IMG/VR virus record: IMGVR_UViG_3300047481_002095 | Span: 1-57,765 of that record | Strand: one strand, 5' to 3' | From: a virus | Length of the DNA stretch: 57,765 nucleotides | Notes under the pieces: generated by a model | What the model was told of the DNA's origin: nothing | The model's database searches: none | The model's input: the letters and a program-made list of their open reading frames with translations, nothing else | In this document: piece after piece, positions 1 to 57,765 of the stretch | Layout of the letters: each line of letters opens with the position of its first letter | How positions within the stretch are numbered: position 1 is the first letter of the stretch | Program-made: the position numbers and the translations under genes

Positions 1-128
1 ATTTAGACCCATATAATGGAACTGGCACTACTACAAAAGTAGCGTTTCAAATGAATAGAAATTACATTGGAATAGATAATTCAGAAAAATATTGTAAAAT
101 AGCAGAAAAAAGGATTATTGATTCCTGA
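1..128 (+). CDS. DNA methyltransferase, C-terminal fragment (cut by window edge)
   Basis: An open frame enters from the left edge (codons in phase from position 3) and stops with TGA at 126-128. It encodes DPYNGTGTTT followed by a hydrophobic stretch with NYIGID and then KYCKIAEKR. D-P-x-x-G-x-G-T-T followed by a 'R.YIGID.s..Y...A..R' segment is the SAM-binding end of beta-class N4-cytosine/N6-adenine DNA methyltransferases. The gene at 25920-26789 ends with the same arrangement (DPFGGAGTT), so this phage probably carries at least two of this class. Target sequence and N-terminus are outside the window. Confidence 0.8.
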   Translation, partial: LDPYNGTGTTTKVAFQMNRNYIGIDNSEKYCKIAEKRIIDS

Positions 129-180
129 TTTCCACATATTGGTTTGGATCGACCATTTTGAATCCATATCCGCTTATAAT

Positions 181-210
181 TTGTAAGGTAAGTAAAATTA
201 CTGTTATCAT
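181..210 (+). promoter_or_regulatory. Possible sigma70-like promoter for hldE
   Basis: TTGTAA at 181-186 and TATCAT at 205-210 are separated by 18 nt, just upstream of the HldE gene. A TATAAT also sits at 175-180 but lacks a good -35 partner. This is a weak call. Confidence 0.3.
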
Positions 211-237
211 AAAAATCTCCTAGGGAAATTATAAGTC

Positions 238-1620
238 ATGGAAAATATTTTGCAATTCCTATCTGAAAACAAAAAACTTAAAATTGCAGTTGTTGGAGAT
301 GCAATACTTGATGAATATTATGAAGTATCAGTAAAAAGAATTTCTCCAGAGTACCCAATTCCTATTCTTCTTGCTGAACAGGAAGTTCCTGAAACAAGAC
401 CGGGCGGTGCTGCAAATGTCGCATATCAATTCCAACACTTTGATGTTGATGTTAGTCTCCATTCATTTTGTGATTCAATTGCATTAAATTATTTTGATTC
501 AATAGAATTGAATGCCACACATAATTCTGTTTGTATTCCCAATAAGATTCCAAGGAAAAAAAGGTTTTTTCAGGAGAATGCACAATTAAGCAGGATTGAT
601 TTTGAAAAAGTAAATTGTGGTTTGTTGGATAATCTGTTGAAAATATATTTTGAAAATTTGTATAACAAGATGAGTGGTAAGCAATTTGATGCCATTATCT
701 ATTCGGACTACAACAAGGGTTTGTTCAACAACTTTGAAAATAATTTTTTGAGGAAAGATACGATTACAATTGTTGATTCCAAGAATGGTGACTTGAATAG
801 ATGGAAGGGTTGTACTGTTTTCAAGCCAAATGAAAAGGAAGCATTGGCTTATAGTGGAAAGAAAACTGTAGATGAAGCTGGCAAATACTTGTCTGATTTT
901 CTTGGATCATCTGTTGTTATCACACAAGCTGCAAATGGTGTAACTGTATTTGAAAATGGTAATATTCATAGGATTAAGCCAACAAAAAGTCCTGCTGTTG
1001 CAGAGTCAGTAATAGGTGCTGGCGATGCCTTTATTGCATTTCTTGCTATGGCATTGTGCAAGGGTTTTTCATTAGTTGATTCTTCTGAAATAGCTTTTAA
1101 GGCTGGAACATTGTATGTTCTCAACAAAAAGAACAAACCTTTAACGAAGAATGATATTCTGTATTCTATTGACCCATATTTAATGAAGAAGTTGAGTCCT
1201 CATGATTTGGGTTCAATAAAGAAAAAAGGCGAGAAATTGGTTTTCACGAATGGTTGTTTTGATATTTTTCATGCTGGTCATCTAGCAAGTTTGAAATTTG
1301 CCAAGAATTGTGGACACAAGTTGGTAGTTGGATTGAATTCCGATAAAAGTGTTTCTTCTTTGAAGCCGGGAAGGCCAATTATTCCAGAAAAGGAAAGAAT
1401 GGAAGTTTTGGCTTCTTGTGAGTATGTGGACTATGTTGTTTTATTTGATGAAAATACGCCTCTTCAGTTAATTCAAAAAATTAGTCCTGATGTTGTTGTC
1501 AAAGGTGCTGATTATAAAGAAGAAGATGTGGTTGGATATGGACTGGCAGAAATAAAAAGATGCCCTCTTGTGGAGGGCATCAGTACAACGAAAATTATTG
1601 AAAAGATAAAATCTGTTTAG
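238..1620 (+). CDS. hldE: Bifunctional heptose-7-phosphate kinase / heptose-1-phosphate adenylyltransferase (HldE/RfaE-like)
   Basis: The 460-residue protein has the full two-domain plan of bacterial HldE (about 475 aa). Residues about 15-310 form a PfkB/ribokinase-type kinase with GDAILDEYY, a PGGAANVA segment and the catalytic GAGDAF. Residues about 335-460 form a nucleotidyltransferase with TNGCFDIFHAGH (HxGH) and LNSDKS. In bacteria the two halves phosphorylate D-glycero-beta-D-manno-heptose 7-phosphate and then transfer AMP to make ADP-heptose, the LPS inner-core donor. AGGGA lies about 13 nt upstream of the ATG, a long spacing. The stop overlaps the convergent minus-strand gene by 4 nt. 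A GT9-like transferase at 22008-22811 could use the product. A related nucleotide-sugar substrate cannot be excluded. Confidence 0.88.
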   Translation: MENILQFLSENKKLKIAVVGDAILDEYYEVSVKRISPEYPIPILLAEQEVPETRPGGAANVAYQFQHFDVDVSLHSFCDSIALNYFDSIELNATHNSVCIPNKIPRKKRFFQENAQLSRIDFEKVNCGLLDNLLKIYFENLYNKMSGKQFDAIIYSDYNKGLFNNFENNFLRKDTITIVDSKNGDLNRWKGCTVFKPNEKEALAYSGKKTVDEAGKYLSDFLGSSVVITQAANGVTVFENGNIHRIKPTKSPAVAESVIGAGDAFIAFLAMALCKGFSLVDSSEIAFKAGTLYVLNKKNKPLTKNDILYSIDPYLMKKLSPHDLGSIKKKGEKLVFTNGCFDIFHAGHLASLKFAKNCGHKLVVGLNSDKSVSSLKPGRPIIPEKERMEVLASCEYVDYVVLFDENTPLQLIQKISPDVVVKGADYKEEDVVGYGLAEIKRCPLVEGISTTKIIEKIKSV

Positions 1621-2819
1621 CGTTTTCTTCTTTTCTTGAGATTGTTTTCAGCTTGCTCTATTGTCAAAACTCCTGAAAGAACAAGAAGTTGTTCATTCAT
1701 GCTTAAACCGGGATGGAATGTTGATGCTGTTTGCAATGCAGGGGTGGTTCCTCCCATATTTGCGCCTCCTGCGTTTGGAGCAGATGTCTGAATTGATTTA
1801 TTGAAATTTTGGTTGGGTTGAAATTGCACAGCAGAGCTAGAAGCGTTATTTGTGTTCTGCTGTGAAGATTGACCGTCCATTTTGGGAGCATTTATAGTTG
1901 TTGGATTTGCTTTGCCTGTAGTAACACCGCTATATGCGGCAACTCCAGAATCAGACAATGCTTTTCTAAGTGCTGCGCTAAGAGGAGATTTGATGTCAAG
2001 CATTCCATCATTAGCTGCTTTTGCAAGAGCTTGAAGAACTGCGTCTTTATCCATGCCATCAGGAGGCACGACTGGCATTTCCTCTCTAGGAAGATTGGTT
2101 TTATTCTGTTTTTGTTCTGCGCTAATATTGTCTATGTTTGTTAAAAGTATATTCAAACCAGTATTTGAGTCACCATTAGCACCTTCTATTTTTGCTAAAA
2201 GTTCTGGACTAATTTGTCGGACTTTGTTTTTTAAATTTTCAAAAGCTTCAGCAATACTTTCGCCTTTTGCTGAATTGCCTTGCATAACTCCTAGTTCACC
2301 TACAGTATATGCATTCAATACTGTAATAAGTTTTTTCAAAGGCAAGTTCATTTTTAGAACATTAACATTTTTATTTGGATATAAAACAAGAGCAGCAGCC
2401 CACCTATGGTGGCCGTCCATGATTGCATTATCTTCCGAAACAATAGCTTGCATATTTGAAAGGAATTCAGGTTTTGTAATACCTGTTTCTATCATTCCTT
2501 TGACTTTATCCGAAACCAAAGTTGCCTGTGTTGGGCTGAGAAGGCTTGGTTGTATAGGGGTAAATTTTGCTGTAATTTTATCGTCAGAAGGATTGTTATC
2601 ATTACCTCCACCCTTGGCTAAACTTTGTGCAATTTCTGGATTGGAAGCAAATTTTGAAAGAGGAATGGGGTCTGCTCCCATCCCTAATTCAACATCTCCA
2701 CTTTGGTCACTATCACCGGCTCCCATACCAAAAGCAGAAACAGCCTTTCCTGCCATATTATCTTCTCTCAAAAGTCTTGATCTGCTTACTTGACGATAAA
2801 ATTCAGCAAAACTTTTCAT
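1617..2819 (-). CDS. ParB/sulfiredoxin-like domain protein with capsid-targeting-like leader
   Basis: 400 residues. The N-terminus is MKSFAEFYRQ and then RLLRE, which resembles the T4 internal-protein leader (MKTYQEF type) followed by an L-x-E prohead-protease site. Around residues 75-165 there is a ParB-like region: a PIQPSLLSPTQ segment, then SEDNAIMDGHHRWAAA, the signature D-G-H-H-R of the ParB/Srx NTPase-nuclease fold. The C-terminal half is low in complexity (N, Q, S, A rich) and ends in KKRRKR. I infer a DNA-acting protein packed into the head and delivered on infection. The neighbouring minus gene upstream is the Cys-rich peptide at 2832-3062. Confidence 0.65.
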   Translation of the reverse strand: MKSFAEFYRQVSRSRLLREDNMAGKAVSAFGMGAGDSDQSGDVELGMGADPIPLSKFASNPEIAQSLAKGGGNDNNPSDDKITAKFTPIQPSLLSPTQATLVSDKVKGMIETGITKPEFLSNMQAIVSEDNAIMDGHHRWAAALVLYPNKNVNVLKMNLPLKKLITVLNAYTVGELGVMQGNSAKGESIAEAFENLKNKVRQISPELLAKIEGANGDSNTGLNILLTNIDNISAEQKQNKTNLPREEMPVVPPDGMDKDAVLQALAKAANDGMLDIKSPLSAALRKALSDSGVAAYSGVTTGKANPTTINAPKMDGQSSQQNTNNASSSAVQFQPNQNFNKSIQTSAPNAGGANMGGTTPALQTASTFHPGLSMNEQLLVLSGVLTIEQAENNLKKRRKR

Positions 2820-2831
2820 GTTATTTTCCTT

Positions 2832-3062
2832 TTATTTGCAAGAGCATTCGGTTTTTCCACAAGATTTGCAACAAGTGCAAAGTTCACAACAGGCACCATT
2901 TGCAGAACAACATCCTTCTAGAGCGCAACATGGGCAACCACATTGGCAAAAACATTTTTCACAAAGGCATTTCTCATTTGATTTTATGAATCCGGCAAAT
3001 ATAAAACTTGAAATTATCAGTACAGCAATCGTACCTAACAAGGAATCTATCCAGTTATACAT
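2832..3062 (-). CDS. Small membrane-anchored Cys-rich protein
   Basis: 76 residues. The start is firm: AGGAGG lies 6 nt before ATG. Residues about 5-27 form one hydrophobic helix (LLGTIAVLIISSFIFAG). The remaining 48 residues contain 18 cysteines in C-x-C, CC and C-x-x-C patterns. The density recalls metallothioneins or Zn/Cu-binding peptides, but I do not recognise a family. With no cleavable signal visible, the Cys domain could be cytoplasmic and metal-binding or periplasmic and disulfide-bonded. The gene is divergent from the HNH gene at 3095 and lies directly upstream of the ParB-domain gene on the same strand. Confidence 0.75.
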   Translation of the reverse strand: MYNWIDSLLGTIAVLIISSFIFAGFIKSNEKCLCEKCFCQCGCPCCALEGCCSANGACCELCTCCKSCGKTECSCK

Positions 3063-3094
3063 GATGCCTCCTCATATAATTTATTTAGATATAT

Positions 3095-3382
3095 ATGCGT
3101 AAAAAACACAGAATAAATAAAATTGCAAAAAAAAAGGCAGAAGGCAAATGCCGTTTTTGTTCTTGTGACAACTATGAGCTTTTAGATGTTCATAGAATCA
3201 TAGAAGGAAATCAGGGTGGCATTTATAGCGATCAAAATACAGTTGTAGTATGTGCTAATTGCCACAGAAAAATTCATGCTGGTATAATCAAGATAGACAG
3301 GCAATATCCTACAATGTCTGGTAGACTGTCACTACATTATTGGATTGAAGGAAAAGAATACTGGTCAGTAGAGGAAAGGTGA
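3095..3382 (+). CDS. HNH endonuclease
   Basis: 95 residues. A C-x-x-C pair (CRFCSC, residues about 19-24) is followed by VHRIIEGNQGG, N-x-V, and C-x-x-CHRKIH, the zinc-finger-braced beta-beta-alpha HNH fold. Small stand-alone HNH proteins in phages are homing endonucleases or take part in packaging. The start has no clear Shine-Dalgarno (an AT-rich TTTAGATATAT precedes it), so it may be read from a short leader. The 3' end overlaps a GTG start and lies 3 nt before the more likely ATG of the next gene. Confidence 0.8.
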   Translation: MRKKHRINKIAKKKAEGKCRFCSCDNYELLDVHRIIEGNQGGIYSDQNTVVVCANCHRKIHAGIIKIDRQYPTMSGRLSLHYWIEGKEYWSVEER

Positions 3383-3384
3383 AT

Positions 3385-3777
3385 ATGCGTACATTCAAGC
3401 AATTTTGCGAATCGATGGTTGATCTTGATCATTACGCACAAGTGAGCGATCAGGCATTGGATAATGAATATAAATATGGCAGATCAAAACCGGGTACATT
3501 TGGATATGAGGCCAATAAGGGAAGTGCAAAGTTTGCTCTTGAATTGATGCAGAAAGGTGAAACTGATATTGAGGTTCTTTCTGACGCAATCCATAAAGGT
3601 TGGTCAAGTGTAGCCACTACTTATGATGATCCGGTTTATGCCACAAAACCTGAGAAAAAATCAAATCGCCTTAAACTTGCAGAAACACCTTATTCTTCTT
3701 TGCCAGAACAAGAAAAAGAAAAGGATAGAGTTGTGGCCAGAGCTTTGCTTAAAGCATATCAAGAAAATCACGAATAA
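3385..3777 (+). CDS. RyR-domain protein with possible capsid-targeting leader
   Basis: About 131 residues from the ATG at 3385, preceded by GAGGAAAGG. The C-terminal part carries the RyR-domain signature: W-x(n)-R-L-K-L-A-x-T-PYSSLPEQEKEKDR and then VARALL, a small helical domain found in ryanodine receptors and widely in phage and bacterial proteins. The first residues, MRTFKQFCESM, match the leader found on several proteins here (M-x-T-F-x-x-F), although no clear L-x-E cleavage site follows. RyR domains have been linked to ligand or nucleotide sensing; its use in this phage is unknown. Confidence 0.7.
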   Translation: MRTFKQFCESMVDLDHYAQVSDQALDNEYKYGRSKPGTFGYEANKGSAKFALELMQKGETDIEVLSDAIHKGWSSVATTYDDPVYATKPEKKSNRLKLAETPYSSLPEQEKEKDRVVARALLKAYQENHE

Positions 3778-3793
3778 GTAACTAGCTTATTTC

Positions 3794-4384
3794 ATGATAT
3801 CTTCATTAGGAAATGGACTTACAGTTGTTATTGATTGTGATTACACAACACATCATGAATGGATGTCCTTTTTAACATTCTGGTCTTTGTTGAAAAACCT
3901 TCCTGAGGCAAGAGTTGTTGTTACTTGCGTCAGGAAAGGTATGAATATGGAAATATTTATTTGGCCAAGAAGATGCCAGATTCCCATCTTGTATCATAGG
4001 CCCATGACAAAAGAAGAACTTCATCATTTCGTAATAACTCATACCAAATCAAATGCAACCAAGAATGTTATCATTATTGATCCATCTATTGTTTTTTTAA
4101 GAGACTTTGAAGAAGGTTGTTTTGATCCAAATTCACTTTTGGATCATATTACAACTTGCGGAATAGAAGGACTGATAGATGATGTGAAAACTGATAATCC
4201 TGTTGTTTGTTGCGATTACTCAAATGGTTGGGGAAAGTTTGTTACATCTCAATGGATAAATAAATCAAGTGTCCCTCTTTCAAGTACAAACTTCGCAAGT
4301 ACGGACATGAGCGTAAATGAAAGAAGAATGTCCGATATTTGGAAATCAGCAACTAAGATATATCAAAATATATCAAGGGGTTAA
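3794..4384 (+). CDS. Conserved-looking protein of unknown function
   Basis: 196 residues, soluble, alternating beta and alpha segments. TVVIDCDYT near the start and NVIIIDPSIVFLRDF around residues 91-105 look like strands ending in acidic residues, as in GT-A nucleotide-sugar transferases (D-x-D), but no diagnostic motif is clear. It is followed 1 nt after its stop by the ATG of the next gene, which takes its Shine-Dalgarno from the end of this one. Function not assigned. Confidence 0.7.
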   Translation: MISSLGNGLTVVIDCDYTTHHEWMSFLTFWSLLKNLPEARVVVTCVRKGMNMEIFIWPRRCQIPILYHRPMTKEELHHFVITHTKSNATKNVIIIDPSIVFLRDFEEGCFDPNSLLDHITTCGIEGLIDDVKTDNPVVCCDYSNGWGKFVTSQWINKSSVPLSSTNFASTDMSVNERRMSDIWKSATKIYQNISRG

Positions 4385-4385
4385 T

Positions 4386-4670
4386 ATGAGAAAATACAAT
4401 TACGATGACAATGATGAGTTTCGTGAGGACATTGACAAGTTCTTTTCAGATAACAATGACTCTCCTTCTAATTATGATGATATTTTGCATGAGGAATTTG
4501 CTCTTCAGCAAGAGAGAATTGATGTTCAGAACAGGGACATTGATATTAAGATCATGAGAACTGCTGTGAGAGTTTGTGAAAAGACATTTCTTTGGTGCTT
4601 TATGTCAATTCCTACTCGCATGAAAATGATTTCCGATGCATATAAGAAACTTAAAAAACTAGAGGAATAA
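4386..4670 (+). CDS. Small acidic protein, unknown function
   Basis: 94 residues from the ATG at 4386, chosen because AGGGG lies a few bases upstream; a longer frame upstream overlaps the previous gene. The N-terminus is very acidic and Asn/Asp-rich (YDDNDEFRED), followed by a helical segment with VRVCEKTFLW. No family recognised. It is in tight series with the FmdB-like gene. Confidence 0.65.
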   Translation: MRKYNYDDNDEFREDIDKFFSDNNDSPSNYDDILHEEFALQQERIDVQNRDIDIKIMRTAVRVCEKTFLWCFMSIPTRMKMISDAYKKLKKLEE

Positions 4671-4671
4671 A

Positions 4672-5007
4672 ATGCCTTTTTACGAATTTTGTTGCAAGAA
4701 ATGTGATACAGTATATGATGAACTTTGTTCTCATGATCCATCAGGCAAATACAAGGATGTATCTTGCCCCAAATGCAAAAGCAAATCAAAGAAGAAATTG
4801 ATGTCTGCTTGCAAATATCAATTCTCAAATCCAGAAGGAACAGACCGCTGGAATAGTGAATCAAGCGGTCATGACTATAGGTTTAATCATAACTTGCCAA
4901 AAGTTCTGTCTGAAAGACAAAAGGCAGAAGAAGCAGGAAAGAACCCAAATCCTTACAATAATATCAATGATTTGAGTAGTGACGATTCTTGGGGCGAAGT
5001 GAAGTAG
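4672..5007 (+). CDS. FmdB-type zinc-ribbon protein
   Basis: 111 residues. It begins MPFYEFCCKKC and continues to CPKC about 20 residues later, the paired C-x-x-C zinc ribbon with 'P-x-Y-E-x-x-C' that defines the FmdB regulatory-protein family. The C-terminal half is hydrophilic and probably disordered. GAGGAATAA gives a good Shine-Dalgarno. Such zinc ribbons are common in large phages; the binding partner is unknown. Confidence 0.75.
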   Translation: MPFYEFCCKKCDTVYDELCSHDPSGKYKDVSCPKCKSKSKKKLMSACKYQFSNPEGTDRWNSESSGHDYRFNHNLPKVLSERQKAEEAGKNPNPYNNINDLSSDDSWGEVK

Positions 5008-5072
5008 ATTCTTCCAATCTAAGCCAATTCTTGAAGTTTAGTATTGTTTCACCCATTTAGGCTAGATACTGT

Positions 5073-5495
5073 ATGATGCGTTTTCATGAATGGCTGCGAC
5101 TCAGAGAAGGAGCAGTCACCTACAATTATGACCGAGTAGCATTCGCCCGATTGCCTTGGGACTGGCAAGCGATGCGGCGTTTGAAGATTGTCCAGCCAAT
5201 GTTCTACTTCCCAAAGAATACTTGGGTGAACGGTCAACCTCCGCAGGAGGAGGACTGGCAGTACGCCCTCATCACCAAGCAAAATTTGGACAACACGCCG
5301 TCAGATGAATTGTCTGCGACGAACCCGCATACTGGCAATCCACCAGACGAAGCTCACTTTCGTCAATACCTGACAAATCCGCAGGCATGGTATGACGACA
5401 AGATAGATCAGGTCTACAACAGCATTAAGATGGTCGGCAAAAGACCTGAAGACTTCGGCGGCAAGGACATTCGGCAATATTCTCAGAATTCCTGA
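5073..5495 (+). CDS. Protein with capsid-targeting-like leader, GC-richer than its surroundings
   Basis: 140 residues. The N-terminus MMRFHEWLRLREG fits the window's leader (F-x-E-W-L) and is followed at once by L-R-E, a good prohead-protease site. The body is Trp/Tyr/Pro-rich with no family recognised. Codon use (many GCG, CGG, CCG and GGC) is unlike the AT-rich neighbours and like the adjoining TnpB gene, so the whole block may have arrived together, perhaps from a related phage. Two start codons are adjacent (5073, 5076), with no strong Shine-Dalgarno for either. Confidence 0.65.
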   Translation: MMRFHEWLRLREGAVTYNYDRVAFARLPWDWQAMRRLKIVQPMFYFPKNTWVNGQPPQEEDWQYALITKQNLDNTPSDELSATNPHTGNPPDEAHFRQYLTNPQAWYDDKIDQVYNSIKMVGKRPEDFGGKDIRQYSQNS

Positions 5496-5510
5496 CGAAA
5501 AATAAAGCCT

Positions 5511-5535
5511 GCCATACTAACTAATGCTGTATGGC
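5511..5535 (+). repeat. Left-end hairpin of the TnpB element
   Basis: GCCATAC / GTATGGC, 7 bp with an 11-nt loop. Subterminal hairpins of this kind are recognised by TnpA in the IS200/IS605 family. Here it also covers the tnpB start codon. Confidence 0.5.
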
Positions 5536-6742
5536 GAAGGAGCATAAACCAAACCTGTATTCGTACCGCTTTCGGCTCTACCCGAACAAAGAACAGCGTA
5601 TCTTGCTGTCCAAACACTTCGGGGCGATCCGTTTTGTGTACAACCACTTCCTCGCCAGCCGCAAGGACAAGTATCTAGCCAGCAAGAAGTCCAGCAACTA
5701 CTACGGCGATTGCAAACTCTTGACCGAGTTGAAGAAAAAGCACCTCTGGATGAAAGAGGTATACTCGCAGTCGTTGCAGTTTAGTCTCAAGTGCTTGGAC
5801 GCCGCCTACAACAATTTCTTTGCAGGACGAGGTAAGTTCCCTGTCTTCAAGAAGAAGCAAGGTCATCAGTCCTTCCGAATACCGCAGAATGTCAAAATTG
5901 GTGACAACCATCTGTATATCCCGAAGTTCTTGGAAGGGATCAAGATGGTCAAGCATCGTGAAGTCGAAGGCACAATCAAGTTTGCCACGATCAGCAGGAA
6001 CAAGGTTGGGCAGTATCATGTCAGCATCACCGTCGAGCGAGACATGCCTATGCTGCTACCAGTTGACGCTGAGATTGGTGTGGACTTAGGCATCAAGACG
6101 CTGGCGACTTGCAGCGACGGGAAGGTATATGAGAACATCAAGCCATACCGCCAGTTGAAACGCAAACTCAAGATGGCACAAAGGCGGTTAAGTAGGAAGA
6201 AGAAAGGTAGCAAGAACCAAGAGCGAGCCAGAAGGAAGTTAGCCAAGATACATCTGAAGGTGAAGAACATCAGGACTGACCATCTGCACAAGACGACAAC
6301 CAAGATCATCCGTGAAAACCAAACGGTCTATTTGGAGTCGTTGAATGTATTGGGCATGATGAAGAACCATTGTCTCGCAGGAGCGATTGCCGATGCCTCG
6401 TTCTATGAGATACGCAGGCAGTTGGAGTACAAGGCGGGTTGGTATGGGCGAACGGTCAAGTATCTGGATCGTTGGTTCCCGTCGAGCAAAACTTGTTCTG
6501 AGTGTGGCTTCATCAAGCAGGACTTGAAGTTGAAGGATCGGGAGTGGAATTGCCCTCGCTGCGGGACACATCATGACCGTGATCTGAACGCAGCGAGGAT
6601 GATCTTGAAGCAAGGTAAGATAGAAGGAAAACTACCGTTGGAACGACGGGAAGTAAAGCGTGTGGACTTAGAGGAAATCCGACTGAACTATCAGTCGGCT
6701 AAGGTTGAGACACGAAGCCACTCCCCTTTAGGGGGGCGGTAG
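5531..6742 (+). CDS. tnpB: TnpB, RNA-guided RuvC nuclease of IS605 family
   Basis: 403 residues, full length for the family. Visible in order: an N-terminal YSYRFRLYPNKEQ wedge strand, a helical region, RuvC-I EIGVDLGIKTLAT (catalytic Asp), RuvC-II TVYLESLNV (catalytic Glu), a zinc ribbon CSECG...CPRCG, and RuvC-III HHDRDLNAARM (catalytic Asp). All three acidic residues are present, so the enzyme should be active. TnpB proteins use an RNA made from the 3' end of their own gene to cut DNA next to a short motif, which helps keep the element in place. Base composition differs from the neighbouring phage genes. Confidence 0.93.
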   Translation: MAKEHKPNLYSYRFRLYPNKEQRILLSKHFGAIRFVYNHFLASRKDKYLASKKSSNYYGDCKLLTELKKKHLWMKEVYSQSLQFSLKCLDAAYNNFFAGRGKFPVFKKKQGHQSFRIPQNVKIGDNHLYIPKFLEGIKMVKHREVEGTIKFATISRNKVGQYHVSITVERDMPMLLPVDAEIGVDLGIKTLATCSDGKVYENIKPYRQLKRKLKMAQRRLSRKKKGSKNQERARRKLAKIHLKVKNIRTDHLHKTTTKIIRENQTVYLESLNVLGMMKNHCLAGAIADASFYEIRRQLEYKAGWYGRTVKYLDRWFPSSKTCSECGFIKQDLKLKDREWNCPRCGTHHDRDLNAARMILKQGKIEGKLPLERREVKRVDLEEIRLNYQSAKVETRSHSPLGGR

Positions 6743-6755
6743 TTCACACTATGAA
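6600..6755 (+). ncRNA. Probable omega RNA (reRNA) scaffold of TnpB
   Basis: In this family the guide RNA overlaps the 3' end of tnpB and the right end. The strong hairpin at 6723-6736 and the conserved-looking GGTAGTTCAC fit its 3' part. The guide would then be the flanking phage sequence starting near 6755. Extent is inferred. Confidence 0.4.
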
Positions 6756-6846
6756 ATAATTTGCCTTGAAACCAAATAAATGTTATCAATGAACTATAAT
6801 TGGTGCCACTATCATACATTTCGTCAGGACTGATATGTGTTTCCAT
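6691..6846 (-). pseudogene. 5' remnant of a minus-strand gene interrupted by the TnpB element
   Basis: A minus-strand frame starts at ATG 6846 with AAGGAAAT just upstream, a good Shine-Dalgarno. It reads METHISPDEMYDSGTNY and then a hydrophobic stretch, enters the right end of the TnpB element near 6755, and stops there at 6691. Only about 30 codons are phage sequence. I infer that the element inserted into this gene. I could not find the rest of the gene on the left side of the element, so a deletion or a larger replacement may have occurred. Confidence 0.4.
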
Positions 6847-6895
6847 TTTATTTCCTTAAAACTATTTAGCAAAATTAAATTTTTTATGCTTTGAT

Positions 6896-6924
6896 TTGTT
6901 CTTGATTTTTTGGGTTCTTATAAT
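6896..6924 (+). promoter_or_regulatory. Sigma70-like promoter for the prkA operon
   Basis: TTGTTC at 6896-6901 and a perfect TATAAT at 6919-6924 with a 17-nt spacer. The predicted start leaves a leader of about 40 nt before prkA. Confidence 0.55.
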
Positions 6925-6971
6925 TAATTTGGGAAATCGTAAAAACCTTGTATTCTTATATCGGGGGCAAA

Positions 6972-9047
6972 ATGAGCAAACTCCAAAAAGTAATTTCAAA
7001 CTTCAATCGTCAACAATTTCGTGCAATCAATAAAGAGATGTCTTTTTCTGAATACATTGAACTTTGTTATCAAAATCCCAAGCTCATTCGCAACTCATGG
7101 CAAACCATCTATGACATGATCATGGAAAAGGGAAGCTACACAATTGAAGAGTATCGAAAAACATATGTAAATTACAAGTTTTTTGATGATCCTGAATGCC
7201 CAATTGTTGGCCTTACTCCTATGAAGGACTCTCTTGTCAAGTTCATCAAGGGTGCTGCTGGTGGTTATGGCACGGAAAGGAGAATTCTTCTTCTTCATGG
7301 GCCAGTAGGATCATCAAAGTCAACAATTCTCAGGCTTTTCAAGAGAAGTCTTGAAAAGTACAGCAGAAGCGATAGCGGAGCTTGGTATAGCTTTAAGTGG
7401 GTCAACCTTCCAACAGGAGCAGATGGCGTTTATAACAATCCAGAATGTGAATGCCCCATGCACGAACAACCACTTAAACTTCTTCCTATTGATGTTCGCT
7501 CACAAGTAGTGGCAGAACTCAATAAAATTCATGAGGAGCAAGCTTCTCCCGAACAAAGAAGTGATATTTATACTCTCAAGTGCAATGATGAACTTGACCC
7601 TCTTTGCAACTTATTTATGAATGAACTTCTCAAGAAGTATGATGGAGACCTTCAAAAGGTTCTTGAAAATCATATCAGGGTTGTAAGAAAGATTTATTCA
7701 GAAGCTGATCGTTGCGGAATCGCAACATTCCAGCCAAAGGATGAAAAGAATCAAGATTCCACAGAACTTACGGGAGATATCAATTTCCGTAATATTGGAA
7801 ACTTCGGGTCTGACAGCGATCCTCGTTCATTCTCATTCGATGGTGAGTTCTGCGCTGGAAATCGTGGAATTATTGAATTTATTGAAGCTCTTAAACTTGA
7901 TACTGCATTTCTTTATGATTTGCTTGGAGCAAGCCAAGAACAGAGCATCAAGCCCAAGAAATTTGCACAAGTCAGCATTGATGAAGCAATTTTTTCGCAC
8001 ACCAATGACCCAGAATTTCAAAAGCTGAAAAGCAATCAATATATGGAAGCATTCAGGGATCGCACAACTAAAATTGATGTTCCATATACGCTCAAGTGGA
8101 GCGAGGAACTCAGGATTCTAGAGAAGGATTATGGCCCCGGCAAGGTTCGCCAGCATATCGCTCCACACACACTTGAGATTGCAGCTTTGTGGAGTATCCT
8201 AACTCGTCTTGCCGATGATAAGGATGGAAAGATCAACCTTGTTGAAAAGGCTGAACTTTATGATGGCAAACTTCTCGCCGGATGGACTGAAGACTCAGTC
8301 AAGGAACTCAAGGACAAGTATCCAGAAGAAGGCATGAATGGTGGTGTTTCTGTTCGATATCTTCAGGACAAGATTTCCAACTGTCTTGCCAACAATCATG
8401 ACTATGTAAATATGTTCATGGTTCTTAATGAATTGCGTGATGGACTTGATCATTGCAGTCTTCTGACCAATAAGGAGCAAGTAGGTCGATATATTACTTG
8501 CATTGACCTTTCAGTCAAGAAGTTGACTGAAATTCTCAAGGCAGAAGTTCAGAAGGCCTTGGTTGGAGACAAGGAAGCAATCAAGCGTCTTTGCTCCAAT
8601 TATATTGACAATGTCATGGCCTATATCAATAAATCCAAGATTAAAGACCCAATCACAGGTCAAGATCGCAAGCCTGATGAAAGGCTTATGCGTCAAATCG
8701 AGGAAAAGATTCAGATTCCAGATACTGGATGCGATGATTTCCGTAGACAAATCGCAGCTTTCATTGGCCACCTCGCCCATGAAGGCAAGACTTTCACATG
8801 GGACAGCAATCCCAAGCTTCGCAAGGCACTTGAGGCCAAGCTTTTCGAGGATGTGAAGGACACAATCAAGTTGAGCGCACTCAACATGAGCGGAGCAACT
8901 GTTGTTGACAAGGACTTGCAGGAAAAGATTGATGCTGTCAAGACACGCCTTGTCAAGGACTTCGGTTACAATGAAAGAAGTGCCACAGATGTTCTAGACT
9001 TTGTTGGTGGCATATTCAGTCGTGGAGACCTTGCCGAAGACGAGTAA
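6972..9047 (+). CDS. prkA: PrkA/YeaG-family serine protein kinase
   Basis: 691 residues from ATG 6972 (GGGGGC 6 nt upstream); an upstream TTG start would add 8 residues and is less likely. The N-terminal half matches the PrkA AAA domain: SFSEYIELC, then a Walker A of the family's unusual form GPVGSSKST at about residues 107-115. The C-terminal part is the kinase-like region. E. coli YeaG is 644 aa. In bacteria PrkA acts with YeaH under nitrogen starvation and in sporulating bacilli. Here it heads a row that also contains YeaH (9308) and SpoVR (11054), the same three partners. How a phage uses this module is not known to me. Confidence 0.92.
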   Translation: MSKLQKVISNFNRQQFRAINKEMSFSEYIELCYQNPKLIRNSWQTIYDMIMEKGSYTIEEYRKTYVNYKFFDDPECPIVGLTPMKDSLVKFIKGAAGGYGTERRILLLHGPVGSSKSTILRLFKRSLEKYSRSDSGAWYSFKWVNLPTGADGVYNNPECECPMHEQPLKLLPIDVRSQVVAELNKIHEEQASPEQRSDIYTLKCNDELDPLCNLFMNELLKKYDGDLQKVLENHIRVVRKIYSEADRCGIATFQPKDEKNQDSTELTGDINFRNIGNFGSDSDPRSFSFDGEFCAGNRGIIEFIEALKLDTAFLYDLLGASQEQSIKPKKFAQVSIDEAIFSHTNDPEFQKLKSNQYMEAFRDRTTKIDVPYTLKWSEELRILEKDYGPGKVRQHIAPHTLEIAALWSILTRLADDKDGKINLVEKAELYDGKLLAGWTEDSVKELKDKYPEEGMNGGVSVRYLQDKISNCLANNHDYVNMFMVLNELRDGLDHCSLLTNKEQVGRYITCIDLSVKKLTEILKAEVQKALVGDKEAIKRLCSNYIDNVMAYINKSKIKDPITGQDRKPDERLMRQIEEKIQIPDTGCDDFRRQIAAFIGHLAHEGKTFTWDSNPKLRKALEAKLFEDVKDTIKLSALNMSGATVVDKDLQEKIDAVKTRLVKDFGYNERSATDVLDFVGGIFSRGDLAEDE

Positions 9048-9077
9048 GGTACTCTTAATTTTGAGCGGAGGACAGTC

Positions 9078-9293
9078 ATGCAGAATGTATGGTTGCAATC
9101 AGCACAAGCAAAGAAGCTTATGCAGGAAATCGATACAATTGCTATGGACATTTGGTCTCAGGACGGGACTCTTGGAGACTTGTTCTCCGCTCTTAATGAT
9201 GACCACACAGACCTTTTATTTTCTATGAAAATAAAGGAATTTTCAATAGACCCTACTGACAATTCATGTTCTATCACTCTTAATCCATCCTGA
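9078..9293 (+). CDS. Small protein between prkA and yeaH
   Basis: 71 residues, preceded by GCGGAGGAC (good Shine-Dalgarno). It is acidic, with MQEIDTIAMDIWSQDGTLGD near the start. No family recognised. Its place between the kinase and YeaH suggests a helper or regulator of that module, by position only. Confidence 0.7.
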   Translation: MQNVWLQSAQAKKLMQEIDTIAMDIWSQDGTLGDLFSALNDDHTDLLFSMKIKEFSIDPTDNSCSITLNPS

Positions 9294-9307
9294 TAATTGG
9301 TGAAACT

Positions 9308-10525
9308 ATGCCTCGTCGTGTACATGAAGATTGGCAACATTTCCGTGATGTTGTTTCGGGCAGAATCAGAAAGGCCCTGAAAAAGTTCATCAAGAGCGGA
9401 CAAATTGTCAAAAATCGTGGAAAGAACGGCAAGATTTCCATAACTATTCCCAAGATTGATATTCCTCACATTGTTTATGGAAACAATGGAGAGGGAGTTG
9501 GAAGAGGAAAAGGCAAGGAAGGAGAAGTTATTGGAAAAGACCCTCAACCGGGAGATGGAAGCGGGAATGGTGCTGGACAAGGAGAGTCAGAGGGTATTGT
9601 TATCAATTTAGATTTGGAAGATGTTCTCAAGTTCATGCAAGATGAACTTCAGCTTCCAAACCTCAAGAAAAAGCCAAATGAAATTTATGATGAAGTTAAA
9701 ATCAAGTACAACAATATCAGCCTCATAGGCCCTGAATCTCTTAGACACAATAGGAGAACTCTCAGGCAAACCATGAAGCGTCAGGCAGCAGAGGGTACTC
9801 TAGGGAAATTAACTCATGTTGCTGGTGTCAAAGACCCCGTAAGGATTTTACAGCCAATCAATGAAGATAAGAGATACAGACAATATAATGAAATAAAAAT
9901 TCCAAGTAGTAACGCCCTTATAATTTTTGCCCGTGATGGCTCTGGTTCCATGGATCAGGCAAAGTGCGAAATTGTTAGTGATATGGCTTGGTGGATAGAT
10001 GTTTGGATTCGTCGTTTCTATGATCGTGTTGATCGTTTGTATGTTTGGCACGATAGTGAGGCCATGGAAGTTGATGAGGCCAAGTTTTATAAATATAGGT
10101 TTGGAGGAGGAACAACTTGTTCATCCGCTCTCAAGTTTATAACCAAGCAGTTTGAAAACAGGTATCCACCAGAAAAGTGGAACATCTATGTTTTTTACTT
10201 CACAGATGGCGAAAATTGGGGAGATGATAACCAAATTTTTATTGATACATTATCAAAAGAATTTGGAGCAAACATAGTCAATTTTACAGGAATCACTCAA
10301 ATACTAGCATCTTCATATTCAGATTCTGTCAAGTATCATGTTGATGAGGCAATCAAATCAGGAAAACTTGATAAGGATTGTGTGAGAACAGTTGCAGTAG
10401 GAGGAAGCGCAGATGGAAAGCCAATGTGGTCTGCTCCTTCTTTGAGCGAGGAAAATAGAAATGAACAAATCATAGAGGCAATACAGCAACTATTAGGCAA
10501 TCCAAGTAAGTTGTCACGGGAGTAA
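9308..10525 (+). CDS. yeaH: YeaH/YhbH-family protein (DUF444) with VWA-like domain
   Basis: 405 residues (E. coli YeaH 427). The start RRVHEDWQHFRDVV...IRK, the Gly-rich GRGKGKEGEVIG linker and the later FARDGSGSM (a D-x-S-x-S metal-site motif of von Willebrand A folds) are hallmarks of this family. FGGGTTCSSAL lies near the middle of the VWA part. YeaH is the usual partner of PrkA/YeaG and the two are co-transcribed in bacteria, as here. Exact biochemistry is unknown. Confidence 0.9.
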   Translation: MPRRVHEDWQHFRDVVSGRIRKALKKFIKSGQIVKNRGKNGKISITIPKIDIPHIVYGNNGEGVGRGKGKEGEVIGKDPQPGDGSGNGAGQGESEGIVINLDLEDVLKFMQDELQLPNLKKKPNEIYDEVKIKYNNISLIGPESLRHNRRTLRQTMKRQAAEGTLGKLTHVAGVKDPVRILQPINEDKRYRQYNEIKIPSSNALIIFARDGSGSMDQAKCEIVSDMAWWIDVWIRRFYDRVDRLYVWHDSEAMEVDEAKFYKYRFGGGTTCSSALKFITKQFENRYPPEKWNIYVFYFTDGENWGDDNQIFIDTLSKEFGANIVNFTGITQILASSYSDSVKYHVDEAIKSGKLDKDCVRTVAVGGSADGKPMWSAPSLSEENRNEQIIEAIQQLLGNPSKLSRE

Positions 10526-10527
10526 CA

Positions 10528-11052
10528 TTGCATTTTGTAGACATAAAATCTTACCCAGATAATTCAGTTCTAGAGAAACATAAGGAACTGTTGAATGAAC
10601 TTGAGTTTATATTTAATTCCATAGATGCCAAAGAACTTTTTATAAAACAATGCAAGGAAAAGAACAGGCTTGACAAGTTTTTATTTTGTCCAAAGTCTTG
10701 CAACAAATTGTGTAAAAAAATGCTTCGTGAAAAAAATTGGAAATCATATAAGCATAAATTCAAATACAAATCTGGAAATTTTAAACATGGAAGCTATGAA
10801 GTTGATTTTTTGAAAAATAGACTTGCTGTAGAGTTACAATTTGGTAAATATGCATTTATGCCAGATAATGTAATGAAGTTTGAAATATTTCACAAACACT
10901 TGAAACTTATTGATGTTGGCATTTTGATTGTTCCTTCCAAACACTTACAATTCAATATGAGTTCTGGCCCCGGTTGTTTTCAGCAAATAATTCAAAGACT
11001 TGATGATCTCAATTATCAAAATCCTTTGATTGTTATAGGTCTTGGAGGTTGA
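10528..11052 (+). CDS. BglII-like restriction endonuclease-fold protein
   Basis: 174 residues with a TTG start; GGGAG lies 5 nt upstream and no ATG fits. The core YEVDFLKNRLAVELQFGKYA is the PD-(D/E)xK active-site strand pair of the BglII family (E..D.....AVE.QFGK), followed by VGILIVPSKHL. In bacteria such enzymes cut specific DNA sites. There is no obvious partner methylase next to it, although three methylases lie elsewhere in the window. Its location inside the PrkA-YeaH-SpoVR row is unusual. Possible roles: host DNA degradation, exclusion of rival phages, or homing. Confidence 0.72.
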   Translation: MHFVDIKSYPDNSVLEKHKELLNELEFIFNSIDAKELFIKQCKEKNRLDKFLFCPKSCNKLCKKMLREKNWKSYKHKFKYKSGNFKHGSYEVDFLKNRLAVELQFGKYAFMPDNVMKFEIFHKHLKLIDVGILIVPSKHLQFNMSSGPGCFQQIIQRLDDLNYQNPLIVIGLGG

Positions 11053-11053
11053 A

Positions 11054-14000
11054 ATGTCTTCCAAATTCTTTCACGGATCAAGCCTACTTGTTGGTGACAA
11101 TACTGTTCCCGGCGTTCAACTATCAAAAGAACTTAAAGAATATATTCCAAAGATTCTTCAGGCCTGTCGCAATTGGGGTCTTGATTTCTATCCTACTGTA
11201 GTCCAATTGCTCAATTATGACGAAATAAGCGAAGTAGCAGCTTATGGAGGATTTCCTGTTCGTTTTCCCCATTGGTCTTTTGGAATGGAATATGAAGAGC
11301 TACAGCGTGGATATGAGTTCGGTGGACATAAGATATATGAAATGGTAGTGAATTGCCTAAATTTTTCCGTAAATGTAAGCAGCGCAAGGGGTTACATCAA
11401 AGTTTCAGATGTAAAAATTGGTGATATTTTATTCAGTAAAAATGGTGGAAGAAGGGTAGTTGCTGTTAAAAAACAAGCAAAAAGCAAAGTTGTGAAAATT
11501 GATGCTTTTGGATATTTTCAGGACACGATATGTACGCCAAACCATAAGTGGCAAGTATTAAGAGGTTATAAACCAGAGTGGGTTGAAGCTAAAGATTTAG
11601 TTCAAGGAGATATTTTGATTGCTGGCGGAAAATATGATAATTTTCTTGGAAGCAGCCCACAAATTATATGGTCAAAACAAAAAGTTTATGAATCCACTTT
11701 GCCAAATGTAAGGTGGAAATTGTTTGATATTAATCCGCCAAAACATATGACTGTTGAATTAGCAGAGCTATTAGGCATTTGTGCTGGGGATGGAAGTTCT
11801 GGTGTGAGTGGATCAGAAAATATGATTGCCATTGCTGTTGGCAAAAAGAACAAGCAATATCAGCTTCATATTCAAAACATTTTTCACAAGGTCTTTAATA
11901 AAGAAGCTGCTATCTATGAAAAAGATTCAGGTGATACTGTCGTTTTGTGTTCCAAGTATGCAGTTGACTATTTTAATGAAATTGGAATGAAAAAAAATGT
12001 TACATTTGAATCTAAGAAAGTTCCCTCAATAATTTGGGAGTCTTCTAATGAATATAAAGCCGCTTTTCTTAGAGGAATTTTTGACACAGATGGTCATGTT
12101 AAGACCAGTTTGCAGATGTGCAGTAAGAGTTTTGAATTGATTAAAGATGTACAGTTGCTTTTGTTAGAGATTGGAATATTCAGTAAGGTTGTTCATGTAA
12201 ACAATAAACACAATAATATTTATGTTCTTTATATTTTAGGTAGAAGTAATCAACTTGCCTTTTCAAAATATGTAAATTTTTCAACAGAATATAAGCGTGA
12301 AGCTTTATTTAATTTGGTAAATTCTGGATATGCGATTGCCCACGGGAATAAACTTCCCAATGTACAAAAAGAAATTTTGAGAAGACTTGAAGAATTGCCT
12401 AATCAAAGAAAACTTCCTGCATGGATTAAGAGATGGAAATGGTTATCTAACAAAAAGGATGTTGGTTGTAACACTTTGTGGAGTTTTGTTTCTAGGCTCA
12501 TGAGTGCTGGATACGATGGATTTGAAGATATATTTGAAACATTGCAAAGTCCTATGTATGTGGTTGAAAAATGTGCCGAATATGGAGAGGAAGAAACAAT
12601 CGACATAGCATTGGATCATGACGAACATGATTTCTTGGCAAATGGATTGGTTTCTCATAACACCAACCCATGTTACATCTATAATCTTGCCTCAAATACA
12701 TTGGCAGATCACTTGACAGTAGTGGCTCATGCAACAGGACACAATGACTTTTTCAAAAACAACATTCATTTTAGTGCCACAGATACCAATATGCTGAACA
12801 AGATGGCGAATCATTCTGCTAGGATTCGCAACTATATGAGCAGATGGGGCAAGGAGCGTGTTACAGAATTTCTTGATCATGTTATGAGACTTGAAACCCT
12901 GATAGATGGATCAGAGGCTTGGACTGAAAAAGTTGTAAAAGACAGAAATATTCGTGATGAAAGAAAATACAATAAGCCACAAATGCTGAATGTTGACAGA
13001 AAAAGGCTATATATGGAGCCTTTCATCAATACTTCTTCTTATCGTAAAAAGAAAAATGAGGAGATACATGATAGAGACATTGCTGATGAAATCGGATTCT
13101 TCAAAGAGCCAACTAAGAACATTCTTGGTTTCATTCGTGACAATGCTCCATTGAAGCCATGGCAATCTGATATTGTTTCCATGCTTTATGAAGAGGCAAT
13201 CTATTTCTTCCCACAAAGACAAACTAAGGTCGCCAACGAAGGCTGGGCCTGTGGAAAAAGGGATACTCTTGTTTGTAGTGATTTGGGCATTTTGACCTTA
13301 GGAGAAATAGTCGAAAATAGAATGGCAGTAACCATTTACGATGGAGAACAAGAAAGAAAAGTTACGAATTGGTTTACTTTTGAAAATCGAGATGTGTATC
13401 GCATAGAAACTCGTCGTGGATATGTTTTTGAGGGTTCTAATAATCATCGCATCATGGGCCATGATGATTGGATTCGCATGGACGCAATGTCAGTTGGACA
13501 GTCATTGAAATTGTCTTATTCTGATATTTGGTCAAATGAATTGCAAGAAATTAATTATGAATTACCAGAAAAAAGAATTGAACTTGATGAGATTGCCGAA
13601 ATGGCATCTGTTACAAAATATCAAGTAAGCTATAGGAAATATCATTACAAAGGTGAAGAAAAAAATGATGTTTTAGGAAATCTGATTCAAGAATATGATA
13701 ATCAAAAAACTACTTTTATGCGAAACAAGAGGAACAAGATTAGTGTTCCTGATTATATGACTGAAGATTTTGCTTCATTTGTCGGCTACATGATTGGCGA
13801 TGGACATATTTCCCTAGTGAAAAGAACTATGGGTTTGACATCTGGGGACAAATCACAAATTGATCATTATGCTACTTTGCTTAAAGATTTATTTGGATTA
13901 GAATGTAAGATAAGATGGGATGGATCATCGAAAAATGGTAGGTATAGGGCTTCGGTTAGTTCTAAAGATTTGGAACTACTTCTTATCCATCTTGGCATGA

Positions 14001-15163
14001 AAACAGGAGTTTGTGCCAGAAGTAAAAATATACCAGAAATTATATTGAAATCGCCAAAGAATGTTGTTACGGCATTCATCAGGTCTTATTTTGACTGCGA
14101 TGGTTATGCTGGAAATGCGGGAGTGATACTCTCCACATCGAGCGAGAGTATGTCTCGACAAATCCAGAATGTGCTTTTGAATTTCAAGATTCTCTCAACA
14201 AGGAGAAAGCAAAAAGATTCATGTTGGCATATTCGGATTACTGGCTCAGAAGCGGTTAAATTTGAAGAACAAATTGGATTTGGTCTTCAAAGAAAACAAG
14301 ATAAATTAAGAAAATATGTTTCTGATCACAAATGGTTTCTGGAAAAGAATCTTGAAGATGAGATTGTTTCTGTTGAAAAAACTGGCACAGACACAGTTTA
14401 TGATATCACAGTTGAAACAAGTCATCGATATTCAGCTTGCGGATTTATAAATCATAACAGCACAGTTGACTCTGTCATCATGGCAGAACAAGGCTTCATT
14501 GGACTTGGTCAAAAGTCTGAGGATTGTGGCATTGTAGAGTATGCTGATCACAAGATGGGAGTTCTTGGTGGCAAGTATAGCATGAATCCTTACAAGCTGG
14601 GATTTTACTTGCTTGCCGATATTCGTGAGAGGTGGGACAAGGGCAGATTTGGAACCGAATATGATGAATGCACAGATATGCACAAGAAAGAGAATTGGGA
14701 CACGGGTGCCATGTTGGGCAAGGAGAAAATTTTCGAGGTTAGGAAGTATTATGATGATCTAACCATGATACATGAATTCTTTACAGAAGAGTTTTGTCGT
14801 AAACAAGAATATTTTCATTGGAAACATTATCCAAATGGCGAATACAGAATCGACACAAGAGACTACAAGACTATTAAAAAGAATTTGATGCAAAGACATC
14901 TTAATGGAGGACTGCCTGATATCAGGCTCATGGAGCCTAATTATCTTGGAAGAGGAATAATGCTATTGCAGCATTATCATGATGGTAGGCCTTTGTACGA
15001 GTCTTATCTAGAAGATGTTTTGTCTTCAATTCGATTCCTTTGGAATAATGATGTTGTTTTGGTTTCAAAGGATGAAAATAGTAAGGAAAAAATTTATTGG
15101 CAAAAAGCAAATTATTTTGAAGTAATGGACAGGGAAAAACTCAACAAACAAGCGAATGTTTGA
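11054..15163 (+). CDS. spoVR: SpoVR/YcgB-family protein interrupted by two inteins
   Basis: The frame codes for 1369 residues from ATG 11054 (GGAGGT upstream). Removing the two inteins (436 and 403 aa) leaves a 530-residue SpoVR (E. coli YcgB is 510). Extein segments SSLLVGDNTVPG, FPHWSFGMEYEEL, TNPCYIYNLASN, HATGHNDFF, QTKVANEGWA and KHYPNGEYRIDTRDY are typical of the family. SpoVR is needed for cortex formation in Bacillus, and YcgB is co-regulated with YeaG/YeaH in enterobacteria. Both inteins sit at highly conserved motifs, as usual for mobile inteins. The start follows the BglII-like gene by 1 nt. Confidence 0.92.
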   Translation: MSSKFFHGSSLLVGDNTVPGVQLSKELKEYIPKILQACRNWGLDFYPTVVQLLNYDEISEVAAYGGFPVRFPHWSFGMEYEELQRGYEFGGHKIYEMVVNCLNFSVNVSSARGYIKVSDVKIGDILFSKNGGRRVVAVKKQAKSKVVKIDAFGYFQDTICTPNHKWQVLRGYKPEWVEAKDLVQGDILIAGGKYDNFLGSSPQIIWSKQKVYESTLPNVRWKLFDINPPKHMTVELAELLGICAGDGSSGVSGSENMIAIAVGKKNKQYQLHIQNIFHKVFNKEAAIYEKDSGDTVVLCSKYAVDYFNEIGMKKNVTFESKKVPSIIWESSNEYKAAFLRGIFDTDGHVKTSLQMCSKSFELIKDVQLLLLEIGIFSKVVHVNNKHNNIYVLYILGRSNQLAFSKYVNFSTEYKREALFNLVNSGYAIAHGNKLPNVQKEILRRLEELPNQRKLPAWIKRWKWLSNKKDVGCNTLWSFVSRLMSAGYDGFEDIFETLQSPMYVVEKCAEYGEEETIDIALDHDEHDFLANGLVSHNTNPCYIYNLASNTLADHLTVVAHATGHNDFFKNNIHFSATDTNMLNKMANHSARIRNYMSRWGKERVTEFLDHVMRLETLIDGSEAWTEKVVKDRNIRDERKYNKPQMLNVDRKRLYMEPFINTSSYRKKKNEEIHDRDIADEIGFFKEPTKNILGFIRDNAPLKPWQSDIVSMLYEEAIYFFPQRQTKVANEGWACGKRDTLVCSDLGILTLGEIVENRMAVTIYDGEQERKVTNWFTFENRDVYRIETRRGYVFEGSNNHRIMGHDDWIRMDAMSVGQSLKLSYSDIWSNELQEINYELPEKRIELDEIAEMASVTKYQVSYRKYHYKGEEKNDVLGNLIQEYDNQKTTFMRNKRNKISVPDYMTEDFASFVGYMIGDGHISLVKRTMGLTSGDKSQIDHYATLLKDLFGLECKIRWDGSSKNGRYRASVSSKDLELLLIHLGMKTGVCARSKNIPEIILKSPKNVVTAFIRSYFDCDGYAGNAGVILSTSSESMSRQIQNVLLNFKILSTRRKQKDSCWHIRITGSEAVKFEEQIGFGLQRKQDKLRKYVSDHKWFLEKNLEDEIVSVEKTGTDTVYDITVETSHRYSACGFINHNSTVDSVIMAEQGFIGLGQKSEDCGIVEYADHKMGVLGGKYSMNPYKLGFYLLADIRERWDKGRFGTEYDECTDMHKKENWDTGAMLGKEKIFEVRKYYDDLTMIHEFFTEEFCRKQEYFHWKHYPNGEYRIDTRDYKTIKKNLMQRHLNGGLPDIRLMEPNYLGRGIMLLQHYHDGRPLYESYLEDVLSSIRFLWNNDVVLVSKDENSKEKIYWQKANYFEVMDREKLNKQANV
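11354..12661 (+). mobile_element. SpoVR intein 1 (LAGLIDADG type)
   Basis: 436 residues in frame. It starts with Cys (CLNFSV) after KIYEMVVN and ends VSHN before Thr of TNPCY. Splicing block motifs: Cys1, CTPNHKW (block B), and a C-terminal His-Asn with +1 Thr. Endonuclease motifs: LLGICAGDGS and LRGIFDTDGHV. This is a complete class 1 intein; the homing endonuclease appears intact because both acidic motifs are present. Confidence 0.93.
13250..14458 (+). mobile_element. SpoVR intein 2 (LAGLIDADG type)
   Basis: 403 residues in frame. It starts CGKRDTLV after ANEGWA and ends INHN before Ser (+1). Splicing motifs: Cys1, GSNNHRIM (block B), and VYDITVETSHRY (block F). Endonuclease motifs: VGYMIGDGHI and IRSYFDCDGY. 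The sequence is not a close copy of intein 1. Confidence 0.93.
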
Positions 15164-15807
15164 TGTCAACATACATTAAAAACAATCAGATACATGGTCG
15201 TTTTAATTCCGAAAGGAATTCAAAATTTGAACATATTGGAAGAAATTCCAATATCGAATTTTGGGAAAGCAAAAAGGGAATAGTCAAGATAAATGATGTA
15301 AATGAAAAAGGGGAACTTGTTACAAATTGTTCTGACTTGATTGTTGAGTTCAAGTCGAAAATGCTTCTTATAGAGGCGGCAACAAAAAGAGCAGACTTGT
15401 TTAAGTATATTGAAGAAGGCGTTGATGTTGAAACAAGAAAGTTAAAGTATTGCAGAAAAGATCAAAAAGGTTTCGTTGGTATGTGTGATTATTATCTTGA
15501 TGAAAATAATGTTGCACATTCAGGAAATGAAATGCTTTTGATTCCCATGGAATGCCTACAATATGCACAAAACAGTTGCGGTAATAATTTCAAAGGGCAA
15601 GGTAGCGTGAAGTCTTCTATTGGTTTTACAATGCCAGAACATGGTTGCCATAGAGTTAGAAAACAATGCAGGAATGGTTTCAGGCAAACAGGTAGCGTTG
15701 AAGACTTTTACAGAATACCACTTGGATATGTTGCTCACTACAGGAAAAATGAAAAAGGTAACTATAATTTAATTAGGAAGCCAATTTGGAGAATTGAAAA
15801 TGGATGA
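15163..15807 (+). CDS. Unknown protein, possible PD-(D/E)xK nuclease fold
   Basis: 214 residues; its ATG overlaps the SpoVR stop (TGATG). CSDLIVEFKSKMLLIEAA around residue 60-75 looks like the D-x(n)-E-x-K strand pair of PD-(D/E)xK nucleases, but the match is short. Later segments are Cys- and Arg-rich (HRVRKQCRNGFRQ). It belongs to the same transcription unit as SpoVR. Function uncertain. Confidence 0.65.
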   Translation: MSTYIKNNQIHGRFNSERNSKFEHIGRNSNIEFWESKKGIVKINDVNEKGELVTNCSDLIVEFKSKMLLIEAATKRADLFKYIEEGVDVETRKLKYCRKDQKGFVGMCDYYLDENNVAHSGNEMLLIPMECLQYAQNSCGNNFKGQGSVKSSIGFTMPEHGCHRVRKQCRNGFRQTGSVEDFYRIPLGYVAHYRKNEKGNYNLIRKPIWRIENG

Positions 15808-16015
15808 TACAAGTTTGTTGCTCACAGAGGAATTTCAAAACTTTTCGGCAAAAATCAAGACAATCTTTGAGGAAAAGAAAGCTAAGAAAGAACAGCTAAA
15901 GGCTTTGTATGACAAAGTTCAAGCTGAAATTAAGGCTTTAGATGCTAAAGCCAAAACAGCAGAAGAAGAATTCAACAAGTGGAAAGCATCACAAAAAGGC
16001 AAGCCACAAGATTGA
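15800..16015 (+). CDS. Short coiled-coil protein
   Basis: 71 residues from ATG 15800, overlapping the end of the previous gene. Most of the chain is one charged heptad-rich helix (KKEQLKALYDKVQAEIKAL). GGAG lies upstream inside the previous gene. It overlaps the next gene by TGATG, suggesting coupled translation with that membrane protein. Confidence 0.65.
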   Translation: MDDTSLLLTEEFQNFSAKIKTIFEEKKAKKEQLKALYDKVQAEIKALDAKAKTAEEEFNKWKASQKGKPQD

Positions 16016-16275
16016 TGAACGCACAATTAAATTTAATATCATTGTTGATTTCAATAACAACAGGCTTATTGATACTTTTCGGGCCTCACGATCTTTATTT
16101 TATTATCGTGACATTCTCGCTATGTGTTTTTCTTTCATCCATTTACAGTTTTGAAACTTTTTGCCGATTTGCAGAATCTAAACCATACTCTAGCACAGCA
16201 CTTGCATCACTATTGTGGTTGCTCAATACTTTTCTGCAATTTTTTACGCTCATAAATAAAATTTCAAATCCTTGA
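16015..16275 (+). CDS. Small membrane protein
   Basis: 86 residues from ATG 16015. Two or three hydrophobic segments are visible (LNLISLLISITTGLLILFG, IIVTFSLCVFLSSIY, ALASLLWLLNTFLQFF). No family recognised. The coupled coiled-coil gene before it resembles holin/antiholin or membrane-complex arrangements, but nothing diagnostic is present. Confidence 0.65.
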   Translation: MNAQLNLISLLISITTGLLILFGPHDLYFIIVTFSLCVFLSSIYSFETFCRFAESKPYSSTALASLLWLLNTFLQFFTLINKISNP

Positions 16276-16284
16276 TATTTTTGC

Positions 16285-16313
16285 TTTACAATCAAAACTT
16301 TTGCCCCTATACT
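16285..16313 (+). promoter_or_regulatory. Strong sigma70-like promoter
   Basis: TTTACA at 16285-16290, 17-nt spacer, TATACT at 16308-16313. The predicted start is about 16320, exactly at the foot of the leader hairpin. It drives the Cas12/TnpB-like gene alone, since a strong terminator follows that gene. Confidence 0.7.
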
Positions 16314-16321
16314 CAAATGTG

Positions 16322-16373
16322 AGGCAGCAATTTGCTGCCTTTATGAGGAAAATCCTGTATTTTTATATACAGG
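16322..16373 (+). promoter_or_regulatory. Two-hairpin 5' leader of the Cas12/TnpB-like mRNA
   Basis: Hairpin 1: AGGCAGCA (16322-16329) with TGCTGCCT (16333-16340), 8 bp, tight loop, at the very 5' end of the predicted RNA. Hairpin 2: CCTGTAT (16354-16360) with ATACAGG (16367-16373). A 5'-terminal hairpin usually protects an mRNA from decay. It might also be part of a structured guide-like RNA, but I see no proof. Confidence 0.5.
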
Positions 16374-16392
16374 TTTATATATGGGGATAACA

Positions 16393-19300
16393 ATGTCAGA
16401 TACCACTTTCAGGCCATACAAGTCAAAGTTGAATCCCAATGAACGAAAGATGCCCATGGTTGTTGACACCATGAACTGGTGTGACAATGCTTGCTCTGTG
16501 TTTTTCGACTTATTTGTGGGTCTTTATGGTGGTGTCAAGATAGGGGATGTGACTAACTTTTTGACAGAAAAGCAAGACACTACTACTGACGCTGACTTGC
16601 TTTGTGCCATCAACTGGTTTCGAGCTATGCCAGTCAGCAATCCCGATGCTGTTGTTGGTCCTGAGCAGTTGGTGGTTAGGTTTCGAGATTATTCTGGCCA
16701 CAATCCTAGCCCAATGGCGAGTATGTATCTGTCGGCACCTGTAAATCCAAGGTATACATGGGTGGATTGCCGGTTTTTATATCAACAGATGTGTCAGACA
16801 CTTGGTGCCAATCTTGATGTTGATATCTCCACTCTTGTTCAGACAGGTCTTTTGCCCATTCAAAAAGATACGCAGCTTAATGCCTACAGCTTCTGCTCTA
16901 ATGTTTTTGGAGAGGGCGTGAAAGAAGACCCATCTGCTAAGGTAACTTCATATACAGCAGCAGCAAATGCTCTGAGTGGTGCCACTAATCCAATCATCAC
17001 ATACGAGGATTATCGCCAAATATTGTCTAGTGCTATCACTAATCGTCCATCTCGTAAGGGGGCCAAAGACATTTTGGCTGCTGACCTCGACAGCACCAAG
17101 ACAGGAGTCTTACCGGGAAACTATGTGTCGCAAAGAATCGCAATGTATCAGGCAAGCGCAGCTTCCAAGGCAAGGGGAGTGGTGTTGCCAAATAGGCTTA
17201 GGGTTAAGGCATATTTGCAAAATTTGGTGGGACTGAATTATATCTGCACTACTTGGGCAGCCCCCATGCTCAGGGCAGTAGGAGATATCAAGAGCAAGAA
17301 TAGCAATAACTATCGGTTTGTGGGCGAGAGACTTGAAAGGCAACAGGAAATTGACAACCTTCTCGCAGTTTCAAATATTCGTTCTGCACAGGCTATTCTT
17401 CAACAGTTTCGAGCAAATGAATCCAATCAATTCTACATCAAAAAGAGGCATATTGGCAAGGGTTTGCCAAGTCTTTACGATATGTGGGATTTAATGGACG
17501 AGAAGGAAGGTATCGATAATTACATCCAGTCTCTAAAGGGTGACAAAACTGAAAGGCTACCTATTCGTGAACTATTGCAAATCATCTATCCTCATCGCAA
17601 AAGTGTGAGCGCAGAACTGTTTTTGTCAGCAGCGGAACTGACTGATGTTGAGGACAGGCAAAACAGGTGCATGGTTCATCCGACTGTCCGAGGCAGTTTG
17701 GTAATCAACTTTGGCAAGTCCAGCACAATATTCGGAGCAATTACTCCTCCAGACACCCTCATCAAATTTCGGGGAGAGATGGTTCCCGCTGGTCAGACTG
17801 GCATGATCTGGTTCACTATGCACTTGGTTGATGGTGGCAAATGGGTAAAGCACCACATTCCTTGCCATTCATCTCGATATTTTGAGGAAATTTACGCTTG
17901 GAAGAAAGACCTTCCAACTCTTCCATTTCCTCGCCGTTCCCTTTATGGATACGCTATTGGAAACAAGATTTCCGACACCCGCAAGATTGATTTAAGGAGG
18001 AAAAAAGCCTCCAAGCAATATCTTCGCACTCTCGAAAACATGACGCATAATGTCGAATTTGATCCAACCACTCAATTCATGGTGGACCAAGAACTGAATG
18101 TCACAATTACGGCAAGGGTCAAGAAAATACCTCCTGTTCGTGATGTGCCTGTTGGATCACGAATCATGGGTCTGAATAAGAATCAAACCATTCGTGATTG
18201 TTATTCCATTTGGGAAAGAGTGGAAGCCAACACAAGTGGGAGCTTTCAACATCCAGTAGTGCAAGATGTTTGGCTCAGGCTTGTAGCCGATGGTCATGTG
18301 ACTTCGACTGTCAATGGGCCTAATGGTCAAATTGATCAGATGAGTTATTCAGGCCCAGATGTCGCAAATTGTGGCAACTGGATGCAGGAAAGGTCGAATT
18401 TCATCACTAGCGTTGATGATGCTGACCAAAGCATCATGAAGCACTTCCTCTGGAATAATCGAGTCAAGCTCTACGCTTGGAACTGTGTGTACGCTGGCAC
18501 TTTGATGAAAGCCATCAGCAAGCAGATGACGACTGCCAATCGCAATTTATTCAGGAATGAGATTCTTTCATTCGTGGGAGGTCGATTTGGTTGCCGATTG
18601 GGCAGTTTGGCGCAAGTTTCCCTTGACCTTCTTCGTCGCATGAAGTCTGTTATTTCTTGCTATTTCAGCAGGAATAACGCATTTACAATTGAGGAAAGGT
18701 CTGCATTCGACAAAGAGCTTATGGAATTGTTTGAGTCTCTTGACAACAAGATGAACAACAAGAGAAAGGAAAAGGTCAATCGAACCCTTAGTTCTATTTT
18801 TCAGGTTGCCAAGCAGCACAATGTTGTGAGACTTGTGGTGACCAAGAATCTTCAGACTCCAGACGCAAATGTCAGGTCTGTGATGAATCAGAGGTCTGTT
18901 GACTGGTGTGCAAGGAAGATTGAGGAAAAGATCGTTGATTTAGGTAATGTGATTGGGATTTATGTGGACTTGGTTGAGGCTCTTGACCTGTCACATCTTG
19001 ATCCATTCATCTACATCGCCAAGGGTGATGTCGGCAAGGAGTGTCAGTTTGACGAGGTTGAGTCATCATCTCTTCTGCCTATCCACACTTCGATGTTTCG
19101 TGATTGGCATGGTTTGGTGAATAAGGGCAGAACAACTACTCCTATTTACCATTCAGCCTTGAGGTCATTTGCATCTCACTATGGACTTCGTTTTGATGAT
19201 CTTGCAAGGATCAAGGCAGCAGAACTTGCCAAGATGTTACCTGACCAAAAGGTTTTCATTCCTCACAGGGGAGGCAGATTCTTTATGTCCACTTATCCTG

Positions 19301-19416
19301 TCACCAGCACATCAAGGCCAGTCTCTTACGATGGAAGGCAGAGGTTTTTGAACAGCGGAGACATGGTTGCTCCTGTCAACACAATGCTTCGTGGTTTCCG
19401 ACGAGCTAGGTCTTGA
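16393..19416 (+). CDS. Putative Cas12/TnpB-like RuvC-fold protein with degenerate active site
   Basis: 1007 residues from ATG 16393 (GGGG 7 nt upstream; an ATG at 16381 lacks a site). Seen: an N-terminal helix ending CSVFFDLFVGLYGG; a beta-rich wedge-like stretch ending NVTITARVKKIPP; then SRIMGLNKNQT followed by YSIWERVE, which lines up with TnpB's EIGVDLGIKT; a long helical block; VVRLVVTKNLQ at about 811-821, in the place of RuvC-II; and SGDMVAPVNTMLRGF near the end, in the place of RuvC-III (D-x-x-A-x-x-N-x-x-x-R-G, Asp 990). At the first site Asp is Asn595 and at the second Glu appears to be Lys818, so DNA cutting is doubtful. There is no zinc ribbon. The order wedge, RuvC-I, helices, RuvC-II, RuvC-III at the C-terminus is that of type V effectors. 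No CRISPR array or other cas gene is visible. The family call is by eye. Confidence 0.5.
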   Translation: MSDTTFRPYKSKLNPNERKMPMVVDTMNWCDNACSVFFDLFVGLYGGVKIGDVTNFLTEKQDTTTDADLLCAINWFRAMPVSNPDAVVGPEQLVVRFRDYSGHNPSPMASMYLSAPVNPRYTWVDCRFLYQQMCQTLGANLDVDISTLVQTGLLPIQKDTQLNAYSFCSNVFGEGVKEDPSAKVTSYTAAANALSGATNPIITYEDYRQILSSAITNRPSRKGAKDILAADLDSTKTGVLPGNYVSQRIAMYQASAASKARGVVLPNRLRVKAYLQNLVGLNYICTTWAAPMLRAVGDIKSKNSNNYRFVGERLERQQEIDNLLAVSNIRSAQAILQQFRANESNQFYIKKRHIGKGLPSLYDMWDLMDEKEGIDNYIQSLKGDKTERLPIRELLQIIYPHRKSVSAELFLSAAELTDVEDRQNRCMVHPTVRGSLVINFGKSSTIFGAITPPDTLIKFRGEMVPAGQTGMIWFTMHLVDGGKWVKHHIPCHSSRYFEEIYAWKKDLPTLPFPRRSLYGYAIGNKISDTRKIDLRRKKASKQYLRTLENMTHNVEFDPTTQFMVDQELNVTITARVKKIPPVRDVPVGSRIMGLNKNQTIRDCYSIWERVEANTSGSFQHPVVQDVWLRLVADGHVTSTVNGPNGQIDQMSYSGPDVANCGNWMQERSNFITSVDDADQSIMKHFLWNNRVKLYAWNCVYAGTLMKAISKQMTTANRNLFRNEILSFVGGRFGCRLGSLAQVSLDLLRRMKSVISCYFSRNNAFTIEERSAFDKELMELFESLDNKMNNKRKEKVNRTLSSIFQVAKQHNVVRLVVTKNLQTPDANVRSVMNQRSVDWCARKIEEKIVDLGNVIGIYVDLVEALDLSHLDPFIYIAKGDVGKECQFDEVESSSLLPIHTSMFRDWHGLVNKGRTTTPIYHSALRSFASHYGLRFDDLARIKAAELAKMLPDQKVFIPHRGGRFFMSTYPVTSTSRPVSYDGRQRFLNSGDMVAPVNTMLRGFRRARS

Positions 19417-19441
19417 TTTGAATTCTTAATTTGTTAATTTG

Positions 19442-19478
19442 GAGGCAGGATTATTCCTGCCTCTTTTTTTTTTTTTTT
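19442..19478 (+). terminator. Strong intrinsic terminator
   Basis: GAGGCAGGA / TCCTGCCTC, a perfect 9-bp stem with loop TTAT, followed by 15 T residues. It isolates the Cas12/TnpB-like unit from downstream genes. Confidence 0.95.
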
Positions 19479-19487
19479 GAGAGCATC

Positions 19488-19892
19488 ATGGAACTTATCA
19501 CAACAACTTGCCAAAAAAAGTGTTTTGGTTTTGATTCTTATCATGGAAGTTGTTGTCGATTAGAAAATCGAGATTATATTATTGGGCCTATTCATGATCC
19601 TCATGAATTTCTTGATCGACTCAATAAGCACTATTCCCAAAATTTTAAGTATTCAGACATTTTTATTGAATATGAGGAGGGAAGTAAGTTGTTTCCAAAC
19701 AAATTTAATTGGCAAAAGGAAAGTGCTTATCCTGCTTTGAGAATTAATTTGACCACAAGTGATAATTCTTGCATATTTTACAACAACCAATTAAAGCTTT
19801 GTACTGTTTATTCTATCAGGCCAAGCATTTGCTCTTCTTTTCTTTGTGATTATTTGCGTGGAGAGCTTGAAAAGACAAAGTCTTTGTCATAA
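19488..19892 (+). CDS. YkgJ-like Cys-rich (zinc/iron-chelating) protein
   Basis: 134 residues from ATG 19488. The N-terminus has C-x-x-x-C and then GSCCRLE, and the C-terminal part has CIFY, LCTVYSIRPSIC and FLC. The Cys spacing with Y-x-x-RP-x-x-C is that of the YkgJ/UPF0153 putative metal-chelating family. Metal and role are unknown. The start is only 10 nt beyond the T-run of the terminator, so it needs its own promoter or read-through; GAGAGC is a weak Shine-Dalgarno. Confidence 0.7.
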   Translation: MELITTTCQKKCFGFDSYHGSCCRLENRDYIIGPIHDPHEFLDRLNKHYSQNFKYSDIFIEYEEGSKLFPNKFNWQKESAYPALRINLTTSDNSCIFYNNQLKLCTVYSIRPSICSSFLCDYLRGELEKTKSLS

Positions 19893-19915
19893 CATCAATT
19901 TTTTAGGAGAATCAA

Positions 19916-21330
19916 ATGGAAAAGAAAGGAGGCAAGCAAGTGGAGATTGTGGGCTACGAACATCTTCACTTGCACTAGCTAACACAGACTTTTCAACTCT
20001 TGATGGTTTTGGCCAAGTAGAAGAATATTGTGTTCGTGCCCCAAAAATAAATCAAAAGTTTCTTTGCATTTCTGACCATGGAATGATGGGTGCCATTCCA
20101 AGGCAAATCAAAGGTTGTGAAAAGATAAATGACAAGATGGGCAAAGATACTTTGTCTCCAATCTTTGCTTGTGAATTGTATTTAAATAGACTTCAAACAG
20201 AAATGACAGAAGAAGGAGAAGGCAAGAAAATATACTCAAGTCTGACAGAAGAAGAACAAAACGAATTTAAGGCAAGCAGTCACCTTCTTGCAATAGCAAC
20301 AAGTCAAGAAGGATATAAGAACCTAGTTCGTCTTTCGTCATGGGGTTGGACTAAGGGATTCTATAGAAGACCAAGAGTCAATTACGAACAACTGAAAAAG
20401 TACAAAGAAGGAATAATTTTCACATCCTGTTGCTATGCAAGCGAAATAGGAAAGGCTTTTGAAAGAGGAGGAGAAGACGAAGCTTTTAATATGGTTGAAA
20501 GATATATTGAAATGTTTGGCAAAGAACAATTTTACCTAGAAATTATGCTTCTCGACTTCAAAAAGCAAAAACCTTATGACGCATTCATTATCAAGGCTAA
20601 AGAAAAATATGGACTAAAGATTATACTGACAAATGATTGCCACTATTGCAACAAAGAAGATAGTCACTATCAAAGACTAATGTTGATGATTCAGACAAAC
20701 AGAACCATATCTGAGATTGAGAAGGCTCTTAAAGAAGATTCTGACCAAGATTTCTTTGAACTTCAGGATGCTAATCTTTGGATGAAATCTGAAGAAGAAT
20801 TAAATGAAAAGTGGTTGTCTGATTACAGCGATGTTATTCCTTACGAAATTTTTTGCGAGGCCAAGAGAACAACAGTTGAAATTTGTAATAAAGCCAAAGG
20901 TGTTCAGCTTGATAGAAGCCTCAAGTTGCCCATTATACCTGATGGTGACGAAAAGTTAAAAGAAGAGATAATTCTTGGCTTTCAAAGGCGTGGACTGCCT
21001 AAAACAAGAGAATACTTAGACAGAATAAAAGAGGAATATAGCCTTATTACGAGAAAGGGTTTTACTAGTTACTTTTTGATACAAAAAATGATGACAGATG
21101 AGGCTCGTAGGGTTTGTCGTGATCTTTTGGGATTTGGTGATGGTTCACAAGCAGTAGGGCCAGCAAGGGGATCAGCAGCAGCCTCTTTAATTTGCTATTG
21201 CCTAGGAATTACGAGTGTTGATCCTGTTAGAGAGGGATTGTTGTTCAGTCGATTTATGAGCGAGGCTAGAGGTGGAAGAACCTTGCAACTAGAATTTAAA
21301 AATATTGATCCATTACCTTCTGATGATTAA
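19916..21330 (+). CDS. dnaE: DNA polymerase III alpha, N-terminal part (PHP + partial palm), frameshifted
   Basis: The real start is ATG 19916 (TTAGGAGA before it), reading MEKKGGKQVEIVGYEHLHLH and then stop TAG at 19976. The rest of the protein continues in another frame from about 19980: TDFSTLDGFGQ, ISDHGMMG, TNDCHYC, YFLI and GPARGSAAASLICYCLGIT. Joined, HLHLH plus TDFSTLDG is the start of the DnaE PHP domain. A stretch of 8 nt (TAGCTAAC, 19976-19983) looks inserted. The coded part ends LLFSRFMSEARGG and then diverges before the catalytic Asp pair, which is supplied by the gene at 29623-32349. Whether the shift is programmed, mutational or an assembly error cannot be told. Confidence 0.8.
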
Positions 21331-21360
21331 ATAATTTTTTGCAGATAAGGTTTAGATTGA

Positions 21361-22014
21361 TTACCTTCTGTATCCTTTTGCATATTGACTTAAATTATCC
21401 TCATCTTCTTCTTCGATTTCATCGCAATTGTGAGAGTTGGGAGTTTTTCTAGAAGTAGGGCAAAGATACATATTTTTTAATTTTTCTTTGCAATTATATT
21501 CTGTCCACCTTATTGATAATACATTTTCTTTAAGACACTTTTGTCTTTTTGCTTCAGCAATAATTTCGGATGTTTCAAGTTCGATTGAATGAAAACTAGG
21601 GGGACTTTGAAGTTTAGGTAAAATAATTGAGTATTGTCCTTTTTCTTCAAGAATTGATTCAAATTGGTGACACATATCTTCAACAAGATGCAAACACATC
21701 TCATTGAGATTGTACATGGCACAAACTCTTGAGCATGAATTCTTTCCACCTTCTGGCAGTTTATTGTCTATTTCTCTAAGGATTTGGTCGTAATTTGTAA
21801 GTTCGTGTCTAAGAGTATTGACAAATTTTTGTACTTGATTTGAGGCTGGATATCTGCTTGTTATGTATTTTGTTTTTGCATAATCGAGTATATTTGTGTT
21901 TTTTGGTGCTGTTATGTGTAATTCGCTAATGTTAATGGGTTGGCCATCCAAACTGATTGAATATTCAAGTAAGGACTTTTTCTTAGTTTTAAGCCATTCA
22001 TGGAAAGTCAACAT
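21361..22014 (-). CDS. Unknown protein with capsid-targeting-like leader
   Basis: 217 residues. It starts MLTFHEWLKTKKKSLLEYS: the F-H-E-W-L leader is shared with the protein at 5073, followed by L-L-E, a possible prohead-protease site. The body has a few Cys residues and an acidic stretch (EIEEEDEDN) near the end; no family recognised. The start overlaps the stop of the upstream minus gene (22008-22811) by 7 nt. I infer a protein packaged in the head. Confidence 0.7.
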   Translation of the reverse strand: MLTFHEWLKTKKKSLLEYSISLDGQPINISELHITAPKNTNILDYAKTKYITSRYPASNQVQKFVNTLRHELTNYDQILREIDNKLPEGGKNSCSRVCAMYNLNEMCLHLVEDMCHQFESILEEKGQYSIILPKLQSPPSFHSIELETSEIIAEAKRQKCLKENVLSIRWTEYNCKEKLKNMYLCPTSRKTPNSHNCDEIEEEDEDNLSQYAKGYRR

Positions 22015-22811
22015 ATTCTATTTAGCACTTTTTGCATTAAAAATTTGGGGTCAATTTGATTGTTTATTGTGAGTAAAGATATGTTTCGAGGATTGCAGCA
22101 AGGAATAGTGCTAGGCATAAAAAGACTTATTTCAGGTTCATCGAATATGTACTTGATTATTTCTTTTTGCCAACTAATTCTTTTCTGTACTTCTGTTTCA
22201 TCAGGATAAATTAATATCATGTTTGGGTGATTAATGCTTCCTGCATAGTGACTTGTTCCTGTGTCACATCCTATATAAATTTTGCTTTTTTCTATTATTT
22301 TAAAAGTTGTGTATATGTTGTCGCTAAAAAATACATTATTGTTATTGTCCTTGAACAAATGCTTTTTTTCTTTGTCAACGATGCATATTGAATTTTTGTA
22401 TTGGTTTTTGATGGCTTGGAATATTTCTTCTGGATTGGATATGGCTCTTTTTTCATTATATTCTGGTGATAAACATGGTATGAAAACACAATCGTTTTTG
22501 TGATTAAAAAGGTTTTGTGTTTCTGTAAAAAAACCTTTGTGTTGTAAAAAAGGAGACCACACCCAAAGGTTGATGAAATTAATTTGTGGGAAATAACTTT
22601 CTTGAGTGAATCTTACAAGATTGTCAGGAAATAAGTTGAGTGTAGAAATATATGGGTTACAGTCTTTGTAATCAATTTGTATTTTTTTTGATTTAAAGTA
22701 TTTGTATAAGGCTGTTAATTGAATTTCGTCTCCAATTCTGTGTTGGGGATGACATTCAAATATACCTGTTGTTACTGATTGCCAAGTTTTTCTGTAGATT
22801 GAAAAGTCCAT
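22008..22811 (-). CDS. Glycosyltransferase family 9-like (heptosyltransferase-like) protein
   Basis: 267 residues. CHPQHRIGDEIQLTALYKYF near the start matches the 'G-D-x-x-x-x-x-P/L-L' N-terminal motif of GT9 enzymes. IYIGCDTGTSHYAGSINHP at about residues 182-200 matches their donor-binding 'D-T-G-x-x-H-x-A' motif. GT9 includes LPS heptosyltransferases that use ADP-heptose, fitting the HldE gene at 238. The chain is shorter than usual (about 320-350 aa). No Shine-Dalgarno is free: a 14-bp hairpin ends at the start codon. Confidence 0.7.
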   Translation of the reverse strand: MDFSIYRKTWQSVTTGIFECHPQHRIGDEIQLTALYKYFKSKKIQIDYKDCNPYISTLNLFPDNLVRFTQESYFPQINFINLWVWSPFLQHKGFFTETQNLFNHKNDCVFIPCLSPEYNEKRAISNPEEIFQAIKNQYKNSICIVDKEKKHLFKDNNNNVFFSDNIYTTFKIIEKSKIYIGCDTGTSHYAGSINHPNMILIYPDETEVQKRISWQKEIIKYIFDEPEISLFMPSTIPCCNPRNISLLTINNQIDPKFLMQKVLNRIC

Positions 22812-22843
22812 AAAATAAGGGGAGTCATGCTCCCCTTATTTTA
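22811..22843 (-). terminator. Bidirectional hairpin terminator abutting a start codon
   Basis: TAAAATAAGGGGAG / CTCCCCTTATTTTA, a perfect 14-bp stem with a 5-nt loop TCATG. A/T runs on both sides make it work in either direction. On the minus strand it follows the acidic-repeat gene and directly touches the ATG of the GT9-like gene. Confidence 0.75.
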
Positions 22844-22861
22844 ACTTAAATTTGGCTAATT

Positions 22862-23752
22862 TCAGTCATCTTCATCTTCATCTTCATCTTCATCTTCATC
22901 TTCGTCTTCGTCATGATCTTCGTCTTCGTCATGATCTTCGTCTTCGTCATGATCTTCGTCTTCGTCATCATATTCGTCTTCGTCATCATATTCGTCTTCG
23001 TCATCATATTCGTCATGATCTTCGTCATGATCTTCGTCTTCGTCATGATCATCGTCTTCGTCTTCGTCATGATCATCGTCTTTGTCTTCGTCGCCGTAAG
23101 AATCTTCTGATGCAGCAACTTCAAAAATTGATTGATTGAGTTTGCGGTTGAATGATTCATTTGTAGAAAGAAGGTGGGCGATAAGGTCGAATGATTCATT
23201 TTGTTGTGTCATGGCAACAAAGAATTCTTCAAAAATGTCGCTTCTTTTCATTTCAAGAATTGTGTCAAGGATGTATTTCTTATTTGAGGCACAAACTTCA
23301 ACTGCTTCCTTGATTGCGTCTATGGCTTCAGATGGGCTGTTTTCCAGACCAGCTAATCTTTCAGAACGAACTCTTTTTGTAAATTCAGCCAAGCTAAGGT
23401 TCTTTTTCTTGTCGAGCCATTCCATGGTTGTATTTTTGGGATATGATCCAAGAACCTTTTCTTTTTCACCATGAGCGGTCTTTGGCATACTTTCGTAGCC
23501 TTTTTTGCCTTTGTGTCCAAGGCCGTCTGTGCCAAAACCCTTGTTGGGATCAGGTGCATCTTTTCCGCCTTTATAAGGAGAAATTTTACCAGATTGGGCA
23601 ACGCCTCCTGCATTTTGTGGGAACTTGCCAAGACTAGGAGATGATGGTGAAGGGCCATCATAGTCAGGTGTAAGTTCTGTTTTGGCCTTCATTCCCTTTT
23701 CATTGGCCTTTTCTCTCATCTCTTCTACATAACGCTGGAAGTTTTGTTTCAT
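22862..23752 (-). CDS. Protein with long acidic Asp/Glu/His repeat tail
   Basis: 296 residues from the second ATG (23752), which has GGAG 6 nt upstream; the ATG at 23764 has no room for a site. The start MKQNFQRYVEEMREK loosely recalls the leader of packaged proteins. A Gly/Pro/Lys-rich middle is followed by a helical region (LSLAEFTKRVRSERLAGLEN) and about 75 residues made almost only of D, E, H and Y (units such as DEDHDE and YDDEDE). Such tails mimic DNA or bind cations or basic proteins. Family unknown; a prohead core/scaffold role is possible. Confidence 0.7.
   Translation of the reverse strand: MKQNFQRYVEEMREKANEKGMKAKTELTPDYDGPSPSSPSLGKFPQNAGGVAQSGKISPYKGGKDAPDPNKGFGTDGLGHKGKKGYESMPKTAHGEKEKVLGSYPKNTTMEWLDKKKNLSLAEFTKRVRSERLAGLENSPSEAIDAIKEAVEVCASNKKYILDTILEMKRSDIFEEFFVAMTQQNESFDLIAHLLSTNESFNRKLNQSIFEVAASEDSYGDEDKDDDHDEDEDDDHDEDEDHDEDHDEYDDEDEYDDEDEYDDEDEDHDEDEDHDEDEDHDEDEDEDEDEDEDEDD
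22866..23093 (+). repeat. Triplet/hexamer low-complexity repeat coding for the acidic tail
   Basis: Tandem CATCTT, CGTCTT and CGTCATGATCTT units on the + strand, imperfect and in frame with the minus-strand gene. No spacers are present, so it is not CRISPR. Such tracts expand and shrink by slippage. Confidence 0.85.
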
Positions 23753-23898
23753 AGTTTTCTCCATATCCTTAATAAAAGGACTAATTTCAGAACTTAAACT
23801 ATATAAGGTTCAAATTATAAAAATTAAAATGAATATTTTATTTGTTTTTTAAGTCAAAAAATAAAATTTGATATTTTTGGTGAAATTATCTAAACTTT

Positions 23899-23927
23899 TT
23901 GAAAACAATTCCAGATAATACTATTGT
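23899..23927 (+). promoter_or_regulatory. Sigma70-like promoter
   Basis: TTGAAA at 23899-23904, 17-nt spacer, TATTGT at 23922-23927, about 22 nt before the next start codon. The surrounding gap (23753-23949) is otherwise very AT-rich and lies between divergent genes. Confidence 0.45.
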
Positions 23928-23949
23928 GCTAGACATTAAAGGAGATTTT

Positions 23950-24225
23950 ATGAAAAGTTATTTACATGAAACAGAGCGTTTTATTATCAATGAGGCATTG
24001 GATCGTTTGTTGTCTGATATGAAAAAAGACCCTGAAAATGTACGCAAGCCTTTCGATGAAATGATCGAAATGTGTACCGACTATGCTATTCCAGAATCAT
24101 GGGACAGCTATATTGAAATAAATTCAATAAGATTGAATCTGAAAAATCTTGCGAGTCAGAAGTCATTTCCTATAAAACCTTTGAGGAATCTTTTGGTTCT
24201 GATATTGACTAAAATATTATCATAA
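23950..24225 (+). CDS. Small protein, unknown function
   Basis: 91 residues from ATG 23950, with AAAGGAG 6 nt upstream. Mostly helical and charged; ETERFIINEALDRLLSDMKK opens it. No family recognised. It has its own promoter-like site just upstream. Confidence 0.7.
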   Translation: MKSYLHETERFIINEALDRLLSDMKKDPENVRKPFDEMIEMCTDYAIPESWDSYIEINSIRLNLKNLASQKSFPIKPLRNLLVLILTKILS

Positions 24226-24270
24226 ATTATGAATAATATCAGTCGATTTAGATTAAGGATTGGTGATAGC

Positions 24271-25116
24271 ATGAGAGGGAAAATGGTAGCATTTTCATGG
24301 TATGGAGGCAAAACATCGCACTTGAAGTGGTTGTTGCCGATGATTGACGCTACTCCTCACACTTCCTATGTGGAGTCATTTGGCGGGTCAGCGGCGGTTC
24401 TTTTGAACAAAAAACCGAGTCCTGTTGAAATTTACAACGACTTGTACAGTGATGTTGTAAATTTCTTCTCGGTATTGAGAACTAAACGGGAGGAACTGCT
24501 TCCATTATTGGAACTAACTCCGTATAGCCGTGAAGAGTTTGCGGACTCTTGTGAGAACGGCAAAACCGACGACGAGTTAGAATGTGCAAGGAAATTTTTC
24601 ATTCGTGCGAGACAAGTTCGTACTGGTCTTGCCACTACTGCTTCGGCTGGTCGGTGGGCTTATGTGACAAAAGATAGCCGTCGTGGGATGGCGTTGGTCG
24701 TATCTCGGTGGCTAAGTGCCATTGATGGGCTTGAAGACATTTGTGTACGGCTGAGGCAAGTCCAACTGGAAAACTTAGAGGCTGTTGATGTAATCAATCG
24801 TTATGACACAGACGACACGCTTCACTACATTGATCCGCCGTATTTGATGACAACAAGAAGTGGTGGAGTTGGGTATGCCCATGAGTTTAACGAAGAAAAG
24901 CACTTACAACTGCTATCTGTAGTTAAGTTTTTGAAAGGCAAAGTGATTTTGTCGGGTTATTCCAACGAAACATACGATGACACTCTTTCCGGTTGGCAGA
25001 GATATGAAGCAGATGCTAAATTTGCGGCTGCTACTAGGCAGGACGGTAAACCGGCTCTCAGACAGGAAGTTGTTTGGACGAATTACGACTTGAAAGGACT
25101 GCTGTGCTGCAAGTAG
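24271..25116 (+). CDS. dam: Dam-like N6-adenine DNA methyltransferase (D12 class)
   Basis: 281 residues from ATG 24271; ATG 24283 is also possible (AGAGGG just before it). FSWYGGKTSHLKWLLPMI is the SAM-binding start of the alpha class, YVESFGGSAAVLLNK its motif I, and YIDPPYL the DPPY catalytic motif. Family length is usual (about 270-280). Target is probably a short palindrome such as GATC, but this cannot be read from sequence. Codons are GC-richer than the neighbours', as in the 5073-6742 block, suggesting separate acquisition. It directly precedes the tmRNA gene. Confidence 0.9.
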   Translation: MRGKMVAFSWYGGKTSHLKWLLPMIDATPHTSYVESFGGSAAVLLNKKPSPVEIYNDLYSDVVNFFSVLRTKREELLPLLELTPYSREEFADSCENGKTDDELECARKFFIRARQVRTGLATTASAGRWAYVTKDSRRGMALVVSRWLSAIDGLEDICVRLRQVQLENLEAVDVINRYDTDDTLHYIDPPYLMTTRSGGVGYAHEFNEEKHLQLLSVVKFLKGKVILSGYSNETYDDTLSGWQRYEADAKFAAATRQDGKPALRQEVVWTNYDLKGLLCCK

Positions 25117-25201
25117 AGCGTCACCACTATAAAGGCAACGATCAAATCGTCGCCCTCTGTAAGACTCATATTTTTTATAAAAATTAACTAAATAAAATTA
25201 C
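25117..25201 (+). other. Gap between Dam and tmRNA
   Basis: Contains a small imperfect hairpin (GGCAACGAT / ATCGTCGCC, 25134-25154) followed at a distance by a T-run (25171-25178), a weak terminator candidate. The AT-rich end before 25202 should hold the tmRNA promoter, but no clear boxes are visible. Confidence 0.3.
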
Positions 25202-25549
25202 GGGGCCGTATTAGAATTCGATTCGGATATGCGTCTTGGGAGTGGCATGTAGTGGTTGGTCAGATGGCCACTATAAAATCTGACTAAAGCCTTAACTGGC
25301 GAAACTGTTTACGCTTTGGCTGCTTGATTGCGGTCACGAATTTAGGTAGCTCGTCATAGGCGACCGAAAATTCGATGTAAATTATGACTGGTCTTTTGAT
25401 TCTCAACGGTCATAGACGAGACAAAGTTGATAGTGCTGAAATAGGTTTTGTTTGTTGTGCCTATTCAGATGACATTAAACAATAAAATAAACATGTAGAA
25501 GCTCTCTTGATGTTATGCGAAGACGGCGGGGCAGAACCGCCCGGCTCCA
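25202..25549 (+). ncRNA. ssrA: Transfer-messenger RNA (tmRNA)
   Basis: Acceptor arm GGGGCCG (25202-25208) pairs over 7 bp with CGGCTCC (25542-25548), with a G-U at the third pair, the alanine identity mark. The 5' end continues as AGAATTCGATTCGG, like the tmRNA D-arm region. A tag frame GCC...TGA at 25289-25327 reads ALTGETVYALAA, ending in the usual YALAA. Near the 3' end AAACATGTAGAAGC is the conserved segment before the T arm (stem GGCGG/CCGCC). The T loop GGCAGAA departs from the normal TTCRANN, and CCA is not encoded (CTA follows the discriminator). tmRNA rescues stalled ribosomes and tags the product for proteolysis. Confidence 0.93.
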
Positions 25550-25551
25550 CT

Positions 25552-25917
25552 ATGACTATAATTATTTTTTATTTATCATTAATGATCTTGGTTGCAAACC
25601 TTAAATTTTATGGTTATCAGCCAAGATCATTGATGTTTTCTCCAAGAAGTTCAAGATGGCGTAAGGTCAGGAATGCACATCTTCTCAAAAATCCAAATTG
25701 TGCAATTTGTGGTTCTGATGAAAATTTAACTGTTCATCACTTAAAAAGTTTTAGTCAATATCCAGAACTTGAATTGAGTGTTGATAATTTAATTACTTTG
25801 TGCGAAAATAAAAACTTAAATTGTCATTTTGTGTTTGGTCATCACATGAGATGGACAAATCTCAATGATACTCTTTTAAGTGATATTGAAAAAATCAAGC
25901 ATTATGTAAAAGGTTGA
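25552..25917 (+). CDS. HNH endonuclease
   Basis: 121 residues if started at ATG 25552, which lies 2 nt past the tmRNA 3' end; an upstream start would lie inside the RNA. An internal ATG at 25633 (MFSPRSSRW) is another option. The N-terminal 20 residues are hydrophobic. The core is SSRWRKVRNAHLLKNPNCAICG, then LTVHHLKSF, LITLCE, and HFVFGHH, as in phage and Gram-negative HNH nucleases. It sits directly behind a tmRNA, a place often used by mobile elements. Confidence 0.7.
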   Translation: MTIIIFYLSLMILVANLKFYGYQPRSLMFSPRSSRWRKVRNAHLLKNPNCAICGSDENLTVHHLKSFSQYPELELSVDNLITLCENKNLNCHFVFGHHMRWTNLNDTLLSDIEKIKHYVKG

Positions 25918-25919
25918 AA

Positions 25920-26789
25920 ATGCCAAATACAAAAATCATATCTGGCGATTGTGTTAAAAAAATTAAAGAATTACCTGAAAATTCTGTAAATTGTTGTATT
26001 ACAAGTCCTCCATATTTTAGTTTGCGTGATTATGGGATTGAAGGACAGATAGGATTAGAAGAATTTCCAGAACAGTATATTCCCAAGATAGTGGAGGTTT
26101 TTTCAGAAGTTAAAAGAGTTTTGCGTAAAGATGGAACTCTTTGGCTTAATTTGGGAGACAGTTGGTGGAATAATTATGGTGGCGGATCAGTAACTATGAA
26201 AACTGGTAATGCGGAAGCAGTATCAATTCGTGGTAGGTGCAACAGGCCAAAACATAGTTATCTTAAATTAAAGGATTTGATAGGAATACCATGGATGGTT
26301 GCCTTTGCTCTTCAAAAAGATGGATGGTATTTAAGGCAGGAAATAATATGGAGTAAGCCAAATGCTTGTCCAGAAAGTGTTTTTGATCGCTGTACAAAGT
26401 CACATGAAACTATATTTTTGTTGAGCAAATCACCAAAATATTATTTTGATGCTCAGGCTATAGCAGAGCCATCTGTAACAACAGCCAATAAACCAGATGG
26501 TGAAAAAACTAAAAGAAATAAAAGATCAGTTTGGACAATACCTGTTGCAAGATTGAAGGAAGCTCACTTTGCAACATTCCCAATTGAATTAATTGAGCCT
26601 TGTGTTTTGGCGGGATGTCCAGAAAATGGAGTAATACTTGATCCTTTTGGGGGAGCAGGAACTACTGCCCTTGTTGCAAATCAGCACAACAGGAATGCGA
26701 TTTTATGTGAGATAAATGCAGAATACATTGAAATAGCTAGAAAAAGACTTTCCAAAACTTTATTTGCCCAAGATATTGAAATAATTTGA
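25920..26789 (+). CDS. Beta-class DNA methyltransferase (N4-C or N6-A)
   Basis: 289 residues from ATG 25920 (AAAGGT before it). ISGDCVKKIKELPENSVN, then CITSPPYFSLRDYG (motif IV), LRKDGTLWLNLGDSW, and at the end DPFGGAGTTALVANQHNR (motif I). The order catalytic-then-SAM motif is the beta class, like DpnA or phage solitary methylases. S/T-S-P-P-Y is more often found in N4-cytosine enzymes, so m4C is plausible. It is coupled to the HNH gene. Confidence 0.9.
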   Translation: MPNTKIISGDCVKKIKELPENSVNCCITSPPYFSLRDYGIEGQIGLEEFPEQYIPKIVEVFSEVKRVLRKDGTLWLNLGDSWWNNYGGGSVTMKTGNAEAVSIRGRCNRPKHSYLKLKDLIGIPWMVAFALQKDGWYLRQEIIWSKPNACPESVFDRCTKSHETIFLLSKSPKYYFDAQAIAEPSVTTANKPDGEKTKRNKRSVWTIPVARLKEAHFATFPIELIEPCVLAGCPENGVILDPFGGAGTTALVANQHNRNAILCEINAEYIEIARKRLSKTLFAQDIEII

Positions 26790-26814
26790 CTAAAAGAGCA
26801 AAATTATTTACAAT
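26786..26814 (+). promoter_or_regulatory. Sigma70-like promoter overlapping a stop codon
   Basis: TTGACT at 26786-26791, 17-nt spacer, TACAAT at 26809-26814. The TGA inside the -35 box is the stop codon of the methylase gene. Confidence 0.6.
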
Positions 26815-26835
26815 GAAATACACAAGGGCATAAGC

Positions 26836-28053
26836 ATGAAAATTTCCATATTTACACCAACTCACAACACCAAGTATTTGCAAAGGCTTTATCAAACAAT
26901 AAAAAAACAAAGTTATCAGAATTGGGAATGGATTATTTGTCCAAATAATGGTGCTGTTGTTGATATAAAGGACGATCCAAGAGTTGTTGTTTATCCATGT
27001 TCTGGCTCAACAAATATTGGATATTTGAAAAAGTTTGCTTGTTCAAAGGCAATTGGCGAAGTTGTAATTGAAGTTGATCATGATGACGAACTTTTTTCAA
27101 ATGCATTAGAGGAGTGTGCCAAGGCATTTGAAGACCCAACAGTAGACTTTGCCTTTTCAAATTGCTGCGATGTAACAGAAGGATATCAGCCTAGATTTTT
27201 TAATGAAAAGTTTGGATGGGTAAATAGGCCATGTGTGTATGAAGGCAAGCAATTAGTTGAAATGGTTGCATTTCCTCCTGATCCAGCAAGTGTAAGTAAA
27301 ATTTGGTATGCTCCGAATCATTTCAGAGCTTGGAGAAAGTCATTTTATGAACGCATAGGTGGCCATGACGAAAGCATGGATATCTTGGATGACCAAGATA
27401 TTATGTGTAGAACTTATATTCATGGCAAAATGCATCACATAGACAAGCCTCTTTATGTTTATCACTTGCATCCAGAAAATACTTGCTATGGTGAAAAGAA
27501 TGGCAAAATACAAGAATTGTGTGTTGAACTTCATGACAAATATATTTATAAGTTGGTTGACAAGTGGTGTAATATAAACAAATTGAGGAAGATTGACCTT
27601 TGTGGCGGTTTTGACAAGCCATTTGGATATGAAAGCATTGATTTGGCAAATGCGGATATAATTGCAAATCTTAATGATAGATGGCCATTTGAGGATGGAA
27701 GTGTTGGTGTTTTCAGGGCGCATGATGCGCTTGAGCATCTCAAAGACCCAATTCATGTTATGAAAGAGGCCTATAGGTGTCTTGCTCCAAATGGTTGGTT
27801 TTTGACTCAAACTCCTAGCACAGATGGAAGAGGAGCATTCCAAGACCCAACTCATATTTCATTCTGGAACAGTAATAGTTTTTGGTATTACACAAAAGAA
27901 CAAGCAAGATATATCGGCACTCCTGTTAAGTTTCAGTTAAACAGGATCAAGAATTTTTATCCAACTGAATGGCATAAGTTTCATCAAATTGTTTATGTAA
28001 AGGCTGATTTGTTGAAGCCTTCTGGTCGTGTTGCTGGTGGAATGGAAATCTGA
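26836..28053 (+). CDS. GT2 glycosyltransferase fused to SAM-dependent methyltransferase
   Basis: 405 residues. Residues 1-225 are a GT-A fold family 2 transferase: ISIFTPTHN, QSYQNWEWIICPN, EVDHDDEL (D-x-D), and DILDDQDIMCR. From about 250 a class I methyltransferase follows: LRKIDLCGG, SIDLANADIIANL, WPFEDGSVGVFRAHDALEHL. The fusion suggests a sugar that is transferred and then methylated, on a glycan or on phage components. The start ATG has AGGG 9 nt upstream and its own promoter. Confidence 0.85.
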   Translation: MKISIFTPTHNTKYLQRLYQTIKKQSYQNWEWIICPNNGAVVDIKDDPRVVVYPCSGSTNIGYLKKFACSKAIGEVVIEVDHDDELFSNALEECAKAFEDPTVDFAFSNCCDVTEGYQPRFFNEKFGWVNRPCVYEGKQLVEMVAFPPDPASVSKIWYAPNHFRAWRKSFYERIGGHDESMDILDDQDIMCRTYIHGKMHHIDKPLYVYHLHPENTCYGEKNGKIQELCVELHDKYIYKLVDKWCNINKLRKIDLCGGFDKPFGYESIDLANADIIANLNDRWPFEDGSVGVFRAHDALEHLKDPIHVMKEAYRCLAPNGWFLTQTPSTDGRGAFQDPTHISFWNSNSFWYYTKEQARYIGTPVKFQLNRIKNFYPTEWHKFHQIVYVKADLLKPSGRVAGGMEI

Positions 28054-28060
28054 GGCAATG

Positions 28061-29044
28061 ATGCAAAACAATAAAAAATTAGATGATTACTTAAAAACCA
28101 CAAAATTGAATCCAAAATCATACAAGAATTTATTTGAATTCGATTCTGATGAATTGGATGAGTATAGTGACAAGAGATTAACTGCATATAGTCAATGGTC
28201 TACATCTGATAATATACACTTTTTTCCAACTGCAAGAACAATTGATAGGCTAATGCCGGGAACATACGATATTAAGAGCAGTCAAAATCACGGCATTTAC
28301 TTTGAAAAGATACCAGTTATAACAAAAGGAATACTTAGGTTTCCAGAAACGAATTCAGATAAAATTGTTCTTGAAATACAAAAGTTTTGGGAAAGAGAAA
28401 ATATATTCAAGGAATACAATTTGACTCATAAGCGTGGGGTTATGTTGTTTGGGCCTCCCGGCTCAGGTAAAAGTTCAACAATAGCATTGGTGATGAAAGA
28501 TGTAATCGAAAGAGGAGGTTTGGTAATCAATTTTGTGAACCCATCTTTGTTTTTGGCTGGAATTAGAAAGTTAAGGGAAATTCAAAAAGAAACTCCTATT
28601 GTTGTTTTGATGGAAGATATTGATTCTATTATTCAAACAACTTCTGAAAGTGAAGTTCTTAATGTTCTTGATGGTGTTAATCAAATAGAAAAAGTTGTAT
28701 TTCTGGCTACTACCAATTATCCAGAAAGGCTTGGAGACAGGATTATCAATCGCCCTAGTCGTTTTGACAAAAGGTTCAAGATAGGACACCCAAATGAAGA
28801 AAGTCGCCGTTTATACTTGGATTTCATCATAGGTGGACAAGAAAAGATAGAAAATCTTGGTATTGATATTGACACTTGGGTCAAGGATACCGATAACTTT
28901 TCAATTGCACACTTGAAGGAATTGTTTATTGCAGTTGTAATACTTGGAGACAAGTATGAGGACGCAATTGAAACATTGACAAGTATGCGTGAAGAGAACT
29001 TGTCGTCAAGTGATGATGACAATAAGAGAAAGATGGGATTCTAA
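28061..29044 (+). CDS. AAA+ ATPase (BCS1-like)
   Basis: 327 residues from ATG 28061 (GAGG 5 nt upstream; ATG 28058 is adjacent). Walker A FGPPGSGKSS, Walker B VVLMEDID, sensor LATTNYPERL, and an arginine-finger stretch NRPSRFDKRFKIG. The arrangement resembles the Bcs1/FtsH-type classical clade. The N-terminal 100 residues may bind substrate. The C-terminal tail is acidic. The last base of its TAA is the first base of the next ATG. Confidence 0.85.
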   Translation: MQNNKKLDDYLKTTKLNPKSYKNLFEFDSDELDEYSDKRLTAYSQWSTSDNIHFFPTARTIDRLMPGTYDIKSSQNHGIYFEKIPVITKGILRFPETNSDKIVLEIQKFWERENIFKEYNLTHKRGVMLFGPPGSGKSSTIALVMKDVIERGGLVINFVNPSLFLAGIRKLREIQKETPIVVLMEDIDSIIQTTSESEVLNVLDGVNQIEKVVFLATTNYPERLGDRIINRPSRFDKRFKIGHPNEESRRLYLDFIIGGQEKIENLGIDIDTWVKDTDNFSIAHLKELFIAVVILGDKYEDAIETLTSMREENLSSSDDDNKRKMGF

Positions 29045-29565
29045 TGGAAAAAATTCTTCTTTCAACTGAGTTTATTGTGGTTCTTGACACTAATTCTCCT
29101 TCTTTTGAATTTGCAGAAGATTTGTGTGCTTATTGCACAGGATTTGAATCGGAAAATACAAAAGATAGTTGTATGATGCAGAAATACTACGAATCTTTAT
29201 CAATCAACTGTGGTTTACTTGATCCTGAAAAAGTAAAATATAATATTTTCTCTGGTTATGTTACTGACAAAATGAATCAAGATGGAAACTATTCACCATG
29301 TACTGTTTGGTTAAATAAAAAGTATGGATGCAATACTGATGGAGAATATGCAGAATTAACAGAAAACAATTATGAAGACTTTTCCATGCCAGCACCCTTT
29401 AGCGTTGGAATTTACTTTGAATTAGAACCATCAGATAATCACATTAGACTTCTAAGAGAAAGAGCTATCAAATTTTTTAGTGAGGAATGGAAAACTCCAG
29501 TTCAGTTGGAGGGCATAAGGCTCATCACTAAAACCCTTTATGGCCAAGAAAAAAATCTTGATTGA
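29044..29565 (+). CDS. Unknown protein
   Basis: 173 residues, translationally coupled to the AAA+ gene (TAATG). Mixed alpha/beta composition with several Cys (LCAYCTGFE). No family recognised. The TGA stop lies inside the -35 box of the next promoter. Confidence 0.7.
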   Translation: MEKILLSTEFIVVLDTNSPSFEFAEDLCAYCTGFESENTKDSCMMQKYYESLSINCGLLDPEKVKYNIFSGYVTDKMNQDGNYSPCTVWLNKKYGCNTDGEYAELTENNYEDFSMPAPFSVGIYFELEPSDNHIRLLRERAIKFFSEEWKTPVQLEGIRLITKTLYGQEKNLD

Positions 29566-29590
29566 TTGACTTCTCAAATTTTGCTATAAA
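29562..29590 (+). promoter_or_regulatory. Sigma70-like promoter for the polymerase C-terminal gene
   Basis: TTGATT at 29562-29567, 17-nt spacer, TATAAA at 29585-29590. The -35 box contains the stop codon (29563-29565) of the gene before. Confidence 0.5.
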
Positions 29591-29622
29591 AGTCAGATGC
29601 CAAAAACCTTGGATTTGACTTT

Positions 29623-32349
29623 ATGACAGTACAAAAATTTTTGAGTATTTGTGAACAGTCCCTTAAAAGCAAGGGCTTGCATGAAAATCAATCTTATCAA
29701 AAAAGATTGAAGTGGGAAACAGAAGAAATAATTGCCAAAGAAAAGCATCTATATTTCCTTGATTTATATGATAGGAAAGTCAAGTATTCTCACAATCAAA
29801 ACAATTTGCTGGTTTGTTGGTTGATGGGCATAGTTCCCGACCATGACATCAACAAGGAACCAGCTAACTTATTCACAGGCGATTTGCCTGATGTTGATAT
29901 TGATTATATTCCTGTTGTTCGTGACTACTTGAAAAATGAGTGGGCACCTAAAACATTTGGAGAGGAATATGTTTGCAACATTGGCAACTATACAACATTT
30001 GGAATAAAGTCTGCATTGATTGATATGGCAAGAGTTCACGATGAGGATCGTGATGAGGTAATGGCAATCACTAAAAATCTAGATGCAAAGGATGATGAGG
30101 GAAATCCAATCACATGGGACGCAGCACTTAGGCTTGATCCTGAATTCAAGGCATATGTTGAAAAGTATCCTGCTGTTGCAGAAGCCACCAAGAAACTTAT
30201 CAATAGAAACAGAGGAATGGGAGTTCATGCTGGTGGATTGATTGTATCAAGGATTCCTCTTCATGATCTTGTTCCTCTCACAAAAAGAAAAGATAATCCT
30301 CAGGCAAGTGCATGGGTAGAAGGTTTGCATGGACAAGACTTGCAGCCTGTTGGACTTGTTAAATTCGATCTTCTTGTTGTATCGAACTTGTTGCAAATAG
30401 CTCGTTGTTGCGAGATGATCAAAAAGCGTCATGGTCTAGAAAACATTTGTGGCAAAAAAGGAGAACCTGATTGGTCTGATGTTGATGCTTGGAGAAATGA
30501 TCCAAAATCATTGGAAATGGCAAATAATGCAGACTTGAAGTGCATATTCCAATTTGATTCAGAAGGAATTCGTGGATTGGTAAGATCGGGAGGTGTGGAC
30601 AGATTTGAGGACTTGGTTGCTTTTGCGGCGATTTGGAGGCCCGGTTGCTTAAAAGTGTCAATGGATAAGAGGTATGTTGAAAGAAAAAGAGGTCGTGAAA
30701 AGTTTGAAATTCATCCCCTGATAAAACCTGTTCTCGAAAAAACATATGGAGTTATGATTTATCAAGAACAAATTATGCAAATATTAAATCTTGTAGGAAA
30801 TATTCCTCTCAAAGATTGCGAGGCAGTTAGAAAGGCCATTAGCAAAAAGAAATTAGACGCAATTGTCAAGTATAAGGATATGTTCATAGAAAATGGCCAA
30901 AAGAATTTGCAATACACTAAAGAACAGATGGAAGAGTTTTTTAATCAAATACTTTCGTGGTCAGAGTATGGATTTAACGCTGCACATGCAACTGCTTATA
31001 GTTACATATCAGCTTATCTTTTATATTTGAAAGCTCATTATCCATCTGAATTTTATGCAAGCATACTTTCATGTGAAACTGTAACAGAAAAAATTAAAGA
31101 CATTAAGATGGAAGCTAGGATACATGGCATTGATATGCATCGCTTGGATATCAACAAGTCTAAGGAAAATTTTGAGTTGGTGAGAGAAACCATATATTAT
31201 GGTTTTTCAAATGTTAAAGGAATAGGAGAGGGGCCTGCCAAAAAAATTGTTTCAGGACAGCCATATTCATCTTTTGAGGACTTTCTTTTTAGGTGTGGCA
31301 CAGATGCAGCAGTATTAAAACCACTTTTGGGACTTCGCTGTTTTAGGGATCGTGATCCTGTTACTCTTTGGAAATTTGCTGAATATTTCAAAGATAGTCT
31401 CAAGAAAAACACAGACAGAAAAAAGAGATATGACAATTCAATGGAAAGTTATGATTTAGAGTTAGAGGAATTGCTTCCTAATTGTGGCTTCAAATTGCAA
31501 GACCTTTCTGGAGATAGTCCATTTGATAGCGATCAATTCAAATCAAAGTATGACAAAGACGAAGAAATCGAAATAGTTAAAGAATATGAATGTGAAAAGT
31601 CAGAGGGATATGGCAGAATCGAAATGGTATCAGTACCAGTTGTGGAAGGAGAAGTTTTTATTGAAAAGGAAATGATGAGATATTATAAAAAAGTCACAAC
31701 CAAAAAAGTATGGAATAAATGGAAAGAACTCAAGAAGTTGTGGATAAAGAGAACTAGGACAATACAAAAGTTTTCGCAATTTGTTGAAAAGGAAATGCCA
31801 AGATTAACTGAATTTGATCCTGACAAGTATGAAATATCAAAAGAACTTGAAAAGGAATTTAAGAACCCGATAGTTTGTGAAGAAAAGTATTATGGATTTG
31901 CATGGATACATGAGTTGGAAAGAAGTCCTGATTATAAAGGAAATATGACATTTGAATCACTTAGACATTCAGATGGAGTTGTAAGTCCTGTTGAGGTCAG
32001 GGTTTTGAAAGTTGAAAAGAAAACAAGTAAAAAGGGGTCAAGTTATTATCAGGTTTTAGCAGAAGATGTGACTGGACAACAAAATAAAATTAATTTATGG
32101 TCTGATGATTATGAAAGATTTGGTAGAGAATTTGTAAAAGGTAACTTACTTAGATTAAGACTCCAGCCTCCTTCTGGAGGTTTTCCAACATTCTTGTTAG
32201 AGTCAAACTCTGGTATTGGAAGAATGCGATATCAAAAGAAATATCGTGATAAAGAGGATGATCCAAGAGTTTTTGTCATGGCTTTTGGCAAAAAAGAAGA
32301 AGAGAAGTTCATGACAGAACAAGAAGTTTTAGATTCTTTCAAATTATAG
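29623..32349 (+). CDS. dnaE: DNA polymerase III alpha, C-terminal part (catalytic palm, fingers, HhH, OB)
   Basis: 908 residues. GDLPDVDIDY carries the two catalytic Asp residues of C-family polymerases. After it come NIGNYTTFGIKSAL, NRGMGVHAGGLIVS, FQFDSEGIRG, GVMIYQEQIMQI and FNAAHATAYSYISA, all standard DnaE blocks. GFSNVKGIGEGPAKKIV is the HhH region, and VEVRVLKVEKKTSKKGSSYY an OB fold. Residues 20-85 (QKRLKWETEE...YFL..., LLVCWLMGI) look like a degenerate copy of the palm segment that is intact in the N-terminal gene at 19916. The two halves lie 8.3 kb apart. No intein halves are seen, so I expect non-covalent assembly. Confidence 0.92.
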   Translation: MTVQKFLSICEQSLKSKGLHENQSYQKRLKWETEEIIAKEKHLYFLDLYDRKVKYSHNQNNLLVCWLMGIVPDHDINKEPANLFTGDLPDVDIDYIPVVRDYLKNEWAPKTFGEEYVCNIGNYTTFGIKSALIDMARVHDEDRDEVMAITKNLDAKDDEGNPITWDAALRLDPEFKAYVEKYPAVAEATKKLINRNRGMGVHAGGLIVSRIPLHDLVPLTKRKDNPQASAWVEGLHGQDLQPVGLVKFDLLVVSNLLQIARCCEMIKKRHGLENICGKKGEPDWSDVDAWRNDPKSLEMANNADLKCIFQFDSEGIRGLVRSGGVDRFEDLVAFAAIWRPGCLKVSMDKRYVERKRGREKFEIHPLIKPVLEKTYGVMIYQEQIMQILNLVGNIPLKDCEAVRKAISKKKLDAIVKYKDMFIENGQKNLQYTKEQMEEFFNQILSWSEYGFNAAHATAYSYISAYLLYLKAHYPSEFYASILSCETVTEKIKDIKMEARIHGIDMHRLDINKSKENFELVRETIYYGFSNVKGIGEGPAKKIVSGQPYSSFEDFLFRCGTDAAVLKPLLGLRCFRDRDPVTLWKFAEYFKDSLKKNTDRKKRYDNSMESYDLELEELLPNCGFKLQDLSGDSPFDSDQFKSKYDKDEEIEIVKEYECEKSEGYGRIEMVSVPVVEGEVFIEKEMMRYYKKVTTKKVWNKWKELKKLWIKRTRTIQKFSQFVEKEMPRLTEFDPDKYEISKELEKEFKNPIVCEEKYYGFAWIHELERSPDYKGNMTFESLRHSDGVVSPVEVRVLKVEKKTSKKGSSYYQVLAEDVTGQQNKINLWSDDYERFGREFVKGNLLRLRLQPPSGGFPTFLLESNSGIGRMRYQKKYRDKEDDPRVFVMAFGKKEEEKFMTEQEVLDSFKL

Positions 32350-32357
32350 GAATAAAA

Positions 32358-32858
32358 ATGGATAATGATTTTGTAATTGATTCAACTAATTTTGAAAAAT
32401 ACTTTAGGGATTGTCGTATAAGTCGCCCTGAAAGAGGCGATGTAATGGCGAGGTATTCTGCCATAGCTGAGTTTGTTGATGGAAAGATGAAACAGGATAT
32501 TATACATTTGTTGACCAATCATGATAACAAGGCAATAGCAGCAACAAATGTAATGAGAAAGTTGGGCTGTGCCACAGAAAGTGAAGCAATAAGAATATGC
32601 AAGGAAGTAACAGAAGATTTGGCAAATGGAATGACTGAAAAGGAAGTAGAGGAAAAAGCTTACAGATATAAGATGGAAATATTTTATTATGTGAAGAAAG
32701 AGTATGTTCCAGAAAATGATCCTCATTGGACAATAATCAGTATTACAAATTTAGACAAATTTTTGGATAGTACAAATCAATTGGTATCAATTAAAAGCAA
32801 GATTATTGAACAGGAGTGTTCAAGTGAAGACAAAAAAGTGCAAGAAGCAAGCGTATGA
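32358..32858 (+). CDS. Unknown protein downstream of dnaE
   Basis: 166 residues, mostly helical and charged, with RISRPERGDVMARYSAIAEF near the start. AGGAATAAAA gives a Shine-Dalgarno. No family recognised. It probably belongs to the replication unit by position. The next gene starts inside its 3' end. Confidence 0.7.
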   Translation: MDNDFVIDSTNFEKYFRDCRISRPERGDVMARYSAIAEFVDGKMKQDIIHLLTNHDNKAIAATNVMRKLGCATESEAIRICKEVTEDLANGMTEKEVEEKAYRYKMEIFYYVKKEYVPENDPHWTIISITNLDKFLDSTNQLVSIKSKIIEQECSSEDKKVQEASV

Positions 32859-33408
32859 TTCTGAAGTAATACTAATTGAAACACCATATAAGCCTAGTTT
32901 CGGAGCTTTTGCACGAACACAAAAAATAGATGATAACATTCACAAAGTGGATCATTGGTTTTTTTGCAGGGACTTGTTTCATAATGTTTTGTGGAATTTG
33001 AAATTATTTTTTTATAGCATAAAGGCTAATAAGTGTAATTCAGTATCAGCCTTTATGCAAGAAATAGAAGAAAAGTTAAATGTAAATCCAAGATCGCAAT
33101 TCGGAATTACACAAAACAATAAGATTATGTGGGTCAAGCCAAGTCCATGGTGGACTGCATTTGGAATGAGAAGGTCTCTTTTTACAATATTGTTAAGAGC
33201 GGCTCTGAATTACAGCACATCAAAGAAAAATTTCATGGAAGCTGTAAATTCTGAAAAGTATTTGTCTACAACCACTTATGCTTTTGAAAGGTTCATGTCT
33301 GGCAATACTAAATACGCCGGACACAAAAGAGGATGGTATAAACAGTTTTGCGAAAAGAATTTAAGTCATGAAGAAATTGATAAGCTATTGATAAAACCTA
33401 TCAAGTAG
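32824..33408 (+). CDS. Unknown protein
   Basis: 194 residues from GTG 32824 (GGAG 7 nt upstream), overlapping the previous gene by 35 nt. A hydrophobic-aromatic centre (WFFCRDLFHNVLWNLKLFFY) is followed by a basic region. No family recognised. Confidence 0.65.
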   Translation: MKTKKCKKQAYDSEVILIETPYKPSFGAFARTQKIDDNIHKVDHWFFCRDLFHNVLWNLKLFFYSIKANKCNSVSAFMQEIEEKLNVNPRSQFGITQNNKIMWVKPSPWWTAFGMRRSLFTILLRAALNYSTSKKNFMEAVNSEKYLSTTTYAFERFMSGNTKYAGHKRGWYKQFCEKNLSHEEIDKLLIKPIK

Positions 33409-33477
33409 TGACATATATAATTTAATCTGCATTTCAGAAAATAAATGTATAAAGGATTCATAATATAGAGGTACAAT

Positions 33478-34083
33478 ATGAGCAGCATGATGGATGATAT
33501 CAATAAGTACGCTAAAATTTGGGATAGTGCTTTGGCAAAAGGCATTTTTGATAATGCTCCCAAACCTCCAGCACCAGCAGAACCAGAAGCTAGTGCAGAC
33601 TTTTTTGGGCAACTAAAAACAGGCGAATATGATATTGATGGCCCTCTTCATTTAAATGAAGGTGAGGTAAAGTATTGGGCAGAAATGGCTAAGTCCGCTG
33701 GCATTCGTTCTGCTTATCATATGCCATTGAATGAAGAAAAAGAAATGGACAAGCCAACCATCAAGAAAAGGTCTAACAAACTTGGCAGTACATTTAATCC
33801 TGTTTATCCTAATACAGTTGGCAAAGATCAAGACTTAGGCACACCTGTCAAGGTCACTCAGAATTGGGGTGTGGGTGGCAAAGAGTTGAATGATCTTGAG
33901 GACTTGAAAAAGAGGTTTTACGACTTGGAAGTCAAACTCAGTCAGGCTGGTATTATCAAGGCTGAAAAAGGCAAAAAGAAAAAAGCAGACTCTGAAAGCA
34001 CAATACTAAAAGGAATGGATGACCTTAAAAAGCAAATAGATGAGTTGAGCGACAAGCTCAATGGAAATAATTCAGACGATTGA
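33478..34083 (+). CDS. Unknown, possibly virion-associated protein
   Basis: 201 residues, AGAGG upstream. Pro/Ala-rich section (PKPPAPAEPEASA), then a soluble middle, then a long charged coiled-coil with KGKKKKADSES. The make-up recalls prohead-core or tail-assembly helpers, but no motif proves it. A terminator-like hairpin follows the gene. Confidence 0.65.
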   Translation: MSSMMDDINKYAKIWDSALAKGIFDNAPKPPAPAEPEASADFFGQLKTGEYDIDGPLHLNEGEVKYWAEMAKSAGIRSAYHMPLNEEKEMDKPTIKKRSNKLGSTFNPVYPNTVGKDQDLGTPVKVTQNWGVGGKELNDLEDLKKRFYDLEVKLSQAGIIKAEKGKKKKADSESTILKGMDDLKKQIDELSDKLNGNNSDD

Positions 34084-34100
34084 TGTGCTTTAAAAAATAA

Positions 34101-34139
34101 AATAAAGAACCTTTTTAAAAAAGAGGCTTTTTATTTTTT
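34101..34139 (+). terminator. Intrinsic terminator
   Basis: ATAAAGAACCT pairs with AGGCTTTTTAT (one mismatch, one G-T), an A/T-rich loop extends the stem, and a T-run follows to 34139. Confidence 0.55.
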
Positions 34140-34169
34140 GGTGCATATAATTTCTTAGGGGGAAATTAT

Positions 34170-34700
34170 ATGTCTATGCCATGGAAAGCGAATAATGAAG
34201 TATTTCAACTATTGTCTATTGTAAAGAGCAAGCATCATTCTCCACGATTGGATGATTGTTCTGTAGCTGTGTGTTTCGATGAAACAAAAGCATTTGTTAA
34301 AAACAAATTGAATTTAGGAAAGTTGAATAAGTTTAGTGCTACTGCTAAATTGTGGCAAGTTGAAAAATATGACTTTTGTTTAACAATATCAATTGATTTG
34401 TGGACAGATGTTTTGAAGCCTTCTGACAGGGAAGCATATCTTGATTTAATGCTTACAAGAATTGATATGGAATACATTCCTGAAACAATTGAGGAAAATG
34501 GAAAGAACAAGAAAGTATTGGATGAGTTTGGAAGAATCCAATATAGCAATGTTCCTAAAACAGACAAGGATGGTCATGTCAAGTGGAAGATTGATCCTCT
34601 TGATTTGGAAGTTTTTGCCAAGAATGTTCGTAAATATGGTTTGTGGCAAGAAGATTTGCTTGTTTTGAAAGAAGCTATTCTTGCCGCTGACGGGGGGTAA
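34170..34700 (+). CDS. Unknown protein, perhaps a degenerate phage metallopeptidase-like domain
   Basis: 176 residues. KYDFCLTISIDLWTDVLKPS followed by REAYLDLMLTRID resembles in layout the phage 'putative metallopeptidase' family, where an H-E-x-x-H lies at this point, but no histidines are present here. The family link is weak and the protein would not be an active protease. A TATAAT at 34146-34151 and GGGGG upstream suggest its own transcription start. Confidence 0.6.
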   Translation: MSMPWKANNEVFQLLSIVKSKHHSPRLDDCSVAVCFDETKAFVKNKLNLGKLNKFSATAKLWQVEKYDFCLTISIDLWTDVLKPSDREAYLDLMLTRIDMEYIPETIEENGKNKKVLDEFGRIQYSNVPKTDKDGHVKWKIDPLDLEVFAKNVRKYGLWQEDLLVLKEAILAADGG

Positions 34701-34701
34701 T

Positions 34702-35121
34702 TTGAAAAATTCCAAGATTATTGAACTTACAGTTTTAGGACTATGGCTACTGATAGCCATAGTCTTGTTGTTAAGAACAAAGTCACAAGATGAAGTTATC
34801 AATCCCATCAATAACAATTCAATTGTTGAGGCAAATAAAAATTACGAAATTAAAAAAATAACAGTATTTGATGCAAACACATTTGATATAACATTAAAAG
34901 ATGATCTTTTAAAAAGAATATCTGCTTGCTTGTCTGTTAAGTCTTCTCTTGATTCAAAGAAAAAGATAATTGAATTATTCAATCATGCTCAAAATCCAGT
35001 AGTCTCTCTCAAACAAAAAAATAGTGATGGCAAATGGTTGGTTGAAATATTTTTGGATCATGATGGCAAAAAAGTTCAAATGACAGAATGGTTGAAAAAC
35101 AACAATCTTGTTTATCAGTAA
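34702..35121 (+). CDS. Membrane-anchored protein with SNase-like (OB) domain
   Basis: 139 residues from TTG 34702, chosen for GGGGGG 4 nt upstream. One N-terminal transmembrane helix (LTVLGLWLLIAIVLLL), then KKITVFDANTFDITL and later WLKNNNLVYQ. These match the first strand (V-x-D-G-D-T) and the last segment (Ll..GlA) of thermonuclease-like domains. Active-site Arg/Glu residues are not obvious, so it may only bind ligand. Confidence 0.55.
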   Translation: MKNSKIIELTVLGLWLLIAIVLLLRTKSQDEVINPINNNSIVEANKNYEIKKITVFDANTFDITLKDDLLKRISACLSVKSSLDSKKKIIELFNHAQNPVVSLKQKNSDGKWLVEIFLDHDGKKVQMTEWLKNNNLVYQ

Positions 35122-35133
35122 CTCTATTATCTT

Positions 35134-35319
35134 ATGCAAAATTTCATGATTAGATGCCATAAGTGCAGATGGGCAAGGCTTTCTAGTGGACTAACACCAG
35201 ATTTGGCAGATTTGACTGAAATTAAAAAGTGTCAGACTTGTGGTTCTGTTCGCCAATTCAAGTGTCCAAAGTGCGGTCTTCCTGCTAAAATGACAAGGAT
35301 TAAGAGAAACAATACATGA
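35134..35319 (+). CDS. Double C-x-x-C zinc-ribbon peptide
   Basis: 61 residues with CHKC, CQTC and CPKC pairs, so at least one zinc site. Basic C-terminus (KMTRIKRNN). It overlaps the next start by ATGA. Probably binds nucleic acid or protein; family unknown. Confidence 0.65.
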   Translation: MQNFMIRCHKCRWARLSSGLTPDLADLTEIKKCQTCGSVRQFKCPKCGLPAKMTRIKRNNT

Positions 35320-36485
35320 AGTTTTTTTCGTCATGTAAAAGAAATATGGGAAATGGCGAGTTGCTTGAAAAAGAAGACTTGCTAACTGATCTCAAATTTT
35401 ATGTTCATAAATTCAACAAAAGACCAAGGCCAGAAAACAAAGATAGGATTTTGATAATCAGTTGTTTCTCAGAGTTTGGATGTGAAACAATTGGATTGAT
35501 GTACTGCATACCAAAACTTCTTGCAAGTAATCCCGGTGCTTATGTTATTTGTGTTGGGTGGCATGGAAGAGAATATTTATACAGGCATTTATCTGATGAG
35601 TTTTGGGAAGTAGAAGAAAAGGCCATGCAGTTCAGGGATTGTGCCAATGCATTTTCCAACACATCACGAAATATAAAAAAACTTGAAAAAATGCTTGAAG
35701 CATATGGAAATGTCACACAAGTTTCAAGAATGGGTTATATGTGCGTTGGCAATACCTGTGACATATGCAAGAAATTCTGGTTTGCGGGAGATGTGGTAAT
35801 TTGCCCTAATTGTTATTCACATAGCGTTACAAAAGGCATATTGGCAGATGTTTCATACCATAAAAAGTTTGCAGTCCAAGTGCCGAGGCCTTCAATTAAA
35901 AAACAGGAAATGGCCAAGAAGTATTTGAAAGAAAATTCTGTTGGCATATTTGCAAGGGGTAGAAAGCTTTATGGCCGTAATTTACAACCTGAATTTTATG
36001 TCAAGTTGATAAAGTTTCTTGAAGACAAAGGATACAATCCTATTTGGCTTGGAGAAAAACAAAGCACATTGAAATGTCCTCTTGAACACATCACCGATTT
36101 TAGCAGGATGCCAGAATCAAGAGACTTGGAATTGACTTTGGCATTGATAACAAACTTGAAGTTCACAGTTCAATTCTGGACTGCATCAACAAGGCTTGCA
36201 AGTATGATGGGAGTGCCTTGGATACTTTTTGAAAGTCCAGATCAGATAGTCGGAAATGGTCAGGAAGGAAAGAGAATAGCACTCACAACTGATCAAAATA
36301 AGAAAAAGTTGATATTGGCACACTTTTGTAAAGTTTATGAAAACCATGATATGGCTTTGTCAGTATTGAATGATGGAATAGAACAGATAAAACAAGACAA
36401 TTGGGATGATATAGTGGGAATGGTTGATTTTGAAGATATAGTTGGAAGTATGTTGAAAAAACAAGATGAGTGGAGGGGGATGTGA
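35316..36485 (+). CDS. GT-B glycosyltransferase-like protein (first of a tandem pair)
   Basis: 389 residues. The C-terminal half has the GT9/GT-B look: VGIFARGRKLYGRN, FLEDKGYNPIWLGEK, then LTLALITNLKFTVQFWTAST and MMGVPWILFESPDQ. A zinc ribbon is inserted in the middle (CDIC...CPNC). The next gene has the same plan, so they look like an old duplication. Substrate unknown. Confidence 0.6.
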   Translation: MKFFSSCKRNMGNGELLEKEDLLTDLKFYVHKFNKRPRPENKDRILIISCFSEFGCETIGLMYCIPKLLASNPGAYVICVGWHGREYLYRHLSDEFWEVEEKAMQFRDCANAFSNTSRNIKKLEKMLEAYGNVTQVSRMGYMCVGNTCDICKKFWFAGDVVICPNCYSHSVTKGILADVSYHKKFAVQVPRPSIKKQEMAKKYLKENSVGIFARGRKLYGRNLQPEFYVKLIKFLEDKGYNPIWLGEKQSTLKCPLEHITDFSRMPESRDLELTLALITNLKFTVQFWTASTRLASMMGVPWILFESPDQIVGNGQEGKRIALTTDQNKKKLILAHFCKVYENHDMALSVLNDGIEQIKQDNWDDIVGMVDFEDIVGSMLKKQDEWRGM

Positions 36486-37624
36486 ATTCTGTTGCTGAGT
36501 TTTTAAGAAGGGCATCAGAGAGAAATGGTTTCAACAGAGACTATTTTGAGGAACGCAAGATACCAACTGACTTTACAAATGTTTGTATAATGCCTTTTTT
36601 TGGCGATTTAAGGTCAACAACGATTTTGTCTTCATATTTGTTGCAAAGAATTAGGCAAGAAACAAGAGGCTCCAAGTATTTCATACTTGCATCATGGCCG
36701 GGATTAGGGGGACTATTTCCTTATACTGATGAGTATTGGTCTTTGAATGATGATTCAATAATTAAAAAGTTTTATGAGAACTCTGAGGGACTAAGAAATA
36801 GGTCTGACTTGAACACCATTTATATTCGCAATATGAATGAGTTTTTCAGGGATGTATTGGATGGAAGTGAATTGCAAAAGTATTACAGAAATGGATTCTT
36901 GAACAACTTTTTTGAAAAGTTTACAAATACAAAAAGATTTTTGCCATTCATACCAAGTTCAACGATTATTGGCAAGGAATTCAACAAGTACATGACTATC
37001 AAGTCTGGTTATAAAATCTTCATTCATCCAACTTATTTTTCAAAAGTATGGCAAAATGGAATTAGTGAAAATGTAAGATCAAGCAAAGAATTTTATATTG
37101 AGTTATGCAAGTTTTTGTCTGAAAACAATATGACTCCTGTTGTGTGGCAAAACTTTTTGTCACATGACATATCGGAGGAAGTAAAAGAATACTCAATCAT
37201 TTTGAGAGAAACAGATATTATCAAAGCAATGTCTGCAATGAGGTCTTGCAGTTGTGCTTTGGATACATTCAATGGTATTTCAAGACTTGCTTTAATAGCT
37301 AGGTGTCCTTTCATGTGCATGGATGAAAGGTCTAGGTATTCTGGCACAAGAGAATATGAGATTGATGATTTGAGTGGTCAAAATATTCCTCGTCATTATA
37401 TTTTTTCATTTTCTACTATTTTAACAGAGGGCGATATTTCAATTTGGAACAGGGACACATTTCCAACAATAAAAAATAAGTTGGATAACTTTTTGCCCGA
37501 TCTAAATCGTGATGATTGGCCTACAACTGTGGAATCTAATGAAAATTTACCATATGAAAAGTTTGTGCTGCCACATAAGAAAAAAAAGATAGGCACAAGG
37601 TTCATAAGGGTTCCAAAAGAATAG
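36482..37624 (+). CDS. GT-B glycosyltransferase-like protein (second of the pair)
   Basis: 380 residues from GTG 36482 (GGAGGGGG upstream), overlapping the stop of its sister gene by 4 nt. FIHPTYFSKVW, FLSENNMTPVVWQN, IIKAMSAMRSCSCALDTF and LIARCPFMCMDERSRY follow the order of the previous protein (donor-site half). It lacks the zinc ribbon. Function is inferred only from the fold-like pattern. Confidence 0.55.
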   Translation: MNSVAEFLRRASERNGFNRDYFEERKIPTDFTNVCIMPFFGDLRSTTILSSYLLQRIRQETRGSKYFILASWPGLGGLFPYTDEYWSLNDDSIIKKFYENSEGLRNRSDLNTIYIRNMNEFFRDVLDGSELQKYYRNGFLNNFFEKFTNTKRFLPFIPSSTIIGKEFNKYMTIKSGYKIFIHPTYFSKVWQNGISENVRSSKEFYIELCKFLSENNMTPVVWQNFLSHDISEEVKEYSIILRETDIIKAMSAMRSCSCALDTFNGISRLALIARCPFMCMDERSRYSGTREYEIDDLSGQNIPRHYIFSFSTILTEGDISIWNRDTFPTIKNKLDNFLPDLNRDDWPTTVESNENLPYEKFVLPHKKKKIGTRFIRVPKE

Positions 37625-37636
37625 GACTTATAAAAA

Positions 37637-37921
37637 ATGGCTTGTAAGGTAGAGCTTCGTGATCTTCCCCATAATCCTAGTTGGTATGAAAGGGAAGTAG
37701 CATTTAAGAAAATGTTTACGGCATTCAAAAAGGCAGTTGCCGAAGCTGGCATTCTTCATGAATTCAAGAAAAGGGAATACTACGAAACTCCCGGTGAAGA
37801 AAAGAGAAGAAAAAAGAGAGAATCTGAAAATGTTCGCATGAAGGAAAAGTTGCGTGAAAACTTTCCTGAAAGGCGAAGGGCCAAGAAAGTAGAAAAGAAA
37901 GACAAGAAAAAAGGTGAATAA
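37637..37921 (+). CDS. rpsU: Ribosomal protein bS21-like
   Basis: 94 residues. FKKAVAEAGILHEFKKREYY followed by E-x-P-G-E-KRRKK is the core of bS21 ('F-k-r-x-x-e-k-A-G-i-l-x-e-x-k-r-r-e-x-Y-e-k-P'). The tail is strongly basic. bS21 sits at the mRNA exit side of the 30S subunit near the anti-Shine-Dalgarno. Phage copies are known from huge phages and are thought to favour phage mRNA. It is coupled (TAATG) to the RHH gene. Confidence 0.88.
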   Translation: MACKVELRDLPHNPSWYEREVAFKKMFTAFKKAVAEAGILHEFKKREYYETPGEEKRRKKRESENVRMKEKLRENFPERRRAKKVEKKDKKKGE

Positions 37922-38181
37922 TGCCAACAAAAAAACCAAAGATCATGAGCCTTGCAGTTGACTTGGATATCCAAGATAAAATGAAGGCTGTTGCTAAAAA
38001 GAGAAACATAAGTGTTTCAAAACTTATTCGTGATATGGTCGAAAAAAACCTTCCAAATGTAGATGAGGAAGTTGATATTGTTGTTTTCAAAGTGCCATTT
38101 TCTCAAAAAACAAGTTCAGAAGGTTTGAGAAATTGGCTTTTGCCTCGCATGGAAGCAGTTGTCAAAGCTCTTACAACATGA
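37921..38181 (+). CDS. Ribbon-helix-helix regulator
   Basis: 86 residues. IMSLAVDLDIQDKMKAVAKK followed by RNISVSKLIRDMVEKNL is a typical RHH (MetJ/Arc) fold: strand, helix, turn, helix. The remainder may be a small effector or dimer region. Placed between bS21 and deformylase, it may control this small operon. Confidence 0.7.
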   Translation: MPTKKPKIMSLAVDLDIQDKMKAVAKKRNISVSKLIRDMVEKNLPNVDEEVDIVVFKVPFSQKTSSEGLRNWLLPRMEAVVKALTT

Positions 38182-38675
38182 AATTCAAAGAACCAATAAA
38201 TCTTGTTCCTGTTCAGGATATTCCAAAGGCACAGGATGTGCCTCTTGATAATCTCATGGATATATTCAGGCTTTGTAACAAGTTGGAGGTTATCTGTGAA
38301 AAAAATAATGGAATAGGCTTATCTGCTGTACAGGTAGGAATACCATGGAAATTGTTTATCATCAAAAGAAACAGACATTATGAGTATTATGTAAATTGTG
38401 ATTACGAAGGTAGTGGCGAAAAGCTGAAATCCCTTGAGGGATGCTTGTCAATTAAAAAAGAAAATAATGAATATCGTAGGTTTGAAGTTGAAAGGTATTC
38501 ACTTGTAAAGATTACAGGAAAACAACTAATTGTTTCTGGTACTCCATCACTAATTTTACAAGATGTTAACACAACTGAAAAAGAATTATATTCAATTGTT
38601 TTTCAGCATGAAATAGATCATAGTAGAGACATACTCATTTCAACAATAGGTCGTGAAATTGAAATTTTGGAGTAG
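38178..38675 (+). CDS. def: Peptide deformylase
   Basis: 165 residues from ATG 38178 (ATGA overlap). All three motifs are visible: NGIGLSAVQVG (motif 1), EGCLSI (motif 2, metal Cys) and FQHEIDH (motif 3, H-E-x-x-H). It removes the formyl group from new proteins. Phage deformylases are well known in marine and large phages. The enzyme should be active. Confidence 0.93.
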   Translation: MKFKEPINLVPVQDIPKAQDVPLDNLMDIFRLCNKLEVICEKNNGIGLSAVQVGIPWKLFIIKRNRHYEYYVNCDYEGSGEKLKSLEGCLSIKKENNEYRRFEVERYSLVKITGKQLIVSGTPSLILQDVNTTEKELYSIVFQHEIDHSRDILISTIGREIEILE

Positions 38676-38957
38676 ATGATGCTAAGTCTCAAACAATTAA
38701 AAGATGTTTGTTTGGTAAACAATAACACTTATCGTCGCTGTCGTTATCTTTGCCAAGATGATATAGACCCCCAAAAGTTTTATTGTATGAAAATGTCTGC
38801 AAAAGCTAAAAGTATTGATCATGAAATACAAAGCTATGTTGACTTAATGAAACTAAAAGGCAAAGACCCAACTAGGGATAATTTGCCTCTAGGAGACAAT
38901 TGTCAGGGATATCCTTTGCTAAGGCATCTTGAGCAAGGTTATGATGTCAAAGATTAA
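38676..38957 (+). CDS. Small Cys-containing protein
   Basis: 93 residues; GGAG is 3 nt before ATG 38676 and 6 nt before ATG 38679, so the second is more likely. NTYRRCRYLCQDD and MKMSAKAKSIDHEI are visible. No family recognised. It runs on from the deformylase gene and overlaps the convergent lipoprotein gene by 4 nt. Confidence 0.65.
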   Translation: MMLSLKQLKDVCLVNNNTYRRCRYLCQDDIDPQKFYCMKMSAKAKSIDHEIQSYVDLMKLKGKDPTRDNLPLGDNCQGYPLLRHLEQGYDVKD

Positions 38958-39442
38958 CTTTGCAGTCTTTTTTTAATTAATTCGTAGATTTCTTGTGATG
39001 TCCCTGTTTCAGCAGAAGATTGTATGAGTTCTGATTCCAATTTAGCATTATTGAAACGAGCTATTTCTCTTGCCATAAGTTGGTTAGTTTTTTCGCTTTT
39101 AATCGCTCTGTCTCTATAATAAAATAAAAACATCCCAATCACAACAATAGAAAAAATGAATATGAGAGCGCCATCTCCTTGAATTATTTGGATTCCTGTG
39201 TTCTCATTTCTGGAAACAGCAGCATTAATGTTGAGTAGTCCGCTTTGTATTTCTTTAAGTTTACTGTTTTGTGCAGAAATTTCTTGTCTAACTTGCCCAA
39301 GTTCAACCATAAGCCCATTTTGATTGTTTTTTATATCCTCTATTTTACCATTTTGATTTTGAATTCTTGGTTTGTTAAGAGGATTGAAATTGGCGCATCC
39401 AGTCAAAAATAATAATATGAATAATATGGTGAATTTGTACAT
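38954..39442 (-). CDS. Lipoprotein with coiled coil and internal membrane helix (spanin-like)
   Basis: 162 residues. Signal peptide MYKFTILFILLFLTGC with lipobox L-T-G-C, cleavage before Cys15. Residues about 35-85 are a heptad-rich periplasmic-type coil, 93-110 a transmembrane helix (GALIFIFSIVVIGMFLFYY), and then a 50-residue charged tail. A lipobox plus a later membrane helix is the plan of one-piece spanins, which fuse the two membranes at lysis. The long tail after the helix is not typical, and no lysin gene is beside it. GAGG precedes the start. Confidence 0.6.
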   Translation of the reverse strand: MYKFTILFILLFLTGCANFNPLNKPRIQNQNGKIEDIKNNQNGLMVELGQVRQEISAQNSKLKEIQSGLLNINAAVSRNENTGIQIIQGDGALIFIFSIVVIGMFLFYYRDRAIKSEKTNQLMAREIARFNNAKLESELIQSSAETGTSQEIYELIKKRLQS

Positions 39443-39557
39443 TTTGCCTCAATATATCTATGGTTATCAATAATTTTTTTGTAAAAGGATATGGCACTTA
39501 AAAAGGCTTTTCACTATAGTTGTCTCAGGTACTTATTTTTATGCTGGAGGATTCGGC

Positions 39558-40001
39558 GTGACGAATTCGAGGGTTGAATTTTATGACGATGAATTTGATC
39601 ATGAAGAATCACTTTCCTTGTCAGAAAGTGAAGCAATAGCAGAGGAATTCAAAAACAATGCAAAAGCCTTAGTGCTAAAGCATATTTGTAATTATTTTCA
39701 AAACAAGTCTCTTCACACAGGCGGTAAAATTCCAACACAGATTCTAAAGACTGAGAAAAGAATTTCACTCGTATTAAACTCAGATATGTGTACTGGTATT
39801 GATCGTGCCTATGCAGCATTGGAAAGTTCTTGTCCTTCTGTTGTACAAACAAAAAAAGTTAAAGAACAAATTCCTGTACATTATGAGCAAGTGAAAACTG
39901 TTTTGGATAATATTTGCAAGAGTCGTATTCCTAAGGAATTTGCTGGTGGCATTTTATGTTTGCATCTTGAGTTAGTGGACGGAGTTGTATTTGAGTCGTG
40001 A
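39558..40001 (+). CDS. Unknown protein
   Basis: 147 residues from GTG 39558 with GGAGG 7 nt upstream. Acidic N-terminus (FYDDEFDHEESLSLSESEA), then a mixed alpha/beta chain. A promoter-like TATAGT lies at 39515-39520. No family recognised. Confidence 0.68.
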   Translation: MTNSRVEFYDDEFDHEESLSLSESEAIAEEFKNNAKALVLKHICNYFQNKSLHTGGKIPTQILKTEKRISLVLNSDMCTGIDRAYAALESSCPSVVQTKKVKEQIPVHYEQVKTVLDNICKSRIPKEFAGGILCLHLELVDGVVFES

Positions 40002-40305
40002 CTTAATTTTATTGTCTAGGCACTTTGAGGTATTTCAAGTGCCCAAAGAAAAGAAGTACCTCTTGAAATACTTTGATACGCCCATACAAGAGGCGTTTTT
40101 GAAGTATTTCATGGTTTTTCAAGAATATAAAAATTTTACGGATCACACAGGATTGGCAGTACAACCTCATTATCTTAAAAGTTTGTTTGATAAATTACAG
40201 ATTATTGAAAAAGCACATAAAGAAGCAAAATCGAATTTGGATATGGCTGGTGTCTTGCAAATCGAAAAAGGTAAGTTTAAATTCAATAAACATAGAACTA
40301 AATAG
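39991..40305 (+). CDS. Unknown protein
   Basis: 104 residues from TTG 39991 (GGAG 6 nt upstream), overlapping the previous gene. Helical, aromatic and Lys-rich (KKYLLKYFDTPIQEAFLKYF). No family recognised. Coupled to the gene before and followed 3 nt later by a gene with the capsid leader. Confidence 0.6.
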   Translation: MSRDLILLSRHFEVFQVPKEKKYLLKYFDTPIQEAFLKYFMVFQEYKNFTDHTGLAVQPHYLKSLFDKLQIIEKAHKEAKSNLDMAGVLQIEKGKFKFNKHRTK

Positions 40306-40308
40306 TGC

Positions 40309-40530
40309 ATGGCACTAATATCATTTAAAGATTGGCGAAAAAAAATAGATGAGGCAAGTCCAACCACCCGATTGAGGGCTGGCATCATGATGGGAAATTA
40401 TCCCATGAGTGCTGGAGTTGCTATGTCTCGATCAACTCCTAGTCCTGCTTTTGTTGAAAAAGCTGTTAAAGAATTAGGATCACCAGATAAGCCAAAAAAG
40501 AAAAAAAGAAGAAAGAAAAAAAGAAAATGA
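40309..40530 (+). CDS. Small basic protein with capsid-targeting-like leader
   Basis: 73 residues. MALISFKDWRKKIDEAS: leader (S-F-x-D-W) and I-D-E, a fitting prohead-protease site. After the cut, a short Ser/Pro-rich middle and an extreme basic tail (KKKKRRKKKRK) would remain, suited to bind packaged DNA like an internal head protein. ATGA overlap with the next gene, which also has the leader. Confidence 0.72.
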   Translation: MALISFKDWRKKIDEASPTTRLRAGIMMGNYPMSAGVAMSRSTPSPAFVEKAVKELGSPDKPKKKKRRKKKRK

Positions 40531-41018
40531 TATCATTTGATGAATGGATGCTTCTTAAAGTAAATGAGGCAAAAGGAAAGACTCGTCCTGTTCCTGTTGC
40601 CCACAGAGACATTGAAAAATGGTTAAGGTCATTAGAATTATTGAAGCGTGATTTGGAAGACTTTGAAAAAGCAAAGAAACAAGCTGCACAAAAGTTGGCA
40701 AATATTGTAAAATTTGATCGTAAAAAAGACAAAGAAGAAGAGTCTGATAAGAAGAAAAAGGATGATGATAAATTAGCGAAAAGTGATGAAAAGAAAAAGG
40801 ATAATGATAAACCAGCGAAAAGTGATGAAAAGAAAAAGGATGATGATAAACCAGCGAAAAGTGATGAAAAGAAAAAGGATGATGATAAACCATTGAAAAG
40901 TGATGAAAAGAAAAAACCAGAAAAGAAAGATGATAAAGAAAAAGATTCTGACAAAAACGATAAGAGTCAAATTACAAAAAAGAAAAAAAATAAAAAGACT
41001 GATAAGAAGCCTTTATAG
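40527..41018 (+). CDS. Lys/Asp-repeat protein with capsid-targeting-like leader
   Basis: 163 residues. MISFDEWMLLKVNEAKG: the F-D-E-W leader and V-N-E at the cut position. A coiled segment (LELLKRDLEDFEKAKKQAAQ) is followed by about four units of DDDKPAKSDEKKK and a Lys-rich end. Highly charged repeats fit a DNA-packing or prohead-core protein. It is in tandem with the basic leader protein. Confidence 0.72.
   Translation: MISFDEWMLLKVNEAKGKTRPVPVAHRDIEKWLRSLELLKRDLEDFEKAKKQAAQKLANIVKFDRKKDKEEESDKKKKDDDKLAKSDEKKKDNDKPAKSDEKKKDDDKPAKSDEKKKDDDKPLKSDEKKKPEKKDDKEKDSDKNDKSQITKKKKNKKTDKKPL
40747..40912 (+). repeat. 39-nt in-frame tandem repeat
   Basis: About four copies of a 39-nt unit (AAAGTGATGAAAAGAAAAAG plus 19 nt), each coding 13 residues, with few differences. 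Copy number probably varies by slippage or recombination. Confidence 0.85.
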
Positions 41019-41063
41019 GTTTTTGAGCGCACTTTCTCTTATAATTAAGCAGAGAGGTGTGTT

Positions 41064-41513
41064 ATGAGCGAAACATCACAACAAACAAACGCTGATGACG
41101 CAGCAAAACTACAAAATAAAATAATTAGAGAAGTTCACAATAGTCTTGTTGTGAATATGGTAAATTCTGAAACTTATGTTATTGCCGTTGCTGTTTGCAA
41201 GGATGGCACAAAAAACTTTATAAATCGAATAAGTTGTAAAAAAGGCATACCAATTGAGGGCTACATTTATGACGCACAATCAGATTGTTATTTCATAGAA
41301 TGTAGTGATTATTTACATATTGGAAACATATCTGTTTCATTTGTTGCATCTTCTAAAAGTAGAAATTGTTGGAAAATTAATGTTCCTTTGCCAGAAAATG
41401 TCATAAAAAAGTATTTGTCTGAAACACAAAAGAAAGACCTTAAAAATTTCAAGGCTCATTTCAATAATGATGAATACACAATAAACTACATACAAATGGT
41501 TGCCCCGAATTGA
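41064..41513 (+). CDS. Unknown protein
   Basis: 149 residues; GAGAGGTGTGTT gives the Shine-Dalgarno and TATAAT lies at 41040-41045. Beta-rich centre with several Cys. No family recognised. Its stop overlaps the TTG start of the deaminase-like gene. Confidence 0.7.
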   Translation: MSETSQQTNADDAAKLQNKIIREVHNSLVVNMVNSETYVIAVAVCKDGTKNFINRISCKKGIPIEGYIYDAQSDCYFIECSDYLHIGNISVSFVASSKSRNCWKINVPLPENVIKKYLSETQKKDLKNFKAHFNNDEYTINYIQMVAPN

Positions 41514-41956
41514 AATTAACCAAAGATAAGTTTTGGCATGATGTGGATGCTCATGATTATTGGATGGGCATGGCATTCATGTTTGCATCTAAATCAAAAG
41601 TAAAAAATGCAACATTGCTTGTTGAAAATGGAGATAAATTAATTTCTTATGGTCTTGAAAATCCTTTTACTATTACTTCTAGTTCCACATATATGGTTCC
41701 AAGTCAAATTAGAGCAATCTTAAATTGTAATGTTGAACATTATAATACAACCATGTACTGCACATCTCCTCCTACTATGGAATCAGTTTATACAATAGTG
41801 GCAAAAAATTCCATAAAACAAGTTGTATTCTATCCTTGCAAAGAATGTGATCAAGATGTTATTGATGTTTTTCTTTCTGTATTTTGTGAAATAAATGCTT
41901 ATAAATGCAATTTGAATTGGATGAGGGATTATTTTGATACAATAGAACATAAATAG
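41510..41956 (+). CDS. Deaminase-fold protein without zinc ligands
   Basis: 148 residues from TTG 41510 (TTGA overlap). The order of elements follows dCMP/cytidine deaminases: MAFMFASKSK, NATLLVENGDKLISYG, then VPSQIRAIL where H-A-E-x-x-A-I is expected, TTMYCTSPPTMESV where T-x-x-P-C-x-x-C is expected, and IKQVVFYP. His, Glu and both Cys of the active site are replaced, so it should be inactive; perhaps a regulatory or binding relative. Family by layout only. Confidence 0.6.
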   Translation: MKLTKDKFWHDVDAHDYWMGMAFMFASKSKVKNATLLVENGDKLISYGLENPFTITSSSTYMVPSQIRAILNCNVEHYNTTMYCTSPPTMESVYTIVAKNSIKQVVFYPCKECDQDVIDVFLSVFCEINAYKCNLNWMRDYFDTIEHK

Positions 41957-41960
41957 CTTT

Positions 41961-42782
41961 ATGGCTTGTTCATCTACAGGAATTGGTTGCACCACACCAC
42001 CATCTGGTTGTCCTGATCAATATGGTTGCATAAGTGGCAAATGCCCTGACTTTACTATCAGGAGACATGATACTAAACCAGCATTCAAAGTCAAAGTTGA
42101 GGACTGCGATGGCCCACTTGATTTGACAGGTCTTGTTTTGGAAGCAACTATGTGGGCGAAAGGCAAACTCAAGGTTTCATTGGATCAAGATGATACTGTT
42201 TTGGCTTTTGCAGACAATATAGGATTCAATCAAATCATGCAAGGTGATGTTTTGATTATGGATCAGGCGAGGTTGCCTGAAAAGATGCTTGTTGTTGGTT
42301 TTGATGAAATCAACAGGCTTGTTCATGTGCAAAGAGGATATCACGGAACATTTGTGCAAAACTGGAAAAAAGGCACACCAGTCAAAATTATAAAGTTTTC
42401 AAATGCAACAGCCACAACTGAAATGATTTACCAAGACATAATAAACATAGATGGAAGTACAACAGAAGATGTTTTGACTGAAAGTTTTTTGGTTTATGAG
42501 TGGCAAAATAATGATACTTGTTTGCCCGGTTGTTATTACTTAGAATTTAAGTTGATGAAAATGCTTGTAATGGGTGTTTCAATGCAATCGACTGTTCCAA
42601 GTAATCAAATACCTAGCAACTTGCTTCCTGATGGCGTTATTCCCAGCTTTACAGAAACATCATTTACTCCATCTACATTTGGTTGTGGTTTGGGATCAGA
42701 AATTGATTGGATAAGAAGGTTTCCAGTTGATAAAGAAGGTTTTTACTTGAAAATTGTTGATACAATTACAATAAATGATTGA
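41961..42782 (+). CDS. Probable virion structural protein
   Basis: 273 residues. Cys/Pro/Gly-rich opening (CTTPPSGCPDQYGCISG), then beta-rich sequence with DLTGLVLEATMW and VHVQRGYHGT, a pattern common in baseplate or tail-associated phage proteins with immunoglobulin-like strands. Its TGA forms part of the next promoter. Assignment is by composition. Confidence 0.55.
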   Translation: MACSSTGIGCTTPPSGCPDQYGCISGKCPDFTIRRHDTKPAFKVKVEDCDGPLDLTGLVLEATMWAKGKLKVSLDQDDTVLAFADNIGFNQIMQGDVLIMDQARLPEKMLVVGFDEINRLVHVQRGYHGTFVQNWKKGTPVKIIKFSNATATTEMIYQDIINIDGSTTEDVLTESFLVYEWQNNDTCLPGCYYLEFKLMKMLVMGVSMQSTVPSNQIPSNLLPDGVIPSFTETSFTPSTFGCGLGSEIDWIRRFPVDKEGFYLKIVDTITIND

Positions 42783-42807
42783 CTTGTGTTTCTAGGATTG
42801 GTACTTT
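42779..42807 (+). promoter_or_regulatory. Sigma70-like promoter for the IF-3 gene
   Basis: TTGACT at 42779-42784, 17-nt spacer, TACTTT at 42802-42807. The -35 box contains the stop codon of the preceding gene. Confidence 0.5.
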
Positions 42808-42839
42808 TGTTTAACTACATTGAGGTGCGAATTTAAAAG

Positions 42840-43391
42840 ATGAATATGAATACTGGAAGGTTTCAAAAAGATCGTCGTGAAGATCAAACAAGAGTTAATT
42901 GGCAAATAAAGTCCCCACAAGTAAGAGTTGTTCGTGATGAGGAACAATTAGGCGTATTGCCAATAGATCAAGCAAGAAAGTTGGCTATGGATCAAGGCTT
43001 AGACCTTGTTGAAATTGCGCCAACAGCAAAGCCCCCTGTTTGTAGAATCATGGATTATGGAAGATTCAAGTACGAACAAAATATCAAGAAAAAGGATGCT
43101 GCCAAAAAACAAAAGGAATCACAAGTACAAGTCAAAGAAATTAGGCTAAGGCCAGCCATTCAAGATCATGATATTGAAACCAAGGTAAACCAAGCCAAAA
43201 AGTTTATTGAAGACAAAAGCAAAGTTCAATTCAATCTTTTATTTAAGGGCTTTCGTGAACTTGGACATAAAGAGCAGGGCTTCATGGTTATGCAAAAGAT
43301 TTTGAAGAGCATGGAGGATTTTGCAACTGTAGAGAAAATGCCTGTTTTGGAAGGCAATCGCATAACCTGTTCTTTCACACCCAAAGAGTGA
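42840..43391 (+). CDS. infC: Translation initiation factor IF-3
   Basis: 183 residues, full length (bacterial 170-180). N domain: LGVLPIDQARKLAMDQGLDL, then VEIAPTAKPPVCRIMDYGRF (the IF-3 signature). Linker rich in Lys. C domain: VKEIRLRPAIQDHDIETKV and LLFKGFRELGHKEQG. IF-3 keeps 30S subunits free and checks the start codon. The start is a normal ATG, not the AUU used for autocontrol in enterobacteria; the GAGGTG site is rather far (13 nt). Together with bS21 it suggests phage control of initiation. Confidence 0.95.
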   Translation: MNMNTGRFQKDRREDQTRVNWQIKSPQVRVVRDEEQLGVLPIDQARKLAMDQGLDLVEIAPTAKPPVCRIMDYGRFKYEQNIKKKDAAKKQKESQVQVKEIRLRPAIQDHDIETKVNQAKKFIEDKSKVQFNLLFKGFRELGHKEQGFMVMQKILKSMEDFATVEKMPVLEGNRITCSFTPKE

Positions 43392-43402
43392 CGGATGTCA
43401 TC

Positions 43403-44605
43403 ATGTCAGAAATACTGAAACAAAAAGTTTATGAATTACAGAATGAATTTAATCGTCGTTTGAATTACACATATCATTCTCCGTCATCAACAACAACTCC
43501 TGTATTGCTTCAAATACTGCATGATTCAAGTCAGGAACTTCTTGAATTTGCTTTTGGAAACTTTGGCAAAAATTTAAGCGAGTTGACCCATGTTCTAGAC
43601 ATGATGCATCCAGACCTTGTCAATATATTCGATGGCAATTTTTCCGATGAAAATCAATTCTCAAAAGTTTGTATTCAATTTCTAGCGATGGCTGAATACG
43701 CCAAAAACAATGATTTGAATCATGTCTTTCCATTGCTTGGAACATTGCTTATCAAAGATTCTTTGGACAAGAATGTTGCCAAAAAAATTGAGTGCGCCAA
43801 TTACAGTAAATCCTATGTAAGGATGATTAATGATGATAATGTAAGAGAGCAAATTCGTTTTTCCAAAAAAATGCAAGTTATTGACTTGCAAACTTTTTAC
43901 AAGAAAGGCGAAGAGTCATGGAATGCACAACCTGATAACTTCAAGACTTTTATTCGTTATGATTCTGCTTATATGCATGAATTGAAACAAGCAGAAAAGA
44001 AAATGAAAAGGTATCAGGAATTAGGTTGCCAAAGTTTGGCATCTGAAATAGCCAAAAGCATTGAGTCTTTTAAAGAAAATATGGAACAGACTTATTATGG
44101 TTTCAATCGCATAACCATGACAAATGCTGCTATAATCTTGGCCAAGTCCATGGGCTATAAGTACAATCCATCATATGCCTTGACTGCTGGCAACTACTCC
44201 ATGTCAACAGAACCACAAGTGATGATTGAAAGAACATTTTTCAAGGATTATTACTTTGATGTTTCAAATGTGGTAGAAGCAGTATACAGATATGAGCCGA
44301 AAGTTTATCCTTATCATGAACTGAAAAGCGTTGCGTCTGATGAAGTGTTGAATACTATCAAGACTCTTGAAAGTTTTCCCGAAGCTAACAACAAGCCTAT
44401 ATTTGATCACTTTGGAGTTATAGTTCCAAGTATCAATTACAGGGGAACGATGTTTAAAAGTATTTCTGGAATATTGCAAGATCATGTTAGCAATGAATTG
44501 TGTTGTAAAGAATTAGACAAGGTACTAATTAAAAACAAATATTATTATCCGATTATTATTGGTGAGAAAGATGGAAAATGCTTTTTCATTTGCTATTGGA
44601 CTTAA
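43403..44605 (+). CDS. Unknown protein, about 400 residues
   Basis: 400 residues from ATG 43403; a GTG at 43388 overlapping the infC stop is possible. Mostly helical first half, then a mixed C-terminal domain (HFGVIVPSINYRG, YYYPIIIGEKDGKCFFICYW). No recognisable motif. It follows infC in the same unit. Confidence 0.7.
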   Translation: MSEILKQKVYELQNEFNRRLNYTYHSPSSTTTPVLLQILHDSSQELLEFAFGNFGKNLSELTHVLDMMHPDLVNIFDGNFSDENQFSKVCIQFLAMAEYAKNNDLNHVFPLLGTLLIKDSLDKNVAKKIECANYSKSYVRMINDDNVREQIRFSKKMQVIDLQTFYKKGEESWNAQPDNFKTFIRYDSAYMHELKQAEKKMKRYQELGCQSLASEIAKSIESFKENMEQTYYGFNRITMTNAAIILAKSMGYKYNPSYALTAGNYSMSTEPQVMIERTFFKDYYFDVSNVVEAVYRYEPKVYPYHELKSVASDEVLNTIKTLESFPEANNKPIFDHFGVIVPSINYRGTMFKSISGILQDHVSNELCCKELDKVLIKNKYYYPIIIGEKDGKCFFICYWT

Positions 44606-44617
44606 AAGGAAAACAAA

Positions 44618-44869
44618 ATGACATATAATCTCACGAAACAACAACTGCTTGAATTTGCAAACTTAGTGTATGAGCAATCTGTGAATGGCTACATGGACTT
44701 GAAGGAAAGTTCATGTGAGGGTCTTGTTGCAAATTTTCTTTCTGACAAAAAAAGTTCTGCAAGCAATACTCATTTATCGCTGACAACAAATTCCGTCACA
44801 ACTTCGGAAATTTTTACATCTGATGTATTCACGATATCTGACGGAATGAGTATAAACCAGAACCGCTAG
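44618..44869 (+). CDS. Small protein, unknown function
   Basis: 83 residues, AAAGGAAAACAAA upstream. Helical N-terminus (TKQQLLEFANLVYEQSVNGY) and a Ser/Thr-rich tail. No family recognised. Confidence 0.65.
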   Translation: MTYNLTKQQLLEFANLVYEQSVNGYMDLKESSCEGLVANFLSDKKSSASNTHLSLTTNSVTTSEIFTSDVFTISDGMSINQNR

Positions 44870-44890
44870 GTTTTTGTAGGAAAGGCGAAA

Positions 44891-45247
44891 ATGTCGAAAA
44901 ATAAAATTCTGACTCCTCTTGGTACAGAGTATACAAACTCATCACCAGTACCTAAGGTCAAGGGCGTAAGGCCTTGTGGCGCTCAAGTTTTGATTGAGTT
45001 TTTGACTTCTCAGGAAATGCTAGGAACATCTCTTGTTGTTAATGACAAGACTGATCTGAAGGTTCCATTGCAGGGTTATGTTCGTGCTACTGGCCCCAAC
45101 TTCAAGTCATCGGATTATGGTTTTGATGTTGGTGATCGTGTAACTGTTTCTGGTGCAGGAATCCATGTTCCAAATTGGGATGGAATAGCCCGTGATCGCT
45201 TCCTTATGGAGCCATCATCCGTGAAAGGCGTTATTGTTGAAGAATGA
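44891..45247 (+). CDS. groES: GroES-like co-chaperonin
   Basis: 118 residues. GVRPCGAQVLIEFLTSQE, then GTSLVVNDKT, LQGYVRATGP and FDVGDRVTVSG follow the GroES beta-barrel (mobile loop between the first two). T4 gp31 is a phage example that widens the host GroEL cage for the capsid protein. No groEL is in the window, so it probably works with the host chaperonin. Coupled to dnaJ (ATGA). Confidence 0.85.
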   Translation: MSKNKILTPLGTEYTNSSPVPKVKGVRPCGAQVLIEFLTSQEMLGTSLVVNDKTDLKVPLQGYVRATGPNFKSSDYGFDVGDRVTVSGAGIHVPNWDGIARDRFLMEPSSVKGVIVEE

Positions 45248-46308
45248 AAGACTTCTACGCTATTCTTGGCGTTCAGAAAAATGCTTCCAAGGATGAAATT
45301 GTTAAAGCCTATAGAAAAGGCGCACAGCAGCATCACCCTGATAGGAACCCCGGTGATGCTGAATCTGAAAAGAGATTCAGGGAAATCCAAGAAGCATATG
45401 ATACTCTAAGCGATCCCAATAAAAGAGCGGATTATGACATGGGTGGTCACACCATGCAATTCCGCACTAGAAATGGATTTCAAGGAAATCCATTTTCTTC
45501 TTTTGGTGATATGGGAGACTTCTTTTCTAATAGTTCATACAGAGGTCGCAATCTAACAATCAAACAAGAAATAGAACTAGAAGAAGCATATCAAGGATGT
45601 TCAAAAGAAATTTCAATCAAGATCAAGAATACTTGCACTACTTGCAAAGGTTTGGGACAAGTTAGCAAAGAAGATTGTGCTAATTGCAATGGGCAAGGAT
45701 TTGTCAAGACATTCAATGCTCCTTTTGAGTTTAGAACAAATTGTAGCGTATGTCATGGCTTGGGAAAAATAAATCCAATTCCATGCAATGACTGCAATCA
45801 AACAGGTTTCTTGGCTGGATACAAAGAGAAAAAAATCAAGATAGAAATTCCATGTGGAATTGACAATGGAATAAATATCAAGTTTACCGGAGAAGGAGAA
45901 GAATCAATAAGAGGTGGAAGGTCTGGTGACTTAGTTGTTCATATTCTCATTCGTGACCATCCAATTTACACAAGAGAAGGAATTGATTTGTTTGTGGATG
46001 TTCCTATGTCATATTCGCAAATGGTATTGGGATGCGATATTGATGTTCCAACAATAAGCAAGGAAATAGTGACCATCAAAATACCAGAAGGAACACAAAC
46101 TCATACTAAGTTCAAGGTCAGAGGAAAGGGAATGATGCTTCCAAATGGAATTTTGGGAGATATGTTTGTAACAGTAAAACTTGAAATACCAAAGAAAATA
46201 TCCGAAGATTACAAGGAATCAATCAAAAAGCTGATGGTTCATGAAATGGGCAATCTTGGCTTCAAAAGAGAACAATGGATCAAAAATATAAAAGAAAAAT
46301 CTAAATAA
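45244..46308 (+). CDS. dnaJ: DnaJ co-chaperone
   Basis: 354 residues with the full class I plan: J domain (DFYAILGVQKNASKDEIVKA, HPD motif in HHPDRNPGD), G/F region (FSSFGDMGDFFSN), four zinc C-x-x-C pairs (CTTC, CANC, CSVC, CNDC) and the C-terminal substrate region (FTGEGEESIRGGRSGDLVV). It delivers clients to DnaK and triggers its ATPase. No dnaK is seen here. It follows groES directly. Confidence 0.96.
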   Translation: MKDFYAILGVQKNASKDEIVKAYRKGAQQHHPDRNPGDAESEKRFREIQEAYDTLSDPNKRADYDMGGHTMQFRTRNGFQGNPFSSFGDMGDFFSNSSYRGRNLTIKQEIELEEAYQGCSKEISIKIKNTCTTCKGLGQVSKEDCANCNGQGFVKTFNAPFEFRTNCSVCHGLGKINPIPCNDCNQTGFLAGYKEKKIKIEIPCGIDNGINIKFTGEGEESIRGGRSGDLVVHILIRDHPIYTREGIDLFVDVPMSYSQMVLGCDIDVPTISKEIVTIKIPEGTQTHTKFKVRGKGMMLPNGILGDMFVTVKLEIPKKISEDYKESIKKLMVHEMGNLGFKREQWIKNIKEKSK

Positions 46309-46321
46309 AAAAGAGGTGATC

Positions 46322-46528
46322 ATGAATAACACATTGAATAACAAGTTCTTTTGGATCGTGGCTGGACTTACTGGAGCAATGCTTGTTATTGGGATTGGTG
46401 GCAAGATTTTTGTGGACAAGGTCGCAGATGTTGTTATCAGCAAACTTAAAAAGGAATATAGCCCATCTCCCTACGGGCCGGGCCTTGATCCTGACAAAAT
46501 TGATGTCAATAAAATTAAAGGCTTTTAA
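46322..46528 (+). CDS. Single-pass membrane peptide
   Basis: 68 residues from ATG 46322 (AGAGGTGATC upstream). One transmembrane helix (FFWIVAGLTGAMLVIGIGG), then a basic and Pro-rich soluble tail (YSPSPYGPGLDPDK). Family unknown. Confidence 0.68.
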   Translation: MNNTLNNKFFWIVAGLTGAMLVIGIGGKIFVDKVADVVISKLKKEYSPSPYGPGLDPDKIDVNKIKGF

Positions 46529-46872
46529 TCAACTTCGCAACTTTTTATTTGTGATGGATAAGGACTGCCATCTGTTGGCAGTCTTATCATTTTTACAGTC
46601 ATGACCTTCCCAACTAATGGCTCAGGGTTTATTCTTCTAAACTCGTCATGTGTAAAATATAGTTTTGTGCCATCTTTTAACTGTATGTGTATTGGATTTT
46701 TCTTCTTGATTATAATTTGAATTGGAGACTTTTTTGTGACCAATGGCAAATCCAATTCAAGATTTGGAAGAACTATAGATTTGGCCCATGAAAAGTTTTC
46801 GTCCACGGCTATTGCACCATGAAACTCAACTAAGTCACATAAATTGACAAATTCAGAAAAATTGCTGGTCAT
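46525..46872 (-). CDS. Unknown small protein
   Basis: 115 residues on the minus strand, beta-rich (IQIIIKKKNPIHIQLKDGTK), maybe an SH3-like barrel. The start has no clear Shine-Dalgarno. It converges with the membrane-peptide gene (4-nt overlap) and diverges from the gene at 46893. Confidence 0.6.
   Translation of the reverse strand: MTSNFSEFVNLCDLVEFHGAIAVDENFSWAKSIVLPNLELDLPLVTKKSPIQIIIKKKNPIHIQLKDGTKLYFTHDEFRRINPEPLVGKVMTVKMIRLPTDGSPYPSQIKSCEVD
46563..46596 (+). terminator. Terminator-like hairpin inside the minus-strand gene
   Basis: GACTGCCA (46563-46570) / TGGCAGTC (46576-46583), 8 bp with a 5-nt loop, then TTATCATTTTT. It would end + strand transcription after the dnaJ row, while lying in the 3' part of the minus gene. 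Confidence 0.5.
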
Positions 46873-46892
46873 TATTACTTATTTAGTTGTAC

Positions 46893-47204
46893 ATGGAAAG
46901 AAAATATAAAATCACATCTTCTTCTCACATTATCACAATGATAGTGAATTTTGAGGATGAAAGTGGAACATCGCACAATATGTCAGTTGGCGTTGATTAT
47001 CTGATGAACAAAGTTTACTTTCTCGACAAATCAAATTCAGATTTGGACTACGATAGTTTAGAAAAGGAAATATTGATAAGCCTTAGGCCAGAAGAAGTGG
47101 TAGTTCCAGAAATTCCAAGCACACTTATGAATCGTGTCAAGGAAGTAAGACAAGGCAAATTTGACAACGAATATTTTTACAATAAGGACATCTATGGGAA
47201 ATAG
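46893..47204 (+). CDS. Unknown small protein
   Basis: 103 residues from ATG 46893; no strong Shine-Dalgarno. Beta-strand start (YKITSSSHIITMIVNFEDES), helical end. The next gene starts inside its last codons. No family recognised. Confidence 0.6.
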   Translation: MERKYKITSSSHIITMIVNFEDESGTSHNMSVGVDYLMNKVYFLDKSNSDLDYDSLEKEILISLRPEEVVVPEIPSTLMNRVKEVRQGKFDNEYFYNKDIYGK

Positions 47205-47532
47205 TGCTGAAAAGTTTGGTTTCAAGGTTGGAATTGCAGGCGATGAACAAAAAAAGCCTTGCAATCTTCAAATCATGACCTTAGAGAGAGTCAACAACTT
47301 TATTGACAATAAAAAGTTTGATGCCAAGTTGTCCGTAGAACTCAAGAAGTTGGCAGCAAGATATCCCCAACAAGCACTTGAAAATTTTATTCAAAATTTC
47401 AATACTCATTTACTGAATGCAAGAAAAACAATAAGATTGAGCAAGCCAACAACAACAATTCTTCCCGAATTAGGTGAAGATAAAGTTGAAAAGGAATTGA
47501 ATAATGCCCCGAAAATCAATGAATTTGAATAA
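47194..47532 (+). CDS. Unknown protein before dUTPase
   Basis: 112 residues from ATG 47194 (AAGGACA upstream, within the previous gene). Helical with basic patches (LSVELKKLAARYPQQALENF). It overlaps the start of the dUTPase gene by 29 nt. No family recognised. Confidence 0.65.
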   Translation: MGNSAEKFGFKVGIAGDEQKKPCNLQIMTLERVNNFIDNKKFDAKLSVELKKLAARYPQQALENFIQNFNTHLLNARKTIRLSKPTTTILPELGEDKVEKELNNAPKINEFE

Positions 47533-48001
47533 TCCCATAGGCAGCAAAGTGCCTGTTGATATAGTTGCAGATTCAGATTTTTTCATACCAGTTTATAAGA
47601 CAGAGGGTGCTGCTGCTTGTGATTTGAGAGCAAACATAGAAAAGAATGATGCCGGACATGATTTTATAAGCATCATGCCAAATCAAACAGAAGTTATAGA
47701 TGTTGGTTTTAGTATGGCCATTCCAAGAGGATGGGAAGCTCAAATAAGAGTAAGAAGCAGTCTTGCCATCATGGGTTTACAAGTTACAAACTCACCCGGC
47801 ACCATTGATTCTGATTATAGAGGAAGAGTAAAGGTTATTGTAAACAGCACAAGCAAGCATATAATTAAAATAAGCCATGGTGATAGATTCGCACAAATGT
47901 TAATCAAACCAGTTTGGCAAATAGATTGGCAAAAAGTTCAAGAACTTGATGCCACTACTAGGAACACAGGCGGTTTTGGTTCCACAGGAAAAAATACATG
48001 A
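47504..48001 (+). CDS. dut: dUTPase
   Basis: 165 residues. Trimeric dUTPase motifs in order: AACDLRANI (1), VRSSLAIMGLQVTNSPGTID (2 and 3, with R-S-S-L-A), HGDRFAQMLI (4) and RNTGGFGSTG (5, the glycine-rich arm). It turns dUTP into dUMP, keeping uracil out of DNA and feeding dTMP synthesis. AAGGAA lies upstream of ATG 47504. Confidence 0.95.
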   Translation: MPRKSMNLNNPIGSKVPVDIVADSDFFIPVYKTEGAAACDLRANIEKNDAGHDFISIMPNQTEVIDVGFSMAIPRGWEAQIRVRSSLAIMGLQVTNSPGTIDSDYRGRVKVIVNSTSKHIIKISHGDRFAQMLIKPVWQIDWQKVQELDATTRNTGGFGSTGKNT

Positions 48002-48207
48002 AAGTATTTGCCATCATAAGCATTGCAAGACAAGTGCAAGGCGAGTATGTTATTTGCAAAGTAGAAAAAGCATTTACTAGCTCTGTCAAGGCAGGGGAGT
48101 ATGCCAATTCTTTGGCAAGACAATACGCAGAAACAATTCAAACAGCCTCTGGCCCTTTGCAATGTGTTTGCGAAAGAGGCGTTTTTGAAATAGAAGTTAC
48201 CGAATAA
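47998..48207 (+). CDS. Small protein coupled to dUTPase
   Basis: 69 residues, ATGA overlap with dut. Compact alpha/beta (VFAIISIARQVQGEYVICKV). No family recognised. Confidence 0.62.
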   Translation: MKVFAIISIARQVQGEYVICKVEKAFTSSVKAGEYANSLARQYAETIQTASGPLQCVCERGVFEIEVTE

Positions 48208-48219
48208 TAGGAGTTAAGA

Positions 48220-48948
48220 ATGACAGTACATAATCCTCTTGAAGGTGATCGCCCAGAAATGACAGTCAAGTTGCATGAAAATTCTGACGATCATATTTCA
48301 ATTATCGTTGTTCATAGGGATAGGCCCGAATACCTGAACATATGCCTTCAATCAATAGCAGTAACATCATTCAACAATAATTATGAAATTATTGTTGTTG
48401 ACAATGCTAGTGGCAAGGAATCACAAGACTTCCTCAAAGACATAGAGGGAGAAGTCAAGGTCGTAAGAAATGACAAAAACTTGTATTGGAGTGCCGCTTG
48501 CAATAGAGGAGTGCAGGCTGCTGACAAGAATAGCAAGTATTTCATTTTCATGCATTGCGATGTTGTAATACTGAATCCTGCATGGATTGATCTTATGATC
48601 AATGTCTCAGAAGCACAAGGATCAGGATTTGTTGGAATAGATACTCAGTCCTATATGATGGGTAGCCAAAAAGTAGACTTCCTACAAGACCATCTTACCC
48701 TTATGTCAAGAGAGGCATGGAATGATATTGGCCCTTGGCCCGAACAACTCCCACAAATCGGAACAACTTTTATCATGACAATAAAGGCCCAACAAAAAGG
48801 CCATAAACCACAAATCATGAAAAATCCAATTGTACATCATTATAAGATATTCAGTATGGATATATCAGAGTATGAGAGAATGACAGAACAGGCAATGTCA
48901 ACTTTGCCCAAACTTATGACAGATGTATATTCCAAGGCCGTTGGATGA
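48220..48948 (+). CDS. GT2 glycosyltransferase
   Basis: 242 residues. HISIIVVHRDRPEYLNICLQ, YEIIVVDNASG, NLYWSAACNRGV and FIFMHCDVVIL (D-x-x region with the metal-binding Asp) define a GT-A family 2 enzyme. TAAGA-type spacing with AGGAG upstream supports the ATG. Its stop overlaps the start of a 2OG oxygenase (ATGA), so the two are made together; a hydroxylated target may receive the sugar. Confidence 0.85.
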   Translation: MTVHNPLEGDRPEMTVKLHENSDDHISIIVVHRDRPEYLNICLQSIAVTSFNNNYEIIVVDNASGKESQDFLKDIEGEVKVVRNDKNLYWSAACNRGVQAADKNSKYFIFMHCDVVILNPAWIDLMINVSEAQGSGFVGIDTQSYMMGSQKVDFLQDHLTLMSREAWNDIGPWPEQLPQIGTTFIMTIKAQQKGHKPQIMKNPIVHHYKIFSMDISEYERMTEQAMSTLPKLMTDVYSKAVG

Positions 48949-49601
48949 AACTAACTCATAAAGCTCATAATTTTATAATTTTAGACGAAGTCTTTGAACA
49001 AGAATCTTTTGATAAGATTGTCAAATACTTTTGTGGACTTGATTACGCAAAAAATAACAAGTTGGAAAAAGTTTGGCGAATATGCGATGGAGAACATTAT
49101 TCAAGCTCAACTAGCTATGCAAGCAAGTTTCCATTTGGCAGTCCCCTTGATAATATTCATCATGTAATCAAATACTTGACAGAAAATCATGCATCTGAGA
49201 TTGTTGGAAAGCAAAATGAGGATTGGAGCGAAATAACATATAGGCCATACATTTATCCTAGTGGATCAAGAATATCTTGGCATAATGATTTTGGATATAC
49301 AGCAGCGTGTATTTTTTATTGCCATAAAGAATGGAACCCTAGTTGGGGTGGAGAACTTATGGTCGCCAACACCATTCAACATGGAGATATGCCAAAAGTA
49401 ATAAGTCCAGACAATGACTTATCAAGAAATTCAATAAAGCCTACCTTGGATTATTATGGATATGGAAATTATATTTCTTGTTTGCCAAACAGAATGGTTT
49501 TCACCAGAGGTAAAACTTGGCACATGATAAACAGAGTCGATAAAGACGCAGGAGAAAATCTAAGATGCTCTTTTGTTGCCTTTTTTCATGAAAAGAAGTA
49601 G
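48945..49601 (+). CDS. 2-oxoglutarate/Fe(II) oxygenase (prolyl-hydroxylase-like)
   Basis: 218 residues. SWHNDFGYTAACIFYCHKEW has the metal H-x-D; WGGELMV follows; TWHMINRVD supplies the distal His and an Arg in NLRCSF could hold 2-oxoglutarate. The layout is that of P4H-type dioxygenases. Substrate could be a protein side chain, a nucleobase or a sugar. It is coupled to the GT2 gene. Confidence 0.82.
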   Translation: MKLTHKAHNFIILDEVFEQESFDKIVKYFCGLDYAKNNKLEKVWRICDGEHYSSSTSYASKFPFGSPLDNIHHVIKYLTENHASEIVGKQNEDWSEITYRPYIYPSGSRISWHNDFGYTAACIFYCHKEWNPSWGGELMVANTIQHGDMPKVISPDNDLSRNSIKPTLDYYGYGNYISCLPNRMVFTRGKTWHMINRVDKDAGENLRCSFVAFFHEKK

Positions 49602-49602
49602 T

Positions 49603-50082
49603 TCACTTTTTCTTTAAATTTTCAATCTTCTTGATAAATTTGTCCCATTCCTCATTCATCCATATTGCTGGTGCATGAGAACAATAATGAGCAGCATAGC
49701 TCATGCAAAATATTTCGTCTGCTTCTTGCCTTAATGCGTGTTTTTGTGACTTTCTTTCAAACTTGTCAATTTGTTTTTGTTTGGTTTTCTTGACAATTTC
49801 ACGCCATTCTTTTTTCATATCATCAGTAACAAGATGTTCCCATATTAAATGAGCTATTTCGTGTAGTGTTGTGAACTCTCTTCCATAATTCCAAGGAGCA
49901 GCAACCACAATTTTAGTGTTGATAATATATCCTATGTGTTCATTATCTCCATCTAATGTATTTCCAGAAGTGTACTTGAAATGAAATCCATCAAGAAGGT
50001 CACGATGTCCTTTCGGCAATTTTGCCAAAAGTTCATCAACATTTTTTTGTTCTTCTGATTCTAAAAACAATTTGAAATTCAT
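49603..50082 (-). CDS. HExxH metallopeptidase-like protein with capsid-targeting-like leader
   Basis: 159 residues from ATG 50082, chosen because AGAGGAAATA precedes it; the open frame extends upstream without a site. MNFKLFLESEEQ fits the leader (M-x-F-x-x-F-L-E) with L-x-E cut candidates. TLHEIAHLIWEH is a zinc-protease motif (H-E-x-x-H), and EADEIFCMSYAAH may give the third ligand. If packaged, it would be injected with the DNA as a protease acting on host factors. Convergent with the oxygenase gene. Confidence 0.7.
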   Translation of the reverse strand: MNFKLFLESEEQKNVDELLAKLPKGHRDLLDGFHFKYTSGNTLDGDNEHIGYIINTKIVVAAPWNYGREFTTLHEIAHLIWEHLVTDDMKKEWREIVKKTKQKQIDKFERKSQKHALRQEADEIFCMSYAAHYCSHAPAIWMNEEWDKFIKKIENLKKK

Positions 50083-50198
50083 TATTTCCTCTATAGTAGC
50101 TATGAAAAAAGACAATGATTTTTTAGATTTTTTCCAAAACATATGAATTACAAAATAACTTTTTGTAAGAACCGATAAATATATCTAAGAGGTATATT

Positions 50199-51662
50199 AT
50201 GGATCATATTCTTAATTTTCCAAATGGTGTTGGACAAGTTCAACTTTCAAATTCAAGCGGTGCCATAACAAGTGGAAATCCTTTGTCTGTGGACATAGGA
50301 AATTCTACTGTTAATTTGAATGTTTCTTCTGGAAATTTAAATGTATCAGTCACATCTGGCGCTGTTTCTGTTATTCATAGCGGATCATTCGTAAGTGCTA
50401 ACAATCCATTTCCTGTAACTTTTAGTGGCAATCCAGTCAACATTGGTTATTCCGATACCGCTGCTCTTGATGCATTCGGAAGATTAAGAGTTAGCAATCC
50501 CATGACCTTGTTTGATTGCCAGCTTGTTTATGGGTTGGAAAACATGATCTTCAATGATGTGATAACCGGAGGGGCTTCTATTTCAGCAAACACAAATGAA
50601 GCTTGCGCTGTTTTGGCAGTTGGCGGAACTTTGAATGACAAGGCAGTTCGACAAAGCAAACAGTATTTCAGATATCAGCCCGGCAAGTCTCATTTAATTT
50701 TGCAAACATTTGTTTTCGGAGCAGCAACAAATGGAATTCGCAAAAGAATTGGATACTTTGACGGAAGCGATGGTCTTTTCCTTGAGCAAATACCATCTGG
50801 AGTTGGTACTTCTGGTCTAAGATTTGTTGTAAGATCATCCACTACTGGAAGTCCAATTGACATAGCTGTTGACTCTACTGAATGGAACATTGATAACATG
50901 GATGGCACAGGGCCATCAGGAATCAATCTTGATATTACAAAGTCACAAATTTTGCTTATTGATTTGGAATGGCTAGGAGTTGGAAGAGTAAGGTTTGGTT
51001 TCGTAATTGATGGCAACATTTATTATGCACATCAAGTTTTGAACACAAATAATTTGAACAAAGTTTACATGACAACAGCAGACCTACCTGTTCGTTCTGA
51101 AATTGAAAACACAAGTGGTGGCAATATTGATTCAATGAAGATGATATGCTCATCTGTGAATAGTGAAGGTGGATTTAATAAAGCTGGCTTGCCTTTTAGT
51201 GTTGGAAATGGAATTGGAGTAAAAACAGTAACAACAAGAAGACCAATTATAAGCATCAAGCCAAATACAACATTCAACTCTGTGACAAATAGAATGGAGT
51301 TTAACATTTCTGACATCAATGTTTTTTCACAAACGAACACAGCATATTATGAAATTGTTTTGAATGGAATCCTCAATAGCGGTTCTTTTTCAAATGTTCA
51401 AAGTGGTTATAGCTGTATGTCATATGATACTAATTCAACAGTTATAAGTGGTGGAATTGTTTTGGCTTGTGGCTATGCTGTTGCAGGAGGGCCGGGAAGC
51501 AATGCCATTGGAGAAATATCTTCACACCTTGCAAGAGTTCCATTTACAGTCAACTATGCTGCCACAGATGCAGATGTTTTGACAGTTGTTGCCACTTGCA
51601 TAGAGGCTGCTCCTAAGACATCAACAGTAGGTGCAGTATTCAATTGGCAGGAAATAAGATAA
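50199..51662 (+). CDS. Virion (tail/fibre-type) protein
   Basis: 487 residues, Gly/Ser/Asn/Val-rich and beta-strand throughout. The repeated opening (VNLNVSSGNLNVSVTSGAVS) and DAFGRLRVSNPMTLFD are features common in phage tail or particle-surface proteins. No enzymatic motif. AGAGG precedes the ATG. It starts a block of probable structural genes. Confidence 0.7.
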   Translation: MDHILNFPNGVGQVQLSNSSGAITSGNPLSVDIGNSTVNLNVSSGNLNVSVTSGAVSVIHSGSFVSANNPFPVTFSGNPVNIGYSDTAALDAFGRLRVSNPMTLFDCQLVYGLENMIFNDVITGGASISANTNEACAVLAVGGTLNDKAVRQSKQYFRYQPGKSHLILQTFVFGAATNGIRKRIGYFDGSDGLFLEQIPSGVGTSGLRFVVRSSTTGSPIDIAVDSTEWNIDNMDGTGPSGINLDITKSQILLIDLEWLGVGRVRFGFVIDGNIYYAHQVLNTNNLNKVYMTTADLPVRSEIENTSGGNIDSMKMICSSVNSEGGFNKAGLPFSVGNGIGVKTVTTRRPIISIKPNTTFNSVTNRMEFNISDINVFSQTNTAYYEIVLNGILNSGSFSNVQSGYSCMSYDTNSTVISGGIVLACGYAVAGGPGSNAIGEISSHLARVPFTVNYAATDADVLTVVATCIEAAPKTSTVGAVFNWQEIR

Positions 51663-51699
51663 TTTCTCAAAAATGTAATTGTGTTTAGTACATAGTTGT

Positions 51700-53652
51700 A
51701 TGGCTAAACCAAGAAAAAAACCTGTAAAGCAGGAAAAGCAACCTCAAAACAATCAACACGCAAATGTCAAGAAACAACAGTTTCATGTTGAGTTTTTGAA
51801 TGCAGCACAAAAATTAGCTTGGTCTGCTTTTGATCAACATGAAATTCTGTTTTTGTTGGGTAGTGCAGGTTCTGGAAAAAGTCATCTCGGTTGTGCTTTT
51901 GCCATTAGTGAAATACTTGCAAAAAGAAAACAAAAGATTGTCATAACAAGACCAACCATTGAGGCCGGGGGTACTGGACTTGGATATCTTCCCGGATGCC
52001 AACCCCTTACACAATCAATACTTACAGCAAGTGGTTGGACTACTATGGGTCAGATAAAACTAGGAGACAGAGTTATAGGCAGAGACGGAATGCCTACAGA
52101 GGTAATTGGTATTTATCCAAAAGGAAAGAAAGATACATATAAGGTTACAACATTCGATGGAACTTCTACTATTTGTTGCCTTGATCATTTGTGGTACACG
52201 CAGACAAAAGAAGAAAAGAACAAAAAGCAACAAGGAAAAGTTAGATCAACCAATGAAATTATTTCTGATCTAAAAAATGGTATTAAGCATTATCTTCCAA
52301 GGAATGAACCAGTTCATTATGACAAGAGGAATTTATATATTCCTCCATATACTCTTGGAGTTTTGTTGGGAGATGGTCACACAGAAAAAACTCGTGTCAG
52401 ATTTGCTAGTGCAGACCAAGAAATAGTGGAAAGGGTTACTAAAGAAGTTAAAAGCATGGGAGTTTATTGCAAGCAAGCAAAAAAACAATATAGTAAGGCT
52501 TGGTCTTATACTTTATCAAGTTCTGAAGGATATCGGGAAGGTATAAAGCCGGTAAAATTAACAGAAATAGAAAATGGGCATGAGTTTTATTTTGCGACAA
52601 ACGAAAAAGTAAGAGATTTTGTTTCTTGTAAAAAAGGAACTATTGATTCTAGGATCAATAAAGGAGCTATTGTTGATGGTTATAAGTATGAAAAATATGG
52701 TGAAGTTTGGAGAAATCCAGTATTAAAGCATTTGAAGCAATACGATCTTTATAAAAAGAAGGCGTGGGATAAATTTATTCCAGATGATTACAAGTATTCA
52801 AGTGTTCAGGACAGAATTGATATTCTTCGTGGACTTTGTGATACTGATGGTTCATGTCGCAAAAGGATAAAAGATCAAGTTACTTTTTATACTACTTCTC
52901 TTAGACTTGCAAACGATGTAATTGAGATTGTCCGATCACTTGGCGGGAGAGCAAGGTCGAGAAGCAGAGATAGGACTAAAGAAGAGAATAGAAATATTTT
53001 TGCTAGAAGGGTTTCGTATGAAGTTTCGATAGCGATGCCAAAACAAATTAACCCTTTTTATTTGAAAAGAAAAGCGGATAGATTTAATGGTAAAAATGTT
53101 TCTAATTTAGAAATTACATCTATAGAAAAAATTGGACATGAAGATGTTCAATGTATAAAAATTGACAATCAAGAACATTTATATTTGACTGATGATTTTA
53201 TTGTTACGCACAATACTGCCGACGAAAAATTACATCCATATATGCTTCCTTTATTTGATTGTATGGATAGGTGTTTGGGTGCCAATTCTCCATTAAGGGA
53301 ATACATAGCCAAATGCGTGGAAATAGCACCTTTGCAATTCATGAGAGGAAGGACATTTCATGATGCTGTTTGTATTTTGGATGAAGCCCAAAATTGCAAT
53401 TACAATGAAATCAAATTGTTTTTGACAAGATTTGGCCAGAACAGCAAGGTTATTATAACAGGTGATCCTATGCAAAGCGATTTGCATCCAAGAGATAGAG
53501 CGTTGATGCATGTTGTTGAAAGACTGTCAGGATTGAAAGGCGTGGGAGTTATTCATTTCAAACCAAGTTCCATAGTTCGTCATCCTTTGATTGCTGGAAT
53601 CTTGGAAAGACTAGAGGACAAGGAGAATACAGATGGCACTAGTAGTACCTGA
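51700..53652 (+). CDS. phoH: PhoH-like ATPase interrupted by an intein
   Basis: 650 residues from ATG 51700; without the 406-residue intein the product is 244 aa. LLGSAGSGKSHLGCAFA is Walker A, KIVITRPTIEAGGTGLGYLP is the PhoH block, then (after the intein) TADEKLHPYMLPLFDCM, ILDEAQNC (Walker B) and KVIITGDPMQSDL. PhoH is an ATPase/helicase-like protein common in phages; its role is unsettled, with links to RNA metabolism. The next gene starts inside its last 20 nt. Confidence 0.93.
   Translation: MAKPRKKPVKQEKQPQNNQHANVKKQQFHVEFLNAAQKLAWSAFDQHEILFLLGSAGSGKSHLGCAFAISEILAKRKQKIVITRPTIEAGGTGLGYLPGCQPLTQSILTASGWTTMGQIKLGDRVIGRDGMPTEVIGIYPKGKKDTYKVTTFDGTSTICCLDHLWYTQTKEEKNKKQQGKVRSTNEIISDLKNGIKHYLPRNEPVHYDKRNLYIPPYTLGVLLGDGHTEKTRVRFASADQEIVERVTKEVKSMGVYCKQAKKQYSKAWSYTLSSSEGYREGIKPVKLTEIENGHEFYFATNEKVRDFVSCKKGTIDSRINKGAIVDGYKYEKYGEVWRNPVLKHLKQYDLYKKKAWDKFIPDDYKYSSVQDRIDILRGLCDTDGSCRKRIKDQVTFYTTSLRLANDVIEIVRSLGGRARSRSRDRTKEENRNIFARRVSYEVSIAMPKQINPFYLKRKADRFNGKNVSNLEITSIEKIGHEDVQCIKIDNQEHLYLTDDFIVTHNTADEKLHPYMLPLFDCMDRCLGANSPLREYIAKCVEIAPLQFMRGRTFHDAVCILDEAQNCNYNEIKLFLTRFGQNSKVIITGDPMQSDLHPRDRALMHVVERLSGLKGVGVIHFKPSSIVRHPLIAGILERLEDKENTDGTSST
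51997..53214 (+). mobile_element. PhoH intein (LAGLIDADG type)
   Basis: 406 residues in frame. It begins CQPLTQSIL after GYLPG and ends VTHN before Thr (+1). Splicing motifs: Cys1, CLDHLW (block B), HLYLTDDFIVTHN (blocks F and G). Endonuclease motifs: LGVLLGDGHT and LRGLCDTDGS. It sits in the conserved loop between Walker A and Walker B. Confidence 0.93.
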
Positions 53653-54043
53653 TCTTGGAGAAATTGAACTTCTTACAAAGTTGTTGAAAAACACAACTGA
53701 TACAGAAGACTATATTATTAGATTATACAAAAATAATTATAGTCCAATCAATACAACAGTTGTTGGAGACTTTACAGAGGCTGACTTTACTTCTTATGCT
53801 GAGAAAACAGTAGCAAGAGGAGATTGGTCATCACCTTCTACTGTTGCTATTAAAGCAGAATCAAGCGTTACAGCCCAATCTTGGACTTGTGGAGTCACAG
53901 GTAACACCGTTTATGGCTATTATGTGGTAGGGGCAACAAGTGGAGTTTGCCTTTGGGCAGAACAGTTTGCTGCTGCCAGAGTTCTAGCAGATGGTGATGT
54001 CCTGAATCTGACCCCCAAGTTTAATCTTGCAAGCGCAAACTAA
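53633..54043 (+). CDS. Small probable virion protein
   Basis: 136 residues; AAGGAGAATACAG precedes the ATG, inside phoH. Two-part beta-sheet pattern (TTVVGDFTEADFTSYAEKTV, GYYVVGATSGVCLWAEQFAA) seen in many phage structural or neck-associated proteins. Family not named with confidence. Confidence 0.65.
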   Translation: MALVVPDLGEIELLTKLLKNTTDTEDYIIRLYKNNYSPINTTVVGDFTEADFTSYAEKTVARGDWSSPSTVAIKAESSVTAQSWTCGVTGNTVYGYYVVGATSGVCLWAEQFAAARVLADGDVLNLTPKFNLASAN

Positions 54044-54105
54044 TTGCTTTAAGGCTTTGTCCCTGAATTTATGCGGATTTTAGCATAAGACAGTAAATAG
54101 TTTAT

Positions 54106-55677
54106 ATGACCATTTTCAATGAAACTATGAGCGATGGTTCACTAATAGATGGTGAGGCCATAGTTTCATTGGTGTCACAAGAAAGCGGAATTGATGGTTC
54201 ACTAATAGATGGATTGTCATCTTTATCTGTTGAATCATCATATGTCATGGAAGATGGCGTTTTGTTAAATGGAAGTTCTCTTCTTTCAGTTAATTTCGAT
54301 GAGTATGGAGAATCTGGAGTTGAGTTAGATGGCTCATATAGTGCAGTTGTTTCTTTAAGTGTTGACTTATTTACAAATTATTCAATAAACAATGAAATTG
54401 ATGTAGACGCATCATTTTTTTATAGTGTTGGGGAATTACCATTATATTGGTGGCAAATTGAAGGGTATGTTTGGCCACCTGATGACACAAGATGTCTTGG
54501 AATTACGCCATCTACGGAGAGACAAAACTTTATACAAACAATTCTTGCGAGAACACCAAAAGAAGTTTGTGAATACTTTGATCGTGAAAATAGAAACTGG
54601 CAGATTGTAAGTGTAAAAAGATTTACGCAACCCGCAGATGCATTTTTGGCAGATCAAACAGATAATTGCAATCAATTATATCAAATAAATGCAATTTGTC
54701 CTAATTTTACAATTAGCAATAGGCCTCTTATTCAAATAGGAGCAAAGGTAAGAGTAAGTCAATTATTCAAAAGATATACGGGAAGTGGAGGGGCAACTTT
54801 TTATGGACAGGCAGATGCATCAATCATAAGTGGTGGAGTAACACCAACAGCATCATCATATTCCTATGCAAGTAGTGGTTTTGTTGTAACAACAGGAGGT
54901 TCTGCTGATTCAGAATCAAGCTTTGATGTTTCATATGTGACATATGGTGGAGTCAAAGTTTTGCTGGATGAGTATATTCTATTTGGATTGGGAACAGCGC
55001 CTTTGCTACCTGTTCCCGCTGATTTAGTAGAAACGGCTTGCGGTACTTGTATTGCATTTCCTCTCAATCTTTATATCGAAGATAATTTGGAAAATCCAAG
55101 TATATTTGCCAACTTTTTGAGAAGAAATGCATTTGAAATGCCTGATTTGATGAAGGTCTCATATAGCAATAGACTTGAGTTCTGGTCTCAATCACAACAC
55201 TTCACAGGACTTTCTACTGATAGTTCCGCAGAAGAATTGTGGAGAGTTCAATATGAGTTTGGTTGTACATCCAATTATGATGGAGAAACAGGTTCATATC
55301 CTCTTTTGAAGTTTTCAATACTTATAACTAAAAAAAACCTAACAACAAATGCAACATCTGACACAAAGGTTTTAGTTTATTTGCCACCAGAACAAGTTTG
55401 TAATATAATAAGAAATTTTTCTCAGGATTTAATTTTTCAAGTTAATGTAAGAACACAAAACCTAACTAATATCAATAATATTACGGCAGAGAGCGTTTTG
55501 ATAATGGATAATATAGGAATATTTTCATCAACTTATTGGGCATCAAACCCAAATTTGGAAATCAGAATTACTGCAATAGACACTACTACAACTGTGAATA
55601 CTGTAGATATTTTCCCTATTTTCCCGACTAATCCTGTTGTTTTTAGTGGAGAAGAGGGATTAATTGCCTTGGTTTGA
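54106..55677 (+). CDS. Virion protein with internal N-terminal repeats
   Basis: 523 residues. The first 90 residues hold four related units of about 20 residues ('D-G-x-L-I/L-D/N-G-x-x-x-x-S-L/V'), e.g. DGSLIDGEAIVSLVS, DGSLIDGLSSLSVES, DGVLLNGSSLLSV. The rest is beta-rich with aromatic patches. Likely a particle-surface or tail protein. No enzymatic motif seen. Confidence 0.65.
   Translation: MTIFNETMSDGSLIDGEAIVSLVSQESGIDGSLIDGLSSLSVESSYVMEDGVLLNGSSLLSVNFDEYGESGVELDGSYSAVVSLSVDLFTNYSINNEIDVDASFFYSVGELPLYWWQIEGYVWPPDDTRCLGITPSTERQNFIQTILARTPKEVCEYFDRENRNWQIVSVKRFTQPADAFLADQTDNCNQLYQINAICPNFTISNRPLIQIGAKVRVSQLFKRYTGSGGATFYGQADASIISGGVTPTASSYSYASSGFVVTTGGSADSESSFDVSYVTYGGVKVLLDEYILFGLGTAPLLPVPADLVETACGTCIAFPLNLYIEDNLENPSIFANFLRRNAFEMPDLMKVSYSNRLEFWSQSQHFTGLSTDSSAEELWRVQYEFGCTSNYDGETGSYPLLKFSILITKKNLTTNATSDTKVLVYLPPEQVCNIIRNFSQDLIFQVNVRTQNLTNINNITAESVLIMDNIGIFSSTYWASNPNLEIRITAIDTTTTVNTVDIFPIFPTNPVVFSGEEGLIALV
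54133..54213 (+). repeat. Exact 20-nt duplication inside the virion gene
   Basis: GATGGTTCACTAATAGATGG occurs at 54133 and again at 54193, spaced 60 nt and in frame. This points to recent unit duplication in the repeat region. Confidence 0.9.
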
Positions 55678-55680
55678 AAA

Positions 55681-55974
55681 ATGGAAATCTTCATGTTGTA
55701 TTTAATTTTTTTCGCTATATTGGCGAACATTATTTTGATGTTTTTCATAGGCGTTTATGTTGTCAGGATGAATGAAAGAATCAACAAGATGATAACAGAA
55801 CTTGTTGAGATTATATCTGGAATGGATTCAAGTTCTCCTCCAGTAGTAGATGCAAAGCAAAAAACTTGGGATCAAAAGTACGAGGATGAATTAGAGCAAA
55901 TAACAAAAAGAATGAGACAAGCATCGGGACTATTGGATTTGCCTTCTGGACGATCCTATGATGCTCCTAATTGA
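55681..55974 (+). CDS. Membrane-anchored coiled-coil protein
   Basis: 97 residues. N-terminal transmembrane helix (LYLIFFAILANIILMFFIGV), then a charged helical region and a Pro/Gly/Ser tail. Topology with short outside end and cytoplasmic coil is possible. Family unknown. Confidence 0.68.
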   Translation: MEIFMLYLIFFAILANIILMFFIGVYVVRMNERINKMITELVEIISGMDSSSPPVVDAKQKTWDQKYEDELEQITKRMRQASGLLDLPSGRSYDAPN

Positions 55975-56018
55975 AATCACAAAAATTAATTGATTTAAGG
56001 GCAAAAAAAGGCTAATGT

Positions 56019-56034
56019 GTCCTCAAGAGAGGAC
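56019..56034 (+). promoter_or_regulatory. Hairpin covering the ribosome-binding site
   Basis: GTCCTC (56019-56024) / GAGGAC (56029-56034), 6 bp with an AAGA loop. The 3' arm is the Shine-Dalgarno of the amidoligase gene, so folding would hide it. Confidence 0.4.
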
Positions 56035-56040
56035 TTGCCC

Positions 56041-57030
56041 GTGACCAAAAAAATTAAATATTTGATGTTCCAAAGCACTAGAAGGTTTGGTGTAGAGATA
56101 GAGGTTGGAAGTGAAGTAAAAAAGAATGATGTTAAGTTCGCAATAGAAGAATCAATGAACCAAAAAGCTTATGTAAGCAGATATGCTCTTTCAAACAATA
56201 ACAAGTATTGGCATATAAAGGATGATGCTTCTTGTGGCATCAAAGGCAGAAAAGGCCCTAAGGGTGTTGAAATAGCATCATTTGTTGGTAGTGGCTTGTC
56301 TGATATAGACAACATATCAGAAGTAGCAGTTGTTTTAGAAGGCATTGGATGCAAGATTAATGATAATTGTGGTTTTCATGTTCATGTAGAAGTTAATGAT
56401 TTGTCTCTTAAGCAAGTTGTTGTTTTGATGGCTCATTGGATCAAGATTGAAAAAATACTAAGCATGACTTTGCCAGTTAGAAGAATCAACAATGAGCATT
56501 GCAAGTTTGTTTGCAATCCATTCGATAAGAAAAAAGCTGTAATGGAACACGGCAACTCATACACTCTTGAACAAATATGGGAATGCGTTTGTCCCAAGAA
56601 TTTAAGTTATTATGACAATGATGATAGAAGGTTCAATTTGAATCTTGTTAATTTAGTTCGATCAATGAGAGACAATACTCATAGTAGACGAACATTAGAG
56701 CTTAGATGGCCAGAGGGAACTCTGAATGCTGTTGACATTCGTTGTTGGGTCAAATTGTTCATTATGTTTATTGAGAATTGCAAGGATCGTTCTGTTCCTT
56801 TTGATTTAACATCTTATGAACTCGAAAAAACATTAGAATGTTTTGGGTTGGATCACTATCCCGAATGCTTTTTCATTTATAGCGATTCTATACAAGAGCT
56901 TAAAACATGGTTCTTAGAAAGAATACTTTTGCATGGCATAGAACTCAAGGATTTGTTTGATGTTGAAAACACGATTAAAAGAGCAAAGATTATTTTGAAT
57001 AAAATGTGGAATCCAGAAAGGAAATATTGA
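56041..57030 (+). CDS. Amidoligase-like enzyme
   Basis: 329 residues from GTG 56041 (GAGAGG 10 nt upstream); GTG 56017 in frame would add 8 residues. RRFGVEIEVGSEV at the start, CGFHVHVEVNDL in the middle and RTLELRWPEGT with a C-terminal Trp-rich helix match the putative amidoligase family (ATP-dependent carboxylate-amine ligases related to glutamine synthetase and gamma-GCS). Metal-binding E-x-E and H-x-H are present. It could modify a protein or cell-wall peptide. The TGA stop lies in the next promoter's -35 box. Confidence 0.75.
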   Translation: MTKKIKYLMFQSTRRFGVEIEVGSEVKKNDVKFAIEESMNQKAYVSRYALSNNNKYWHIKDDASCGIKGRKGPKGVEIASFVGSGLSDIDNISEVAVVLEGIGCKINDNCGFHVHVEVNDLSLKQVVVLMAHWIKIEKILSMTLPVRRINNEHCKFVCNPFDKKKAVMEHGNSYTLEQIWECVCPKNLSYYDNDDRRFNLNLVNLVRSMRDNTHSRRTLELRWPEGTLNAVDIRCWVKLFIMFIENCKDRSVPFDLTSYELEKTLECFGLDHYPECFFIYSDSIQELKTWFLERILLHGIELKDLFDVENTIKRAKIILNKMWNPERKY

Positions 57031-57055
57031 ATTGCGATTGAAAAAACTATATAAT
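57027..57055 (+). promoter_or_regulatory. Sigma70-like promoter for the sigma-factor gene
   Basis: TTGAAT at 57027-57032, 17-nt spacer, TATAAT at 57050-57055. This is one of the best -10 boxes in the window. Confidence 0.65.
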
Positions 57056-57093
57056 TTAACTGTTTAACTTTCACCTAACTTTCAAGGACTTTT

Positions 57094-57615
57094 ATGAAAC
57101 AAACTGTTAATGAACTGATTATTTCCCACTTGTCTTTAGCCAACAGTATCGCATACAAAATTAGATATAAATATAAAAAATTTACAATTGATGAACTTCA
57201 ATCAGCAGCTTATATGGGTTTGGTTGAGGCTGCAAACAAGTATGATGAAAAAAATGGTGTCAAATTCATTACATTTGCAACCAGTAAAATAAGATGGGCT
57301 ATTCTTGATTATGCTGTGGAAGTGCGTTTTTCTAACAATACAAATTTGAAGTTTATAAGTTTGGATGATAATCAATACTCAAGAAAAGAAAGTGGCAACA
57401 GAGAGGAAATTTATAAGATTTTGACTCAAGACATGAATGAAAGGGAAAAAGAGATTTTTATATCTTACTATGTTAAAGAAAAGAAAATGCATGAGATAGC
57501 AGTTTCTTATAATGTCAAAGAATCAAGAATAAGTCAGATTTTGTCAAAAGTAGTTAAAAGATTGCAAGAAAAGTTACAAAGTCGCAAAGAAGAATTATAT
57601 GATATTGCCGCTTAA
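57094..57615 (+). CDS. RNA polymerase sigma factor (sigma70 family, small)
   Basis: 173 residues. Region 2: LANSIAYKIRYKYKKFTIDE, then LQSAAYMGLVEAANKYDEK and FITFATSKIRWAILDY. Region 4: MNEREKEIFISYYVKEKKMH with an HTH (VSYNVKESRISQILSKVVKR). No region 1 and a short region 3, so it resembles FliA/SigB-like or phage late sigma factors. It probably redirects host polymerase to a subset of phage promoters. CAAGGA precedes the ATG. Confidence 0.88.
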   Translation: MKQTVNELIISHLSLANSIAYKIRYKYKKFTIDELQSAAYMGLVEAANKYDEKNGVKFITFATSKIRWAILDYAVEVRFSNNTNLKFISLDDNQYSRKESGNREEIYKILTQDMNEREKEIFISYYVKEKKMHEIAVSYNVKESRISQILSKVVKRLQEKLQSRKEELYDIAA

Positions 57616-57640
57616 ATAATTCAGGCAAACAAGGTGAATT

Positions 57641-57765
57641 ATGCTTCATAACATATTGTTTTTAATGCTTACAACACAGAATATGTTTAATCAAGAATCT
57701 AGTTCTCAACCAATTGAAGTTGCAGACCCGCAAATTAAAAATCTTGAATGGAACAGGTATGTCAG
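57641..57765 (+). CDS. Start of a gene running off the window
   Basis: ATG 57641 has AAGGTGA 4-5 nt upstream. The 41 codons visible read MLHNILFLMLTTQN and then a polar stretch with NLEWNRY. The hydrophobic start could be a weak signal segment. Family cannot be told. Confidence 0.55.
   Translation, partial: MLHNILFLMLTTQNMFNQESSSQPIEVADPQIKNLEWNRYV

Follow-up and report, generated by a model that had tools for sequence, protein, structure and literature searches.

A PrkA-YeaH-SpoVR gene trio in a lineage of very large phages, with two mobile inteins inside SpoVR

The genes for PrkA (YeaG), YeaH and SpoVR (YcgB) lie in this order in a phage contig of 57,765 nt (virus record IMGVR_UViG_3300047481_002095, called here, over its whole length, the window), and the same order was found in 78 of 82 viral loci, the remaining four being contigs that end before the trio is complete. 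We give roughly even chances to the whole of the following explanation, in which a captured bacterial trio is kept as an AAA+/vWA/metalloprotein machine that acts as a host metabolic brake. In a single event, a lineage of very large phages would have acquired a bacterial prkA-yeaH-spoVR operon in its original gene order. Purifying selection would since have maintained this operon as a nearly core locus, a short distance upstream of the replicase. PrkA would be the AAA+ motor and YeaH a vWA/MIDAS adaptor, and SpoVR may be a gluzincin-fold metalloprotein remodelled, loaded or regulated by the other two. The likely output would be a brake on host metabolism during infection, as with YeaG and YeaH of E. 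coli.

Pfam searches and open reading frames gave, all on the plus strand, PrkA, a small ORF, YeaH (DUF444), a nuclease of the BglII/BstYI family and SpoVR, which bears out the complete ordered trio that the initial annotation had read in this DNA. Nor does the contig look like bacterial chromosome, a possibility that annotation had raised: it is a virus record, its nearest relative among the collected annotated phages is uncultured and 595 kb long, it encodes a PHROG virion protein (50199-51662, E 3e-97), and no match to Phage_integrase (PF00589) was found in the records of 14 relatives. A terminase search of relatives with PF03237 gave matches in 4 of 12 records. The locus is bordered on the left by a zinc-ribbon-like gene (4672..5007, plus strand; matches in 99 searched loci) and on the right by a short coiled-coil-like ORF (15794..16015, plus strand; matches in 88 searched loci), both of which are kept where the trio is missing. 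An ORF (5073-5495) and a TnpB/IS605 OrfB gene (5531..6742, plus strand; PF01385, PF07282), the latter detected by tblastn in 4 of 82 viral loci, separate the left edge from prkA. Downstream of SpoVR there is a 215-aa ORF (15160..15807, plus strand), with tblastn matches in 5 of 82 viral loci and no match to a Pfam or PHROG family.

The trio also recurred from another starting point. A DnaE-like replicase gene downstream of it was matched by tblastn in 56 of 82 loci, and an independent search starting from this gene came back to the trio in most loci where the flanking sequence was long enough. On the question of single or repeated gain, which the initial annotation had proposed to settle by phylogeny, the viral PrkA proteins of this lineage form one clade (SH-aLRT 98), with the Thermus phages placed separately. 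The same order was present in 53 of 80 fetched bacterial loci, and the phage PrkA is 52-55% identical to proteins of Calditrichota, Bdellovibrionota, Myxococcota, Planctomycetota and Chloroflexota. In three contigs (L204, L206 and L207) the left flank, the small gene and the right flank are present and the trio is missing, PrkA not being found in any of them. The trio as a whole seems to have been lost from one sublineage that retains the genes beside it, and this absence in at least one sublineage indicates that the trio is dispensable.

Where it is present, the trio is under purifying selection, as indicated by dN/dS values of about 0.03-0.07 against the relative L006. PrkA (691 aa, 6972..9047, plus strand; PF08298 and PF06798, E about 2e-73) is 93% identical to its L006 counterpart, with a dN/dS of 0.033, and consists of an AAA+ domain (AAA_PrkA) and the PrkA C-terminal domain. 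Its Walker A motif, GPVGSSKST, is kept across the alignment with distant phage PrkAs, and it matches the solved homologue 9xip with an E of 1e-209. According to PMC13001217, PrkA of B. anthracis belongs to the AAA+ proteins and shows negligible activity in vitro as either a kinase or a protease; a title cited there describes the B. subtilis protein as an ATP-dependent protease. YeaH (9308..10525, plus strand; PF04285, 6e-63; dN/dS 0.05 against L006) has the MIDAS DxSxS residues D210, S212, S214, T269 and D300, invariant among divergent phage homologues. Between these two genes lies the small conserved gene (71 aa, 9078..9293, plus strand), which had tblastn matches in 25 of 82 viral loci and no Pfam family match. 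It is present in the three trio-less contigs and is therefore probably not a dedicated part of the trio.

The initial annotation had joined the small gene and the nuclease to the trio as a five-gene set. Both are indeed present here between trio members, but they do not travel with it. The nuclease (174 aa, 10528..11052, plus strand; PF09195, Endonuc-BglII, 2.9e-18) occupies this slot in two phages only, that of the window and L012/L064, with one match in the records of 50 relatives, and the same gaps in relatives hold PvuII-like, DUF559, methyltransferase or glycosyltransferase-like genes. The nuclease is thus independent accessory cargo in a variable operon gap, outside the trio. It matches BstYI (1sdo, E 4e-16) and BglII (1d2i, E 5e-8), its active site D-x8-E-x-Q is intact in the alignment with other phage homologues, and its dN/dS against L012 is 0.12.

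It is quite possible, if short of probable, that this nuclease is an orphan restriction enzyme that would cut RGATCY and destroy host or competitor DNA, the phage being immune through purging of its own sites. RGATCY occurs 0 times in the window, against 50.8±6.8 in shuffled sequences and a Markov expectation of 23.7, and the other carrier, L012, also has none (0 observed, 17.0 expected); the corresponding values are 14 and 27.7 in the sister L006, 80 and 97 in L007 and 19 and 72 in L070. All four forms of the site, including the non-palindromic AGATCC/GGATCT, are missing from the window, as BstYI specificity would predict, and no cognate methyltransferase adjoins the nuclease, whose neighbours are yeaH and spoVR. 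However, this test was post hoc, and RGATCY is also at zero in 12 of 51 loci (12-42 kb each) with no nuclease gene in view, among them 42 kb of LR756511, a record that over its full 595 kb has no homologue of the nuclease; this weakens site absence as proof of specificity. ACGT and CGCG are likewise absent, so sites are avoided for other reasons too, host restriction-modification for example. In eight loci with distant relatives of the nuclease (33-40% identity) RGATCY is not uniformly absent. Furthermore, a D12-class methyltransferase encoded 13 kb from the nuclease (24229-25116) could protect the phage DNA.

SpoVR is encoded by the last gene of the trio (11054..15163, plus strand; PF04293, 2.6e-93; SpoVR_C PF24755, 2.3e-7; also PF14890 and PF14528), an ORF of 1,373 aa with an expected spliced product of about 530 aa, and its exteins align over their full length with the intein-free SpoVR of L006. 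Gluzincins were the top structural matches of both the viral and the bacterial SpoVR models (viral/bacterial Z: 3o0y, 11.6/11.5; LTA4H, 9.8/10.0; M32, 9.4/8.9; ACE, 7.6/6.8), on a scale on which helical models without kinship can reach a Z of about 13. Foldseek against the PDB gave nothing at E ≤ 0.001, profile comparison with M1 peptidases gave no significant match, with the NEGWA/NEGFA motif alone aligned at 3% probability, and no peptidase family was among the Pfam matches at E up to 10. The HxxxH and NEG-A motifs are invariant, with H121, H125 and E291 (L006 numbering) present in 83 of 83 sequences. According to these models, SpoVR resembles gluzincin metallopeptidases and these three residues are its predicted metal ligands. 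The catalytic Glu of HExxH is absent, since all 83 sequences have V or A at position 122 and none has Glu, and SpoVR is therefore probably no ordinary protease. The phage proteins carry A122 and D298, and all 45 bacterial rows have V and H at these positions. As a tentative suggestion, SpoVR may be a non-peptidase gluzincin metalloenzyme served by the PrkA/YeaH AAA+-vWA machine, with the phage metal site re-tuned (V122A, H298D) for another substrate or cell state.

A more specific role, proposed in the initial annotation, is that of a starvation-persistence switch, with the trio keeping the infected cell quiescent and pseudolysogenic in slow-growing hosts. This is plausibly compatible with the metabolic brake of E. 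coli, where YeaG and YeaH have been reported to cooperate in quiescing metabolism under nitrogen starvation (PMC10954441) and survival of sustained nitrogen starvation has been reported to require yeaG (PMC4664914). The lack of integrase matches in the relatives' records also fits, and, in a survey of an oxygen-minimum zone, spoVR was described as the most abundant of the viral genes related to sporulation and interpreted as serving host persistence (PMC8940887). Nevertheless, a metabolic effect within the lytic cycle accounts for the same facts, and the nuclease and the small gene fall outside such a switch, which we consider rather unlikely.

Less likely still, the trio could be a virion-assembly or maturation machine, in which the AAA+/vWA pair and a metallopeptidase-fold partner fold or process phage structural proteins. 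Group 2.2 jumbo phages have been described with a MoxR AAA+/vWA pair, the vWA being fused to a metallopeptidase (Iyer et al. 2021, PMC7824862), for which the authors, pointing to a precedent in an archaeal virus, proposed a role in virion assembly that includes proteolytic processing. In Thermus phage Lalka8, vWA and PrkA-like genes flank a SpoVR homologue, the set lying between portal/head genes and TerL, the trio of phiYS40 is close to TerL, and the predicted gluzincin-like fold of SpoVR would suit this role. In the present lineage, however, the trio adjoins the replicase rather than structural genes, its PrkA is 52-55% identical to those of operons of the same order in bacteria, where no virion exists, and SpoVR lacks the catalytic Glu. 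Moreover, Pfam names the trio ATPase AAA_PrkA, with no MoxR profile among the matches listed. The host metabolic brake remains our preferred reading.

Lastly, the SpoVR ORF contains two complete inteins, overlooked in the initial annotation, at sites common to relatives. Intein 1 (436 aa, 11354..12661, plus strand) follows the N of IYEMVVN and has an initial Cys, TPNH in block B, a terminal HN followed by T, and two LAGLIDADG motifs (GDG, TDG). Intein 2 (403 aa, 13250..14458, plus strand) is inserted after NEGWA and before S, where SpoVR is predicted to bind metal, and has an initial Cys, SNNH, a terminal HN followed by S, and two LAGLIDADG motifs; the block A Cys and the acidic LAGLIDADG residues are thus present in both. 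Their occupancy is patchy: intein 1 is found in 16 fetched viral loci, a pattern that takes 11 or more changes on the extein tree to explain, and intein 2 in 17, with 8 or more changes. In addition, the near-isogenic phages L024 and L026, 99.96-99.99% identical, differ by exactly one intein, a case of recent gain or loss, and the dS of intein 2 to L007 is 0.165 versus 1.74 for PrkA, about ten-fold lower. These elements are therefore mobile, and they would be homing elements in conserved parts of SpoVR, presumably removed from the protein by splicing. A Chloroflexota bacterial SpoVR (L112) has an intein of 43% identity at the intein-2 site, so that this site is not exclusive to phages. It is very doubtful that conditional splicing turns SpoVR on under certain redox or starvation states, since, although both inteins break conserved motifs and one sits at the predicted metal site, one or both are missing from most relatives, occupancy differs between near-identical phages and the horizontal spread of intein 2 fits selfish homing. 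No paper linking SpoVR with an intein was found in a literature search with limited coverage of subscription journals.

The three proteins occur widely among bacteria and have been linked to starvation and sporulation. A lineage of large phages that keeps the trio near its replicase, together with a trio-less sublineage, offers a natural comparison for the bacterial machine, and the gluzincin-like prediction, invariant ligands and missing Glu turn a poorly understood protein into a testable metal-site hypothesis. The trio in phages as such is already known from databases, as Thermus phages hold separate versions. SpoVR and PrkA have also been reported as ORF28 and ORF30 of Ralstonia phage RsoM2USA (PMC8504454). 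The yeaG/yeaH genes of Enterobacter phage LAU1 lie at the record end beside tail genes, and we read them as prophage-flanking host DNA. A search with the same coverage of journals found no paper joining prkA, yeaH, spoVR and phage.

Among known systems, the SpoVR inteins are like other LAGLIDADG inteins in their splicing and endonuclease motifs and in their patchy spread at fixed sites. The nuclease shares family PF09195 and the D-x8-E-x-Q spacing with the BglII/BstYI endonucleases; in Burkholderia phages BcepIL02 and DC1 a methyltransferase stands beside the nuclease, unlike here. The jumbo-phage MoxR-vWA pair is similar in combining, in large phages, an AAA+ motor, a vWA partner and a metallopeptidase-type domain, but it has MoxR and a metallopeptidase fused to the vWA, as described in PMC7824862, where the present trio has PrkA and a SpoVR devoid of the catalytic Glu. 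Thermus phages phiYS40, phiLo and MN1 also carry PrkA, DUF444-type and SpoVR genes together, although in the order DUF444-SpoVR-PrkA, with a PrkA about 30% identical and at a separate position in the tree. The bacterial prkA-yeaH(yhbH)-spoVR(ycgB) operon shares all three families and, in 53 of the 80 loci fetched, their order with the phage trio. The phage copies differ from the bacterial ones in forming their own PrkA clade, in A122/D298 of SpoVR, in the two inteins and in the variable cargo genes inside the locus.

Profile searches bore out the five genes described in the initial annotation: the window, which comes from a virus record, carries PrkA (YeaG), YeaH (DUF444) and SpoVR (YcgB) genes together with a 71-aa ORF in the PrkA-YeaH gap (9078-9293) and a BglII/BstYI-family nuclease gene (10528-11052). 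The SpoVR ORF (11054-15163) owes its length of 1,373 aa to two inteins, intein 1 (11354-12661) behind the N of IYEMVVN and intein 2 (13250-14458) behind NEGWA. Within the annotated phage collection the closest relative is LR756511, an uncultured 595-kb phage whose PrkA is 67% identical and whose copy of the locus lacks both nuclease and intein. For the neighbourhood survey that the initial annotation had proposed, IMG/VR was scanned with PrkA (134 contigs), and the best 80 of these, the window and LR756511 formed a set of 82 viral loci. The trio was found in the order PrkA-YeaH-SpoVR in 78 of them, the contig stopping short of SpoVR in the other 4, and the same order was found in 53/80 bacterial loci. 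The gaps of the trio differ among viral loci: many contain no gene, and in others there is a BglII-like nuclease (the window and the related locus L012), a PvuII-like nuclease (L015/L016), a DUF559 protein, a methyltransferase or a glycosyltransferase-like gene. Only one of 50 whole records searched, that of L012, contained a relative of the window nuclease (L064, 99.97% identical to L012, is the same phage). dN/dS against the relative L006 was 0.033 for PrkA, 0.05 for YeaH and 0.065 for the SpoVR extein, a comparison with fair saturation at synonymous sites (dS 1.3-1.5); for the nuclease, window versus L012, it was 0.12.

A DnaE-like gene downstream of the trio was matched in 56/82 viral loci, and the reverse search from this gene gave 61 loci; of those whose upstream sequence suffices, most have the trio. 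PrkA was not found in the partial records L204, L206 and L207, which lack the trio and retain the left zinc-ribbon gene, a small-gene match and the right coiled-coil-like gene; within these contigs, we read this pattern as joint loss of the three genes. The window also has a DNA polymerase III alpha-type sequence split over two ORFs about 8 kb apart (19846-21330 and 29623-32349) with two methyltransferase genes between them, the LR756511 counterpart being one ORF of 1,179 aa, and a 1,011-aa ORF (16381-19416) with no Pfam or PHROG family and a relative only in L007 among the 82 loci.

As for single or repeated gain, the PrkA tree placed 56 viral representatives in a single clade beside bacterial PrkA (SH-aLRT 98). 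PrkA of Thermus phages forms another clade and that of Mahaphage-size phages groups with enterobacterial YeaG, suggesting at least two and probably three captures; this count is provisional because the tree was quick and long-branched, with bacterial sequences picked for similarity to the window.

Splicing residues are kept in the intein copies examined (16 of intein 1, 17 viral copies of intein 2) except in L082, whose block B was unmatched by the search pattern. Occupancy on the extein tree requires at least 11 changes for intein 1 and at least 8 for intein 2. L024 and L026, 99.96-99.99% identical across 20 kb, differ by intein 1, and L029 (95-97% identical) has neither intein. Between the window and L007, dS was 0.165 for intein 2 versus 1.74 for PrkA, which fits recent horizontal movement of intein 2. 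Intein-like matches also occur in Chloroflexota SpoVR genes (L101, L105, L112, L116), the Oscillochloris gene (L112) having a 400-aa intein, 43% identical, in the intein-2 site. Elsewhere, a 657-aa ORF (51679-53652) with C-terminal PhoH matches and mid-ORF terminase, primase and helicase-loader family matches may be a PhoH gene that carries a further intein.

RGATCY is absent from the window (expected 50.8 by shuffling, 23.7 by a Markov model) and from L012, the other carrier of the nuclease, whose active-site pattern is that of BglII and BstYI; sites are present in L006, L007 and L070. The association is suggestive only, because 12/51 other representatives also have none within the stretch examined, and both carriers would be at zero by chance in about 1 in 15 draws (hand calculation). 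The window likewise has no ACGT (64.8 ± 7.9 in shuffles) and no CGCG (22.4 expected, Markov model), and several relatives miss other palindromes (GGCC, CCGG, GCGC). A D12-class N6-adenine methyltransferase (24229-25116) and a second DNA methyltransferase (25914-26789) could protect the phage DNA.

AlphaFold2 models of viral and bacterial SpoVR, built from different alignments (pLDDT 84 and 81.5), both gave gluzincin metallopeptidases and homologues as top VIA-align ranks; in the bacterial list unrelated chains scored Z ≤3.7, the one exception being the pterin-dependent iron enzyme SnPolE (Z 5). H121, H125 and E291 (L006 numbering), unchanged in 83/83 alignment rows, are predicted metal ligands from the motif pattern. 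Directly following the first His, bacterial rows have V and phage rows have A, Glu occurring there in none of the 83 rows, and position 298 is D in 38/38 phage and H in 45/45 bacterial rows. Because the 38 phage rows descend from one ancestor, such differences count as one change per site, not 38.

The window also encodes a DnaJ (45244-46308). The main rival candidate functions for the phage trio come from three precedents: YeaG and YeaH quiesce metabolism in E. coli (PMC10954441), in vitro the AAA+ protein PrkA of B. anthracis shows negligible kinase activity (PMC13001217), and a virion-assembly role has been proposed for a MoxR-vWA-metallopeptidase pair in other jumbo phages (PMC7824862).

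Follow-up and report, generated by a model that had tools for sequence, protein, structure and literature searches.

The DNA analysed here (the window, 57,765 nt of an IMG/VR virus record) contains a one-piece tmRNA gene at 25202-25549 (+), whose match to the Rfam model confirms that it belongs to the tmRNA family, with an elbow of variant type. Most probably it encodes a working one-piece tmRNA of the phage, in which the tRNA-like domain is closed by an alternative contact between the D loop and the T loop. Few bases of cellular tRNAs are as strongly conserved as UUC in the T loop and G18-G19 in the D loop; judged from the sequences compared below, viruses use an alternative version of this contact, which is near-invariant in cells. 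The paired swap of D loop and T loop recurs in phage tmRNAs and tRNAs as well as in the consensus of the alphaproteobacterial tmRNA, and was overlooked in an earlier sequence-only reading of the same DNA.

The one-piece tmRNA model RF00023 matched positions 25202-25552 (+) over its full length (model positions 1-374) with 95.3 bits (gathering cutoff 47, E = 6e-36), and the covariance-model check suggested by the sequence-only reading thus bore out its proposal of a one-piece phage tmRNA. The gene was missed by ARAGORN, which made no call anywhere in the window, and no further tRNA-like gene was seen in the rest of the 57.8-kb record. A weak second RF00023 match at 29723-29785 (12.4 bits) lies inside a DNA polymerase gene and was taken as chance. 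No named phage was found close to this tmRNA at the DNA level. The predicted fold of the RNA, with discriminator A73 at 25549 taken as the mature end, was better than those of 100/100 dinucleotide shuffles (z = -3.0).

The 5' strand of the acceptor stem, GGGGCCG (25202-25208, +), pairs at seven of seven positions with CGGCUCC (25542-25548), including G3-U70, the identity pair of an alanine acceptor; the 3' segment (25542-25552, +) continues with A73 and with CTA in place of CCA. Both the G3-U70 acceptor and the lack of an encoded CCA had been read correctly from the sequence, and CCA is likewise not encoded in the relatives L005, L006 and L010. The tag reading frame GCC...TGA (25289-25327, +) translates to ALTGETVYALAA before the stop TGA and ends in the degradation signal ALAA, as had been noted. 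The proposal that the tag is unusual and differently handled by proteases did not hold, the ALAA end being ordinary and the relatives carrying ALTGTNQLALAA and ALTGETQLALAA. Across tmRNA relatives at about 60-73% nucleotide identity the tags remain in frame. An H-type pseudoknot, TAGTGG/CCACTA plus GTCAGAT/ATCTGAC (25250-25284, +), lies 5' of the resume codon and the tag; it shows compensatory changes in five relatives and persists in relatives as distant as about 48% identity. Compensatory changes also accompany the conservation of the acceptor and T stem. Pairing, translation and comparison thus show that the predicted RNA has an intact acceptor, T arm, upstream pseudoknot and tag, all of them retained in relatives.

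The T arm (25525-25541, +) consists of GGCGG, the loop GGCAGAA and CCGCC, with 5/5 stem pairs. Its loop (25530-25536) reads G54 G55 C56 A57 G58 A59 A60 and belongs to a class, GGCRGNA, that recurs in phage tmRNAs and tRNAs. The earlier description of a T loop without the TTC core was right in that the loop is unusual and lacks TTC, but C56 is kept, and the departures from TTCRANN are limited to positions 54, 55 and 58. In the stemless D loop UAUUAGAAUUCGA (25209-25221, +), A25213-G25214 were taken as A18-G19, where canonical tmRNAs have GG, on the basis of sequence and co-variation. Because one extra base follows A18-G19, with which the register in a single RNA could slip by one base, the register was assigned from relatives. 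The canonical combination of a UUCRANN T loop with G18-G19, which is usual for tmRNA without being defining, is absent, and RF00023 still matches; present are a GGCRGNA loop and A18-G19 of the RF01849 type. Its G55/C56 and the A-G of its D loop place the RNA in the alternative-elbow group.

Co-variation of the two loops was followed in phage tRNAs by a heuristic cloverleaf search that put no constraint on either loop but could find only genes with an encoded CCA. Contigs selected by GGCAGAA yielded 281 non-redundant tRNAs, and 401 once long variable arms were allowed. Within the 401, U55 (with C56) goes with G18-G19 in 246/246 tRNAs and G55 (with C56) with A18-G19 in 123 of 126; the Fisher p of this 18/55 association, about 1e-93, is an overstatement because related tRNAs are not independent. 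Eleven apparent cases of G55 with GG in the set of 281 turned out to be mostly AGG read as GG by the scoring rule, and stand as AG/GG in the later table. Position 19 co-varies with position 56 by Watson-Crick pairing (U56/A19, A56/U19, G56/C19). Fully swapped T loops form the class GGCRGNA, half-swapped TGCRANN loops, in which U54-A58 is kept, also go with A18, and loops AGCGTTA, CGCRANN and ATCGATA obey the same 55/18 rule. Two further kinds of natural phage tRNA were seen: tRNAs with A19-U56 or U19-A56 replacing G19-C56 (e.g. L205, L224, L264, L269, L271), and tRNAs with the recurrent non-canonical loop ATCGATA, mostly with a Glu anticodon, which retain G18-G19 and occur in phage arrays such as those of L011, L033, L142 and L176.

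As controls for ASCERTAINMENT, contigs were selected by a canonical TTCGAAT tRNA in the way the first set had been selected by GGCAGAA. Here 7/194 bystander tRNAs had G55, all seven with A18, and G18 was found in 260/261 tRNAs with U55/C56; the alternative elbow accounted for about 4% of the CCA-encoding tRNAs in these contigs. When tmRNAs were selected by the D loop only, those with TAGNATCGA had G55 T loops in 99/99 distinct tmRNAs (GGCAGUA 45, GGCGGUA 36, UGCRAUA 16, others 2), and those with TGGATTCGAC had UUC in 18/18. On this comparative evidence, the D-loop and T-loop changes belong together. Since they co-vary, the window tmRNA is predicted to have the complete alternative elbow (A18.G55, G19-C56, G54.G58); the geometry of A18.G55 and G54.G58 is inferred from the co-variation.

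A pattern made up of this T arm and an acceptor end of the alanine type matched 40 stretches in IMG/VR and three in 84,980 bacterial and archaeal genomes; this is a contrast between match numbers, not normalised to the bases in the viral collection, and so no measured rate. All three cellular matches were tmRNAs with encoded CCA and none was a tRNA; the genomes behind them have ordinary, high-scoring tRNAs. The viral matches included the one-piece tmRNAs of L005, L006, L009, L010 and L015 with the near-copy L025, besides permuted tmRNAs, tRNA-Ala genes, one tRNA-Gly nearby and short tagless tmRNA-like RNAs; three pattern-matched records (G009, G031, G040) hold tmRNAs with another T-loop type. 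A wider pattern without the alanine end found GGCAGAA in complete cloverleafs belonging to many isotypes, and fully swapped T loops in phage tRNAs span 14 amino-acid classes. No named phage with the L122 alternative-elbow tRNA was found. Because unrelated contigs repeat GGCAGAA together with a matched D loop, the T loop of the window is neither damaged nor unique, and sequence error, decay and a one-off loop were ruled out. The short tagless RNAs (about 80-85 nt; L013:2366-2446, L022 on the minus strand, L034:4933-5012, L149 on the minus strand) combine a tmRNA-type acceptor, a TTTCGA or ATCGA D loop and the GGCAGAA T loop, with no space for a tag.

The window is collinear, save for inserted stretches, with the 595-kb uncultured huge phage LR756511 from PrkA to IF-3. 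In LR756511 a one-piece tmRNA sits between SpoVR and an AAA ATPase, the same place as in the window, where the ATPase gene (28028-29044, +; PF00004) is collinear with 57% identity. The two tmRNAs share the syntenic site, the one-piece form and the lack of an encoded CCA, whereas that of LR756511 has a canonical elbow (ACGGCUUCGA, UUCAAUU) and the tag ANPEFAMAA. The window tmRNA is 61.8% identical to the L005 family vs 48.6% to the syntenic tmRNA of LR756511, and the L005-family contigs are otherwise dissimilar to the window except for a homologous downstream HNH ORF. In the window this HNH endonuclease ORF (25507-25917, +; PF01844) lies immediately 3' of the tmRNA, its mechanical start falling inside the tmRNA, and its homologue downstream of the L005 tmRNA is 37.6% identical over 93 aa. 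Since the window tmRNA resembles those of otherwise dissimilar phage contigs more than it does the syntenic one, it was probably acquired by replacement at a fixed place, perhaps together with the adjacent HNH gene, rather than by stepwise change; the two data points suggest this but are no proof. The HNH gene is possibly a companion of tmRNA transfer.

Clues to the host are mixed: one virion protein is 38.6% identical to that of an alphaproteobacterial phage, and the remainder points to a huge phage. LR756511.1 also holds a second tmRNA-like RNA of 137 nt (2250-2386; L565) with 50.4 bits to RF00023, G3-U70 and a canonical UUC loop. DNA polymerase III alpha, adjacent in LR756511, is split in the window into two ORFs (19846-21330 and 29623-32349) 8 kb apart, with no intein seen at the break. 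Intein/LAGLIDADG-type domains interrupt both SpoVR (11042-15163) and a PhoH-like protein (51679-53652). PrkA and DUF444 adjoin SpoVR as in LR756511, and a BglII-type restriction endonuclease ORF (10528-11052) lies between DUF444 and SpoVR.

In the mechanism we propose, G18.Psi55 would be replaced by A18.G55 and the reverse-Hoogsteen U54.A58 by G54.G58, with G19-C56 kept, and the two loops would therefore dock in the usual way. Docking matters in other tmRNAs, where D-loop/T-loop contacts are needed for SmpB binding (PMC3968760). In tmRNA the usual T-loop modifications are m5U and pseudouridine, which TrmA and probably TruB introduce (PMC3968760); the window T loop has no U54 or U55, so these enzymes cannot modify it, and the RNA is most probably a rescue RNA that works without TrmA/TruB modification. 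Host alanyl-tRNA synthetase would charge it via G3-U70, the CCA-adding enzyme would finish its 3' end, and SmpB and EF-Tu of the host would deliver it to stalled ribosomes, where the tag would direct rescued products to host proteases. The search for SmpB that had been suggested as a check was run and found none in this fragmentary record or in 13 other pattern-search records; host SmpB would therefore be required. Rescue may in this way be kept running during infection by a phage with its own IF-3 (42840-43391, +; PF05198 and PF00707; within the collinear block, 51.6% identical to LR756511) and peptide deformylase. The earlier suggestion that the phage tmRNA keeps ribosomes free is plausible.

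As to why the elbow changed, our leading guess, held with somewhat less than even confidence, is neutral compensatory drift, in which paired changes can replace either of two small modules, 18-55 and 54-58, with function preserved, under weaker selection on phage RNAs. Half-swapped loops, with U54-A58 beside A18.G55, are common as drift would have it, further classes exist (e.g. AGCGTTA, ATCGATA, A19-U56), and the same elbow is found in cellular tmRNAs of Alphaproteobacteria and of a Patescibacteria-like phylum. The dominance of the single class GGCRGNA among fully swapped loops is, however, more uniform than free drift predicts. A second and rather doubtful explanation, which would come on top of a working tmRNA, is escape: defence nucleases, toxins or surveillance would read the normal elbow (UUC loop, G18, Psi55 or m5U54), and altered phage tRNAs and tmRNA would survive an attack on host tRNAs. 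The spread of the alternative elbow in phages over many tRNA isotypes and both tmRNA forms fits escape, as does the contrast between viral and cellular matches of the tmRNA/tRNA-Ala pattern. The RNA-repair ligase RtcB, present in 14/50 alternative-elbow contigs vs 4/50 canonical-only contigs (two-sided p = 0.017), points the same way, but the comparison is small and its contigs share ancestry. Phage tRNAs have been argued to evade tRNA-cutting defences by changes in the anticodon loop, although that work has no mention of the T or D loop (PMC10264068). Alternative and canonical tRNAs occur together in 46/59 contigs, and Alphaproteobacteria have the same elbow in their own tmRNA, both of which speak against escape. 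We know of no defence nuclease shown to read the T loop.

A tagless tmRNA of phage DS6A has been reported to block host rescue (PMC11915505), and the window RNA might by analogy be a decoy of that kind, or simply a remnant. The altered elbow, the lack of an encoded CCA, the lack of SmpB in the record and the tagless RNAs with the same elbow in L013, L022 and L034 would fit; the window RNA resembles that of DS6A in being a phage tmRNA-like RNA, but unlike it has a tag. Because relatives conserve the ALAA tag frame, pseudoknot, acceptor and T stem, all intact here, and because the elbow change is matched on both loops, such a decoy or pseudogene seems very improbable. A functional tmRNA thus remains the preferred reading. 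A broader idea holds that the re-coded elbow (A18.G55, G54.G58 and other variants), carried in many phages by tmRNAs and by tRNAs of most amino-acid classes, is a way round host modification enzymes, nucleases or toxins that read the near-universal elbow, and that the window is a case where a canonical-elbow rescue RNA was replaced by an alternative one; it is speculative and in our judgement unlikely. Should the change indeed have a protective effect for phage RNAs, it would be a means of counter-defence other than altering the anticodon loop.

The window tmRNA points to a wider phenomenon in phage tRNAs. From matched natural changes in so many isotypes it can be seen which elbow parts tolerate exchange, and natural elbow variants are ready-made material on the roles of elbow modification and of elbow-reading factors. 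Because ARAGORN misses many such genes, phage tRNA and tmRNA repertoires are under-annotated. In the literature covered, which includes few subscription journals and no bioRxiv preprints, no report was found of the alternative elbow in phage tRNAs or in one-piece phage tmRNAs.

The elbow is not confined to phages as far as tmRNA is concerned: a phage-only elbow is ruled out by RF01849 and by some Patescibacteria-like tmRNAs. In 287 genomes of one such phylum, a matching T arm stood at a tmRNA-type end in five, and another five matches were not tRNA-like. Among the cellular sequences surveyed, which do not cover every loop class in other phyla, the alternative elbow occurs only in tmRNA, whereas in phages it occurs also in tRNAs. 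Named phages with permuted tmRNAs of this kind are Erythrobacter phage vB_EliS-L02, Methylophilales phage Melnitz-1, DSS3_MAL1, Rhodobacter phage RcRudolph and Mesorhizobium phage Cp1R7A-A1, and vB_EliS-L02 also carries a tRNA with GGCAGCA and A18. In vB_EliS-L02, an 8.3-kb stretch without GenBank-annotated genes (L188:7515-15816) holds 32 tRNA genes called by ARAGORN and the permuted tmRNA; in Melnitz-1, a glutamine riboswitch (RF01739, 52.8 bits; L190:3190-3238) lies directly downstream of the tmRNA.

A laboratory counterpart exists: Zagryadskaya, Doyon and Steinberg in 2003 reportedly selected, in E. coli, active suppressor tRNAs whose D and T loops were altered, with G54-A58 or G54-G58 in place of U54-A58. 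Those tRNAs came from a laboratory selection, unlike the natural phage RNAs, and the likeness is a lead and not a test. Compared with the one-piece tmRNA of RF00023, the window RNA has the same G3-U70, stemless D loop, T arm, long P2, pseudoknot before the tag and ALAA tag, but differs in GGCAGAA and A18-G19 vs UUCRANN and G18-G19 and in that CCA is not encoded. With the permuted alphaproteobacterial tmRNA of RF01849, whose Rfam consensus has the T loop GGCgGUA and the D loop AAAuAGGAUCGAC (GGCGGUA with AAAUAGGAUCGAC), that is, an A18/G55/G58 elbow, it shares the elbow; unlike that family, its gene is not permuted, the 5' half standing before the 3' half in a single gene, and the RNA is one-piece.
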